Assembly: GCA_015501075.1 (NCBI GenBank)
Contig: JADNYJ010000205.1
Coordinates: 1 to 64,000, forward strand
Reading direction: 5' to 3'
DNA: 64,000 nucleotides
From: Gymnopilus junonius
Lineage: Eukaryota > Basidiomycota > Agaricomycetes > Agaricales > Galerinaceae
Position numbers and translations under genes: made by a program. The notes under the pieces were generated by a model that did no database searches, was not told the origin of the DNA, and worked only from the letters and a program-made list of their open reading frames with translations. This document shows, piece after piece, positions 1 to 64,000 of this stretch. Position 1 is the first letter of the stretch; each line of letters opens with the position of its first letter.

Positions 1-1
1 C

Positions 2-256
2 ACCGTGGCGGCGCGTCGGAGCAGGAGGAGGAAGCTGGAGCAGTTCCAGAGGATGGAGGCGAGTCGGAATGAGGAGAGACAGCTGAAGGAGCAGTGGCAG
101 GAACGCGCGAATGTGCTGCTCAAGTTGGTCAGAACGATGGGAGTGATTATCCGGATTTCCCGCCTGATCAGCTGCAGTATGCTGATGCATGAGGAGGTTG
201 TCGTTGTTGTTAATATTTCTGTTTTTTTTTTCTTTGCCTATGATTTCGTTTTTTGA
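2..256 (+). CDS. bZIP transcription factor, C-terminal part (partial at window edge)
   Basis: The reading frame entering from the left edge gives AARRSRRRKLEQFQ, a Gcn4/CPC1-type basic region lacking only its first residues. It is followed by a coiled-coil stretch with RQLKEQWQERANVLLKLV, where the Trp-x-x-Arg-Ala and spaced Leu resemble the zipper of fungal Gcn4-like factors. Such proteins bind DNA as dimers in the nucleus and commonly control amino-acid starvation responses. The frame runs on to a stop at 254-256 through an unlikely hydrophobic, valine-rich tail. One frame over, from about position 133, the sequence reads an acidic end (DGSDYPDFPPDQLQYADA, stop at 190-192) that looks more like a genuine C-terminus. 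A one-base assembly error or indel near 130 is therefore possible. The first codon is outside the window. Confidence 0.6.
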   Translation, partial: TVAARRSRRRKLEQFQRMEASRNEERQLKEQWQERANVLLKLVRTMGVIIRISRLISCSMLMHEEVVVVVNISVFFFFAYDFVF

Positions 257-1853
257 TCTCTCTTCGTTCTTAGTTATCTTGTCCCCATTATTCCTCATCC
301 ACTTTCCATTTCCGAGCTGGGCGCTCGGCTCTCATCTGTTAAATCGTCCATTGTTAGTTAGTTACCTTACATCTACTCGGACATGAAAGAACTGCGACGA
401 CGTCTTATCTTTTCACAAGTCGTCCTTTTCTATTCAAATAAATAGTATTATCCTCTCCACCATTCCATCCCTTCCCGTCATTGTCACTGTTGATCTCAGT
501 CCCCGTCCCATCTCAAATTATGTATCTCTTCCATCTGATTATTGCCATTCATCGCTATTGCTCATGAATCCCCCGCATTCCATTATACGTAGTACGGTAT
601 CGTACAATTATCGAGTCCCCTATGTGTTTTCAAACCCTCCCCCCAAGTTCCCCAGTTTGATCGATTGATTGTATTGCATTGAAGTCGTTGTAGAAATATT
701 TTGTGTGTTGTTCAAGTTGAATATACAGTATATTGTGGATGAATGTCTGGTAGCGATTGAGTGCTTCAGCTCTCAGAATTGAAGCTTGAAATTTGAGACT
801 TGAGCGGAGGGTGATGACGGCGACAACGCCCGACTCCGAACCCCAGTCTCCCCGACACCCGCCACATCCCGATTGAGACGCTGAAGACGCGTATGTAAGC
901 TGTAAAATTGGTCACGTTTTTGCGAGAAGGTTCGAGTTCCGACTTGAAGATGGGAGTCTCACAGCAATCCAAATCCAACGCTACCAAGTCTACTCGATGA
1001 TTCTAGTTCTTTTCTGAACGTTTGAAGGTTGGCTTCTAGATTGTGCCATGCCTCTGCCGCTCTGGCACACTATCTGAACTTCCGGACTTTGCGGCTGGCC
1101 AACGATTGCACAACACTTGTGACTACTATATCTGCTGGCTTCGTGGTTGTAATTGGCTACCACGTCGCTGACCTTTTGAAATGGAGCATTTTCTGAGAAT
1201 CATTGACACTTGCATTCCGTCCGGAATTACCATGATCTTCCTTTTTCCAAACCCAGTAATATGAGTACGCGACTTACTTGGACAACTCTTCGTCAAATGT
1301 CGTCAATCTGGCTAATGCATATAATGCTGAGGTAAAATTTCTTTCCATTTCTCACCGTTCCCGCCTTCGCCGTCCATACTCACCATTCTTATCTCATAGT
1401 ACATACCGTGTGATATCAGTCCATCCACTTTTCTCCTTCCGTTGCAATTTGAACTTAAGTCTTCTTCTCTTTTTTACATGACTCGATGACTGATGAGGCT
1501 CACGTATGAGTTGTAGGCATGGAAAATGGAAGGGCAACAGCGCTAATAGTAACAAGACGATCAGCATAATGCTAATTGCCGACGACAACGTGTTTTGACT
1601 TCGGACTTCGGGTTTTGAAGTCAGATAAGAACCGACAGTTTATCCTGGTTTATCACTGTCCACTCGTATAAGTACGCGATCTGTTCCTATATAAAGAAAA
1701 ACTTATCACTCCCAGACAGTCACCTATAGGGCCTCTTTCATATCTGCTCCTTATTGAGCGCAAGATACGCACATTGCTACCCAGATTCTCTAGCCATTCC
1801 TGGTACCAAGTGCTGGCAAACTTTCTCATACCTTCGACCCAAAGGACACGTAG
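257..1853. other. intergenic, no gene recognised
   Basis: AT-rich, pyrimidine-tract-rich sequence follows the bZIP end (probable 3' UTR to roughly 750). Only short open stretches occur and none resembles a known protein. The last 150 bases are the 5' flank and likely promoter of the next gene. Confidence 0.5.
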
Positions 1854-3254
1854 ATGGACCCTCCCCCCACTCTCCCCTCTGAAGTACTCTATCGTATCAC
1901 GAACGCCATCGATGGTACTTGTCCAGAAGGTCGACAATCACTACTCGCCTTCTCATGTGCAAATCGCGCACTCGGTACTATATGCCAAGAACAGATCTTC
2001 CACGACGTCGAAATTTCTTACACAGCACGGTCATCTGAAGATGCTGGCATAATCCTCCTAGATGACGAAGCGACTACTGGCCACAAATTTCTTGACCTTC
2101 TGACCAGCTCGCCGCATATTCGTCCGTATGTTCGAACTCTGGCGATAAACAAGTTGTTGAATTATGGACGACCTGAGTCGATGTCAGATGTGTCTATCAA
2201 GTATGCACAAGAAGGATCGAACACAGAGTCCTTTTCTTTTTACTCTATCGTTCCCCAGCTGCCAAACCTTGAGGGATTGACGACGGTTCATACCAAACAC
2301 TTCCAATCGTGGGCTCACTTGGAAGGATTAACTCGCTTTTATTTCACAAATATAGTCCCATTCCTCACAAAACTCGACCTTCATGTCTTTCCCGACCTGC
2401 CTTTTTCCATGTTTCGTGGGTGTGACAATTTGCAGGAACTCCACGTCTCCTCACTAGATACGGATATGACAGAAAAGTCTCAGTCTGAAACGGGAAAAGT
2501 CAAATTACGCGTTCTTGAGGTCGGATTTCCTGGTCTTGCTATAGGCAAGATTCCCATACATTCATGGTTCAACGCGTCCACTTCGCCGTTTGATCTGTCC
2601 CGACTTCAAAGCTTGACGCTGTCGGATCTATTCACCCCGATATCTGAAATCAGCGACATGCTGGCGCTTTGCGCCCATACACTTGAAGACCTCGATTTTC
2701 ATCTGGAGCTTAATCTTTTCGGTGCGTCTTACGAAGTCGCTGTATCATGCGTTGTGAATTGTATTGAAATTTATTTCATAGGTGTCAGTGACAGATTTCA
2801 GCCCCCCTTTATAGGACAAACCCCAAATCTAGGATTGCTTCGCAATCTACGCCACTTGACTATTCGTACTCGCATGTGGGGAAAAGAGCAGTCCAATCAA
2901 GAGTCCAATTACGACCTTTTATACATCGCCAATGCATTGAAAACCCTACCGTTCACCGTGTTTCGTGCAAGGCAACTCCACTTTACATTGGAGATGAAGG
3001 TGCACTGGTTTACAGATTTCGGAAGCAGCCTTGGGCTGCTTCCTTGGACAGATTTAATCACGGTGTTGGAGGACGATCAAGTAGCGCCTTGCATTGCCGG
3101 CGTGAAACTGAAGTTCCAGCTGCATGGCCATAATGACGCTGGAGAACTTGTAAAAATAGACGTCCCATTTTCCTCTTTGAAGGATATATTGGATAAGAAC
3201 ATGGGTTTGAAGGAACTAAGGGAGAAAGCGATACTTTCATATGGCTGCTTTTAA
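1854..3254 (+). CDS. F-box-like / leucine-rich protein, intact copy
   Basis: This is the best-preserved member of the local family. The N-terminus (LPSEVLYRITNAID, then a conserved SxEGRQSL..CANRAL...CQE..F.DVEISY block) is the F-box-like segment expected to bind Skp1. The remaining ~380 residues are irregular leucine-rich repeats (for example LTKLDLHVFPDLPF, LQELHVSSLD) ending in the family signature LDKNMGLKELREKAILSYG. The frame is open throughout, but 2722-2781 (GT..AG, 60 bases) sits where relatives have their single intron (6334-6402, 42640-42692). Two exons, 1854-2721 and 2782-3254, giving 446 residues, are therefore more likely than the 466-residue read-through. The start is the first ATG before the F-box-like block. 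Likely role is substrate recognition in an SCF ubiquitin ligase; the target is unknown. Confidence 0.7.
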   Translation: MDPPPTLPSEVLYRITNAIDGTCPEGRQSLLAFSCANRALGTICQEQIFHDVEISYTARSSEDAGIILLDDEATTGHKFLDLLTSSPHIRPYVRTLAINKLLNYGRPESMSDVSIKYAQEGSNTESFSFYSIVPQLPNLEGLTTVHTKHFQSWAHLEGLTRFYFTNIVPFLTKLDLHVFPDLPFSMFRGCDNLQELHVSSLDTDMTEKSQSETGKVKLRVLEVGFPGLAIGKIPIHSWFNASTSPFDLSRLQSLTLSDLFTPISEISDMLALCAHTLEDLDFHLELNLFGASYEVAVSCVVNCIEIYFIGVSDRFQPPFIGQTPNLGLLRNLRHLTIRTRMWGKEQSNQESNYDLLYIANALKTLPFTVFRARQLHFTLEMKVHWFTDFGSSLGLLPWTDLITVLEDDQVAPCIAGVKLKFQLHGHNDAGELVKIDVPFSSLKDILDKNMGLKELREKAILSYGCF

Positions 3255-3660
3255 CTATAATTTCTAGCTCAATGCATTGACACCTACATACCTCTACTGA
3301 TTATGATGCGCATTAAATGTCCGCATTTCTAGGTCTAGACTCTATTTAGCTTATTAAGAATCTGATGGGAAACAGAACAATGGGCTGTTCACGACTCTCC
3401 TTCCTGCGCTCATCTGCTCCTTCCTGATTGCTGAATATTTCTGGCGTATCAGGACTCGTACGTTTGCTCGCGCTCTTGGGTCTTATTGGATCTACAGGCT
3501 TTCATGCGTCTCAATCTTTCAAAGCGTATCCAGCCGCTCCCTATCAGGTGCACTTTGCATTTGTACGTAGGTGCTTTGAATCCTTTGACTTTTCCAAAAG
3601 CAATAACATACATAATTACAGATATCGTAACTTTAGAGTATTGGAAAAGGCCTCTCGAAA
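3255..3660. other. intergenic spacer between tandem F-box copies
   Basis: Holds the 3' end of the upstream gene and 5' flank of the degraded copy. No convincing coding or repeat signal beyond this. Confidence 0.4.
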
Positions 3661-4876
3661 ATGGGCTCTCCTCCTGTGGTCCCTCTTGAAATGCTGTACT
3701 ACTTGGATCATCACCGTCATCGATAAGGCTTCTCTGGAAGGTCGACAATCGCTCCTGGCCTACTGCTAAGCAAATCGCACTCTCGGTGTTATGTGTCAAG
3801 AAGAACTCTTCCGGGATGTGGAAGTTTCTTACATAACTTGGTCGTCTTATGATATAACCTGGCCATCTGAGGACCCGGGTATGATTCTTCTAGACGATGA
3901 TGGAACCACTGGCCATAGGTTTCTCAACTTTTTGACTAGCTCATCGCATATTGCTTCATATGTCGAGAATCTCACTGTAAAAACATTAGAGTCTTTCCAA
4001 CTACCAAAGTTAGCTGCATATGCAAAGTGCACAGAAAAGGGGATCAAACACAGAATTCTTCTCTTTTTATGCCATTGTTCCTCGTCTACAAAACTGAAGA
4101 GTTTATTCGCGGTCCATCCCAGATACTTCAAAGAGTGTCTCGAGTTGAAGGCGCGATGCCAAGCTACGATCCCTTGAAGTCGGCGTCAATTTGTTGAGAC
4201 CATGGAGTAATGCTTTGTGGTTTAAGTAACCTATTTTGTCCATCCATTGATCCTTCCAAACTCTGAAGGCTGAAACTATCAGACCGACAGTCCACTTTGA
4301 TTGATGACTTTAACCCTCTGCTCACGCTCGAAGAACTCGATTTTGGGTGGATCAATATAGTAAGTCTTCTCCGCTTGGCCCCAATTTATGCTCTGAGTGA
4401 CATCCAGTCATAGGCACTCGCCAACCCTCATACCCAAAGCAACCTCTTGATTTGGGTTCATTCAACAATCTGCGATATTTGACCGTACGTTCTTACATCC
4501 GCCTTTTATGTCCGACCATCCAGGGACCAGGACAACGGCATATTTTACATCACAGCGACTTTTTCCCTTGCTTCATCATGAGCAGGTACAGCTCGACGTT
4601 GTGGTATACATCGACTGCCTTCCTAATATTGACATGAAAGTCGCTTTACTTCCATGGTCCGATTTCGTCGATCTCTTTGATGACGACAGTATCTCGCATT
4701 ACTTTGCGTATGCCAAACTCTCTATTATGAAGGCACTCCAAAGCACTTCACCCGTTATATCAACTGACTCGAACTTGGAAGTCCTGACGGATATCCTGGA
4801 CAAGAACAAGGGGTTGAAGAAATTAAGGAAGAAAGGCGTTTTAACGTATGGCATCTTGGAGTATTTCCTTCCTTAA
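3661..4876 (+). pseudogene. F-box-like protein, degraded copy
   Basis: The ATG at 3661 begins a sequence matching the N-terminus of the neighbour at 1854 (PLEMLYYL.., then EGRQSLLAYC), but a stop interrupts it within 25 codons and the frame shifts. Recognisable pieces continue: a CQEELFRDVEVSY block near 3791, TGHRFLNFLTSSSHIASYVENLTVKTL near 3900, a strongly shortened repeat region, and the family ending DILDKNKGLKKLRKKGVLTYG just before the stop at 4876. Several hundred bases of the leucine-rich core are missing compared with intact relatives. It is a tandem, deleted and frame-broken duplicate of the upstream gene. Confidence 0.75.
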
Positions 4877-5484
4877 CGGCTTCCCTTCCTTCCTTGTGAC
4901 TGTGTAAACTCTATTAATGGCACTTTTCGTTGACAATACCTACCTTCAGAATCCGACACCATTTCGAGCTGGTGGATTTCATGAAACACTTTTTACTCCA
5001 CCTGGTCCTGTATAATCATTATGTCCCTCGACAACCAATTCGCACGAATGTCAACATGTCAGACACGACAAATAGTCACTAAAATTGGGGGAACCTTTTC
5101 TGCACTGCAACTTTGTTTTTCATCATGTTGCTTATTTCAATTAAATGACTACTACCAATGGAAAACCGGGTCGGTAGGTAGACGGTGCTACTTTTCGCAG
5201 GCTTTGATCACGATGTCCATACCCACCATCTATCCAGGTCACTGCCGATGCAACATCAATCAGAGCCATCTGGCACCTGTGTGATGAGGTTTACTTGACA
5301 GTGGGAGTAGTGGGAGCAGATTTAAAGACTCGAGTTGCCCAAACATTGGATGTACAGTACCCAAGTTTTACCGCCTTCATCCATCCTCCATCCCTTCAAT
5401 ATAGCGCTGTAGAGATAGGTCGCCTTCACCCGCTGCTCTCTAATCACTGTAACGCTGACAATAGTCCCTTTCAGAAGCAGACAG
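4877..5484. other. intergenic, upstream flank of the F-box copy at 5485
   Basis: No gene is recognised. The part from about 5255 to 5480 resembles the flank of the dead F-box copy at 15896 (compare 5255-5400 with 15670-15790), showing that the copying event included promoter sequence. Confidence 0.45.
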
Positions 5485-6860
5485 ATGGAATCATACGCCC
5501 TCCCGCTCGAGCTCTTGTTTGCCATCATAACCCACATTGACCCGTCTTCACCAGAGGGTCGGCGATGTCTATCTGCCTGCACTTGCACAAATCATGCTCT
5601 TCTGGGTTATTGCCAACGACTGCTTTTCAGAGATGTAGAGCTTTCTTATCTATTTCTTTTAAATGAGGACCGCCGCATCGTTTTTTGCGATGATCAAGGA
5701 ATGACAGGCCAGAAGTTCCTTCACCTGCTTGATGCCTCGCCACATATAGAGTAGGCTCATATATCGAGAACCTCACGATTACAGTCGAAGTACCTACAGG
5801 AAGGCGCAAGCCCTTTGAATTGGCCACGTCGACACACAAATCTTCAAGTTCAGATTCGTTCCCGTTGTACAAAATTGTCCCTCGATTAACAAATCTGAAG
5901 GTATTTATTACAAGTCATACACAGCGGGCTTATTGGAGTGTCCTGGATGACCGCACGAAATCTTTCTTTGTTGGTCTCTTTCCATTGCTCAGAAAGCTCG
6001 ACCTTTTTCTCCTCGTCTTTCTCCCTGTGTCGGTTTTCTCTGGTTGCGCTAGTCTGGAGGAACTCCATGTATGGGGTGCCGAGACAGATCTCAACTACCT
6101 TCCTGCAAATGCAGACAAAGTCAAAATACGGGCTCTGGAAGTTGGCTATGGGCCAGATCCAAGTCGGAAGCCGATAGCACCGCTTTTTAGTCCACCTCAT
6201 TCCCCACTGGATATCTCCCACCTACGAAATCTAAAACTTACAGATGCACTCTTGCCAGTATCTGACGTTGACGATATCCTAAAACTTTGCTCAAATAACC
6301 TGCAAGAGCTTGATCTATTCCTGGCTCTACATGGTGAGTCGTAATCGTCAATGACCTCGAGGCTCGTGCGGACTATATTTTCTAACGCCTTGTAAATTGC
6401 AGCTAAAAATGTACGGCCACTCTCTTTTGAGAAGACGCCCAATCTGGGATTGTTGCACAATCTCTGTTTTCTCATTTTACGATCTACGATTGAATCTCAT
6501 CCACTTTTCACTCTTGAGGAACACAATGACCTGCTATACGTTGCATCTACATTGAAAACCTTGCCATTTGACAACTTCCATTGCAAGCAGCTCCAGCTCA
6601 CCCTGCAGATAGAGTTCATTGATCTCCACAATTTCGAAAACATTGTTACATCACTATCTGGCTGGTCCGATCTCACTGCTCTATTGGAAGAAAATGGAAT
6701 ATATTTTGAAAGCATCAAAATTATGTTTCGGCGCGCAGAATACAATGAAAAACTGGTCTTAATTCCTATACTACTTACAGCGATGGAGGATATCATGGAC
6801 AGGAATGAAGGTTTGAAGAGATTGAGGGAGAAGGGAATGCTGTTGTATGAATACTTTTAG
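5485..6860 (+). pseudogene. F-box-like protein broken by a 5-base insertion
   Basis: The N-terminal F-box-like block (PLELLFAIITHIDPSSPEGRR..) is open from ATG 5485 to a stop at 5752-5754. The rest of the protein continues in another frame from about 5760 to 6333, a GT..AG intron spans 6334-6402, and the last exon runs 6403-6860, ending in the family C-terminus (NEGLKRLREKGMLLYEYF). Alignment with the sister at 15896 shows an extra five bases (gagta) near 5750-5754, inside the segment coding for HIGSYVENL. Without them the frame would be continuous, so this is a recently disabled gene, or an assembly error. The leucine-rich core is full length. Nothing else is obviously wrong. Confidence 0.75.
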
Positions 6861-7267
6861 TACATTTCGCTCACCTGGGATATTATGAGAATGGTAGAAT
6901 GAACATAATAACTGTTCAGTATACGGTTTTATTGAAAGAGGCGTCACAGCACATGTTGACCATTCAGTAAATCTGTCTAAGGCAAGCATATTATCGGATG
7001 GACATCACTGACGCCTGCCAATATTGGATATGTCGCGCCCCGCCGCAGGGCGCAGCACTACCCCTTGGCGTCGTGAGATGCTCCATAACCCTTCTCAGAC
7101 ACCTGTACAGTCTGTAACGACGTTGGAAACAAGATCAAGGAAACCAAAACAACATGACGGTTCCAACAGCTTTCTATACAACCATCTACGTAGGGGGGGG
7201 GACAAAGCAGGTGCTTTGGTTATATAGGCGTCGAACAGGCGAGAAGAAGAGAAATTTGCTCACCGCA
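6861..7267. other. intergenic between convergent genes
   Basis: Contains the 3' flanks of the F-box copy (+) and the EEP gene (-). No recognisable gene; the short open stretch at 7024-7227 has no family features. Confidence 0.4.
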
Positions 7268-8254
7268 TTAGACGGTGAAAGTGCAGCGTAGCCCGCAGTG
7301 GTCGCTCCAGGGTGTACCGGTGTCGATAAGACCAGGCGTCAGGACTTCGATCTCGACAGGCTCCAAGCCCAACATGACGACCTTGTCCAACCTGCGCGAC
7401 TTGCGTCTGTCCTTGCGTTCAACGCCCACACCCCACGTAGCTCCCCCATCGGGCCCCGTCCTGTTCCGTGGCAGCGCGACCCAGGCATCGACCAGCCCGT
7501 GTTTGTCGACGAGCGTATCATCGTTGGCGTGGATGGCGTTGAAGTCACCTGCGATGATGCCGCCGCTGCATCCGTCCTCGCGCAGCAGGCCGTCTAGTAG
7601 ATGCATCTGCAACGCACGCCTGAACCACGAGTCGAGCGAGTCCAGGTGGACGTTGAGGAGACGCATGACCGCGCCAGGCGTGGCTGGGTCGCGGATATTG
7701 ACGCAGAGCGCGTCCCTCTCGTACCTGCTGGGCAGAGTCATGCGGAATACGCTGTCCAACGCCATCTTGTAACCTCCCTCTCCCTCTCCCTCTCCCTTGC
7801 TCTCGCTTTCGCCCTCGTCCGTCTCGGTGAGCAACAACGGAGAGGCAAAACGCTCGTTGGAGAGCAACGTCATCGTCGCAAATGGTACACCCTTGAAAGC
7901 CGCGTCGTCCTCGGCGTCGGTCGTGAGGAAGCTCGAGCGTACTCTGGGGTCGTCGAGCAGAGATTGCCTAACGCTGGGTGCGACTTCTTGCAGAAAGATG
8001 ATGTCGGAGGACTTGGGCCCTTTGAGGATATGGTCGAGAATGAGCTGGGAACGCTCGACGAGCTTTGGCCGAGAGGCTTGGATGTTCCAGGATGTGAGGG
8101 AAAGTTGCTTGCCGATGGTGTGACGGTCTGCTGGGCGAGTAGAAGAGGGCCCATGGGTGGATGGGGCGTGCGGGCGCAGAGGTATGGCTGCCCAGCGACG
8201 CCCAGCGTGGTCGAAAACAGACAGATCACGGCCCAGTCTGCGAGGGTTGAACAT
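7268..8254 (-). CDS. endonuclease/exonuclease/phosphatase (EEP) family protein
   Basis: A single-exon, 328-residue protein with every hallmark of the metal-dependent EEP fold: SWNIQA (Asn57), FLQEV (Glu90), LLNVHLDS (His203), AGDFNAI (Asp237, Asn239), RLDKV (Asp290) and SDHCGL (Asp318, His319). The order and spacing resemble Tdp2-like fungal members, which hydrolyse phosphodiester or phosphotyrosyl-DNA bonds, but the exact substrate cannot be read from sequence. A GEGEGEG low-complexity loop near residues 148-161 is encoded by a CTCCCT microsatellite on the + strand. No signal peptide is seen, so it should act in the nucleus or cytosol. It is more GC-rich than its neighbours and undamaged. 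The ATG at 8254 precedes a basic N-terminus without a recognised domain. Confidence 0.88.
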   Translation of the reverse strand: MFNPRRLGRDLSVFDHAGRRWAAIPLRPHAPSTHGPSSTRPADRHTIGKQLSLTSWNIQASRPKLVERSQLILDHILKGPKSSDIIFLQEVAPSVRQSLLDDPRVRSSFLTTDAEDDAAFKGVPFATMTLLSNERFASPLLLTETDEGESESKGEGEGEGGYKMALDSVFRMTLPSRYERDALCVNIRDPATPGAVMRLLNVHLDSLDSWFRRALQMHLLDGLLREDGCSGGIIAGDFNAIHANDDTLVDKHGLVDAWVALPRNRTGPDGGATWGVGVERKDRRKSRRLDKVVMLGLEPVEIEVLTPGLIDTGTPWSDHCGLRCTFTV

Positions 8255-8285
8255 CGATGATTGGGGCTGTGCGGTAGCCTGTAAC

Positions 8286-8424
8286 TTTTCTGTCGCCTCA
8301 CTTTGAGACCTTGCTTCATTCCATTGTGATAACTATCCGTGGTAAACTAAGAATTTGCTGCATTACGGTGCAACATGTCTCAGCCTCTGACTGCAGTGTC
8401 CACGCCCATCATATCGTCAAATCA
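8286..8424. repeat. 139-bp dispersed repeat, copy 1
   Basis: Lies in the 5' flank of the EEP gene and matches 15524-15662 nearly base for base in the same orientation. Both begin TTTTCTGTCGCCTCACTTT and end GTCAAATCA. No terminal inverted repeats are visible. Confidence 0.7.
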
Positions 8425-8537
8425 AATATTAACAGTAACATATGGTTATTCTCCCTGGTCAATAATGCATTTCTTTTACTATGATTTCACTGTGGCTTAT
8501 GCCATAACCTCTTTCTTTTTCTAATCTACACTTGTTC

Positions 8538-10219
8538 TCATGGTTCCCTGGAAAAATCCAGTATTCCCCCACCACCAGAACCACATATATACTCTGATCG
8601 ATTTCCTTTTTCTAGCCACGTTATTCTCAATCCGCTCGTGCCCTCCCAAAAAGCGAAGTCATCTCGTGGGTCATTTCCAAGATCCAAAGTCAGAAGTGGG
8701 AGAAACGGGCGAGCCTTCCTTTTGTTATAGAACTGGGCGAAACTTGCTCTAAATGAATTTTGGTTGAAAACCGCTCTCGGAAGACGTAGAGTGTGCAGTT
8801 TGGGTAGCAGAGGGTCCGACTCGGAACTTAGTTCTTCGTTTAACATGAGGGTATCTAATCGAGTGAGTCAGCCCTCAGTATCTGCACATCTGAAAGAGCT
8901 CGAAAGAAGGGATCTAAACCCAACGGGTGGCTCCAACAGGAGTTCGAGCTCCTTGACACTTGAAGATCACACATTAGAAAAGGTGTAATCAAGCCAGAAC
9001 TGTTCGGGGTAATGATATGAGCGATTGGAGGGAAACGTGGAATACTGATGAAGTTGGAAATCCTGTGTTGACGACTGGCGTTGAAGATGATGGTAGATGG
9101 TCGTCAGCTTGAACGACATGGAACTCGAAATAATTCCGGGAGATGGTGATGCCAAGGATAGTAATTCCATGAAGAAAAGTACGGCTGACCATAGCGAGAC
9201 ATTATACGCGTTAAGCGATAAAGTCAGCTGAAAGGTCAACTTATTGACGGCCTATTTGGGATCCATAACAACACACAATACGCGGCTGGTTTGATCCCAA
9301 GAGCAAACGTAATAGCATTTTCGAACTCGACACGGAGATATGTCAGGTTCGAAAGGACGATAGATTCGGGTTCTGGGGGCTCGAAATCTGGATGGGAACC
9401 ATACCATGAGACTGAGGTGCTGAAGATGAGGCATCTGCTTGATGGCGTTCAGAGCTTTAGAGTGTCAATTTCTCTCGTCAACAACTCGAGAATTCGGAGT
9501 GGGCGATCCAAGGTACAGAAGGTTGAATTTGAAAGGTGGTAACCCAGTCCAATGCCGAAGAGATGGAGCGCCCCGAAAAAGGGCGTGAGAGCTATAGCGG
9601 GGATTGGAGTTGGAGTTGATATGAAGAAAATATGCACTTAATGACTCCAAGGACGGTGCAGGACGGAGGAGGAGCGAAGTCAAGACCGATTCGTGGCGTC
9701 TTCCAATTCTGACGTGCAATTTTCGCACTCGAGGCCAATTATCCCAAAGGAGCGTGTCGAAAAATACTGCCCCGCGGAAGGACTCTTGGCTCTGCAGCTC
9801 CTCATACACTTCACTGGGACCCATGATATATAGAGGTGCACTTCCCGTTCGCTTCATGATCTCTTCCCGACCTTCTTTACCCAGCTCACGCATTCTCTTT
9901 AGTTGTAAAATCCGACCCCAAATGGAGGGTGATTCTAGAATACGGTCCCTCCATACCCCACACACCGCGACGTCGTGAGAGTGGTGTCGAGGGCGAAATG
10001 GTTTGTCAGGGTTACGCCTCGCCCCAAATCGTATTCCAGGGGGTTGAACATGTCCGCATTCAGGGAGAATATCAGTAATAAGATGTCCCTGTTCAGTTTG
10101 CTTATCGGAGAGCATGGTAGAGGAGTTTCGAAGTGGTTATACATGGAAGATCTGAAGCAACGAAGTGTGGGATCGGCAAGAATAGCCTGATATGAGTGGA
10201 CGGTCACATGCCTTTGCAA
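8538..10219 (-). pseudogene. F-box protein of a second type, decayed
   Basis: Read leftward from 10219, the sequence gives ISKLNRDILLLIFSLNADMF, a classic Agaricomycete F-box start. After a frame change near 10010 comes the typical VCGVWRDRILESPSIWGRIL segment (the helix after the F-box). Leucine-rich material follows in shifting frames: SLESLSAYFLHI near 9640, LPHLQHLSLMV-like sequence near 9420, LSNLTYLRVEFENAITFALG near 9330. The far end at 8846-8538 (LLPKLHTLRL..) resembles the C-terminal LRR of the same family. At least three frame changes and in-frame stops make it non-functional. It is only distantly related to the F-box-like tandem copies elsewhere in the window. Confidence 0.65.
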
Positions 10220-10599
10220 TATTCCTTAAGAAACAATAGAATTGCTTTTAATACCAGGCCTGTCGGAAATTATTCGCTTTATTTGAGTACTAATAGATCG
10301 TATTAGCAGAACGAAGCGCATCATATGCCCATATCAAATATATGCATATTCGAGCACATACAGGGATAAACTACACTTTGATGCAAGGTCTTCACGGGAT
10401 ATGTCGAATGCCGACTAGAGTTCATGAAGACGGAACGAGCCAGGTTGATGACCAAAGGCCTGGACCTGTATGCAAGGGAGAGAGCAGATTTAGGTGGGAT
10501 GCGGTGAAAGAGGTGAAGCAGATATGAGGACACACCATGTGCTATTTCGTCGGCGCAGATACTTAGAACGTGATCAGTCAATTCAGGGTGTATGCTATC

Positions 10600-11381
10600 T
10601 AGGGATGCCGAAGTCCGGTTCAGTCCGGTTCTCTGCCTATTTTGTCGAACCGAGAACCGGACCCAAGGTCCGGTTCAGCCATTTGGCCGAACTTTGGACC
10701 GAACTTCGGTTCAGGTCGGTCCAGGTCCGGTTCGAGGTTCGAACCTATATTTTTTCTCACTGTTAGTTTTCCTTCTTTTTCACATTAAAAATCTTCGTGA
10801 GCATCCCTTTCAAATAGATTCATAATCTTTCGAGCATTTTGTACATACTGTACCAATTCGATCAATTCGGCCACCACGTGACTTTTTGAATTTTCGAAAA
10901 ATCTCAGAAAATCGGAAAAATCGAGAATAAATTAAATCCGGGGTCAGAAAAAATGGGGTGTGATGCGTGACGGCCGAATTGATCGAATTGGTACAGTATT
11001 TTGAGCAAACTAGCCAATGTTACAGTCACAATCAGATTGCAATCAGGCTTCCGGCACAGGCGTTGTATGTGTGATCACATGATAAGATCGACAAATGTCC
11101 TGATAGGCCCAAGATATGCCTGAGTCTTGCCTACAGAGGCGCTCGTGAGATTAAGCGAAGAGTAGGGGGTGAAATCTGTTGAGAAAATGCTCCAAAGTCA
11201 CAAAAATTCTATGGTCAGCGATATCGGTTCGAACTTAGTTCGAACCTCCATCATCCGGGCGAACCTTGAACTGGACTTGAAGTCCAGTTCAGCAAAATGG
11301 CGAACTTTGAACCAGACTTTTGGTCCAGTTCTCAAAAGTCCGGTTTGAACTTTGGTTCTGAACTGGACAACGGCATCCCTA
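10600..11381. mobile_element. hAT-type MITE with perfect 8-bp target-site duplication
   Basis: The element begins TAGGGATGCCG and ends CGGCATCCCTA, with inverted similarity continuing about 24 bp with a few mismatches. It is flanked by the direct repeat ATGCTATC at 10592-10599 and 11382-11389. An 8-bp duplication and TAGGG ends are characteristic of hAT elements. The subterminal regions carry many GGTCCGGTTC-like motifs in both orientations, the usual arrangement of transposase-binding repeats. It has no coding capacity, so it would depend on a transposase in trans. A smaller element sits inside at 10848-10996. Confidence 0.9.
10848..10996. mobile_element. nested 149-bp palindromic MITE with TA duplication
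   Basis: Inverted ends CTGTACCAATTCGATC and GATCGAATTGGTACAG, with the match extending about 26 bp to GGCC, are flanked on each side by TA (10846-10847, 10997-10998). A TA target with CTGTAC-type ends points to a Tc1/mariner-like non-autonomous element. It lies wholly inside the 10600-11381 MITE, so it inserted later. Confidence 0.8.
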
Positions 11382-11389
11382 ATGCTATC

Positions 11390-12654
11390 ATTGATATCAA
11401 GTGAACATGCTACATATGAATATTAATAAGGAGGAAAAATCAATATAAATGACTGATCATTTAATCCGACGTCGCCCACTTTCAGGTATCCCTCATGCTC
11501 CAATTTGTCCCATTTCCGATTCGGCTCACACTATTGTCACTACAGACGGAATGGTACATGAGTGTGATGTGCTGGTCAGCAAAGTAAAAGAGGAAGAAAC
11601 TTACCATTTTCTGCCCACCGCCTTTGAGGTTAGGTTGCGCACGCATGGTCAGCGGCGGCGCATTGACAGTTGGGGATAAGGATGAGCACTTGGGTGTCAA
11701 TAGCCTTATTGGTCTGAAACTTAGGAAAGGCATAGAAAACAATAAGCATGTGACAGAAAGATCTGGATCCAAAAAAAACTTACTTTGGCTTTATCCATCA
11801 CCTTATGGCTCAGATGTTCACAGAGTCCTTGTTAATGTTGTCCTTGCATTTCTACTTCCTTTTCCAGTGCAAATATCATGCCTTCGACCTAGTCACAGAG
11901 GCAGCTTCCTGTATGGGTTATAGAGCAGCCATTATTACACCACATCAAAAGTTATAGTGATGCAAAACCCAAGGTTCCTCATCCTCCTTACTATACAGGC
12001 CCTCGCTCATCAGCTGGACTTCCATCTGCTTCGGCTTGTTCTGCACATGCATGCCTTGGCTTGACTACGGTCATAATTCATGGTGAAAGAAGAAGAAAAG
12101 GCAGACGTACCTGGTGTGACACAATACCGGAGGAAAGGACATCACTGAAGATATCTTCGTCCATGAGCTCTGCTACTGTGAACCCCTGCCAAAGAAGTGC
12201 AAACTGGGGAAGGACAGACGAGTTCTGGGGTGATGCTGAATGTGACTCATAATGGGTGACAGTCTGCGATGAACTGCTGCACGTGCTCGACACAACTCAG
12301 AATCGTCCGACGCCAAGTGCAGATTCATTCTCACCATACAAGATTGCCCCTCAATTTGGATGGATTTATTAGAAATCGTACATGGCATACCTACTGAAGT
12401 ATCCAGGATGACATGAGCAGTACGAAATCCTTCCTCATTAGTCTTTTCTCACTACTCAATATACTTGGCCTTTTTATTTCTCCTTGTCATTCTCTCTTTA
12501 TCAAATTTCTCCTGGCCAATGTGGATACAAGAAAAAGGCCATCGAGCAGAAACAACAAGAGTATGAAGTCATACAGTGAGAGCTGATCCCTCTGAAGCCC
12601 AGCAGTTTCTGTCATTTCACTGCCTCTCTGAGACTGAACCAAGGCTCCCAAGGA
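11390..12654. other. intergenic, possibly decayed minus-strand exons
   Basis: No gene is recognised. On the minus strand, open stretches at 11482-11772 and 12078-12388 look protein-like in composition but match no family I know. They cannot be joined into a continuous spliced frame by eye. Confidence 0.25.
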
Positions 12655-15450
12655 CGATTTTTAAAAGTGGCCATGATGGATACCACATGCAAGCCTAAGA
12701 TTAGAAACCCTACAATTTGGCTTTAAATTTGATGACAGGTTGCAATGACTCGCAAGGGTCTTTTTTTCATTCAAAAAAAAAAATAGAAGCCCTCGGCAAT
12801 CCGATAATGGCCTCCAGCAGTAAACTGAGGAGCATGTAATATTGGTAGGCGATATTGATTCACTTATCGATCCCAATTCCCATGTCATTTCACTCAAGAT
12901 TCAGCATTGATTTGCCGTGCTTCGAAAAAAAAGGCAAGAAGAACGGCTAATGGTAGTCGGGCATGCACCTGAAATAAATTAGAAAACAGGTATTTTGAAA
13001 AATGTATGCTAGTCATTCTGGAAAACAAGGGAGTCAATTTAGGGAACAACAGCACAGGACGGTGGTGAAAGTATTTGACATTTCTGCTACACATTACCTT
13101 CTACCTGCCCCAAGGTTTGTGCATTCATAGTTTTTCAGCCTTTTGCAAGTCATAAGAAAGAGCACCCTGCCGTACTGCAGGGACCCAGGTTGTATTTTCA
13201 CAAAACCCCGGATGCAGTGCCTGAATTGGTTCATTGTTGTACAAAGTAGGCGTCCACCTAATTCTCTCTTATTCTCCCCAACTTTTAATGTTAACCGTCA
13301 TACCCCCATACCCTACTCCTTCAACCATGTCCTGGAATCCTGCATCTGAGGACGATGGCTTCACCAACTTTAACTATAACTACAACTACAACTACAACTA
13401 CGTCTTGAACACTCAGAACAACAGTTTGCAACAGCAGCCTCGGTTCAATGTTCAACAGGGTGAGCCCTTCCTCTTGCATTCTGCACCAATTTCCTGCTCA
13501 CGATCTCATCAGATGCTTTCTATGCCATCCATCAAGAGAGGATAAATACTCCTACTCCAGCGTTTTCCTTTGTTACACCTTTGCAAGCTGCCATCGCGCA
13601 ACCTATGGGACCTCAGTTCATGAACGAGGCACAGGCATATTCTCAACCATCCTTTAACTCTTCCTCATCCATTGGACATGCCATGAACATTGATTCCTCT
13701 GGCTTTTCTCAGCCGTTACGGCCGCCCTTCTACCATATGAGCTTGTCTTTGGATGTTCACCATCTTCTTCCAAATCCAGGAGTTGAGCTTCCTCTGACTG
13801 AAAATGGACTCATGCAAGGTAATTTTGTTCCAATTTCCCAGTCTAATGAATACTCTGAACTGTTTTATTAGGCACCTTTTCTCCAATGGAATATACTGCC
13901 TCTTCCGCCACTTCTGCGCAGTCCTTCCAGTGGCCTTTCTATTCCATGACCTCAGTATACGACATTCACAGTGGCCGTCCATCACCAGCCTCCGACACTA
14001 ACTGGGTTGCCCGAGTAAGAGCCGAACACGATGTCAGTGGATATGGACATGGGCAGGGTATGTTCCCTCTATATTTCTGGGTGCAATAGATAATCTGAAT
14101 GGTTTGATTGTGCAGGTATGGTATCCCCAACGAAATATACTACCTCCCCTATCACCGGTGCATCTTGGTTCAGTACAACTGAACACCCGTCAAATCATCA
14201 GCGCGAAGAGAGCCAACATCCTTTCCAACCTGACCTTGTCTGCTGCATGCGAGGGAATCCATACCCTCAGCCACCATCACCTCCTCATCCCGTCCCACTT
14301 CAGAGTACCCACATTCCACTTCCAACATTCAAAAATCAATGGGAATCACCTCATCAAGTTCAATCAGCCCCGAACTTGTCATCAAGGAACATTCAGCTGA
14401 CAATTGCCTTGAAGTCCTCGGGCCAAGACCCCATCGGCCACCACAGTTTAGGATGGACACTTAACGAAGGGACACGGGAAAGTCATCAGCATAATAATTC
14501 TAATCTCCATCAAGGAGAGATAGAATGCCAAAATTATAAATGTCACTGGTTGCCTGCAACCAGTTGGCAAACCAGCTCAGAGCATGAAGTTGCCGAGCAG
14601 AATCAGTTTCATGCTGGACACCCCAGTGAAAGGTATGTTGAATGGTGTTCTCCCTCTCGAAAGGAGACTGAAACTTGTGACAGCCAGCACGAAGAATACA
14701 AACCTTTTCACTACCCTGCACAGAGAGACTCCGCGACCTGCAGGAGGCAATACGACATCGGCAGCCCTCCCTTTGACATGCAGAGTCAAATCCCCCATCT
14801 CGAACCAGCCACAGCAACATTTCCGTCTTACGACATGGGACCTCTGCCCTCGCCCTTTTCTTCTATGATGGAGCTTTTCTCTGGACTGCCCTCCTCGTCA
14901 AAGCTGATCGCGTTCCAGTTTGAGGAGGATTTTCGCACAAATAAATCAGGAAAGAAGGTGACACTGTTGAAGCACGTTGTACCACAAGTTCTATTCACAG
15001 ACCCAATGACATTGGAAAACTGACCTCAATACGATGATGAGACTGATGAGGATAGCAATAGTGAGGAGGAGGAGGAGGAGGAGGAGGAGAGTGATGAAGA
15101 AGAAGAGAGCGATCCTGAGGGTGCAGAGAGAAGATCCTGATCCATTCCATTGTATTCCATAACATGCATAACATGTGACTTCATAGGAGATACGTAGGAC
15201 TGAATTTTTTGGTTACTTACAGCAAAATGGATAGAGATATGTTGTAACATTAACAGCAATATATTTTGTTATTCTTCTTGTCAATACTCCTTGTTTACCC
15301 CATTTTCACTGTAGCTCTCCTCATGAATTCTTTCTCTTTCGCAGATTCCCACAAGCTGCCTATTTTTAAAATCGCAAGCACTTTTCAATCTGGAAGGGCG
15401 ATTACTACAGACAAGACCATATGTTTGCTTTTCTCTGCGACTCCTCTGGT
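12655..15450. repeat. tandem segmental duplication, left unit
   Basis: Matches 17230-20078 in direct orientation along nearly all its length, including about 650 bp upstream of the gene, all exons and introns, and about 300 bp of 3' flank. Similarity stops after CTGCGACTCCTCTG. Small indels shorten the right unit's 5' flank or lengthen the left's. The paralogous gene starts are 4680 bp apart. Confidence 0.85.
13327..15023 (+). CDS. Tyr-Asn-run / HMG-box-like protein, copy A, truncated before its acidic tail
   Basis: Exons 13327-13459, 13513-13818, 13872-14057 and 14116-15023 join in frame through GT..AG introns conserved in copy B (18007). A further 51-base in-frame GTATGT..CAG segment at 14633-14683 is probably a fourth intron. 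The N-terminus has a Tyr-Asn repeat from codon 17. A Ser/Pro/Gln-rich middle follows, then a region ending SQHEEYKPFHYPAQR and a basic patch, loosely like helix 3 of an HMG box. The frame stops at TGA 15021-15023, where copy B has CGA (Arg). This removes the Asp/Glu-rich end that is still readable to about 15140. Predicted length is 510 residues, or 493 if the 51 bases are spliced. It could be a nuclear regulator, possibly an HMG protein; this is inference. Confidence 0.55.
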
Positions 15451-15895
15451 GTATGGTACTTTTGAGTATTTCCTTTTGTAGTTACCTCACGTTCCTCTGA
15501 CTGTGTTATGGCGAAGTAGCTAGTTTTCTGTCGCCTCACTTTAAAACCTTGCGTCTTTCCATTGTGATGACTATTCATGGTAAACAAAGAACTTGCTGCA
15601 TCACGGTGCAACCTGTCTCAGCCTCTGACTGCAGTGTCCACACCCATCATGTCGTCAAATCAGTCGTCGATCAGAACCATCTGGAAATTGCATTATGAGA
15701 TCTGCTACACAGTGGGAATATATTCAAAGACCTGAGTCATCTGAACGTTATATGCACGGTACCCACTGCCTTCATCCACATATCTTCCCTTCATATACTG
15801 TAAGTAGCTTCATGCTAGATGATAGGTCGCTGTTGCTACTTCCCCTGAATTGAAGTGATGCTGACATTGTATACTCTGCTTTCAGAAGTAGGCGA
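15024..15895. other. duplicated 3' flank and dispersed repeat
   Basis: To 15140 this is the untranslated former acidic tail of copy A, including a GAGGAG microsatellite. The duplicated 3' flank continues to about 15450. Then comes dispersed repeat copy 2 at 15524-15662 and the copied 5' flank of the following dead F-box gene. Confidence 0.6.
15524..15662. repeat. 139-bp dispersed repeat, copy 2
   Basis: Direct match to 8286-8424 with roughly ten substitutions. It precedes the dead F-box copy, whereas copy 1 lies by the EEP gene, so it moved or was copied independently of either gene. Confidence 0.7.
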
Positions 15896-17093
15896 GATGG
15901 ACTCATGCACCATTCCGCTTGAGCTATTGTTCGTCATCATAACGCACATGGACCCATCTTCGCCAGAGGGTCTGAAATGTCTATCTACCTGCACTTCCAC
16001 AAATTACGCTCTTCTCAGTTGTTGCCAATGGCGGCTTTCCAGAGATGTGCAGCTTTTTTATCTATTTCTCACTAATGGAAACCACTGTGTCGTTCTTTGT
16101 GATGAGCAAGGGACGGATGACAGGGCGGAGGTTCCTCCACCTTCTCAAAGCCTCGCCACATATAGGCTCATATGTTGAGAACCTTTTTTTTTGAACCTCA
16201 CAATTATTATAAAACCAGATGAAAGCAGACACAAACCCTTAGTTTCAGAGTTCAGATTTGTTCTCGCTGTACAAAATTGTCCCTCAATTAACGAATCTTA
16301 GGGGGTTTATTACAACTCGTACACGTCATACTTATTGGAGTTCTTTCGATGACCGCATGAAATCCTTCTGGAAGTCGGCTATGGGCCAGATCGAAAGTTC
16401 ATAGTATTGCTTTTCAGTCCATCTCATTCGCCACTGGATATCTCAATGCTTCGGAGTCTAAAACTTGCATATGCATTCTCACCAGTATCTGACGTTGATG
16501 ATATGTTGTGTTGAAAATTTGTTCAAATAATCTCCAAGAGCTTGATCTATTCCTTGGTCTACCTAGTGCATTGTAGTTATCAATTACCTCGAGCCGACTA
16601 TATTTCCTAACGCCTTGTAAGTTACAGTCAGAAATGCAGGGCCGATCTCCTTAGAGAAGACACCCAATCTGGGAGTGTTACACAACCTTTGTCATATCTT
16701 TTTATGAACTACGATTAACCCTCATCCAATTTTCACTCTCGATGAGTACACTAACCTGAGTAACCTGTTATACATTGCGTTGACATTGAAAAGCTTACCA
16801 TTCGACAACTTCCATTGCAAGCAACTCCAGCTCACCCTGCAGGTAGAATTCTTTAATCTCCATAATTTTGAAAATGCTGTTCCCTCGCTATTCAGTTGGT
16901 CCGACCTCACTGGTCTGCTGGAACGAAGTGACTTATATTTTGAAACCTCAAGATCATGTTTCAGTGTGCAGAATACAATCTGCAACCGGTTTCAATCGCC
17001 ATAACATTTACAGCAATGGAAGATATCATGGACAGGAATGAAGGTTTGAAGAGACTGAGGGAGAAGGGAATGCTGTCATATGAATACTTTTAG
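15896..17093 (+). pseudogene. F-box-like protein, degraded sister of the 5485 copy
   Basis: ATG 15896 opens a frame closely matching the N-terminus at 5485 (PLELLFVIITHMDPSSPEG..), which fails after about 90 codons. Short matching pieces continue in all three frames: an intact HIGSYVENL segment near 16150, SHSPLDIS near 16420, an intron-like span near 16560-16630, a DNFHCKQLQLTLQVEF block near 16800, and the C-terminal NEGLKRLREKGMLSYEYF at 17037-17093. About 200 bp of the leucine-rich core are deleted around 16370. It is clearly dead, but useful as the reference showing the 5-base insertion in its sister. Confidence 0.8.
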
Positions 17094-18006
17094 TACATTT
17101 TGCTCGCTTGACCTAGTATGAGATAGTAGAATGAACGTGGTAAATGTCCAATATTATTGAGGGAGGAGTCCTTTTAAATCCTTATGTTTTTGTCGCTTCA
17201 CCGCCTCTCTCTAAGAGGCTCCCAAGTATGATTTCAAAAGTGGTCACGATGGATAGCACGCGCAAGCCTAAAATTAGAAACTCTGATTTCGACACGTCGC
17301 AATGACACGCGAGGGTCTTTATTGCAAAAAAAAAATATAAGGCCTCGGCAATTTGATAAAGATCACAGCAGTAAACTGAGAAGCATGAAATATTGGTAGG
17401 CGATATCGATTCATGTATCGATCCAATTTCTCATGTCATTTCATGCAAGGCTATGTTTGCGCGAGGCATCATGTGTCCGCGGCATTGATTGTCGTGATTC
17501 GAAGGCTCAAAAAAAAATGAATAGAGGTTATTTGCAACTTCTGAACGAACGAAAAATATACCCTCATAAGGCAAAAAGTGGGGCCTTCAGCCAATCAGAG
17601 ACCCGGTAGGCTCCACATTTTCGTTTGAACGGAATTTGCAAATAATCTTTAATGAAGGACGCCTAATGGTAGTCATGGCTGTGTATGGAGTTAATGGAAT
17701 GTTGTAAAATGGTGAGCTAATCATTCTGGGATGCAATGAAGCCAGATTAAGGAATAACATGGTCGGCTGGCGGCGAATAGATTTGGGGCATCTTCTACTG
17801 CTCATGTTTTTGTCCAGCCTCTTGGAAAGGGCAGGAAAGGGCAGCCTGTCGTACTGCGGGGACCCTGGTTTTATTTTCGCAAAATCCCGAAGCGAGTGCC
17901 TGAATTGGTTCATTGTTGTACAAAGTAGGCGTCCACCCTAATTCTCTCTTATTCTCCCCAACTATCAACGTTGACCGTCATACCCCCATACCCTACTCCA
18001 TCAACC
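17094..18006. other. 5' flank of copy B, mostly duplicated
   Basis: From about 17230 it parallels 12655-13326. It ends with a pyrimidine-rich TTCTCTCTTATTCTCCCCAAC stretch in both units, likely the core promoter / 5' UTR. No separate gene is seen. Confidence 0.5.
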
Positions 18007-20078
18007 ATGTCCTGGAATCCTACATCTGAGGACGACGGCTTCGCCAACTATAACTATAACTACAACTACAACTACGTCTTAAACACTCTGAACAACAGCT
18101 CCCGACAGCAATATGGTGATCCACAGGGTGGGCCCTTTCCCTTGCATTCTGCACCGATTTCCCACTCACGATCTCATCAGATGCTTTCTACGCCGTCCAT
18201 CAAGAGAGGACAAACACCCCTGCTCCAGCGTTTTCCTTTGCTATGCCTTCGCAAGCAGCCATCGCGCAACCTACGGGCCCTTGGTTCATGAATGAGGCGC
18301 AGGCACAATCTCAACCGTCCTTTAACTCTCCTTCGTACATGGGACACGTCATGAACATTGATTCCTATGGCTTTTCGCAGCCGTCACTGCCGTCCTTCCA
18401 ACACATGAGCTTGTCTTCGGATGTTCACTATCTTCTTCCAAATCCAGGAGTCGAGCTTCCTCAGACTGGAAACGGACTCGCACAAGGTAATCTTTTTCCG
18501 CATTTCTCTGATTAATGAATACTCTAAACTGTTTTGCTAGACGCCTTTTCTTCAATGGAATACGCTGCCTCTTCCACCAGCTCTGCGCAGTCCTTCCAGC
18601 GACCTTTCTATTCCCCGACCTCAGTATACGACATTCACAGTGGCCGTCCTTCACCAGCCTCTGACACTAACTGGATTGTTCAAAGAGCAAGAGCCGAGCG
18701 CAATGACAGTGGATATGGACATGTACAGGGTAAGGCCGCGCTATATTTCCGGGTGCAATAGATAATCTGAATAGTTTGATTGCGCAGGTACGTATCCTTC
18801 GGCAGAACATACCACCTCCCCTATCGGCGATGCATCTTGGTTCGGTACGACTGAATATTCCACAAATCATCAACGCGAAGAGAGCCAGCGTCCTTTCCAA
18901 CCTGATCTATTCCGCCGCACACCAGGGAATCCGTACCCTCAGCCATCATCATCTCCTTGTCCCATCCCAGTTCAGAGTACCCACACTCCACCTCCGATAT
19001 TCGAAAAGCGGTGGGGATCGCCTCATCATGTTCAGTCAGCCCCGCCCTTGCCATCAATGTACATTCAGCCAACGGTGGTTTTGGAATCTTCGCACCAATA
19101 CCCCACTCAACATCATGGTCCTAATCTCCATCAAGGAGAGTTAGAACCCCAAAAAATTATATGTCACCGGTTGCCTGCAACCGGTTGGCGAACCAGCTCA
19201 GAGCACGAAGTTACCGAGCGGAATCAGTTTCACGCTGGACACCCCGGTGAAAGGTATGTGAAATGGTGTTCTCCCTCTCGAAAGGAGACTGAAACTTGTG
19301 ACAGCCAGCACGAAGAATACGAACCTTTTCACTACCCTGCACAGAGAGACTCCGCGACCCGCAGGAGGCAATACGACATCGGCGGCCCTCCCTTTGACAT
19401 GCAGAGTCAAATCCCCCATCTCGAACCAGCCACGGCAACATTTCCGTCTTACGACATGGGACCTCTGCCCTCGCCCTTTTCTTCTACGACGGAGCTTTTC
19501 TCTGGACCGCCCTCCTCGTCAAAGCTGATCGCGTTCCAGTTTGAGGAGGATTTCCGCACAAATAAGTCAGCAAAGAAGGCGACACTGTTGAAGCACGTTG
19601 TGCCACAAGTTCTATTCACAGACCCAATGACATTGGAAAACCGACCTCAATTCGATGATGAGACTGATGAAGATAGCGATAGTGAGGAGGAGGAGGAGGA
19701 GGAGGAGGAGGAGAGTGATGAAGAAGAAGAGAGCGATCCTGATGGTGCGGAGAGAAGATCCTGATCCGTTCCGTTGTATTCCATAACATGCATAACATGT
19801 GACTTCATAGGAGATACGTAGGAGTCCTGAATTTTTTCATTACTTACAGCAAAATGGATAGAGATATGTTGTAACGTTAACAGCAATATATTTCGTTATT
19901 CTTCTGGTCAATACTCCTTGTTTACTACGTTTTCACTGTAGCTCTCCTCGTGAATTCTTTCTCTTTCGCAGATTCCCACTAGCTGGCTATTTTAAAATCC
20001 CCAGTACTTTTCAATCTGGAAGGCGAACACGTTTCTACAGACAAGACCATATGTTTGCTTTTCTCTGCGACTCCTCTG
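17230..20078. repeat. tandem segmental duplication, right unit
   Basis: Direct copy of 12655-15450, carrying copy B of the Tyr-Asn-run gene with the same exon-intron layout. The dead F-box gene at 15896-17093 separates the two units. Confidence 0.85.
18007..19764 (+). CDS. Tyr-Asn-run / HMG-box-like protein, copy B (intact)
   Basis: Exons 18007-18127, 18181-18486, 18541-18729 and 18788-19764 give a continuous 530-residue frame. A 51-base GTATGT..CAG segment at 19254-19304 is in frame and conserved as an intron-like segment (53 bases) in the third copy at 49478, so 513 residues are likely. Features in order: a Tyr-Asn run near residues 16-26; a long Ser/Pro/Gln/His-rich disordered region; ERNQFHAG..., then SQHEEYEPFHYPAQR and a basic RRRQ, comparable to the end of a divergent HMG box; SKLIAFQFEEDF; a ten-Glu run within a 40-residue acidic tail; then ERRS. 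This domain order suggests a DNA-associated regulator with an acidic tail. No firm family match can be claimed. Confidence 0.65.
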
Positions 20079-20445
20079 ACTTCAGTGAATATCGTGTGGT
20101 AAAACGGACAAGCCCACCAACTCCCTTCTACTCCTCCTTCAATACTCGACAAATTGAAATTCATTACAGCGAATTTGTATTCCCCCTCCTCCGATGATTT
20201 TCCCTTTTACTCTGGGTAACATGGTGTCCGACCTTTTCCGACTTGTTTCCAAATCCATCGAACAATGGCTTCAAAGAATCCATGAACAGTTATATTTTAC
20301 CAGATACTCGTCTTGTCCAGTAAAGTTCACCGGCAAAAATTTGAGTGGCACCGTCAGTCTTCAAATTCAAGTTCAACGCGTTCATTCCTTTCTTACCCCC
20401 AACTTCCAACTATTGGTTCATTTCTCAAAGCAGTCAAGCGCAAGT
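19765..20445. other. duplicated 3' flank, then F-box upstream region
   Basis: The duplicated flank runs to about 20078. An open frame from 20194 leads in frame into the next gene's start at 20446, but the extra 84 residues have no counterpart in relatives. The stretch is more likely 5' UTR or promoter. Confidence 0.45.
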
Positions 20446-21817
20446 ATGCAAACTCCAGCTCAGAGATTCTTCTCCATCCCCGAACTACTGAGCCTCGCCG
20501 TCGATAACGTTCGAGTAAAGGATCTCAATGCTTGTTCGGGTGTGAACCTCGAATTACGCATTATATGTCAAGAGCGTATTTTCAATCACATCAAGCTTTC
20601 CTACCGGACCACAACCCTTCCGAACCTTGGTTTGGAGTGTCTCTGCGATAATGACGGCGGGATGGAGTTCCTCAAACTGCTTGAAGTGTCGCCACAGTTG
20701 GCATCTTACGTTCGCCGTATAGATATCGATATCCATCATGTCGAAGAAACGGACAGTATCATTGATTCAATCATGCCTAATTTCTCTTTCTATGAGATTT
20801 TTCCAAAGTTGGGTAGATTGCGTACGATCCTTGTGGACTGTTTTATGGATTGGCCAAAGTTCGAACCGCAAGCGCGGTTATTCCTTGCCCACATTTCTTC
20901 CAGAGTCCCAGAAGTAAACTTTTCGGCACTTCGGGCGGTCCCCCTCTCAGCATTTGTTAACACCGACATTCCGAAGTTGAAACAACTCTGCATTTCGAAT
21001 GTGTATGAGGAGGAATCGGACAATACGGGAACCTCACTTTCGCAAGTTACCAATGCTAAAGTGATTAAGCTGGACTCACTCGATGTTGGATTCGGTATCC
21101 ATGGCTTTATGCTTGTGTTTGATCCTGCCTTGTGCATGTTCACCTCACCCAGATCACCATTCGACTTCAGTGAGCTTCGGGCTCTAGACCTCTGCTGCTC
21201 AAACTATACCATCGCTGGCATTCAAGAAATAATAGAAATATGTAGCACTAAACTTGAAAGGCTTCGCTTCCATGTGGATCAGCCCCTCGGTGCGCAAGCT
21301 CAGTACTTTATTTACATCCATCGCTCACTGGTTCTACTTACATCCAGCTGACCAAGATGTTAGCCCTCTTTCACCTCCTGACCTCGGCTCACTTCACAAT
21401 CTGCACCATCTCGCAATCTACACTGCTGTCCACCATGAAGCAGCTGACGACGACGATTACGGGAACAGGGATGACTTCCCTTTGATTGCATCGATGATGC
21501 AGACCTTACCCTCATCGCTTCACGGCTCGCGAGATCTCCAAGTTGACTTCGAGGTCAATATTCTTGAGGATGATGAGTCTGACTATGTCTTTGACACTAT
21601 CCCATGGTCCGACCTCCTCCATGTGATCAGAGAAGACAAGATCCTTTCATGCCTGAAAGAAGTCAATCTCATCGTCCAAGTGAGCTTTGGTGATCTCATA
21701 GATGACGACGAGTCCGAACTACTAGAATTGTTGGATGACAACGAAGACGTGAAATTCTTGAAGGAAAAAGATATACTTACCTGTACTGGAAAACAGCGTA
21801 ACCCCATTTTCATCTAG
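20446..21817 (+). CDS. F-box-like / leucine-rich protein, divergent intact copy
   Basis: Two exons, 20446-21289 and 21348-21817, with a 58-base GT..AG intron at the position shared by the family, give a continuous 437-residue protein. The N-terminus (FFSIPELLSLAVDNVRVKDLNACSGVN..) is the F-box-like block in diverged form, lacking the SPEGRQSL motif. CQERIFNHIKLSYR matches the family's linker. The body is leucine-rich (LRALDLCC, LERLRFHV). The C-terminus is unusually acidic (LIDDDESELLELLDDNED) and ends in FLKEKDILTC. The ATG at 20446 aligns with the starts of relatives; an in-frame ATG at 20194 would add 84 residues. It is the most diverged of the + strand copies and undamaged, so probably an older paralogue under selection. 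Confidence 0.7.
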
Positions 21818-21917
21818 GTAGTACATACAGTACATAAGTTTTGGCGATTTCTTAAACATATCGACGTTATTGGAGTAGCCATTGGTTGGTCATTAGTCTG
21901 CAGAAAGATGCACCTGC

Positions 21918-22963
21918 TAGTGTTATCCCCGAGGCGATGTGAGGCGAAGCGAGGTCGGTGATTGCCGATGTCTTTTTTTCGTCCAATGAGATTGTGGCTA
22001 TAAATTAGATGTAGACCGTAGATAACGACGACAGTAAATTATATGAATCTAAACACACTACGATGATAAATGGAGTGAATTAAGAAGCCTCATTTGCACT
22101 TTGGATTAACTGAGCAAGTTCATCAAATTTACCCGTCGCCATGAGCTCATCAAGGGCGGATTCCGTGATAGGACCAGAAATCGTATAATCTGCCTCTTTA
22201 GCAAGTTCTTCCACGAAAGACAGTCGTTCGGATCGATGCGAAAATTTCAAAACCTGAAGGGCCTCGAGCAATGCCGGAGAAATTCGATTGCGATGCAGAG
22301 CACAGGTTTCTTTGCTGGAAGAGAATACCCATTCGCATGGGATGGAAGATGCTTGGACAGAAGTACGTCTGTGTAGGAGACGAGAAAAAATGCTGAGGTA
22401 CATGATACAGAGCTTGGGATGTTGAAGAACAAGCTTCCTGAGCATGATTTTGAGATTGAGAACGAGCATTCTGAGATGGAGGAGGGCTAGGGGAGTCAGG
22501 AAGATGGAGATCTGGCTCGTTAAGGAGCTCATATTCAGCATCCCAATTCATACTGAAAATCTAAGTGCGCTTGAAGGGAAAAAGCGGGGATCATTTCTGA
22601 AGATGCGATTGAAGGGGCCATTTTATACCTTTCAGTGAGAGCTCCTAGGCGAAACAAACATCGTACGACGGAAATTCGGCGGTAAAAATCAGAAAATTTT
22701 ATTCAGGCACATAAAGTATCATAGTGATGAATATTTACTATGCTTCTAGCGGAAGGGAGGACGGAGGAGAAGGAGCGCGATGATTTAAGGCGCTGAGACG
22801 CGTTTGGACGCGCGGGCGAGCGCATCACGTGTACAATTTGATGCCACTTCGCGTGACTTCGACGAAGTGACCTCGAACCACCTGCTGTCATCGAAGTGGT
22901 TCGAAGTGCCTTGATTTCGAACCGAAGGGAGGTACACCTCGAAGCCACCTCGCTCCGGGGACC
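21918..22963. mobile_element. hAT element remnant
   Basis: The left end TAGTGTTATCCCCGAGG and its GAGGCGAAGCGAGG subterminal repeats match the complete hAT at 50078 (TAGTGTTGTCCCGAAG..). The right side carries the inverted counterparts (GTGACTTCGACGAAGTGACC, CCACCTCGCTCCGGGGACC) but the last bases are degraded, and no 8-bp duplication is visible. It encloses a minus-strand transposase fragment. The internal transposase core is missing, so it is an old deletion derivative. Confidence 0.75.
22080..22551 (-). pseudogene. hAT transposase C-terminal dimerisation region (remnant)
   Basis: Reading leftward, the sequence gives ASSIPCEWVFSSSKETCALH followed by RNRISPALLEALQVLKF, the well-known hAT C-terminal dimerisation signature. 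A short conserved helical end (FVEELAKEADYTISGPITE.., stop at 22080) follows. Upstream, an overlapping frame from 22551 (MNWDAEYELLNEPDLHLPDS..) is probably the diverged N-terminal exon. The frames are not joined by a clear intron. The DNA-binding finger and catalytic DDE region are absent. The same N-plus-C arrangement occurs in the element at 50078. Confidence 0.8.
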
Positions 22964-25320
22964 AAGCGGGAACGTGAACGCACTATTTTTAGCGTTCCGG
23001 CAAAAGCTTATGCAATCTTTTTACTCTTCTTATTTCACCATTCGTCACACGGTTGTCCACCTCTCCCCCCTCTTATTCCTTCAGAGTTATTAGAAAAACT
23101 AGCTCCGCATTTTCTCTGAAACTACGGACCGCATGTTCACTTCTCTGTGTCACTCCGCTGACGTTCAAGTTGAATATGTTTTCAGACTTGAATCCGACTT
23201 CCTCGTTTTCCGCACGACATAGCAAAGCACCTCTTTACTTCTACTGAACGGTGTGAGAAGTTTCTGAGCCATTTGGAACTCTTAGCTTACTACAGTGACC
23301 AGCTACGCATGACATATGTACTGCTTGTATCTCTGATATGAACGGAGATGGATCGGAAAATTGGTGGTGGCGTACAGGATTACATGGGAGTTCTCGAGTA
23401 ACGTTGACCTAGGCTCTTTACGTTTCTGAGCAGGTCAAACGACTATACGAGGGACGACCGCCCCTGCATCTACTCAACGCCAATCACGCCGCTCTCGTCA
23501 AGTTGTCTTTAGGTAACTTTAGCTCCAGACGAGCTAATTTGTTGGATTCTTGTCACTCCACGTCACACAGACAGTCTGGTCAGTTCGTGTTCTCAGGAAC
23601 CGTTGATGTTAAACCCAGGACGCGGCCGTAAGTACTCCTAATTAAAATGCAGATTCTACCCGACTTACTCTGCTCCTAAATTACAGCGAACCTTCTCCAA
23701 ACCCTACCAACACCTGCTCTGCTCGACCTAGCACTTAGTAGGTGAAGAATGCCCCCCTCAAACGATTAATTTCATTCATTACTTCTCTGTAGTGTCGCCC
23801 AGGCCCAAGCCGACCGTCGATGTGCTCTTTAGTATTTGGAGTTGTAAGCATCAAAGGTGCGGATGAGGTGCGAAATCTTGTCTCGGATGCGCTAGTATTC
23901 GCACCTCCACTTACTGGGTACTCTAAGCCTCCTTCAACTCTGAGTACAGGGCAAATTAACGGTGGAGAAGGGATCCTGGTTACGGACGAAGATCTTGATA
24001 ATACGGTCGTCTTTTGCGATTGTCGCTTACCCCAAGTTTGTGATACACATACGAGGAGGATTAGACGCGTCAATCCTTTTTATTTTCCTCTCTGGGAGAA
24101 AGCATGGAACTAGCCCACTTTTGAACGCCATCGGACGCGTTTTCCGTTGCCAAAACTTTTTGTCACTGGTAATCGAGTCGATACGGCCGTCACGTGACAT
24201 TCTTCATACCCAAAGACAACTTTGCCAGTCAGTCGCGCCCACGTATTCGGTACAAGACCGTCCATCCACCAGTCCTACCAAATAATCCACGAATACCGTC
24301 CCACTCTCCCTCAACCTCTGAACCCAAATTCTTTCTGCTTTGCAACCTTTGGCAAGCCCTGGTCTCAACAACAAAAGCGAAAGCATTTCGTATGCTATTA
24401 TGAATGATGGGGTAGAGAGCAAAAGTGGGAGGGTATCGGATTGGACAGCGGGCGGGCTTTCTATAGCCTGAGGGTTTCAACGTTCTCGCGCGAGATGTCC
24501 TCGTTGTCGCGCAGTCAGTTTTGCTCCCTCCTGACGCGCATTTTGGTGATTGGATGGTGGTTTACCGTCCAAAATTGCAACCCCTCTTGGCACGGGTTAC
24601 ACGGAGACTGGCCTTTTTCCAAGTGACACGGCAGTTGGAAAGATTATGGCAAACCTTTGTCGACCACATTTTCGCACAAATCCACTTTGATCTTCCTCCC
24701 GGCATTTCGCCCACTTTCTGTCCACCTTGCCCAGTCGCGTTCATATTCATGATACCTGATATCTATGATAGTTTCAGCAATTCAAGTGCCAATGCTAGCA
24801 ATGTTGGAGTGCTCCATGCTTGTTCCAAACCCGACTCATCTGTGGAGATACACGATAGGCATATTGTCATCCGCCAGCTGATCATGACTGGTCGTAGTCG
24901 GTTCGGTAACTTTGAGCCTCAAGATTTCCCCCGTCAGCTGGAGGCAGACAGCAGACCCCATAGTTTAGCACTGTCTCCGGAGCGACGCCTCAGGCCTCAG
25001 GGATCAATTTTCGCGATCTGCTAGCCTCTCTTCTAAATGCCCCCTTTACTCGTCAGCTTAGGCTACCAATGGCTACATTCCGGATTTTTCATAGGGTGGA
25101 CCGCTTATGTAATTAACCATGGATCCAGGCCCTTATCCGATTATCAACCATCTTGCTTCCTGCCTCATAACACAGTTGAAAACTCCCCTTCCACACCCAT
25201 CCTTCGATCACTGACTCGGCTTATCAAAACTTTTTTTACAATTGACGAATCCACACGTCAGTCTCAAAGCCACTCTATCGATCCTGGCTCATATTTATTA
25301 AGAAGACATCTATAGGTCTA
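22964..25320. other. gene-poor interval, possible small multi-exon gene
   Basis: No family is recognised. Between 23431 and 23742 (+) three segments (about 23431-23511, 23571-23627, 23689-23742) join in one frame through two GT..AG introns, giving a Ser/Thr/Arg-rich end (QSGQFVFSGTVDVKPRTRP..., stop TAG). No convincing start was found. Open stretches at 23820-24113 and 24521-25024 lack family features and may be chance. Confidence 0.25.
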
Positions 25321-26692
25321 ATGAATCCTCGCAGTCCCGTTCTTCCCTATGAAATCCTATATGCTATCATCGGCGCGTCGACAACGCATCTTCAGAAGGC
25401 CGACAGACTTTATCAAATTGCTCTTACGCTAACCGTGCGCTTTGCGCTGTATCTCAGGAACGGCTCTTCCAAAGGGTCGAAATTCCATACGATGTGACAG
25501 GTCTTAGGAACAAGCTCATCTTCATCGACGACAAGGCACTAGCAGGCCAGAAATTACTTCGCCTGATTTCCGATTCACGACACATCGCGCCCTATATTCA
25601 ATATCTCACCATCAGTATCCCCGAGAGTCCCGGCAAAATAGTAAATTGTCGTCGGAATTGTCTTCGGGAAATACTGCCTTCTCACTCTACACCATCTGTC
25701 TCAAATTGTTCAATATGAAAGGATTTTTTATATCCTCCGATGCAAGCTACCTTTGGTTTGACGTAGAAGAACGCACGCAAGCTTTCTTTCTTTCTGTCAT
25801 TCCATTGGTCACCCAACTAGACTTGTCGTGCTTTACGCAATTCCCTGTCTCTTACTTTTCCGGGTGCCACCATTTACAGGAACTTAAAATGTCCTTTTTG
25901 AATCTGGACACGAAGAAAGTCACACAATATGTTGCCGATAGAGTTAAATTACGGTCCCTTCACATTGACAGATGCCCTCTAGTAAGAACGGGTACAGTTG
26001 CCTCATGGTTCAAGGCACCCCAGTCGCCTCTTGATATCTCGGAACTTCGCAGTTTGCAGTTGACGAATCCTTACTACCCAGTGGTTGTTGTCGACGAGAT
26101 ATTGGCCCTTAGCTCAAAAGCACTTGAAAATCTTACATTGTCCGTAGATTTATATGGTCTGTATTCTCAGGTTCTTCATCAGCATGTTATGTGCTTACTT
26201 GGGTATGGCCCCTCTTATGTAGGTCCCCATCCCCAACGCCTTCCAGAGAAAACCCCTGACTTGGGCTCGCTTCACAACCTCTGTCACCTAACCATCCATA
26301 CTCGCATCCGGAGTCTTCCTTATTGGCAACCAGACGTCAAAGAGAAGAACGACCTTTCATACATCGCAACTATGTTGAAGACCTTGCCATTTAATACATT
26401 CCGCCCGCGACAACTACAACTCGATATTCTGATGCCGGTTAATCTTTCGGATTTCGATACTAACCTTCCGCTACTTCCGTGGTCTGACTTGATCGGTCTC
26501 TTGGAAGACGCTCAGATGGCGCCTTGCTTTTCGAGCGTACACCTTAGAATCAAACGCTTGCGGTATGAAAAAGATTTGCAGCCCAAAGATGTCGACATGA
26601 CACCCGTAGCTTTGGCATTCGTCTTGGACAAGAATGACGGTCTGAAAAGATTGAGGGAGAAAGGTCTATTGTTTTCATACAACAGCTACTAG
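25321..26692 (+). pseudogene. F-box-like protein with two frame breaks
   Basis: ATG 25321 begins NPRSPVLPYEILYAII, the F-box-like start. The frame slips near 25373, where the SSEGRQTLSNCSYANRAL block continues in another frame, and again near 25640, after SIPESPG. From about 25646 to 26692 the leucine-rich body is open and well preserved (LVTQLDLSCFTQFPVSYF, LQELKMSFLNLD) to the family ending LDKNDGLKRLREKGLLFS. A 66-base GT..AG span at 26157-26222 corresponds to the family intron and is in frame. Only two small indels separate it from a working gene, so death was recent or the assembly has errors. Confidence 0.65.
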
Positions 26693-27164
26693 GCGTTATT
26701 GATATTATGACTGGCGGCCACAGGGAGCTAAGAGTTCATATTTCGTTATCGTTCATTTAAACTCTAAGCAACAGAGGCGGAATCGGAATAGCGATGAATG
26801 AGGTACTTTACGTAGCTTATTCTTATCAGTCGAATGCACTACAGTTTAGGATTCGGCTGAACTGTTATTAGTTCGGCCGCAAAGAGTAACGCGTTTCGCG
26901 GTGTCGGAAAGCCGAGGGAAATTGAGCGCATCAGCCGAATAAATGATCAAATATGTAAAGATCGGACCACGAGCACTTTCATGAGAAGCCCCCATCAACA
27001 CGGCACTGTAAGGCAGTGCGCTTAGTTCCGAACTGTCAACTGGTCCTGCTTATATATAAGCATGGTAGTGGTGCGGAGTGGAGTGAAGTCGATCCGTCAA
27101 TCTGACCTTTTTTTTTGGAAGCTGGTCTTCTTGCCCTCCGACGCTGGACGTCGTTGCCTAAATA
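26693..27164. other. promoter region of the secreted repeat protein
   Basis: The start of the stretch is the 3' flank of the preceding copy. A TATATATAA-like box lies at about 27051-27059, roughly 105 bp before the ATG at 27165. Short TTCGGCTGA / TCAGCCGAA inverted copies at about 26855 and 26931 suggest an old small insertion. Confidence 0.4.
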
Positions 27165-28321
27165 ATGTCTCGAGCTGGCCTCCTGTCTCTCTTTTTCTTT
27201 GCTTTTGTCGGTCTGAATCTGGTGGCATGTGCTCCTGTGCCGGAACGCTTATCAAAGTGAGTAGAGCGGTTTATCGGTCAGATCCGTGTGATAAGTCGTT
27301 GACTGGAGGCCATCCTTCAACAGTCTGGTCAAACGTTATGACGACTCCACCAGTAATCTCGTTACTCGGGCGTTGGATGTATTTGAGGATCCTGTTTATT
27401 TCAAGGTGAGTTGTTGAGTTGCCTCTGGTGGAGTCGGAGTAAAATTGAACGTAACCAACCCAAAGCGTGACTATTTTATGGAACTTGAAGGCCGAGATCT
27501 TGCCCTAGAGTTTGATCAGTACTTTGGGGTGCGTTGGATTCATCTCGATTCTCCTCTCGGGTAGTCGATGCTTACCAAATGACTGTAGCGCGATTACGAC
27601 TTTGATTTCTTTGACGAACGTGATTTCGACGATCTTGAACCCGAGTTCGTCAAGGTCGTTCTTTCGCATTTTTTCAGCTAGGCCATTTAACTGATATAAC
27701 ATATTAAACCCAGCGGGAAACTATAGTCCTCGAAAGGCGTAACATCTTTTCAAAGATAAAGCATGCCTTCCAACACGCCTTCCACAAAATCAAGGAAGGT
27801 TTCCAGAAAGCAGGCCACGCCATCAAGAAAGGATTCCAGAAAGTCGGCCACGCATTCAAGAAAGCCGGCCAAGTGATGAAAAAGGGCTTCCAAAAAGTCG
27901 GCCACGCCATCGCGCACGTCGCAAAGAAGATCGCACACGGCGTCGTCACCGCCGCGAAGAAAGTGGGACATTTCATCAAGACGACCGGGGCCAAGATCGC
28001 GAAATTCGGTCTCAAGATCGTGGCAGCCGCTGCTTCCGTTGTTAGCAAAGTCGTCAAGTTTATTCCGGGTATCGGTACTGCCGCTGGCATGGCTCTGAAG
28101 GGAATCGCGATTGGAGCCAATAAAGCATCCGATAAGATTCACGCCAACCTTGGCAAGCTCGGCAAGGTCGACAAAGCTCTCAACAACGTTATTAACCCTC
28201 TTGGTATGTGTCTTCATTGTATTATGGAGGGTTAGAGGTTTACTCATTAATACGGTTGGATATAGGTTCTGCGGTAAAGCACATGGGAAAAGGTGGCAAG
28301 GTTCTGAGCGCCCTCTTTTGA
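27165..28321 (+). CDS. secreted, dibasic-processed cationic repeat protein (novel)
   Basis: Six exons (27165-27256, 27324-27405, 27466-27528, 27589-27654, 27714-28203, 28266-28321) join in frame to 282 residues. A signal peptide covers residues 1-23 (hydrophobic LLSLFFFAFVGLNLV, ending ACA before PVP). Residues 24-110 form an acidic pro-region with KR at 34-35, K58-R59, K101-R102 and RR at 109-110, fitting Kex2-type Golgi cleavage. Residues 111-282 are Lys/His-rich, Cys-free and amphipathic: 11-residue repeats of the IKKGFQKVGHA type, then an Ala/Val/Gly-rich stretch (IVAAAASVVSKVV, KFIPGIGTAAGMALKG). Architecture (signal, acidic neutralising pro-part, cationic helical mature part) is that of membrane-active defence peptides, so an antimicrobial or membrane-binding role is plausible. 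I recognise no named family. Codon use is GC-richer than flanking relics, and the gene is undamaged. Confidence 0.8.
27789..27908 (+). repeat. 33-bp in-gene repeats coding 11-residue amphipathic units
   Basis: Units at 27789-27821, 27822-27854 and 27876-27908 share ATCAAGAAAGG.TTCCAGAAAG..GGCCACGC; a shortened 21-bp unit sits at 27855-27875. Each codes for a Lys-Gly-Phe-Gln-Lys-x-Gly-His-Ala pattern. Differences between units are partly synonymous, so the protein pattern seems kept by selection after DNA-level expansion. Confidence 0.85.
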
Positions 28322-29144
28322 GCAAATTGACAGAAATCAGTTCCCTGTACATGTTGATTTCGAATACTAAATTCAAGCCGAAAGTACTAGTGTGTCTAGT
28401 TCAATGGAGTGTTTATAAGATGTTCGCTTCTTGCTTACGCATGAAGCTGAGTGACGAAAGCTACCTGCTTGATTATAGTCGTGATCAAATGAATGAACAC
28501 TCGCAAAGTCTCCGAAATAGTCACAGCTGGAGGGCATTTTTTTATAAGAGAATAGAACAGTTATTTTCAGTTACACTAAATTAAAAGCTATGTACGCATT
28601 TGATAGAGCGCATGTAAACATCGCTGTATACTATTTACAGTATTGCAGGGGGATCTGTGTCGAGAGACGAGTGGGCCAATCCAGTCAGATTCGTCGGCTA
28701 CTTCGCAACCATCTCCATCTATCAATCCTTCCGTAAGTACAACTGAGCAAGCCTTGAATCTTATTCTTCACACGAAACGTTGCTGATAAACTAAGCAAGG
28801 TGCATTAATGACCGGACGGCCTGGGAGGGGTTACGTACTCTAGTGGGAGAGTTGTGGGCTTGCCTATTTTTAGCAGTACATAATGGTCTGTACGCTGAAA
28901 TCATGTCTTGGACGCCCTGCACTTCACCAGATCATCATTTGAATATGCCGTGTTTTTTTTTCTCCTCTATCTCATTCCTATCCTGCTGAAAATTATCTGA
29001 ATTAAGTATCTTCTGACAACTCAATCGTAATTTCATCTATCTCAAGCAAAGATCATCAAGTTGTCAGTGTGTTCCTGCGCATGATACGCCCTTGACACAC
29101 ATTTACTTCCTTCTGGTTTATATCTGACAAGTGTTTATATTAAA
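28322..29144. other. intergenic, no gene recognised
   Basis: 3' flank of the repeat-protein gene, then AT-rich sequence. A frame open to 28584 continues from the last intron but has no conserved features. Confidence 0.4.
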
Positions 29145-30262
29145 ATGTCCTCCATCGTGCTAGCCAATGAACTTCTCCATCTCATTCTTAATCAGCTCGA
29201 CGCCAACTCTCCAGAAGCTTGTTCCTTGTTAAATCACGCCTTTCAGAGCATATCTCAGCCGCTCATCTTCCGAAACATAAAGCTTTCCTATGAAATAACA
29301 CAGGACCCCTCCAACCACAGACTAGAAATTACATTGACCGACGACAGATCGAATAGTCCCCAATCCCTCGACCTCATCAACCCTCTCGCCGCACATCGCA
29401 CCCTACGTCAGAGAGCTCCGCCTCCCCTCTGCGTTTACGCTCGCAACTGGACGCCTCCTCCGGCGACGTGCTCGAACAATGAGACGTTTTCTCTCTCTAC
29501 GCTGTCATGCTACAGTTGAGGAATGAGAGTGTCAGGAAATTGTCGGGTCCCGACTCGGAATTCGTTGTTCTTTCCCTGCGTTTGGTTTGAAAAGCGCACG
29601 TTAAGGTTGTTGTTTATTGACGCGGTTCGCAGTGTGCCAGAGTTTGATTTGTTGTTATTGGGGGATTTCCCGGTTTCTGCGTTTTGGGGCTGCGATGGTT
29701 TACGTTGGCTTCGCGTGGGTAGCTTGAGCTTGTGCACAGTCTTGCAGTTGGGGTTGTTGGTCAATCTCAATCTAAGATAGGAAAGGCCAACCTAAATTTT
29801 CTGGGCGTTGGGCATAGAGTCGCATGAGCGCTTTGCATTGCGGACTTTCGGGTGATTTATTTTGCCTTGGACTCCATTTGATGTCACCCGTCTTCGTAGT
29901 TTGAGGCTCTCTTATGTTCCTTGTAAGGACGGCGAGGGTGATTTGTGAGTAGGCACTTCAAGTATTCTTTGTTGAAATGGACTCATTGGGTGCGTCATGA
30001 TCCTGCTGACGCTGTTTGACTGGTAGGAGGATTGTTGGTTGACATAAGATATATCTCCTCTGTAGGTTGTGATCAGTCTATTTCTCGCTCCGAGTTCCCA
30101 AAGCTGTCTACGCTTGAGCATTTGTGTCATCCAAAAATTAAATTAACCGTTGACGAACGGAAATATGGACGACCATTATCTGATGAGATGTGTGTAGTGT
30201 CTCGGATAGGAATGAACGTTTGAAAGATCTGAGGCAGAGAAGTATTTTGATGTGTGGTGTAA
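29145..30262 (+). pseudogene. F-box-like protein, degraded copy
   Basis: ATG 29145 begins SSIVLANELLHLILNQLDANSPEACSLL, most like the copies at 41800 and 62522. The frame decays after about 85 codons. Later pieces are clear: a leucine-rich block RSVPEFDLLLLGDFPVSAFWGC near 29630-29690, an intron-like span near 29946-30070, EFPKLSTLEHL with LTVDERKYGRPLSDE near 30090-30190, and the C-terminal NERLKDLRQRSILMCG in another frame near 30210-30255. Internal deletions and several frame changes make it non-functional. Confidence 0.7.
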
Positions 30263-30444
30263 TTCGACTTCAGATCCGAAGAGTAGTAATAAGCAGGGGC
30301 AGGTGTTGAATGCATGATCGACATGCAATCGCGGCTATTTTTAGTTTTCGACATATGTTTTCGCTGACCTAATTCTTCTCCGTGTTCTTATTCCACCATC
30401 AGCGTCGTCCTCGACGTTCCTCTCTCAGACAAAACCCCGGCGAT

Positions 30445-32472
30445 ATGCAACCCAATCTCCCGCCCGAAATAATAGACCACATCTTCGCCTTCCTCCGGGA
30501 TTCTTCCGACTTCACCTCTCTCCGGACCTGCTCCCATGTCAATCCAACGTTCTCCTCACTCACCGAACGACACCTGTACCACCGCATCTCCCTAACCAAT
30601 GTGACTACCTACGAATCCTTATCCCCGACATCTACTTTCTACAGCCCAAATACAGCGCAACTGACCAAGCTCCTGGGCGAACACCCGCACATCGCCGGCT
30701 ACGTACGGTCGGTGAGGATCACCATCGCGAGCTTGGGCATTCTTGGGTGGTTCATGACCCGCTCGATGAACGATGAGGATATTGCGGTGGTCTTGCCGCT
30801 TTTTACTGCTCTTGAGAGCATTGAGCTTATAGGTGGGAGCGAGAGCAGGCGCGGGACTGGGTCATCGAAGGTTTCATGGACAAGGCTGCAGACGAGTTTC
30901 CAATCGGCCTTCGCGCTGGTACTAAAGCTGACCAGTATGAAAGCGGTGGCGATTAGAGGGATTGACGACTTTCCTCTGAACCTGCTTAATACCTCCCCGT
31001 CCCTGGTGCGACTGTCGTTGTTGGGTAATTTCAGGTATAAACCTCTGCCTGTGAAGTGGGACCACCACACTTCGAACTTGGAGACCACCCCGGGTGCTGG
31101 CCCACTTGTCCGAACAAATCTGAGGTCCTTGACGCTGCAGCATTGCACTGCGTCTTTCCCCGCCCTCGTAGCGTGGCTTGTCAGCTCGGCCTCGGGGCCT
31201 GACACATCTCGCCTTACGCATCTCAGAGCGACGGTACAGAGTGTAGATGACTACGCTCACCTCTCTGCAATCCTCTCCGCTTGCTCAGGCTCGTTAAAGG
31301 AGCTCGAGCTCGATCCGGGACGTGAAGGTCTGTGTAAAACTTATTTATAATCTACCCTTATACACCGTTGCTAAATGTCCCATTTTTTTTTCATCGCAGT
31401 GAACTTTTTATACGACGCTCTAGACTCAACGAACCCACCAACGCCTTTACCCGCTTCCTTCCACCACAATCCGATATGGGTTCCCTCCCATCACCCGTCC
31501 CTTCCATTATCCCAGTCTCAAACCCAAACCCAAACCCAAACCCAGCCCCAATCGCCCGTCCAACTCCTCTCCACCTCCTTATCCTCCTGCACGAAAATAA
31601 CGCATTTGAGGCTCAAAGTCGTCGTGGAGACCATCCAAGATTTCTGGGTGTACAGTACGGGCGAGGAGGCTGTGGAGGAGGAGATTTATTCCACGCCTTT
31701 TGTGTGGATTGGAAAGGTGCTTGAAGGGTTTACGGCTGTGGGTTTGCGGGGTCGGAAGCAGTCGCAGGCACAGGCACAGGCACAAGCGTACTTGCAGTCG
31801 AGTTCTACTGCGAATGCGACTTTAATGTCGACACCTTTTGCTTCCGGTTCAATCGCATCGTCATCCTCAACTTCAGCTTCAACTCTAGGATCGACCAACG
31901 GGCCTAGAACGCCGACACACACTTCCTCAAGTCCAGCTCCAGCTCCATCTCCATCTCTAGCCCTGGAACGCCTCACCCTCGACATCTCATTCAAAGTCGA
32001 CCCTTACATCCTGCCCAAAATCAACTGGAGCCCGCTCGCTTCTTCCCTCTCTTCCCTCTCTTCCCTCTCCTCCCTCTCGCCGCTGTCGTTCCCATCCTCC
32101 ATTGCTCCTCTTGCTCTGCCTTCTTTTGGGGGGGTTGAGTTGAGAGTTGTGTCTGGGTCGGGGTCGGGGAATGTTCACACAAATAATGGGAATGGGACCG
32201 GAAACGGGAATAACAGGAATAACAGGAACAAAGGGAACGGGAATGGGAATGGGAACGGTCATGGCTCCTCCAAACCAAACCAAGGACCCACGAATCGAAC
32301 CAAAGCGCTCGTAAACGCGTTGGAGAGCGACGAGCATTTGGGGGTGTTGGTGAGCCGGGGGTTGGTCAATGTGGTGGTGGTGGATGCGAATGGTAATGGC
32401 GGTGGGGGTGGGGTAAGGGATCAGGATAAGGACAAGGACAAGGATGGGGCGGGTCGTCATAGCCGACTGTAG
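30445..32472 (+). CDS. F-box protein with long low-complexity C-terminal half
   Basis: Exons 30445-31327 and 31400-32472 (72-base GT..AG intron) give 651 residues. MQPNLPPEIIDHIFAFLRDSSDFTSLRTCSHVN is a canonical F-box (residues ~1-45). Regular leucine-rich repeats follow to the intron (LVRLSLLGNF, LRSLTLQHC, LKELELD). The second exon is dominated by simple sequence: QTQTQTQTQ, QAQAQAQA, Ser-rich runs, SSLSSLSSLSS, an Asn-Gly tract of about 40 residues and DKDKDKDKD. These are encoded by microsatellites, so exon 2 has expanded by slippage within an open frame. Islands of ordinary LRR sequence (LERLTLDISFKVDPYILPKINW) remain between the tracts. Likely an SCF substrate receptor. It is a different subfamily from the other F-box copies; a relic of the same subfamily follows at 33057. 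Confidence 0.75.
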
Positions 32473-33056
32473 CTCTGAGCTTAGCGTGGTTGGTGCAGGG
32501 CAGGGCAGCTTAGGCATGGCCGATGTGAGTTTTTTTTTTTGGAGGGCGGGTGGTGTGGGGTGTTGTCGAGTCGAGTCGAGTTGCCTTTGCCTCAAAGAGT
32601 TGCAAAGGAACGGAATGGCCATAGGCGGGGACTCGACTCCCGACACTTCCTTCGACGTCCGCGCCTCGAGCTCAAGTTTCAAGTCCCCGAGTCCTTGACG
32701 TTCAAGCTTCAAGTTTCAAAGTCCCTTTTCAAGTTTGACCTCCATGCATAACTCAAGACGGGAAGGGAAGAAGCTGCAGCTTGAGGATGTCGGCTTCCGA
32801 GTTGTAGTTTTACCGGTTCATCCAGAACATTGACTTCCAGTTTTCACTCCGAGCAATTTCGACAGACTATGCCCGGTATATTTTGTTTTTTCAGGTCGTC
32901 AAACCTGCAATGTTCATCCCACGTTCTTTGAGCACAACGTGTTCAAAACCACGTCTGCGATGTTCTCGCTCACATGATCCATCTTTGTCTATCATATTAT
33001 TATCACCACCTTCGTCCTCGTCGTTCTCCTCCGAACTACCACCAAAGTCCAGTAAC
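32473..33056. other. intergenic between F-box gene and its relic
   Basis: Includes CAAGTTTCAAG-type short direct repeats near 32675-32735. No gene recognised. Confidence 0.4.
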
Positions 33057-33760
33057 ATGCAACCAAATCTTCCATTGGAACTGGTAGATCGTCTCTACTC
33101 CTTCCTCCGGACTCATCCGACTTCACTTCTCTCCAAAACCTGCTCACACGTCAGTTCAGTGGATTTTCGAAGATCTGTTATTCTACCTGTTTACGTGGAT
33201 TGAGAGGATGCTGAAGGGATTGTTACGCCTTAACACCCTCATGCTCAGCCGCGGCCGCAGTCGGATCTTCCTTCCACTTCCACTTCCAGCTTGAGCTCGA
33301 ACTCGAACTCGAACTCGAACTCGCTCTCAGCCCCAGAGTCAGAATCAAACGACGGGGCTAGGACACAGACCACATACCCACACCACACCCCACCACGTCT
33401 GACCTTGGAGTGGCCTCACCCTAGATAGGGCGTTTGAAGTTAACCTCTCCATCCTGCCCTGGATCACCTGGAGCCCACTCATGCTTCAGCACCCTCACGT
33501 CCGTTGGGTGTTCAATCCCCTCTCTCCAGAAAGATCGAGCTGAGGGCTCGTCTCGTGCTTGAGGATGGCCTGTCGGGTCAAAAACGTGCGACTGCGAAGG
33601 GGACGCTGCTGGGCGTGTTGGAGAACGATAAACATTTGGGGTGGGGATTGGTTGGTTTCGTTTGTGCATGAAAATGGGAAGAGGTGCGAGGTGACGGTGA
33701 TGGTGATGGTGATGTGAGGATATGCAGTGATCGGGAGTTGGAGTGTCGGCGTTCGCAATG
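33057..33760 (+). pseudogene. relic of the 30445-type F-box gene
   Basis: MQPNLPLELVDRLYSFLRTHPTSLLSKTCSHVS is the same F-box as at 30445. It is followed after fewer than 50 codons by sequence matching the second exon of that gene, so almost the whole LRR half is deleted. Later pieces include an AACTCG microsatellite coding Ser-Asn repeats, a SESESNDGARTQT stretch, and KGTLLGVLENDKHLG, which parallels LVNALESDEHLGVL of the intact gene. Stops and frame changes separate them. It is a deletion-bearing tandem duplicate. Confidence 0.65.
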
Positions 33761-36547
33761 AGGCTGGGGTTTATAGGTGGGAGGACGCTCACGCCACGCA
33801 GTCCGCTGTTGAGTCTTCAAGGACCAATGAGCAGTTTTTACGCTCCTGGCTTCAAACGTATTGACTTGTATTCCATGCCTGCGCTTTTCAGCTTCTGGAC
33901 TTCCAGGTCTCAAGCCTTCTTCACGTCACCTTTCGTCTTTGAGGTGTCAGTTCAAACGGACCTCAGGTCAAGGTGCTCGCTTCAGGTTTCCAACTTCAAC
34001 TTCAACGTTCGAGTTCCATGTGTGTTCTCGTGCGCACCTGGAAGCTCTGCCACATAGGTGTTTTCGTCAAGCCTTGAAATTGCGGTGCTGGTGGACAATA
34101 TTTGTCCAAATCACGCAGCTATACATCTATTCCATGCGCTATCAAAGACCGTCCCATCTATCCAGCACCAGCCGTCTCACTTGATTTGGATTTGCTTTGG
34201 TTTTCGGGTCTTTGGACGGAACAGCACTGTGCTGAAGTGTGACTGGGACTGCTGCTCAACGAAGTGCGGAAGGTCACTGGTTACCCGCTTTGGGACAGGT
34301 GGACGGGTGATCAAGTGGTTTGGATCGGCAGCTGAGCCCGGAAAAAACAGGACAAAAGGGAGGAAAAAGAGGCATTGGTTGTGTAGTCGACTTCTGGACA
34401 GGATGCGTCACAAGACGTCACAGTCACGCATCAGGTCAAGGAGCAACATATCGACAGTCGCATCTACCTTGGCACAACCTCAGCTAGGTATTGTCATTCA
34501 TGAACGAGGGTTTCGTTACCTATGTACCCGTATGCGTTTATCTCCTGTCAATGCGGGTACGAGACCTCTTTCGTATCGCAACACTGGAAGGCTGCAGAAC
34601 CGGCGTGGTCCATCGGAGGGCAATACAATATGGAATATATCGGCTGCCGATGACAGCTGACATACCTACATCACATTACATCCATAGGCCTGTCAAGATC
34701 ACCCTCCCTTGTCAAATTGGACCCCACAATCTTGATCATTCGGTCTTCCTGTTTTGGCAGGGCGTATCAGCCATGTTAGCCGAAGAGCAGGACCTGACGC
34801 TCATTTAGTGAGGAGAGAAGGCTTGCTAAAGAGGCGCGAAGTGGGTTAGGGGTGAAAGGGAGAATGTGTGTATTGATGGTAGTTGGGAAATGGTGGACCA
34901 GGATCAAAATTGAGGGTGTGGGTGCGGCGGAGGGGAATCATGTCAATCGCCACGGCTTTTTCAAGCATCCAGACCTCAAGTTACAAGTTTTAAAGTACTT
35001 GAATGGCATAATCCTGCCTATGCCCTCCCGCTACGTGTCGCTTCCGTCTCGCTGAGAGAAAAGAAAACGTACAACACGACTGGACACGACTGAACGCGTT
35101 AGTCGTGTCAGTCGCGTCTGCTGCCTCGTGTGGCCCCAGACCCAGCTTTCGACACGCTCGAGCAATAAATCAGTCCTTCAGTCGTATCTTTTTCAATCTC
35201 AACGACATTGTTCACAGGCAGCCTAATCAACCCAAGTCATGAGCTTCTTTTTGTCCAGAGCGAAGAAAATCGAGGGTGTTAGCCATCGATGACTCTTGCC
35301 TTCAGACGGCAGCTTTGATTTCAGCTGGCGTCGGTTTAAGAAGGATAATCGGCATTGCCAGTTGACCTTATTCGGTGCAAATGCTGGTATCGGAGAAACT
35401 CGTGTCATACAAGTTACCGAGGAGACGTGGTTGATGAATCATAGATTGGGGTCGTTGGCGTGGGTAGTTTGGCTGTGCAGGTAGGATGGATGGGTGGCCG
35501 TGGTTGGAGGTCGAGCTGGATGAGGTTGCCAGACTATTTGGTGTTAGGGCTCGCGAAAGGATTTAGATGAGAGCCCTTCGTCATCGTCTGTTTCGGGTTT
35601 TGTGATATAGAAACACTGTCTGCAAAACCATCATCCGGCTTTGCACTATGCATTCACATTCAGACTTCAGCGCGACGATCTTCCGTCAGCTGTATGACAT
35701 CCCTGCAGGTACCTGCTGCCTTGTTCATCTTCGTTTGGACCTGATCGATATCTGGTCAAAATGTGACATTATCAAGCTCGTCACTATCCGCGCCTTAATC
35801 CATCGTTAAACTTCTGCTGTCCTGCGTTCCGTCATGCAATTTGGGCCAATCTTAACGGGCCAACGTTAAGGTGAGGATTATGATGTGAGGTGATCAATAA
35901 CATGCGAATCTCAAATCCGGTGTGTATATTCCCTTGTAAGCCCTTCGGTAACAGGAATTTGCAGCTGGCTGCAGCCTACATATGCCAATGACGAATGCTT
36001 TTGTCTGGCCTCATTCGTGACCCGCATGATGCGGGTTTCCTACCAGTTAAAGTGATTGACAGATGCCTATTATGACAGTGGACACGCCTACCATCTGTCT
36101 ACAACTTGATTATCAAAGGCTGTGCGATAGGTCTCGACAGCTTCCTCCTCCAAAAGGATATGGAATCTGGTTCTGTCACAGAGGATATCCAACAAAACGC
36201 TGGTCCTCGTGCCTTCCTTGGTCTCATTCTCGGTAATAAATATGCTCCGTATGGGCCTCTATTCGATGAATGCGTTTTCCGTCTTTCGGTATAGGGATCC
36301 CTAATTTTAACATCGGTCCAAGCCACAGCAATTCTGGAGCGGGACGCTCAATATCTATTTTAGTACTAATCAATCTTTACTCAAGACAAAATGTCAGTGC
36401 TCATTGAACGTCAGTCACCAGTCTTCCCGGTCAGCACTGTTCACTTTAAAGTTATAAAGGCGATACTTCTTTCCCATCGCAGTGATCTATCCTTTTTGTT
36501 CTTTCTTCCCTCCTTGAGACCCATCCCTATCATCTTTTTGGTCCAGG
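33761..36547. other. gene-poor interval
   Basis: No gene can be supported. The open frame at 34058-34660 (200 codons) has biased, basic composition without family features. Short tandem CACGACTG/GTCGTGTCAG motifs lie near 35085-35130. A perfect 12-bp palindrome TAGGGATCCCTA sits at about 36294-36305. The final ~200 bp are the 5' flank of the next gene. Confidence 0.35.
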
Positions 36548-37573
36548 ATGAACTTTTTCCACATCTACCGCAATGTGGTATTTGGTGTGTCCTTTCTCAT
36601 ATATTCATAACAACAAAATGGTTATGCCTCTCTTCTTTCACATTCGAATTTTGAAGGCCTTATATTTATTTTGAACTTCCCGGTGCTGGGCCTCTCCGCA
36701 TTCTGGACGCAGCATACAGTTGGTGGCGCATCGAGTTTTGGCCTGGGTATATTTACTAGTTGTGTTTCCATGTTCGTCTTCCCTGTGCTGTAAGTACCTG
36801 TAAAGTTTTACGACCATCCTATGCCCTAATTGTTATCCTCTGATTGATTTAGGCTGCTTTTACCGATATTCCGGAAGAATGCGTTTATCTCATATGTTGT
36901 TTCAGAGATTGTAATCATCTGTGAGGACGTCGTTTGTCATTTTTATATCGGCTGACGTCCGGTTCATAGCCATGATGTGGCTCTTCTGGATGGTTTCAAT
37001 GATCCTGGCCATTCAGAATGCCTGCATATTGGATTCGGGATGTCAGTCATTATTTGCTGTCCAGGGACTCGATATCTTTATTTTTATTCTCCGTACGTAT
37101 AAGCCCTGTCAAGGTCTTTGTCCCGAAATCCTGATCACTTGCTTTTTCCATCAGTCCTCAAATACCTCCTATACTTGACCATATCTTCGGGTCTCAACCA
37201 TTCTCGTGGCGTTTACGTCTGGACAAAATCAATCAAAGAGTTTCAGGGCACAATGCCGGGAGTTAAATTGACCCATTCCTCGTCGGACTCTGTAGATGTT
37301 GAGGGCAAACCCACCACAGCTGACGCATCGCTCTTGGGAGCCCCTCAACCTTCCGCTTACCCACCACTTCAGCATGGTAGCTATGGTCAGCCTCAGCCCA
37401 CATACTCGGCTGAGTCATATTCCACCAACCCCTCTGTGCAGTACTCCAAATCTAGGCAAGGAATGCAGCCATCGACGCAGTTGAACCAAACCGTATTCTA
37501 TTCTCAGAGGCCACCGAATTCTGTTGCTCAGAATTATACCCCTTCTATGACGCCAGCCGTCGCTCAGGTTTAA
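36548..37573 (+). CDS. MARVEL-type tetraspan membrane protein, copy 1
   Basis: Five exons (36548-36584, 36657-36789, 36853-36920, 36970-37092, 37155-37573) join in frame to 259 residues. Four hydrophobic segments are seen: residues ~11-24 (VVFGLIFILNFPVL), ~40-60 (GIFTSCVSMFVFPVLLLLPIF), ~68-90 (SYVVSEIVIISMMWLFWMVSM), ~108-125 (VQGLDIFIFILLLKYLLYL). A Cys pair lies in the second extracellular loop (NACILDSGCQS). A ~100-residue Gln/Pro/Tyr/Ser-rich cytoplasmic tail follows (YGQPQPTYSAES). This layout matches fungal MARVEL-domain proteins, which organise plasma-membrane microdomains. The tiny first exon encoding only 12 residues plus one base is shared with copy 2 at 39180. ATG 36548 is the only start giving the first segment. 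Confidence 0.75.
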
Positions 37574-39179
37574 GGTATCTGGATCTTATTTTTTGGTAGA
37601 TTGAACGTGTGTAAAACGAAATGAATTCCAGTCGTGGTCAGAATCATCTGCGCCGTCCTACATACTACATAAGCGTCCAAAATCTTACCAAGATAGATAT
37701 TTAAATTTTATTAGCGAATGTTTCCAGAGCACTTCATATGTATTATAGTCTCAAGCACAGGAGAAATTACTGTCTTTCACCTAGTGCCAGTGCCCAAACA
37801 CGCGTCCAAAAAATTCGTCAAGATCAACTTTAAATATCCAAGTTTCAAAGTCAAAATTCTAGTAGCGAATGCTTGTTAGTAATCAACACTTGGAGGCGAT
37901 GAGAGCAACGCCATGGGCAGCTGTGGGAGCGGTTCCGATTATAGGCATAGAAAAAGAGCCAAACAAACTCTGTTCCTTGAACCTTTTCCTCTGACGTCCT
38001 TCCTTTTCTTCCTCTCTTGAAACCCATGAAAATGCTAAGTTATTGCAAACAAAATCCCCACATGTCTCTAGGGGTGATGCGCCTGAACAAGCGAAACGCA
38101 ATGACCAAGTTATGATGCAGAAAGGGCCGCACATCAATACCGCTCTCATGCAACTAACTCTTGTGAGCTTGATAACTTACGCGGCTCTCTTCCAAAGTTG
38201 ATAAAACTTGGCAGGATAGTCAACGTCTACACGGGTACTTGTCTGGAAATGGTTCTCAACCGCCAAGGCTCTAGTTCCATTCCCTCATCCTGGACCCAGC
38301 TCTGTAACCTCGCAATCGATCTCGGTCGTCGGAATTGGAACACGCCTCTTTTCTTTCCTTCAACCTTCAAGCCCTGCGCATCACGTTTACAAAGCTTCAC
38401 TTGGAGGTCCCTCTCTCTGTATATCACTTGCTGGCGACGTTGGTTTAGGGATCGGCGGATCGGAACATCCCTAAGGCCTTCTATTGACTTGGCATAGAGA
38501 CCTTTAGCCTTGGCCTGGATGTCTTTCTTGCTGGTTCGGTGGACGTATTCCTTTCTTCCTAATTTTTCCCCGTATGTCCATTGTCTTTTTTTTCCTTGTT
38601 ATTTTTAGCCGGATTGACAAGATGACGGTTCAAAGTGACGCAGGGTCTGCCATGACGACGAAATGGACTTGCTGCTAGTAGGCCGCAATCCTGTCAATCC
38701 TTGTCTTCATCTCTGTCACTTCTCCTGTACTGATGCGTATTCCCGGTCCGACAACTTGTTGAAACTAATGGATTGCATATCATTCTCCATTGATGTTATG
38801 CTTCCTATGATTCCTTCATATTTCCTTTTGTAAAACAAAGGACATGGTCTTAAATTCTACGTTCTGCGTTCCAAAGTTCATGCAAGTACATTTTGCCTTT
38901 CCTTATAGCTAATGCGGATGCCTCTTTAAAGAAGTTGTATTGGCAACGTTTCTCAGCATTGACAAACCGTCAGCGCTCATGAGTGTCAGTCAGAAGTCAA
39001 TCTTTCAAAGCAACGCAACGGGGGAGCGATTCTAATTATAAACGTCATAAATCTCAGCTACATGGCTTGAACACGCAATCTTTTCCTCTATCGCCCTTCC
39101 TGTCCTTTCTCCTCCAACGTTGCTTTCACCTTCATCGTTCTTTTTTCCAAGTTAAACATAGACTTCTTCCGGCGCGAGG
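37574..39179. other. intergenic between the MARVEL pair
   Basis: No gene recognised. Near 38430-38463 there is a compressed inverted pair TTAGGGATC...GGAACATCCCTAA, resembling fused hAT-type MITE ends. The final 150 bp are the pyrimidine-rich 5' flank of copy 2. Confidence 0.4.
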
Positions 39180-40227
39180 ATGAATTACTATTATATATAC
39201 CGCAATTTTGTCTTGGGTGAGTCTTCATTTTTTCCTTATTCCCAATGAGCCGCACTCATATTCATTCTGAAAGGCCTCTGCCTTCTTTTGACTCTTCCTA
39301 CGCTTGGCCTGACTGCTCACTGGACCCAGGGAACTGTTGGCGGTACACTTAGCTTTGAGGGTATGGGTATCTTCGTTACTTGCATATCTCTTTTGGTCTT
39401 TCCCGCAATGTGAGCACCGTCCAATAATCAGATGTATTATATTCTAACCTCTTTCTTCCTTATCCGTAAGGCTTCTTCTATCGGAATTCAGAAAGAACGC
39501 ATTCTTTTTATATATTCTCTCCGAAATTATAGTCGTCTGTAGGTTACTGTTGCATGTCGTACGCTTTTCGGCATCGGCTAATGTGTCAAGGGCAGTAATT
39601 ATGTGGATTTTGTGGATGATTACGATGATTCTGGTGATAGAGCAAAGAGAACTGGAGTATCCTCTTAACAACTGTTCAGTGGACCTTTCCAGTAATTGTC
39701 ACCCTTTATCACGCGCAAATATTTTCTAATCCTTGTTCAAAACGCAGACGATCAGATCCATTGGTGTAATGAGTTATTTGCCATCCAAGGACTGTGTATT
39801 TTCATCTTTGTGTTTCGTAAGTAAAAACCACTTGCTTTGTTACAAGGAATTTGGGAACTCGTCGCGTCTCACAGTCCTCAAATACCTGGTATTCTTGACT
39901 CTCTTCGCGTTCATCAATCATATTCGCGGAATCTACATTTGGAAGAAATCTGTGAAGGAGCTCCAAATCAGAATACCCGATATAAAACTAACGCACTCAT
40001 CCTCTGATGTCGACTTTGAAAAGAAACCTGCCACAGCCGACGCTTCACGCTTCGGGGCTCCGTCTAGTTATCCGCCTCCGCAACAAGGTGCTTACGCTCA
40101 GCCGCAGCCTCAACCAACATCCGCATCTCAGCCTTTCCTAACCCCATGCAATATACCAACTCGGCTGCGGGCATGCAGGCACAGCTCGACCAATTTGCAT
40201 CCTATTCTCAGCGGCCGCCACCTCTAG
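39180..40227 (+). CDS. MARVEL-type tetraspan membrane protein, copy 2
   Basis: Six exons (39180-39216, 39274-39409, 39471-39538, 39596-39691, 39748-39816, 39875-40227) join in frame to 252 residues. The four membrane spans and the exon-1/2/3 boundaries match copy 1. Copy 2 has one more intron (39692-39747) and a longer extracellular loop with two Cys (NNCSVDLSNDQIHWC). The tail begins like copy 1 (DIKLTHSSSDVDFEKKPATADASRFGAP), but after SASQPF near 40137 the frame diverges. One frame over, the sequence reads SQRPPPLAAQTYTHS to a stop near 40283, matching the copy 1 ending. A one-base indel has therefore replaced the last ~45 residues with an unrelated 30-residue end. Membrane part is intact, so the protein may still function. 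Confidence 0.72.
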
Positions 40228-40421
40228 CTGCACAAACATACACTCATTCTACTTCAACGATGCCAGCCATCCCTCAGGTCTAGAAACTCCACCTCGCTGT
40301 TGTTCTGGCAGATATCTCGGAACTCAGAAAGCCAGGAATCGGACAATGTAGAGTATGCCGAAATGATTACAGGTAATCTATTTGAATGTTCCCCACCTGT
40401 ATCACATACGATTTGGCTGCA

Positions 40422-41800
40422 TCAATTACCACTACATGTTAAAATTCCTCTCTGTCTCAAACCCTTCAGCCCTTCATTACGATCCAGGATATCGCACAAG
40501 GCTGGTGTCGGTATATCATGGAGCCTTTTCAATCCATTTCGACCATGAGTTTCGAAGCGATGAATTTTGATGTTGACGTGGTTGAGATAGCATGATATTT
40601 GAGGATTATTTAGGGTTTCAATGAAGTCGGTCCAAGGGAGTAAAGGGAAAGTGATATTAAATTTTGAGACATCAATAACGGCAAAAATTATGTCGACCCG
40701 TAATATAGCGCGACGATGATGATCTTTGGTTGGCAAGGAATTCAACATGGATGCGATGTGAGAAATATCATTATTGCTGCGGGGTGAATGCGATGACGGT
40801 TGTTCATACACATATCCATGAATGGCAGATTTGATTGTTAGATGGCGCAGCATTTGAAGAGAAGAGAGTTTGGGGAACTCGGGCGGTAATGGGATATTGT
40901 AGTGACCTATAGATCGAGGATATATTCAAACAGGTTTCTATGAACACACTAAATGTAAGGACGAACCAAATATATCCACTTCAAGGGTCAAGCTTTCGAG
41001 AGTGTTTGAGCAAAGTGCCAACAATTCGTTGATTTCGAAGTCCATAAAGTACGGGTTTGATAGTCGCAAAGTACGAAGTTGGGAAATACTGAACGGCGAC
41101 CAAGGCGAGGCGAAGCAGGAATTGATGTCTACTGGAGAGCCGGAACCGTATCCAACATCCAGGAAATCGAGTACAACCTTGCTAGTTGGTGTTTGCTTGG
41201 TGTCGTCTGGATCCCATACTAAACTTGGCACACGCAGTGAGCGTAAATTATTGCGTCCAAAGAAAGAGGAAATAGGAAATAGTTCGAATAGCTGCAAGTC
41301 GAGTTCTTGAATATGTGAGATCACGTCGATGAAAAATTGCTGCGTGCGTCTTTCAAATGTAGACCAGCGATGAACGACCAAGGAGGATCGGACGGCAAAT
41401 TTCTTCAGTTTCTTAGCATTGATGTGATTGCGTACAGAGAAAATGCTTCTATATCGGAACACGTTCCAGGTACCGCAGCTGGGTCTTTCCGTGAGACTAC
41501 ATCGACTTGGAGCTCTTGGACATATGCTCCAATTTCTGGCGAGGCAGCGATAAGGTCACGGAACTTGGCACCAGTAGTGCCAACCGCATCAACAAGGACA
41601 ATATTCACGTCGGAGTCATAGAGAGATTCATAGGAAACCTTGACAGCTCGGAAGATTCGTTTCCTGGACATGCTCTGAAGCGCATGGTTTACGCAAGCAC
41701 AGGCAAGTAATGCTTTTTGGCCTTCCGGGGAGCCGTCAGCAGTATAATCAAGGATAAGGTCAAGGAGTTCATTTGCTAGCACGGCTGATGTCAATGCCAT
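40422..41800 (-). pseudogene. F-box-like protein with one frame break
   Basis: Reading leftward from ATG 41800: LANELLDLILDYTADGSPEGQKALLACACVNHAL is the F-box-like block. The frame is open to about 41405 (EAFSLYAITS), then slips by one base and continues as LKKLKKFAVRSSLVVHRW. The LRR body follows (IQELDLQLFELFPISSFFG) to a 60-base intron at 40907-40966. The second exon runs 40906-40422 and ends DRNEGLKGLRQRGILTCSGN. Apart from that slip it looks complete. Either it died very recently or the assembly lost or gained a base. It is closest to the copies at 29145 and 62522. Confidence 0.65.
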
Positions 41801-42178
41801 TCCGTTTCTTGAAGTACCCTCGAGTCCAGTCCCTTGCTACATACAGTATTTATAAGTGGTAATTCATGAGGTAGTACATTGGTCTACCCAGCACTTACTC
41901 GGCGAACAATCAAAATACACACTGCAGAGATGGGCAATGGAAGGTGATGAGCAGACGTAAGGAAGAAGTGACACGTTTCACAGGCGTGGTTCAGGAGATA
42001 ACCGAGGGAGACGAATAACCGTTCGTCAGCGGTGATAGTGACAGGACATAGCCTCTGGTGTCAAGGGAGTATATTAGCATAAAAATTGACCTTCAACTTC
42101 CAAGGATCCAAGGCTAATGACTATGGTAAGCAAAAAAAATTTATAGGTACAGCAAATAGCATTTGAAGTAACAATTCT
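41801..42178. other. spacer between two minus-strand F-box copies
   Basis: Promoter side of the 41800 copy and 3' flank of the 42179 copy. No gene or repeat recognised. Confidence 0.4.
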
Positions 42179-43527
42179 TTAATAACCAGTATACGATAAA
42201 AGCCCCTTCTCTCTCAATTTCTTCAAGCCCTCATTCTTGTCCAGAATAGATAACAAGGCTGTGGATGTCATATTGACGTGTACAGACCGTAGATCATATT
42301 CAAACCTCCTGATCTTCAAATCGACCTTCAGAAAAAAAGATGAAAATCGCTCGTCATCGAGGACGCTGATGAGATCGGACCACGGGAGTAAAGCAAGGTT
42401 TGTATCAAAGTCAGGAAGAAGGACAATCCACATCACAATGTCAATTCGCAACTGTTGGGGGCGGAGTGAATTGAATGGTAGGGATTTCAGCACAGCTGCA
42501 ATGTATGAAAGGTCGTTTTTTTCCCTGATGGTCGGCTGTTGGTAGGGATAGCCACGAATGCAGGTACGAGCCGTGAGATGGGATAAATTACGAAGCGAAC
42601 CTAAATTGGGAGTTTTATCATCCAATGGTAAACGATTAGCTTGGAAATTTATTTTAGCATGGGCATGTTGCATCGAATGGTCGGAAGCTTACCAAACAAG
42701 TCAACCTGGAAATCGAGTTCTTCGAGTGCATTTGAACAAAGTACCAGGATGTCGTCAATGTGAGATACTGGACAGTACGGGTCCGATACCGTCAGGCGTC
42801 GAAGTTGAGAGACATCAAGCGGCGAATAGGGCATTTGAAACCATGGAGCCATAGGGTGGTTTCCCAGAGCAGGAAATCCAACCTCAAGGATTTTCAGCAT
42901 GACCTTTCCCGATGCAGATTGGGGAGTTCCTGACATATCTACATCCAATGTCGAGGCATGAAGTTCCTTCAGGTCGGAACAACCTGAAAACGCGGTAACA
43001 GGATAACAGGCAAAGAAACGGAGGTCAACCTTCGTTAGACGTGGGATGATACTAATGAAAAGTTCTTTGTGCGTCCTTCAAAGCTATGCCATGGGTAGAG
43101 ATCGGCAGGGGATGTAATGAACCCTTTCAGGTTGTGTAATTGAGGCATGATGGCGTAGAGAGAAAAAAACGGGGTATTTGATGACTCCGTTGAGTACTTT
43201 GCTGACTTGGGTCTACCACGATGCGGCAAAGTCCTCATCGTGAGGTTTCGAACATATGGGCCGATGTGTGGCGAACCGGCGAGAAGATTGAGAAACTTGT
43301 GACCAGTTGTTCTCTCATCATCGTGCAGGATCACGCCAATGTCTTCGGCGTCGAAAGCGACATAAGATATTTCTACATATTCGAAGATCCGTTGTTGACA
43401 TATGACGCTCAGAGCGCGGTTGGCATAAGAGCAATTCACCAGGGAATGTTGGCCATCCGAAGAAGAGATATCAATGGCGTTGATGACAGCATACTGCAGT
43501 TCACGGGGGAACATGAGAGAATCCATA
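42179..43527 (-). pseudogene. F-box-like protein with one frame break
   Basis: Leftward from an ATG at about 43527: DSLMFPRELQYAVINAIDISSSDGQHSLVNCSYANRAL, then CQQRIFEYVEISY. The frame is open through PQLHNLKGFITSPADLYPW and slips by one base near 43060, at HSFEGRTK. It continues in another frame as IIPRLTKVDLRFFACYPVTAFSGC to the intron at 42640-42692 (GTAAGC..AAG, 53 bases). The second exon, 42639-42179, ends DKNEGLKKLREKGLLSYTGY. The body is most similar to the copy at 25321. As with the 41800 copy, a single-base lesion is the only clear damage. Confidence 0.65.
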
Positions 43528-43815
43528 AGTCTGAAGAAAACATTTTTCACAGTTAAGGCGCGAGAGAGCGGCTTTAGGCTCACATACCAATTATACAGAG
43601 AACATAAGTCTATAGCTCTGGTCGATCTGGAGGAGTTCTTTGTAAGATAGGAACCATGATGAGTCATGCATGCAACGATATTAATAAGCGACAATAGATA
43701 AGGCCGGTCCGTCCATGACGGAAGGTGTAGAGACTGGGGCAAAGCCGACAGGTTGTGGAACGGGAATGAAAATACTTATTGAGGTCAAGTACATGTTTAA
43801 ACTGACCTCAGATAA

Positions 43816-44078
43816 TCAGAAACCAGTATACAGCGTGAGCCTTCCTTTCTCTCTCAACCTCTTCGAACCCTCATTTTTATCATATGCTTCGATGTGTTTC
43901 CCGAATGCTCCCTATAGTCGAGCGTGCGTAATTTGACCCTTTCCGGAAGAGGATGTTCAATTTCCTTCATGTCGAAATCCAACGTGGATATTTGGAGTTC
44001 CTGCAAATTGTGGCAACTACTTTCAGAGGGGCCAGTAAGGTGTGAAGCTGAGTGACGGAGGCAAAGGCAATGAATCAC
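43816..44078 (-). pseudogene. F-box-like gene fragment
   Basis: Leftward from 44078, CHNLQELQISTLDFDMKEIEH and ERVKLRTLD are one LRR segment of the family. They are followed after a junction by a fragment of the C-terminal signature (DKNEGSKRLREKGRLTLYTG) ending at 43816. The F-box-like N-terminus and most of the body are missing. Confidence 0.65.
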
Positions 44079-44590
44079 GTACGGCCTTCAACGAGGCGGA
44101 GATTTATATGAGTTTCGGGGTTCAATTCGACAAGCACTTTCCTGGTAGTACAATGTTCTAAAAAGAAGTGCCAGATGTGTTAGGAGCAGCGACTTCGAGA
44201 TCAATGGAGCGCAGAATACCTTAAGAATGGTCAGAATCAACCACGTGCACAACTCCCAACTAGCGCTGAGCTGACATGAAATAAGTGTTTGTTTTTATAA
44301 CCCGCTCCATGGAGCGTCGTTGACTTGGTTAAGTAAAACGGAGATATTGTATCCGTCCGAGAATTGCCAAGCAATGTTAAGATAGTGGCGCAGACTCTGA
44401 AGGCAGAGCAACTTGAAAAAGCGGAAGGCAAATCTTGATTGAACTACGTAAACACAAAAAGTGCCCTGTGACTGTGCACGGCGTCAAACATTCAGAAACG
44501 AAGTCTCTGGATAATTTTCGGAACACAGCGCTCTGGAAGGGAGCAGTGCGGTGTATAATACTATCACTATTACTACTACTTGAACAACAA
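44079..44590. other. intergenic
   Basis: Flank of the F-box fragment and 3' region of the next minus-strand gene. Nothing recognised. Confidence 0.35.
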
Positions 44591-45592
44591 TTACTCATCG
44601 TTATCGGAAAATAAATTGAGTTCATCTTCACTTTCACTGGCCACTGTATCCTCACTCTCATACCCATTCTCAATCCATTCTTTCAACTGAGCCACTGCAT
44701 CTACCTTCAATGCCTTCGAAATCTTCTTTAACTCCTCATGGATGAGGTATAAACGTTGATTTGAAGCTTTAGATCCAAAACAGATGTAATCAGACCAGGA
44801 TCCAAGCAGCGGCCGGGCCTTCTTTACATCAGTATATGCTGGCTCCGTCTTGGTGTCTATGGTCGAGAATCGTGATAACCCCTTTTTTTTCTTCCCGCCC
44901 ATTCCAGAAGATTGACTTTGGACTGTCACAAATTGGCTTTTCCCATGACCACGGTCCATATTCATAAATTTTGCTCGAGTAACAAATTGAAACTGCCACC
45001 ACTCCCCAGCAGCTGCGATGAGGATAAGAGACTTGGCATGGTAAGATTTCTCCTCGAAAATGATGCGAGCTTGGTGTTCAGCTCCCGTTGTGGCAGCCGC
45101 CAAGCAACTGGACAGATCAATTTGAAAGTCGATACTAGATATGTAGTGCCGCCCGGCCATGCGCTTCCCTTCAAATATAGTTAAAGGTCTTGAGATGGCA
45201 GGCTCCGTCAAATGCCACCCATCGTAAGTAAGTTTGGGATATGCCGACTGTTGAAGAAGTTCTTTATTATGTCGTTCAGCCAGAAAGACACCCAAGAGGA
45301 CAAAGTCGGGAACCTTTTCTTCTGCGTCCTTATCTGGAATTGTGCCCAAAGATGTATTCGGAAGATCATCCGACGCTTTATAGACAGAAAATTGAGGTGC
45401 GACCAAGATTTCTGACTCAAAGTCCTCGACAAGCAGATGAAGGACCTCGCTCCAGAATGCATAAAGTGGATTTTCGAGTCTTCTCCGATTGGATACGCTG
45501 CTGTATGCCACAGAAATGGACGAGATCAAGGTAGTGAGCGCCCTAGGGTCAGTCCGAAGACCAGGGAGTACAAAGTCACAGTAGTCAGGCAT
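44591..45592 (-). CDS. orphan protein with PD-(D/E)XK-nuclease-like core
   Basis: A single-exon, 333-residue frame. The central part shows KVPDFVLLGVFL (Asp96) and, 45 residues later, LTIFEGKR (Glu141-Gly-Lys143), after a helical start with Glu49 (FWSEVLHLLVEDFESE). This is the spacing of a PD-(D/E)XK nuclease-like fold. Related folds occur in fungal expanded families of uncertain function, including Crinkler-type proteins. Downstream are AEHQARIIFEEKSYHAKSLILIAAAGEWWQFQFV, a basic GGKKKKG patch and an acidic C-terminus (SESEDELNLFSDNDE). No signal peptide or transmembrane span is seen. The assignment rests on the motif pattern only. The gene is undamaged, unlike its F-box neighbours. Confidence 0.6.
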   Translation of the reverse strand: MPDYCDFVLPGLRTDPRALTTLISSISVAYSSVSNRRRLENPLYAFWSEVLHLLVEDFESEILVAPQFSVYKASDDLPNTSLGTIPDKDAEEKVPDFVLLGVFLAERHNKELLQQSAYPKLTYDGWHLTEPAISRPLTIFEGKRMAGRHYISSIDFQIDLSSCLAAATTGAEHQARIIFEEKSYHAKSLILIAAAGEWWQFQFVTRAKFMNMDRGHGKSQFVTVQSQSSGMGGKKKKGLSRFSTIDTKTEPAYTDVKKARPLLGSWSDYICFGSKASNQRLYLIHEELKKISKALKVDAVAQLKEWIENGYESEDTVASESEDELNLFSDNDE

Positions 45593-46217
45593 TTAGCTGG
45601 AGCTATTGGGTAGCAGGTTTAGTTGAAAGCGACCAAGGAAAAGTCAGTCTTTATACTCTCGCTTCGAAAATATCTTTATAAATCGTTTAACAGGAACCGA
45701 GTAAATATCCCAAAAATATACAAATCATTGTTAATGAAAAGCTTGGCAAATGGAAGGTTTGCTGCACGAATCAATTTCTCCTGATTCTTCCAGGAAACAA
45801 TGTAGCTGATTAACTTGAAAATTTCTTTGCGAGATGAGACCTCATGCGCCTTACGGAGCCAAGACAATGGGACTGTGCAAGCCTAGTGATTCGAATCAAT
45901 TGGAAGTAAAGAACAGTGTACATAACCGACGAGTGCATGAAAGCCAACAATAAGACCTTTTGTCTCCTACATGTACAATGTTTCATGACGGTGGAAACTT
46001 GGAATGGAATGTCCGAATGCCGATCATCCGGAGTTGGGATTGTGATATATCACGTGATATGTTGGTTCGAATTATAAACAGCAAGAATTCCGCTGTCGAC
46101 TTTTGAACCCACTTCGCAACCAAAGTTCACGATGCAAGTCCTTTCTTCCCTTCTACTAATTTCCCTATTTGCTAACTACAATAACACAGGTCGCCTCCTG
46201 AAGAAACCCTCCAAGTA
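45593..46217. other. divergent intergenic region
   Basis: Separates the minus-strand orphan from the plus-strand small gene. A pyrimidine tract and ATAACACAG near 46186-46190 could be an intron end just before the next ORF. In that case the small gene has an upstream exon, and TCGCCTCCTGAAGAAACC codes in frame with it. Confidence 0.4.
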
Positions 46218-46619
46218 ATGAAGGAAGATTGGACTGTTCCTCGAAAACCCCTGTTGTACAAAACACCACGACGCGACAAGCCCAACAAACGCGTCCCTCT
46301 CATGGTTTACGGATGGGCGATCGGATTCGAAGAACAGATGCACTTCGCTAATATGTTTGATGTTGGAGATGACACGACCGTGGCAAATCAAGCGCATGTG
46401 GGGTTGAGGTATATGATGAGATACTTGCCGCCCAGAGTGAAAGGTCCTATTTTAATTCACTTCAAGGAGGGACCTGGGTCGTGCAGGCTTTGTATTTATA
46501 TTGGGTCGAATAAATGCAAAGAGCATATCCCGACGGCGGAGGATAAGGAGTTCGTACTTCAAGTTTGGAATGCATTGGGGCTTGACGCGGAGCCTAGGTG
46601 GTTCAGGCCTATGGATTGA
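46218..46619 (+). CDS. small orphan protein
   Basis: A 133-residue frame with balanced composition and a mix of conserved-looking hydrophobic and charged segments: VPLMVYGWAIGFEEQMHFANMF, HVGLRYMMRYLPPRVKGPILIHF, and CRLCIYIGSNKCKEHIP. It ends DAEPRWFRPMD. No domain is recognised. The frame is open upstream to about 46191 (SPPEETLQV), directly after an AACACAG acceptor-like sequence, so the true N-terminus may come from an earlier exon and ATG 46218 may be internal. It is undamaged and its composition argues against chance. Confidence 0.55.
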   Translation: MKEDWTVPRKPLLYKTPRRDKPNKRVPLMVYGWAIGFEEQMHFANMFDVGDDTTVANQAHVGLRYMMRYLPPRVKGPILIHFKEGPGSCRLCIYIGSNKCKEHIPTAEDKEFVLQVWNALGLDAEPRWFRPMD

Positions 46620-48559
46620 ATATACCTTTTTTTGTAACAATTGGGTGTATTGTGCAGAATTTTATATGTACACTCAGCCACCGTATTGAAATATGGAATT
46701 TTATGCAAGGAAACCGATTCCACTCCCTCTCCGTATGGAGGCTTCTCGACACCACAAAGGATAAAGACGTGTGAGAAAGCCCGTCGCGTCCTACTGCAGC
46801 AGTAGCGGTACTAAGTAGTAGTAAATTGTAAGTACCAGCACCTGTAATCGCGAACGGAACGGGGCGTGGTTAGTATCAAGTCACGCTACAGAGACCAGGG
46901 TTCATGGCCCTGCAGACAGACCTAGAAAACGTGAAGCTTGGAACTGAGCCACAAACTGCCACAAAGTTCTGCGCATCACTTTCCCATCAGAACACTCCTC
47001 CCATGATCTGCTTTACCCGTCCTTACTTCAACCCGATGCCCGCACACACAGATACGAAATCTCCCTTCTTCCTTCCCACCTCCTCGATGACGCGCTGAGT
47101 TGGCATATATAAGTAGTCGCTTATAGAATACTGAGGCTGCTCGATGGTCGAGTGCGGAAGATGGTACACCAGCCTCCTCGATGTCGACGTTGAAGACACG
47201 AATTCAGATGCATCAAGAGTCACAAAACCTCTCGTTGTCCTCCATGCCATGGCCAGGAGGGTGTCAAGAGAGGACCGCACCCCACGCTCCAAGCTGAGCG
47301 CAAGCAAAGCCAAGGAAGGAGATGCAGCGAATGGCACTGAAATTGAGGTATTCAGATCTGAAAGTGAGGTTTTTGAGGGCGTAACCCGAAGAAAGATTGA
47401 TGAATGAAGTACATCCAGGCGTCGACAGCCTAGATCCTGCTAAAGGAAATTGGAGGGCAGGACGATTGACTTCAATTGAGGTCGGCTCAGCCTCCAACAG
47501 GGGGGCACACGTAACCATCTACATGAAATGTCATATCGATCATCCAAATCGATAAATCATGCTACGATAGCGGAAAAAGAAGTGGAACCATGGTAGAGGA
47601 CAAATGGCCCCAGCTGTGCTCAGACAAGCTACCTCGAGCGTGGTAGAGAGCATGGCTGGGGGGGCGTAGAGGTCGAACGCAGCAGGCACGTTGAGTGTAT
47701 GGGTTGAAGGCTCGAGCTCGAGCTCGGACGGAGAATTGAAAGAGGCTAAGGCCTGAGGCCTGACGTTGATCAAGAGGCAATGGCTAGGATGTTTGACTTT
47801 CAGGTAGCCTCGTGAGCCAACCGAAATGGCGTCAACTACACCCTTTCAAATTTCTATCAATCATTCACTGGCATCATCCGAGGGCTTTTGTTGCGTGGAC
47901 AGTCGGCTTCAAGCTCAAATGGTGACCTTTGCGCAATGGGACGAGCTCGGAAAGTAGGGGGAAGAGTAAGGTCTTGATGCGGGATACAAGTAGGCTCTGC
48001 AGCATGCCGAACAGATGATTCCAGGAACACCAGCGCTGCAGTTTGAGTGGGCATGCAAAAGGTCTCTGGCAGATCCATTGGTTTGCGTTGCTGAGAAAAG
48101 GTAAGAATCACGCAGAAGAAATCTTGGAGCCAGTTTGTACACACCTTCAGTAACTTTCCTATTCACCTAATTCGTCTTCAGCTCCTTCAACGTCTTTAAG
48201 TACACCAAAACTGCAGTGGTTATATACCTCTAAGGCTCTCAAACGATATTCATATGAGTAAGAAAGCCCGATGGCATGGTAAGGACAGAAACAGGCAAGT
48301 CGTCTAATTTTCCCGGTCCTTAGCTATTTGATGACCGAGAAGAAAGTTGAAGTAAAACCAGATATATGTGAGTTCGGCCACGTCACATATCAAGATGATA
48401 TTTTGCTGGAGGGCGACATCTGAGAATACGTAGGAAAGGAGAGTGTCGGCGACATAAGGTCCGGGAAAGAGAAGATTTCGGTGAGATTACCTAAGCGTCT
48501 GCTTTGTGTTAAAATTAGCCTTCGCATCTTCCCGCCCGTCATTGCCTCCCTCCCATTTT
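46620..48559. other. gene-poor interval with coding-like minus-strand traces
   Basis: On the minus strand, open stretches at 47023-47337, 47264-47518 and 47540-47773 have protein-like sequence (SLERGVRSSLDTLLAMAW, YALKNLTFRSEYLNFSAI), suggesting a decayed gene of unknown type. They do not join cleanly. Nothing else recognised. Confidence 0.25.
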
Positions 48560-50071
48560 ATGACCTTGTCTGCCCCTTCTAATGTTCACGATCTGCTTCC
48601 ACGTCCAAGAATCGAGCTTCCTCACACTGGAAATGGACATGCGCAAGGTGATTCATTTTACGTTTTTTCAGCCTAATGAAGACTCTGAGCTGTTTTGCTA
48701 GGTACCATTTCTCCAACGGAATACACGGCCTCTTCCACCCGCACTTCGCAGCCCTTTCAACAGCCTTCCTACTCCATGTCCTCGATTTCCGACGTAGATT
48801 CCTCTACCGCCAGCCTCCAACGCAAGCCGGATTGTTCAAGATACAAGAGCCATGCCGAATGCTAGTGGATACGGACATCCAGAGGGTAAATCCTTTCCAT
48901 GCTTCTCGATATAATAAATATTCTGAGCAGTTTCATTACATACATTTTCTCTAACAGAATATGCTGTCGTTTTCACCAAGAACGCGTCTCAGCAGGGTGC
49001 CACTGAACACCCACCAAACCGTCAAGCACGCAGACAAACTCGTCAGAGCAAGACGAGCCGTCTTTACCGACCCTGGTGTGAGGGCCCTGGGGCCATCATC
49101 GTCGGCTGGCTTTCCGTTGGCACGGCTTGTTGAATCTGATTTGAATTTCCGCGAGCATTAAATTTCGGAAGTGGGATGTGGATAAACGGAACCGGCACTG
49201 GACGTGTGCCTTCAGAAGGGGGAGGAGATGGCAGCTGGGGATACGGATTTCCTTGCGTGCGGCGGGGTCACCATTACGCTTCAGGACAGTCACTTTGCAC
49301 AGGGGAACAGGAAGATCCGAGTCATACGCACTACCGTTCTGATCTCCGTCAAGGAGAGATAGAGCGCCATAAATTAAAATGCCACCGGTTGCGTACGGTG
49401 CAACTGGTTGGCGAACCACCTTTACAGCAAGGAGTTGTCGAGCGAAATCAATTTCTCGCTGGACATCACGGTGGAAGGTAAGTGAAATGGTGTTCCACCT
49501 CTCGGAAAGGAGACTGAAACTGTGTGCCAGTTATGAGGAAGAGTATGAACCTCTTCAATATCCCGCGCAGAGGAGTTCCGCAGCACGCAAGAGGAAGCAC
49601 GACGCCAGCGGCCCTATCTCCGTCAGCAAAATCAATTCCACCATGATCCATCTATGGCGATATTTCCGCCTTCCATCATGGGACTATCGCCGTCGCCCTC
49701 ATCCTCGTCTTCTACGACGGATCCTCTATCGGATCGCCCATCTCTTCCAGCACCTCGGTGAATTGGACGATGATCCTCGGCCCCAGCTGATAGTTTTCCC
49801 GTTCGAGGAAGATTCGTATACAGCTAAGTCGGCAAAGAAAGCGAAATTGTCGCCGCATGTTGTGGCCCAACTCCTGTTTATCAACCCATCGACACAGGAG
49901 AACCCAGACCAAGACGATGATAGTGGTTATGAGGAGGGAGTGAAGAAAGATCTCGATGATCAGAAAAAACAGTGCCCTGAGCAGGAAGGGAAAGATTCTG
50001 CGGATGGGAGGAAAATGATCCTGATCCGCTTTGGTCAGCAATCCCAAAGCCTTGCATCAAGGGGTGGCTGA
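48560..50071 (+). pseudogene. Tyr-Asn-run / HMG-box-like family, third copy, dead
   Basis: The 5' part lacks the Tyr-Asn exon. From 48560, LSAPSNVHDLLPRPRIELPHTGNGHAQ matches exon 2 of copies A and B. An intron at 48647-48700 (approx.) and an exon TISPTEYTASSTRTSQPFQQPSYS follow, after which the frame slips (SSTASLQ into ASRIVQ). Later, VVERNQFLAGHHGG, a 53-base intron at 49478-49530 with canonical GTAAGT, and EEEYEPLQYPAQRSSAARKRKHD give the best view of the HMG-like region and its basic patch. The end (QLIVFPFEEDSYTAKSAKKAKLSPHVVAQLLF) is retained but the acidic tail is shortened. Multiple frame changes make it non-functional. It is more diverged than A and B are from each other. Confidence 0.65.
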
Positions 50072-50077
50072 TCGACC

Positions 50078-51698
50078 TAGTGTTGTCCCGAAGTGAGGTG
50101 AAGCGAAGCGAAGTGAAACTTCGAGTCCCTTCGTTGACAACGAGGTGGGACGAAGTGCACTTCGCGTGGTGGGACGAAGCCGGCGGTTCCCGCCATCAAT
50201 TTCCTAGCCAATCGGATTGTCAAGATGGATTACAGCCGAATTCGAGATTAGCGGGTAGATTATATAGATATACAGTACGTTCAAGGTAGAGTAGGGAATT
50301 ATAATTGGTCATGAATGTTCTTTACCAGATCTTCCAGTTCCTCAAGGTTTCCGGCCTTCAGGAGCTCGTCGATTGCATGTTCTGTAAGGGGTCCAACTAT
50401 AGCATAATCTGCCTCCCTTGCAAGCTCCTCGACGAAGGACAATCTTTCAGTCTTGTAAGAGAACTTCAAAATTTGCAGGGCTTCAAGTAGGAGGGGGGAT
50501 ATGCGATTCCGTCACAATGCACATGTCTCTTTGCTTGACGAGAAGACGCGCTCACACGGAACAGAAGATGCTTGAGCCGGGAGTACATCCATTGCGACCC
50601 GGAATAGCAGAGGAAATTCATATTCATGTACCTAGAAAGAGAACATAGTTTAGAAAATTGAAGCAGCATCAAGAATAGCTTGACTTACCGACCAAAAATA
50701 ATTTTGAACTCACAGTTGGAGGTCTGATGTACTACCTCTGCTTGTGCCGAAGGAACCACGGAAGGAGGTCCCACACTGCAATGAGGAGAGGGAGTAATTT
50801 CTGTTACAACTGCTGCCGAGTTCTTCTTTTGGCGCTTACCACTTCGGCCACTACTTGTCGTTGTTTGCCTTTTCCTTTTAGTTGGTGGCTGAGTCGAGAC
50901 AGCATTTGTGGCAGGACCATTTGGATTAAATACCCCAAGCGACGATGGCAGGTTGTGAGCCTGAGGGAATAGAATATTTCCAGAGTAGTAGGAAGGGATA
51001 GTTTGCAGCATAGAAGGTGGAAGGGGTGTCTGAGGAAAAGTTGACTGTTGAGAATAGTTCAGTTGAGCCAGCATCTGAGGGGGATACATCATAGCGTGGT
51101 ATGGATAGACTGGAGAGTTATTTTGGGTACCACTGAGGGTAGCAGAAAAAGCATTCTGAGGTGTAAGAGCAGAGAATGTTCCAGTCAGACTAGGGGATGC
51201 AGGTGGAGTGCCATCAGGCTGATTGAGGAACAGCATTTCCTGGTCTAGAAACGAGAGAGGCGCAGAGGATGATGGCTGAGAGCTCATTACTAGAGTTCGT
51301 ATCGCTGAAGCTGGGGCAATGCTTCGAAGGCCATTGCAAAGGGGGTATTTTATACCTTTCTTTCAAGCCCCTATCGCAAAAAATGGTGCTAAGGCGAAAT
51401 TTTCAAAGGCAACGAGCATCAAAAATATATTACCATTGTCAGGTACATAGTTTCTGTGTGTGCTACGGCTGCGAGGCCGGAAGGGAGAGAGGAGGAGAGG
51501 GAGCGCACTTGCTTTCGAATTCTGAGGCGCATCAGAAAACGCGCATACGGGCTCATCACGTGGTAAATTGATCACTTCGAGTGACCTCGGCGAGGTAACT
51601 TCGGCTTACTTCATTGACAATGAAGTGGTCCAAAGTGCCCCGATTTCGAAGCGAAACGAAGTGTACCTCGAAGTCACTTCGCTTCGTGGACAACACTA
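50078..51698. mobile_element. hAT transposon, non-autonomous deletion derivative
   Basis: Ends TAGTGTTGTCC and GGACAACACTA are exact inverses. The element is flanked by GATCGACC on both sides (50070-50077 and 51699-51706), a perfect 8-bp hAT target duplication. Subterminal GTGAAGCGAAGCGAAGTG / CACTTCGCTTCG repeats occur at both ends. The 1621-bp interior carries only the first and last parts of a transposase on the minus strand. It inserted after or beside the third Tyr-Asn-run copy, just past its end. Confidence 0.93.
50299..51287 (-). pseudogene. hAT transposase, internally deleted
   Basis: Leftward from ATG 51287, about 200 residues of Ser/Thr/Pro/Gln-rich sequence contain a bipartite nuclear signal (TKRKRQTTTSSGRSGKRQKK). 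A 57-base GT..AG intron at 50632-50688 follows. Then comes the C-terminal dimerisation domain (PAQASSVPCERVFSSSKETC, NRISPLLLEALQILKF, FVEELAREADYAIVGPLTE) to a stop at 50299. A TGA at 50512-50514 interrupts CAL-RNRIS, where Arg or His is expected. The zinc-finger and catalytic regions are absent, and the two exons do not join in the hAT frame as drawn. The N-plus-C structure parallels the remnant at 22080. Confidence 0.8.
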
Positions 51699-51901
51699 GA
51701 TCGACCGATCTCGGACATTCGTTCTCATGACATGTCCCTCTACCTCATGTCCAAATCAGGATGGTTGGGCCGATAGAGATGATGTCGGCAGTTTGGTAGT
51801 ATTCGAACTCGGCTCTGAGCCTCTGACATCTTCTATGATGTCGCTGGCTCTCACGTTCGAGTCTATCACGATGCGCACGCGTCCTCGTCGCACCATTATC
51901 T

Positions 51902-52260
51902 AGGCCCCCGGACATAAGGCTCAAAGGTCGGATCCCAAAATACCAAAATTCTGACTTTCTGTCCGCACCAATTTTCGAAAATTCCGTCCATTTTTCCTCC
52001 GGCCTAAGCCCCAAATTTCCAAATTTCTGTCCGGACCAAGAAAAAATAGCTAAAAATAGCCCAAAAAAAGGCTTAAAAATTCCGAAAATTTCCCTCAAAA
52101 AAATTTTTTCGGCCAGGTCCCAAGTCCTGTCCGGACTTGACCATGGCATTCAGTCAAGTTTGCAGCAAAACACGTCTGTTTCGGCTCCGGCCTACGGCCG
52201 GATTTTCTGAAAATCTGTCCGTTTTTGGATCTGACATTTTAGTTATATGTCCGGGGGCCT
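51902..52260. mobile_element. hAT-type MITE, 359 bp, perfect 8-bp duplication
   Basis: Starts AGGCCCCCGGACATA and ends with its exact inverse TATGTCCGGGGGCCT. CATTATCT flanks it at 51894-51901 and 52261-52268. Subterminal GTCCGG/CCGGAC motifs recur inside. No coding capacity; the minus-strand open frame across it (52149-51745) is a by-product of its composition. Confidence 0.9.
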
Positions 52261-52268
52261 CATTATCT

Positions 52269-52690
52269 CCTTCATGACATGGCAAGCTAACAATGTACGT
52301 AGTGCCACATATTCACTTGACTCGTCTCCTTCTGTCAATAATTCATCTTTCAATAATTCAACATCTTTCGTACTGTAATTACTCAAATCTCTACTGTATA
52401 AAGTAATCAGGCTCATTCTCCGTCAAATATGACATCTCAAACAAAGAATGTCAAATTGGTTCTCCTTGCAGGAATTATCATGTATACACCCAGCATCCAT
52501 CTGAAGTTTCCAAGAAGTTTCTGTTCTGCCATATTTCAATCTACCTTTTAATTAAGCTGAAAACCATCAGTAAACCATCCTAAATACTAATAGCACCCCT
52601 TGTGTAGGCTCTGACAATGTTCTTACATGAAAAGTTCTGAGGGATAGTGGCTGGGACACGGCATCTGGCTTGAATTTGATCTCCGCTTGA
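52269..52690. other. spacer between MITEs
   Basis: AT-rich sequence without gene or repeat structure that I can see. Confidence 0.4.
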
Positions 52691-52949
52691 GATGCCATCA
52701 AGGGGTATGCAGGAAGTTAAGCGCGAACACAACCTTCCCCGTGAGAAGTCGGAGTGTGAACTGTGAGAAAAAATACGACCCCACTTTCTTCAAATTTTAC
52801 AGGCATTTTGGAACGCGGGGAGCATTTTCCAAAAAATTGTTTTGGGCTCGGGGACCCCTCCCTCCCCCTAAAATTACTAAATTAGGAAGGAGTTCCCATG
52901 GGAAGGTCATGTTACGGACTTTGCCGCTGCATACCCCTTGGATGCCATT
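52691..52949. mobile_element. candidate MITE, 259 bp
   Basis: Inverted ends GATGCCATC-AAGGGGTATGC and the complement of GCATACCCCTTGGATGCC match over about 21 bp with one gap and one mismatch. Interior is short and non-coding with CCCCTCCCTCCCCC-rich sequence. No clean target-site duplication was found, so the class is uncertain. Confidence 0.6.
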
Positions 52950-53280
52950 GATTGCCAGCACTCAGAAACAGCTGATCATAAGAAACACGAGGCAGATCTG
53001 ATGTCCATCATTGGTCAATCTGCCACCCCTTGCCTTGCATACCACGTGAGTGGTTCTCAGGGAGACCCCTCATGTATGCTGAGTTTCTGGCTATATTTGG
53101 AAGAAAAAAAGTGGTAGAGTGCATACATTTCTGTTCCTCTTGGTAGATATTTCTTTTCTTTCACTTTATTTTCATTATAACTCTCCTCATCAAGTGTTCA
53201 TTTTCCCTAATTCATTTTCCAACCATTTTTTGTGCTTTTTGTGTTGCTTTTTGCAACATGGCTCCTGCATTCATAAATTG
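52950..53280. other. intergenic flank left of the LTR retrotransposon
   Basis: AT-rich; no gene recognised. It ends at the TAATC target-site duplication (53281-53285). Confidence 0.4.
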
Positions 53281-53285
53281 TAATC

Positions 53286-53738
53286 TGTTACGACGTTGAC
53301 AACAGAACCTAATCAGATAAGATAAGGTCTGGCATAGTAGTCATAGAGGTCGTTCGATGAAGTCCGCTAAGGTATTGTCTTCGACAGAAGAATGCCTTAG
53401 TGGTTCAAGTTCATCTCGGTTGTTACAAGAGATGTATAATTCTCAAGAACAAGCTAAAGTACATGGTAGACTTGCTACGGTATATATACTATTTGGGTGT
53501 GATAATAATGTATACGAAACGAGAGTGAAATGAGGGGAATCAGAAAGGAGTGATCATCATCGGGGCAATACAGGGGATGATGATCAAAGGGAAGATTGTC
53601 CGCATACGCGTAAGAAGTGAATGATCATCTTTGCTGCAAAGATGATCAAAAGGAAACTATAAATAATAAATCGTCTGATAAATGATAAAAGAAAGAAATG
53701 GGGCATGCCGATAAGATAAAGAAAAGAGAATCGTAACA
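53286..53738 (-). repeat. 3' LTR of the chromovirus
   Basis: 453 bp, begins TGTTACGACGTTGAC and ends AATCGTAACA on the + strand. It contains the same TATA and AAGAACAAGCTA motifs as the other LTR. Confidence 0.95.
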
Positions 53739-53741
53739 TTA

Positions 53742-53748
53742 CCCCCCT
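53742..53748 (-). other. polypurine tract
   Basis: On the element's sense (minus) strand, AGTAGGGGGGT lies three bases before the 3' LTR, the usual place for the plus-strand primer. Confidence 0.7.
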
Positions 53749-55053
53749 ACTAAGAATTGAAGCCCCTGGCTTCAATAATGGGGCTCGCCGTCATGTTGCT
53801 TTCCGCCTCCTCTCCCTGCCAGGAGCTGTGCGCTGCATCATACCAGTCATTTGGTGAGTTGTCATGTCGTCGACGTTCACCAGTGTTCTTCTGTGAACTC
53901 GTAGGCATATCCTACGAACTCCCCGTCACTTGTCGGATCGGTCGTCGACTACAATCGATCGAGTTGTGGCCAGGACATACTGGCGGCAGTGGTCAGCAGC
54001 GGTAGCTGCGGCAGTCTGCCTGCCAGTGGTTTGCACTGCTGCAAACAAAGCAGCATCGTCGGGACTTGGTTGAGGGTTTGTCGGGGTATGAATGGGTCGG
54101 AAGGGAGTCTGGGGTCGAGGTGGTATTGGAGGAGGTAAGGCGTAGGCAGGAGGGTCATTACGGGTGGCGTTCTGGGCAGAGGTCGTCTGCATGGTAGCGA
54201 GTGGGTGTCTTCGGGGGTGGTGACGGGCGGCGTGGTTGGGGGTGGTGCATGGGAGCGTGCCGGAAGGGGTCCTGGGGAGCGGTCGTCGACGGAGATGGTG
54301 TTGAAGAATCATTCGTCGCGAGGAGGAATGAGCGAGTGGGTCTGCGGGGCGATGTCATAAGAGGAAGGAGGAAGGAAGGTTCCTCTTCAGACCTAATAGC
54401 AGATGTTGCAGTAGGAGGGCATTCTCCTCATCGTCTGCTACTGACAAGGAGGGGGTTGATGACTCTTTCGAGTCAGAAGCGCATGAGGGTCTCAAACAGT
54501 TGCAGTGACTTCGTTCGAGATGCCTTCACTACTTCGCGGTGGCGCTTGGTCCGGTCGGTTTCATGCTTGAATTGTCGGAGCGTATCCCTAAGGAAGGGGT
54601 CAGACTGAAGGACCTCGAGGGTGGTGGAGTATCAGCGGGGGTGGTTAAGGAACTGTTCCAGTTCCTTATGCGTCAGTTGCTGGAAGTCGACAAAGTCAAG
54701 TAAGTTGAGGAAGTCCTCAACAGATCGAACGGAGCATGTACTGTGGGGATACGAGGGGGATATGTGGTGTAAGGAGCGTCGTTCGGGTCGGGCGAGTCAG
54801 AGGAGGAGTCCATCTGAGAAAGACGGACTTCGGTTCTAGTATGAGAGGATGATGGGATAGGGGTCAGTTCAAGCGAGGGCGCATTTGCTTGAGCCAAGCG
54901 AGTGTGTATCGCTGAGGGAGATGAGTTGGGAGCAGAGGCAGCAGCGCGGGTTCGAGAAGAAAGACAAGGCATAGTAGTAGTCGATGATGGAAGGACTGAG
55001 GAGTACTGGATGGGCTGGTTCACCTTCTTATAAGTATTCCAAGTACTCTTCAA
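53749..55053 (-). pseudogene. extra downstream ORF region of the chromovirus, degraded
   Basis: Between the chromodomain and the 3' LTR lie about 1.3 kb with coding-like sequence in shifting frames. From about 55040: Ser/Thr/Pro-rich sequence with TRAAASAPNSSPSAIHTRLA. Then, one frame over near 54740, a charged helical stretch (VEDFLNLLDFVDFQQLTHKE, ending SLQLFETLMRF) interrupted by two stops. Then a Pro-rich stretch to about 53926. No gag, pol or env motif is seen. It may be an additional protein once carried by the element or captured host sequence. Confidence 0.45.
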
Positions 55054-55417
55054 GGACCGTCCGCAGTTTCTTCATCAGGCGCCTTGAGGCTTTCTCCTTA
55101 GCAGGGGTGATTGTTTCAGCTTCCCATCTGTCGTTTTCTCGATCGATCATTCTGGTGGTCATGATGGCATTCCATTCTTGCTTGTTTTTCCAGGTTATAT
55201 TATTGGGTATCGGTGCAGGAGGTTCTTGTGTGAACTTCCATTCCCAATAGGTGATCTTCATCTGTTCGGGTGTGGGTGGTGGTTTTGGGAAGGTAAGGGT
55301 GTTGACTGTAAACGTATCATTCTGGTGAGAGAGAGGTGCAGTGTTCAGGTGTACAGTAAAAAGATCGGCCATGAACGTGGTGTTGTAATAGGAAGGGGAC
55401 GCGGTGTTTGAGTTCAT
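55028..55417 (-). CDS. extra ORF after the chromodomain of the retrotransposon
   Basis: A 129-residue frame starts with ATG overlapping the pol stop (TGA at 55414-55416 within CCATGAACTC), an arrangement suggesting coupled expression. The protein has an N-terminal Ser/Asn/Thr-rich part, WKFTQEPPAPIPNNITWKNK, then a highly charged helical end (ARRLMKKL-type SRRLMKKLRTVLEEYLEYL). No recognised domain. Its stop abuts the degraded ORF continuing toward the 3' LTR, so both may be pieces of one longer protein. Confidence 0.5.
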   Translation of the reverse strand: MNSNTASPSYYNTTFMADLFTVHLNTAPLSHQNDTFTVNTLTFPKPPPTPEQMKITYWEWKFTQEPPAPIPNNITWKNKQEWNAIMTTRMIDRENDRWEAETITPAKEKASRRLMKKLRTVLEEYLEYL

Positions 55418-58400
55418 GGTTGGTATGGTGGAAGTGAGTGAAGGTGTTGGTATTCTTCAAGCTTTTCCGGTGCATTGGCGAGATTTGATCCGGGTTCCCA
55501 CGAGGCTTCGGTTATCAGATAACTGGCCCACTTGACATAGTATTGATATCATCCGTTTCTGTACTTTCGATGGTTAAGAATCATTTCAATTTCATATTCG
55601 GATTCTCCATCAATCGTTTCAGGGGGTGGTTGTGTGAAGTTCCGGCCATGAACCTGTGTTTCCATGTACGGCATCAACAATGTTGCATGGAAGATGTCGT
55701 GAATTTTCCATGTCTTTGGCAGTTGTAGCTGATACGTGAGAGGTCCTAGGACACGTTTGATTTTGAATGGTCCTTCTCTTCTCGGTGCCAGTTTCTTATT
55801 GTACCGTGTCTTCAGGTTCCTGGAGTCTAGCCATACCTTTTGTCCTTCTTTGAATGGTACGAAGTTGGATTTTTGTCAATCGGCCATTCTTGCTCTAGCC
55901 AGTTCGTGCATGGTGAGAGCTTCTTTTCTGTCCGAGATGAGGTTCTTTAGTTTCTCCTCTACAGAGGGAAACTTCGTGTTTTCAAATGTGGTGGGAATCA
56001 CAACAGGATTAGTACCAAACATGAGTTCAAATGGGGTTCTCTGCCTGTCAGCATGTCTTCGATCATTATGGATGAATTCCAGGGTGCCAACGTGTTGTTT
56101 CCAGGTGGTCGGGTTCGAGGAGCAATAGATAGCAAGGTATGCTTCTATTTCCTGATTGAATCGTTCCGTGGTACCATCTGACTGAGGATGATATGCCGTT
56201 GACAGTTTTGACTTGATTCCAAGAAGTTTGAGCAGTTCTTGGAAGGTTCTAGCAGCAAATTGGGGTCCTCTATCAGAAATAATACTGTCCGGTAGGCCAA
56301 ATCGCTTGAATAGGTTGTCCTGTAGGAGTAATGCCGCTCCTTCTTGTGAAAGAGTTTTTGAGCAAGGCATGATGATTACCCCCTTTGTAAGTCCGTGATC
56401 GACCACGATCAATAAGGAGTCATATCCGTCAATGTTAGGGAGGTCCATGATCATATCCATGGAGCATTGTGCGAATGGTCTCATGGATTTAGCTCCTTCA
56501 ATTGGGTGTAAGGAGGGATTTGCTGGGTTTCAGTTGATCTTGAATTGCTGGCATTGTCCACACCCTTTGACGTAATTTTTGAAGAACGTTCACATTCTGG
56601 GCCACCAGTACAGTTGTCGTACAGTGTTGTACATTTCCAGTTCTCCGGGGTGTCCTGCGGTGACCGAGTCATGGTACATCGCGACGATTTTCCTGCGTAG
56701 TTCCTGGTCATTGGGAATATAGTTCTTCTTCTTGTAGAAGATGAGTTCGCCGATGCCTTCCATCTGCATTGTTTCCCAGTCGTCTAAGTCTTTTGCAAGA
56801 CTTCGAGATCCTTCTTGAGTGAGAAGTTTTAATGCATCCACTACGTCTTTATCCTGTTTCCTGGATTGGGCGATTTCCATTTGGAGATCGGCGTCAATCA
56901 AATTTATAAATAGACTCTCCGGAAGGAGAATCTTGTCTTCATTGTCATGATCCTCATCAGGGATCATGTCCGGTCTTCGCGAGAGGGCGTCTGATTGTAC
57001 CATTTTGCTTCCAGGGAGATGGACTAATTGGATGTCATATTCTGAAAGGAATAGTGACCATCTTGCTTGGTGTCTGTTCAGTTTTTGAGTACTTCTGAAG
57101 TACGTCAAATTCTTGTGATCTGAATAGATGATCGTTGTAAATGTCGATCCTTGAATGTAGTGTTGCCATTCTTTGAGGGATCAGATCATTGCCAATAGTT
57201 CTCTGTCGTAAATCTCATAGTTTCTCTCGGTGGGGGAGAATGTCTTCGAGATAAATGCCACCGGGTGTCGATCTCCATTACTGTCAAGTTGTGTCAAAAC
57301 TGCTCCAGATGCGTATTTTGATGTGTCGCATTCAATCTGGAATTGTTTCGCAGTGTCCGGCATGGTCAAGACGGGTTCTTCTGTGAATTTCCATTTCAGC
57401 AGTTCGAATGATTTCTTGGCATCTTCATTCCATTCAAAGCTGCGGTCTTTTTTCAACAGCTCGTTAAGCGCGCGAGCTATTTCCGAGTATTTTCGAATAA
57501 ATCTTCTGTAAAAGTTTCCAAATCCTAGGAAGGATCGGACCTGTTTTATGTTCTTCGGTTCTGGCCAGTCAGCTATACTGCTGAGTTTCGAAGGGTCCAT
57601 CGAGATTGTTCCTTCTTGGATAATCATTCCAAGATAATTGGTTTTTGTCTGGGCGAACGTGCATTTTTCCAGTTTCAAATACAAGTCGTTGTCCTGGAGT
57701 ATTTGAAGTACTTCCTTTGTTATCTGTTCCAGCTTCTTCTTATCTTTGTGGAAGATAAGAATGTCATCCATATAGATGATAACGAATCCTTGATGGATGA
57801 CATCCTTAAACATCGAGTCCATCATCGACTGGAAGGTCGCCGGGGAATTACACATGCCGAAGAACATGACCGTCGGTTCGAATAGTCCCTTGTTCGTCTT
57901 GAACGCTGCTTTCCATTGGTCGCCATCTTTGATCCTAATGTTGTTGTAACCCCATCAGACATCAAGTTTAGTGAAATACTTGGCTCCTTTTTTGTCCATG
58001 AGTTCGGGGATCAGAGGGAGGGGATAGGCATTCTTGACAGTCCATTCATTCAGGTACCGGTAGTCTTGGCAGGGTCGAAGCTTCCCATCCTTTTTAGATA
58101 CAAAAAAGAAGGGGGAAGCCATAGGCGATTTAGACAGTCGAATATATCCTTTCTTCAGGTTTTCTTCCAGGAATTTGTCCAATTCGGTATCCTCAGAGGG
58201 TGTCAGAGGATACGTCTTGAAGACTTTAGGTTGAAAACCTTCCTTGAGCTCGATCTTATGGTCCCAAGATCGAGATTCAGGGAATCGGTTGGCAGTGTCC
58301 TTATCGAAGATGTCCAGGTATTCGTGGTATTCCAGTGGGATCATTTCTTTGAGCGGCTTTTCTTCCTTCTTCACATCGTGTTTCTGAGCGAAGATTTGCG

Positions 58401-59211
58401 AGGAAGTTAGTTTCGCATTGATCCAAATTTCATTGTCGTCCTCAGGGATGTTCCAAATCTCTTTCGTTTCCGGAAGGGGTTCGTTGCCTAAAAAGGAAAT
58501 GATTAAATCCGAAGAGTCATCCAATTGATTGACTTGTTGGATTTCCTCATCGGGTACTTCTTCTATTTGGGAAGTAGTACTAATCTCCCTGTTGAGTTTG
58601 ACGTGTCTGTTTTTCCAGTTGATGTCCAGGTTGTTTTCTTCGAACCAGGGAAAACCAAGAATGATCTTCTGTTTTCCTAGGCCAGTGACCAGTAGATGTT
58701 CTGTTCGGGGTTGTCCATCTATGTCGAGCTTTAGGTCAACATAGTGCTTGATGGTTCCCTTTTTGTTCGGGGTTCCATCTACGTTGAAGACTCGAATTTC
58801 CTTTTCCAGTGTCTTTGTTACCAGGTTGTGTTTCTTCGTGAAGTTCTGATCGATGAACTTCCCTTTTGCTCCAGTGTCTCCTAGAGCAGTTCCAATGATT
58901 TTCGTTCTGTTCTCAGTCTCAAATGAAAAGGGCAATTGGAGCGATTTATTTTCAATTCGAGCTGAGACTACAGAATAAATATCTAGAGAAGGAGTTGCAT
59001 ACGTTGGTCTCATGCATCTCCTTATTGAAAACCCTCTTGGTCTCCCATCTCGTACACTTCTTCGTGTTCTTCTTCGGTCAGGTCCTGCATGAGGGACCTG
59101 ATGTGCGCATGGAGTGCTCTTCCCTTGAGGGGGTTCTTCTTCGGCGGAGGGTTCCTCCTGTTCTTGCCCTTCTCGGGGCAGTCTCTTGAGACATGCCCGG
59201 GCTTCTTGCAT
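55414..59211 (-). pseudogene. pol polyprotein (PR-RT-RH-IN-chromodomain), six nonsense codons
   Basis: Leftward order: protease with ALGDTGA near 58878; RT from YLDIFDKDTANRFPESRSWD through SPMASPFFFVSKKDGKLRPC (about 58120) to the catalytic YMDD at about 57774; RNase H with FQIECDTSKYASGAVLTQ; integrase zinc finger (YHDSVTAGHPG ... VKGCGQCQQ) near 56690-56545; integrase core with MDLP, SDRGPQF and AYHPQSDGTTERFNQEIEAY; then a chromodomain (YYVKWASYLITEASWEPG) ending at the TGA 55416-55414. Premature TGAs lie at 57955-57957, 57181-57183, 56590-56592, 56530-56532, 55876-55878 and 55549-55551. Each replaces an Arg expected in related elements, consistent with CGA to TGA. Outside these the frame is otherwise the same, so damage is almost purely by point mutation. 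Confidence 0.93.
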
Positions 59212-60300
59212 CGGAAGCAGAGCCCCTTTCTCATGAGCTCGCTTCGTTCTTCCTGGGTCATGGCATTGACGTCGATCTTGTCAACGTCCATGGCGTTCGG
59301 GTCTCGGTGGTTCATTCGGGAGTGCGGGGCGGGGTTTCCTCTGGCTATATTAGCCCACCAAGTCTTTCGTTCGTTCGGGCCTGGGTGGTGGTCTTGCCCA
59401 AAAGGCGCTAAATTCGTTCGATGGGTGTCATACTCGACTGCCTTCCTCTGCCAGGCGCGAGCGTGGTAGGAAGTATGTCGAGTCCCATAATCTTCTCTTG
59501 AAGCCAATTGTTCAAGGCGTTCATATAGTAGTCGATCAAGATGCTCTCATTCCCGGTAGTGGGAATCTTGGCGGTCTTCACAGTTCGTTGAACTTGGTGT
59601 TCAATTCGGCGGCTGAAGCTTTTCCCTGCTTCAGGTTTCGGAGTTCAAAGAATGCTTGGTCCTTTGTCTCAGTGGTTTGAAGGCTTCGTTAAAAGCCTTT
59701 TCGAAATCTAAGGTCGAACCGTAGTTTTGGTGATAGCTCCGGTTGGTACGCCTGCAGCGTCTTTGACCTCTGTGGTGTGTTCTTCTCTCCAAGCCTTCTT
59801 CCAGGCTTCTGCTTCTCCTCCTTGAGAAGTCCAAGGGTGAATATGATTTTCTTGGCGTCGGTGTTATAGAGGTTGCCATTTAATTCGAAGTAGTCACCCA
59901 AGTCTTGGACGAAGGTTTTGACCTTGGAGCGGTCTCCAGAGAAGGGTGTAGGAATGATTCCTATTCCTTTTCCGTTGGAGGAGGTGGGAGCAGTGGGGGC
60001 AGTGTCGGAAGTTCCTTCTGGCATGTCGGGTTCGTTCGTTGGGTAGAAGACTGGTTGGAATCTGAGTAGGGTATCTAACAGAGATTCAAAATTGGGTCTT
60101 AGTACACCGGGTTCTTGGACAGTAGATCCAAAGAAAGTCGATCTGGTTAGAGGAGATTCATCTCCTTCAGGTGGTGTTTCAAAGTTGTTGGACATGCCTG
60201 CATCAGAGGTTCGGTCGGTGTTTGGGTCAGAGAATTCTTTGTCACTAAAGTTAGTGGCAAATCGTCCTCTTCTTCGAGCCGTAATGTCGGCGGATAACAC
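59022..60300 (-). pseudogene. gag of the chromovirus, frameshifted
   Basis: The ATG at 60300 opens about 200 residues: acidic N-terminus, then a capsid-like FSGDRSKVKTFVQDLGDYFELNGNLYNTDAKKIIFTLGLL. This shifts frame near 59820, and pieces YGSTLDFEKAFNEAFKP and ELRNLKQGKASAAELNTKFNEL occur in other frames. The C-terminal part (59507-59022) carries one CCHC zinc knuckle, CFRCKKPGHVSRDC, and ends just inside the start of the pol frame. At least three indels are needed to explain the breaks, in contrast to pol. Confidence 0.85.
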
Positions 60301-60329
60301 TTGCTAGGCAGAAGCATTGAATGAGGTAG

Positions 60330-60342
60330 TAGCTTGTTCTTT
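60330..60342 (-). promoter_or_regulatory. primer-binding site (self-complementary)
   Basis: Directly after the 5' LTR in the sense direction the minus strand reads AAAGAACAAGCTA. It does not begin with the TGG expected for tRNA-primed elements. Instead it is complementary over 11-12 bases to AGCTTGTTCTT inside the LTR (60512-60502). Confidence 0.75.
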
Positions 60343-60501
60343 TGTTATGACGTTGACGACAGAACCTAATCAGATAAGATAAGGTCTGGCATAGTAGTTG
60401 TAGAAGTTGTTCGATGAAGTCCGCTAAGGTATTGTCTTCGAGAGAAGAATGCCTTAGTGGTTCAAGTCCATCTCGGTTGTTACAAGAGATGTATATTTCT
60501 C

Positions 60502-60513
60502 AAGAACAAGCTA
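60502..60513 (-). promoter_or_regulatory. predicted transcript 5' end / self-primer
   Basis: The minus strand reads TAGCTTGTTCTT about 32 bp downstream of the TATA box. If transcription starts at the A (60512), the first 11 bases pair perfectly with the primer-binding site, as in Tf1. Confidence 0.65.
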
Positions 60514-60538
60514 AAGTACATGGTAGACTTGCTACGGT

Positions 60539-60545
60539 TTATATA
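60539..60545 (-). promoter_or_regulatory. LTR TATA box
   Basis: Minus strand TATATAA, the only strong TATA element in the LTR, correctly spaced for a start at about 60512. The left LTR has the related TATATATAC form. Confidence 0.7.
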
Positions 60546-60802
60546 CTATTTGGGTGTGATAATAATGTATATGAAATGAGAGTGAAACAAGGGGAATCAG
60601 AAAGGAGTGATCATCATCAGGGCAATGCAAGGGATGATGATCAAAAGGGAAAGATTGTCCGCATACGCGTAAGAAGGTGAATGATCATCTTTGCTCACAA
60701 AGATGATCAAAAGGAAACTATAAATAATAAATCATTCAATAAATGATAAAAGAAAATAAGGGGCGCGCGATAAGATAAAGAAAAGAGAATCATAACATAA
60801 TC

Positions 60803-62521
60803 GACCTTGTATTGACAACCTCGATAATTTTTTCCATTACTTGTATGTCGAACATTTCTTTGCTTAGACCTGCTGACAAGAACTGGCAGGCATATACAAC
60901 ATAAACTGGCTAAAGGTTCCTGTGAGGCCAGTATATTCTAATGGGGCACTTTGTAAGACTTCGCATTAGATGGAAATTCAAAGGGAAGACTGTAGCGGCG
61001 ACCTCTAAGCGACCTCTAGTAGATGCCTAACAGGCATTTTGCTATTGGCCAAAGACGTAGATGATGATGATTATATTTTCACGTTTCAGCATCAGTACTT
61101 TGTCCATTAGCTTTTTTAGGTTGTGCAAGTGAAAAAGTGAAAAAAGGCACAAAAAAGCGCTATTTTGATGTTTCAGAGTTCTAGCCTAGGGTCCCAAAAA
61201 GCTGCCACCGAAAGGCATGCCACTTGACCTTCCCTGCCTGAGGATCCTGTCTCCTCTACCTGTTCCGACAAGGTGGACATTATATCTCTCACTTACATAT
61301 TCAATCAAGTAATTACTGTTTCCATTTTACTTTTCCACCTGCAGTAAATACCAAAAGTGAAAAAGCAGCAAAGCGCACAAGTAAATGGACAACTTACTGA
61401 TCAGTGCTTCAGTGCTTTGATCCATAAAGGTGGTGAACATTGAAAATGAACGTGATAATCATAGGAACGATAAATGCGTCAGTTATAGGCCAAGCGAGAA
61501 TCTGGTCAGGGTGGGTGAGAAGGAAAGAGCTCAGGCAAGCAACGGTTCACCAAGTTAAGTAAGACACAGTTTTTTTCGTACCTTGTGATCAGGTCTTTAC
61601 AGGTACGTTGTATCATCTATATTTGAGCTGTGAAGATTAGGCAAACGATTGCTGCTTTTTCTATGTCAGAGAAACTGGGCAGCGACAAAGGAATTTGAAT
61701 TGGTCTTTGGCCAAAAGAGTGGCATCCCCTTCCTGATGGTGCTGGCCATCTCAATGTCACCATCTCCTTTGGACTTCAATGTATTCCTTTCAGGTACAAT
61801 TTCTTCGTGAGTGAGATGCACTGTACTAGAGAACATTGTATATTCATCACAGCGAGAAATGCCTGGAGTATCACGAGGAGGAGGATGACAACCCAGAGGG
61901 ATCATGGTACTCAAGAAAGCTGGTAGGATAATTCCGCTCGCGATATGGGCATTCTATTTTTAGCTGCAGTGATGGATCTCACACCGGGTCGAATTCAACA
62001 TATTACTTATTCCCAGCCACTTGGTTCTTATCCTCCCAATTTGAACTTCCCACTTCAACTACATTGAAAAATAATCATTGCTAAACACCTTTTTCAAGCA
62101 AGGCTGATAATTTTACTCAACTGTAAGCATAGTAATCCATAGTAAATCCCCATTTCTACTTGTTCAGTACATCAGCAAGTCGGCTATTTACTTTTTAGCT
62201 TTTCTGCTTTTTGGCCAATTCTTTGAAAATTTAGTATGTTGTATGATCAGTAATGGCAAATTTTTACATTGATTCGCATCCTGTGCCGCGATTCGTGATA
62301 CAGAAAATCGATTTCATGGTCCTCTTCAGCTCTGGCCTTCCTGAACATTTGATACAAAGTCTGCGCTTTTCAGCAATCTGGGCCTGGATTCTGATGGCCA
62401 GCTTTTCGTCCCTTTTATTACCTTTTTTTAGCTTGTACAAGCGAAAAAAGCTAATGGCCGAAGTGCCGATGTACTATTCACTGCTATTCCAGCCTCCAGG
62501 CATTGCTGAAGAAATGCCAGA
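60803..62521. other. intergenic right of the retrotransposon
   Basis: AT-rich with several poly-T/A runs. A minus-strand open stretch at 61666-61914 (MIPLGCHPPPRDTPGISRCD, KSKGDGDIEMASTIRKG) looks protein-like but matches nothing I know. The last bases are the 5' flank of the F-box copy. Confidence 0.35.
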
Positions 62522-63887
62522 ATGTCTCCAAATACTCTAGCAAATGAGCTCCTCGCTCTCATCCTTGACCACATTGATGCGGACTCCTCAGAAGGTCGAC
62601 AGTCTTTGTCCGCCTGTTCTCTTGCAAACCATGCTCTTTGTGCCATGTCGCAGGAGCGAATCTTTTGACACGTGAAAATCATCTATGAATCTGTCAGCGG
62701 CATCGACAGGATCGAACTCATCATAATCGACAATGTAACTTGGACTGGTTCCAAGTTTCATTCCCTTATCATGACCTTGCCCATGATCGCATCTTATGTC
62801 TGGGAACTCACGCTCTACTTCAGATCGCCCAGAAACTTGGTTGTGCCTCCACGATTGTCCTCTAGAAACAATGGATTTTCTCTCTATGGAATCCTGCCAC
62901 AATTGAAGAATTTACAGAAAGTGGCTTGCCCACCTTCCTTGTATGATCATCCATGGAGCTGGTTCGAAGAATGCATCCAAAGCTTCCTCCTTGATATGGT
63001 ACCCAACATTGAAGAGCTCGACCTCTCAATATTCAAAGATTTTCCCATTGGCACTTTTTCTGCTTGCCGTAAACTACACTCTCTTCGTGTGCATAGCCTC
63101 AAGTGGGACCTGGATATAACAAATCAACCTTCAATTAACAAAGTAGAACTTGACTCCCTGGATATTGGACAGAAGGCCATATTGACTTCCAGTACCATGA
63201 CCTGTTTTTCTTCACCTTTCTCTCCATTTGATATCATGCATCTTAGCAGCCTGCAACTATCTAACCCTTTCTTTAAGGAAAACGAAATCAATGAGCTGTT
63301 ATCCTTGTGTCCGAGTACCCTCGAGAATTTGTATCTTGAAATGAATAAATTAGGTGCATCTCCATACTTGAAGCATCCAACTTGAGATATTGTTGCTAAA
63401 ATTACTATTTTCTGCAGGCTACAGTGACATCTCTCCAGCATCAGAGTTTCCCAAGCTCTCTAATCTTCTGCACTTGCATCATTTGACAATGAAAGTAACC
63501 ATCGAAGGACATAGATATGGTTCCAGTACAACAGATGGTAACAACAATATATCTAATTTGACGCTGACTCTAGATTCTTTGCCATTCAGAGAATATCATC
63601 GCCCACGGCCCAGATTACAGGTTGACATTACCTTTCAGGTTGTATATATGCAAAACCTCACTCTCACTTTCCCATTACTTTCTTGGGCAGAGTTCATCGA
63701 AGTTATGGGCAATGGAAGAATGTCAGGTTATCTCAAGAGTGTCGAGGTTCAAATTAAACATGATGGATATGACAATGGAAGAAGAATTGAAGCCATGGAT
63801 GTACCAATGCTGTGCAGTGTCTGGGACAGTTATGAAGGACTGAAGGATTTATGACAGAGAGGTATTATAATGTACGCTGGAACATGA
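62522..63887 (+). pseudogene. F-box-like protein with two TGA nonsense codons
   Basis: ATG 62522 gives SPNTLANELLALILDHIDADSSEGRQSLSACSLANHAL, then CAMSQERIF, a TGA at 62666-62668 where relatives have Arg (IFR.VK), and HVKIIYES onward. The frame stays open through a complete LRR body (NIEELDLSIFKDFPIGTFS) to an intron at 63354-63417. The second exon runs from 63418 to a second TGA at 63852-63854, where the 41800 copy reads GLRQRGIL. The normal end would be TGA 63885-63887. No frameshifts are seen, so both lesions are single C-to-T changes at CGA. It is the best example of point-mutational death in the family. Confidence 0.8.
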
Positions 63888-64000
63888 CGCCTCTCAAGCG
63901 CGATAGTAGACTAGGTGGTATGTTGCAATCAATAGTCGCAATCATTATCTAAGAGAGGTTTAAACTTTGAAGTTGCTTTTGAAAGATTGGTGGCCATTTT
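63888..64000. other. 3' flank of the last F-box copy
   Basis: Short AT-rich end of the window; nothing recognised. Confidence 0.3.

Follow-up and report, generated by a model that had tools for sequence, protein, structure and literature searches.

The gene at positions 27165..28321 of the analysed window, a stretch of 64,000 nucleotides from the basidiomycete Gymnopilus junonius (contig JADNYJ010000205.1), is not an orphan; it is a member of a multigene family that numbers some twelve to twenty copies in the genome of this fungus. Judged by its sequence, its product is of a type new to the libraries searched, and the style of its maturation is a known one. We suggest, at about an even chance, that the family comprises membrane-active secreted proteins that are matured by a Kex2-type convertase and work as one long chain, not as diced repeat peptides.

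Gene model and layout of the precursor

The six exons of the window gene (Table 1) are spliced into an 849-nt frame of 282 residues with a single terminal stop, and the six-exon structure proposed by an earlier, sequence-only reading of this DNA is thus intact. The five introns are all of the GT...AG type, measure 59-67 nt, and lie in phases 2, 0, 0, 0 and 1; intron 2 ends in AAG, and intron 4 starts with GTCGTT. Their positions recur among the paralogs (as seen in sequence models, not transcripts), and a first intron in phase 2 and a last intron in phase 1 are found in all 11 intact genes of the family. A TATAWAW motif within 220 nt of the ATG is present in none of the ten other intact paralogs.

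Table 1. Features of the gene and its leader in the window
Feature	Position	Strand	Basis
TATA-like box TATATATAAG, 114 nt upstream of the ATG	27051..27060	+	
SL1 hairpin, GAAG-CTGGT-CTTC, CNGGN loop	27118..27130	+	placement in the 5'UTR inferred
SL2 hairpin, GACG-CTGGA-CGTC, CNGGN loop	27140..27152	+	placement in the 5'UTR inferred
Exon 1: signal-like start and APVPERLS (first residues of the pro-part)	27165..27256	+	spliced translation
Exon 2: acidic pro-part, KR at residues 34-35, last residue Lys	27324..27405	+	spliced translation
Exon 3: acidic pro-part, first residue Arg, giving KR at the exon 2/3 junction	27466..27528	+	spliced translation
Exon 4: acidic pro-part, Arg first and Lys last; exon 3/4 junction G|R, exon 4/5 junction KR	27589..27654	+	
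Exon 5: end of the pro-part, RR, repeats, most of the cationic mature chain	27714..28203	+	
Codons of Arg109-Arg110, putative Kex2 site ahead of the mature chain	27735..27740	+	[KR]R in 11/11 intact paralogs
11-residue amphipathic repeats, residues 111-187	27741..27971	+	period and moment tests, DNA repeat
Conserved hydrophobic core with IPG break, from residue 188 to the end of exon 5	27972..28203	+	
Exon 6: conserved tail GSAVKHMGKGGKVLSALF and stop	28266..28321	+	spliced translation, paralogs

The protein starts with the strongly hydrophobic segment MSRAGLLSLFFFAFVGLNLVACAPVPERLS (best 12-residue KD mean 2.60), and a hydrophobic start of this kind is shared by all 11 intact family proteins (best 12-residue KD 2.5-3.0). 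Its hydrophobicity agrees with the signal peptide of the sequence-only reading, and its residue pattern, judged by eye, is signal-like as well; cleavage of this predicted signal peptide would fall near residues 22-24, again by eye. The following segment is acidic (residues 32-110 contain 23 Asp+Glu and 12 Lys+Arg), and among the 11 intact genes the pro-part, when counted from residue 25, holds 13-24 acidic residues at a net charge of -11 to +1. That this part neutralises the cationic one, as had been proposed, holds at most partially, because a net charge of -11 faces one of +29 in the window protein, and because the net charge of the pro-part is 0 and +1 in the paralogs C46 and C140.

A dibasic pair, [KR]R, directly precedes the conserved mature start (S/N)(I/V)(F/W/A)-x-K-(I/L) in each of the 11 intact paralogs. 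Lys|Arg is found at 23 of the 28 phase-0 exon junctions of these genes, and Arg follows the junction in 27; the dibasic pairs of the pro-part are hence mostly created by splicing, a count that depends on the template given to the aligner, since a stricter splice penalty moved or lost some of the paralog introns. P-domain stretches (the P-domain part only) were detected in the genome and fit a Kex2-type convertase. Together with the dibasic pair ahead of every mature start, they are in keeping with the Kex2 processing that the first reading described for secreted precursors of fungi.

Charge, repeats and predicted fold of the mature chain

The putative mature chain of the window protein (residues 111-282, 172 residues) contains 32 Lys+Arg, 3 Asp+Glu and 11 His and is free of Cys; these residue counts agree with the acidic segment, the dibasic site after residue 110 and the 172-residue cationic part described before. 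The mature chains of the 11 intact genes vary in length between 126 and 239 residues and in net charge between +15 and +36, all of them lack Cys, and the number of repeats differs from paralog to paralog. The 11-residue amphipathic repeats of the earlier description are statistically firm: within residues 111-187, the identity at lag 11 is 0.44 (0.12 in shuffles), the helical moment at 98.18 degrees is 0.538 (0.104 in shuffles), and not one of 2000 shuffled sequences reached either value. Period and moment likewise exceed all 2000 shuffles in each of the five repeat regions tested, and the moment is larger at 98.18 than at 100 degrees, the two angles compared, in four of them. The DNA repeats too, with a 33-nt unit in 2.3 copies. 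The hydrophobic middle noted earlier is real, with IVAAAASVVSKVVKFIPGI as its best 19-residue window.

AlphaFold2, run on exon 5 as a single sequence, predicts two helices, at residues 2-116 and 120-160, which are interrupted at the IPG turn. The best model has a mean pLDDT of 78.8 and a pTM of 0.33, and the other four range from 68 to 50.0; because of this low pTM, the single-sequence input and the wide spread over the five models, the predicted fold is weak evidence. The amphipathic cationic nature of the mature part, as claimed by the sequence-only reading, is supported by the moment test, and the helix itself is the prediction of this weak model, which agrees with it.

Repeats with an 11-residue period could also belong to a surface or lipid-coating protein that folds on lipid or at an air-water interface, for instance on spores or hyphae. 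We consider such a function improbable, yet it stands as a rival because 11-residue repeats mark the helices of perilipins, apolipoproteins and synucleins, and repeats of such a kind form 3-11 helices on lipid, according to the part of PMC5889406 that was accessible. The period found in all five repeat regions and the preference of four of them for 98.18 degrees speak for it; perilipin 4, synuclein and the apolipoproteins, as portrayed in that part of the source, share with the family the 11-residue period, the long amphipathic helix and a variable number of repeats. By the same partial account (PMC5889406), they differ from it in that the fungal proteins are secreted-type precursors, are strongly cationic and possess an additional conserved hydrophobic core. 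Moreover, the bulky, Phe-bearing face of the strongly cationic family proteins contrasts with the weakly hydrophobic face ascribed to perilipin 4 in the abstract of PMC8064757, and no Pfam match above cut-off connects the family to coating proteins.

The distribution of dibasic pairs bears on whether the mature part persists as one chain. KR or RR occurs within the mature chain of three of the 11 intact genes, at one site each, and KK pairs number between 0 and 6 per chain. We have weighed, and find doubtful, the view that the protein is a KEX2-processed repeat protein (KEP), whose cationic part would be diced at KK and whose pro-part would be cut at KR to yield short signalling or defence peptides. 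In the excerpt of PMC9769878 that was available, the rule for KEPs requires a signal peptide and at least one fragment between dibasic sites that is similar to two others, and the KEPs of Agaricomycetes share a signal-like start, dibasic sites, repeats and the fungal host with the family studied here. We re-created the screen approximately, with a local BLOSUM62 alignment and a coverage rule in place of BLAST+ and with the first 20 residues removed. The window protein passes when KK and RK are admitted as sites, fragments resembling GFQKVGHAF recur in it, and the paralogs C23_101k and C812 pass as well. Across the 11 intact paralogs, however, these three are the only ones to pass with KR, RR, KK and RK, and none does so with KR/RR alone. 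In C140 and C556, T, S, H or Q often stands in place of the second Lys at the repeat borders, which hence do not look as if they were maintained for cleavage, and the mature part of C23_95k is devoid of any dibasic pair. In contrast to the KEPs as outlined in that excerpt (PMC9769878), the family repeats lack conserved flanking Kex2 sites; dicing fits the window protein, but not the family.

Copies, breakage and selection

At least 28 stretches that match the exon 5 protein are present in the genome assembly (58.0 Mb, 898 contigs), and 19 gene copies on 11 contigs could be modelled; 11 of these are intact and eight carry stops or frame defects as assembled. The term "undamaged" chosen by the sequence-only reading is right for the window copy. 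The models were built with a custom splice-aware aligner, and splice sites were set by hand in C140 and C556, as was the start in C812; in C668_122k, the usual acceptor ahead of exon 5 is altered and the model takes a later one. A second query, made with the divergent exon of C897, found no site beyond the 11 contigs already known. The genome itself looks fungal in its short introns and in its GH7, CBM1 and Vts1-type sequences. Some of the eight defects could be haplotype or sequencing effects, because four of the broken copies are nearly identical to intact ones: C826 and C668_122k are 97.9% identical over 3.2 kb, C10 and C140 96.3% over 2.1 kb, C511 and C46 99.1% over 3.3 kb, and C23_7k and C668_192k 96.0% over 4.2 kb. 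Among the 11 intact genes, C23_95k and C668_192k are near-identical.

Selection was assessed by Nei-Gojobori dN/dS ratios in nine paralog pairs. For core and tail, the ratio is about 0.05-0.18 in eight of the nine pairs, and these parts of the protein look constrained in those eight. The exception is the core of C23_95k and C668_192k (dN 0.07, dS 0.06), which gives no sign of purifying selection. These two genes have the same 130-nt leader and pro-parts without an aligned amino-acid difference, and their changes are concentrated in the core; rapid change or an exchange could explain this. For the pro-part, the ratio is about 0.09-0.28 in the seven other pairs that gave finite values. That for the repeats is about 0.06-0.26 in six other pairs and 0.55 between C46 and C897, and it is saturated and not computable between C140 and C812.

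Searches against known families

Searches for known relatives agree with the description of the protein as undescribed. None of the 11 exon-5 proteins scored above cut-off in Pfam (the lowest E value, 0.00052, came with 19.7 bits where 31 are required), and NCBIfam, against which two of the 11 were scanned, was equally silent (best E for the window protein 0.00041, 20.5 bits against 35). In the PDB, the best match had an E value of 0.023 with a single protein and of 0.0026 with a profile, the latter for an HR1 helix, one of the helix matches obtained. A literature search, limited to the terms used, returned no description of such a family, and neither exon 5 nor alignment revealed viral relatives.

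The weak Pfam matches, all below cut-off, were treated as effects of helix and composition, and the PDB matches to spike HR1, tape measure proteins and designed helices were taken as generic helix matches; HutP was set aside as a weak PDB match, and sll1863 and ZorA (NCBIfam) scored below cut-off. The bacterial Pfam family Collagen_mid recurs, unexplained, in four of the 11 exon-5 proteins with E values of up to 0.1, far below the cut-off; its best values are 0.012 with exon 5 and 0.0081 with the whole window protein, and the other weak Pfam families each appear in one or two members. The idea that the acidic exons are duplicates of each other was likewise dropped: among nine exon pairs from three proteins only exons 3 and 4 stand out, weakly, with a likeness that 14 and 23 of 500 shuffles reached in two proteins.

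Proposed maturation and mode of action

From the intact frame, the family, the dibasic site, the repeats and the constraint, all of them observed, we infer secretion, Kex2 cutting, membrane action and a target. In the proposed sequence of events, signal peptidase would act first, followed by a Kex2-type convertase at [KR]R (after Arg110 in the window protein). The product would be a single long, cationic and amphipathic chain, in which a first helix with the start (S/N)-(I/V)-x-x-K-(I/L) is followed by a variable number of 11-residue turns, a hydrophobic, hairpin-like core and a Gly/Lys tail. The acidic pro-part, which would be cut as well, may keep this chain quiet during transport. Outside the cell, the repeat helix would adsorb to anionic membranes and the core would insert into them, with damage to bacteria or other competitors as the result. 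Membrane activity of the mature chain is probable in our view, and its use is probably directed against other microbes. Amphipathic cationic helices serve also in lipid coating and in polyanion binding.

Several known systems resemble parts of this scheme. Cecropin- and moricin-type peptides are, like the family, free of Cys and rich in Lys, contain Gly, and have an apolar face built from Phe, Ile, Val and Ala; going by their familiar lengths, the family chain is several times longer, is built from repeats, and has no Pfam match above cut-off. Most of the well-characterised antimicrobial proteins of fungi are rich in Cys, and a multigene family of long, Cys-free, repeat-built cationic chains released by a Kex2-type cut would widen their list; its natural variants in repeat number would also allow the effect of helix length on membrane action to be studied. 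The Ece1 precursor of Candida albicans, as summarised in the accessible portion of PMC5784256, is cut by Kex2 at seven KR sites and releases candidalysin, a membrane-active peptide of 31 residues; it serves as the working model for the scheme. It has in common with the family a signal-bearing precursor (by prediction in the family), several KR sites and an amphipathic chain; a comparison by description, not by sequence, sets these 31 residues against a family chain of 126-239 residues with 11-residue repeats (PMC5784256, same portion).

Resemblance of the mature start to a bacterial protein

A scan of prokaryotic genomes with exon 5 gave 71 pattern matches, among which four loci were confirmed, and all four represent one Paraburkholderia/Burkholderia gene. 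The start of the encoded Burkholderiaceae protein, SIFSKIKHAFQHIGHDIEKAAKSVAHGVEHVA, aligns without a gap to the mature start of C668_122k with 21 of 32 residues identical; the window protein aligns to it over 52 residues, with gaps, and 23 identities. Beyond these first 32-52 residues there is no strong alignment to the bacterial protein. Of 200 genomes sampled from this bacterial family, 14 contain a match (a weak one in one case, and with the query's own genome included). Best-stretch identity among the other bacterial genomes is 32-67% overall, and the 12 starts that were read comprise ten of the form MSIFSKI(K/G)H, one MSIFSHIKH and a different one. The similarity is in part a product of selection by the search, which started from an exact word of eight residues in the query.

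Unlike the putatively signal-bearing fungal precursors, the bacterial protein has no signal peptide by eye; it is 349 residues long in L052, and the frames in 12 other genomes with strong matches span 365-657. Loci of this protein (start MSIFSKIKHAFQH) are L052:4998-6047 (plus strand), L053-L055 and L058-L069. At L052, the one locus examined for its neighbours, genes for an HTH_18 regulator and for a secretin whose N0 domain is of type III lie within about 4 kb. The first mature helix of the fungal family, which reads (S/N)IF(S/T)KIKHAFQH in the clearest members, might correspond to a membrane-targeting helix of the Burkholderiaceae that was transferred or copied by selection, a tentative idea to which we attach little probability; over so few residues, transfer, mimicry and convergence would look alike. 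If the idea is true, one working part is common to an arsenal secreted by a fungus and a protein whose gene lies near that of a bacterial type III secretin.

The same neighbourhood could be cited for an effector-like or polyanion-binding protein that targets plants, nucleic acids or cell walls instead of membranes. The likeness between the mature start and a product encoded close to a type III secretin would suit such a protein, as would a small, secreted-type multigene family with broken copies. Polyanion binding, on the other hand, does not need amphipathicity or a conserved hydrophobic core, and the genome carries GH7 and CBM1 sequences, which are typical of plant-litter decay. We regard such a role as still less probable than lipid coating or the dicing of the chain, and we retain membrane activity as the preferred function.

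Hairpins in the leader and Vts1-type proteins

Hairpins of the forms GAAG-CYGGY-CTTC and GACG-CTGGN-CGTC (SL1 and SL2 in Table 1) stand upstream of the ATG in the family. When hairpins are counted with a 5-nt loop and at least 4 pairs, the 130-nt leaders of the 11 intact genes contain 18 CNGGN hairpins in sense and one in antisense orientation; shuffled leaders hold a mean of 0.26 and a maximum of 3 in 500 rounds. SL1 and SL2 each occur in nine of the 11 intact leaders, seven have both, and every leader has at least one, counts that show retention and not repeated origin, because paralogs are not independent. The exact tandem pattern GAAGCYGGYCTTC-N10-40-CGCTGG is found 11 times in the genome, always at the family (0 for the reversed control). 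Ten of these occurrences precede modelled copies, of which three are broken and the others are seven of the 11 intact genes. The last one lies where contig C826 ends and matches the C668_124k leader. SL1 alone, considered as the mark of a genome-wide regulon, was rejected: with 12 of its 21 matches at the family and nine elsewhere, against 11 in the reversed control, it is at background.

The leader hairpins are short. As a whole, the window leader folds no better than its shuffles (z 0.78), 155 of 200 of which did at least as well, and SL1 does not form in the leader's lowest-energy fold. The stems pair in 97.9% of 96 cells (26-72% in slid controls), a value that describes a chosen set, since six of 18 leaders were left out of the alignment: C812 and C897, in which one hairpin is absent, and the near-copies C668_192k, C10, C511 and C23_5k. 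In the remaining 12 leaders, covariation amounts to a single pair in which both partners differ, seen in one sequence, and 209 of 500 shuffles reached this score.

The genome encodes two SAM domains of the Vts1 type (on C190 and C90), which match the solved yeast Vts1 with E values of 3.1e-17 and 1.6e-16 and in which the LRLHKY and LGARR stretches are preserved; judged by spacing, Arg replaces the last contact Lys in the domain on C90. A further SAM domain, on C445, which we take by eye not to be of the Vts1 type, was discarded as a Vts1 candidate in favour of these two. The portion of PMC9893680 at hand places RNA contacts at the LRLHKY and LGARR stretches, and defines Smaug recognition elements by CNGGN or CNGG loops, which it describes in 3' UTRs. 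The family hairpins share the CNGGN loop with these elements but precede the ATG, a difference from the elements as described in that portion (PMC9893680). They are possible candidates for Smaug/Vts1 elements, and a Vts1/Smaug-type protein that reads them might add a further layer to the scheme by holding the mRNA down until the product is needed. If this is true, the family copies are under Vts1/Smaug control through tandem leader hairpins found nowhere else in the genome, and such hairpins would open the post-transcriptional control of a family of secreted weapons to direct testing in a fungus. At L086 (C556:161900-163500, minus strand), reading by eye shows a worn copy of the leader with a kinase-like frame behind it; a further family gene considered at C556:163389 was dismissed, as this worn copy stands beside the kinase-like frame.

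Neighbouring frames in the window

Several other frames of the window were characterised by eye. Related leucine-rich, F-box-like frames, some of them fragmented, occupy positions 1854-3254, 5733-6344, 20158-21817, 25508-26692, 40938-43775 and 62669-63385. Frames on the minus strand at 55876-60303 resemble fragments of an LTR retrotransposon (integrase, reverse transcriptase and zinc knuckle). Two similar Pro/Ser-rich frames are located at 14094-15023 and 18775-19764, about 4.7 kb apart.
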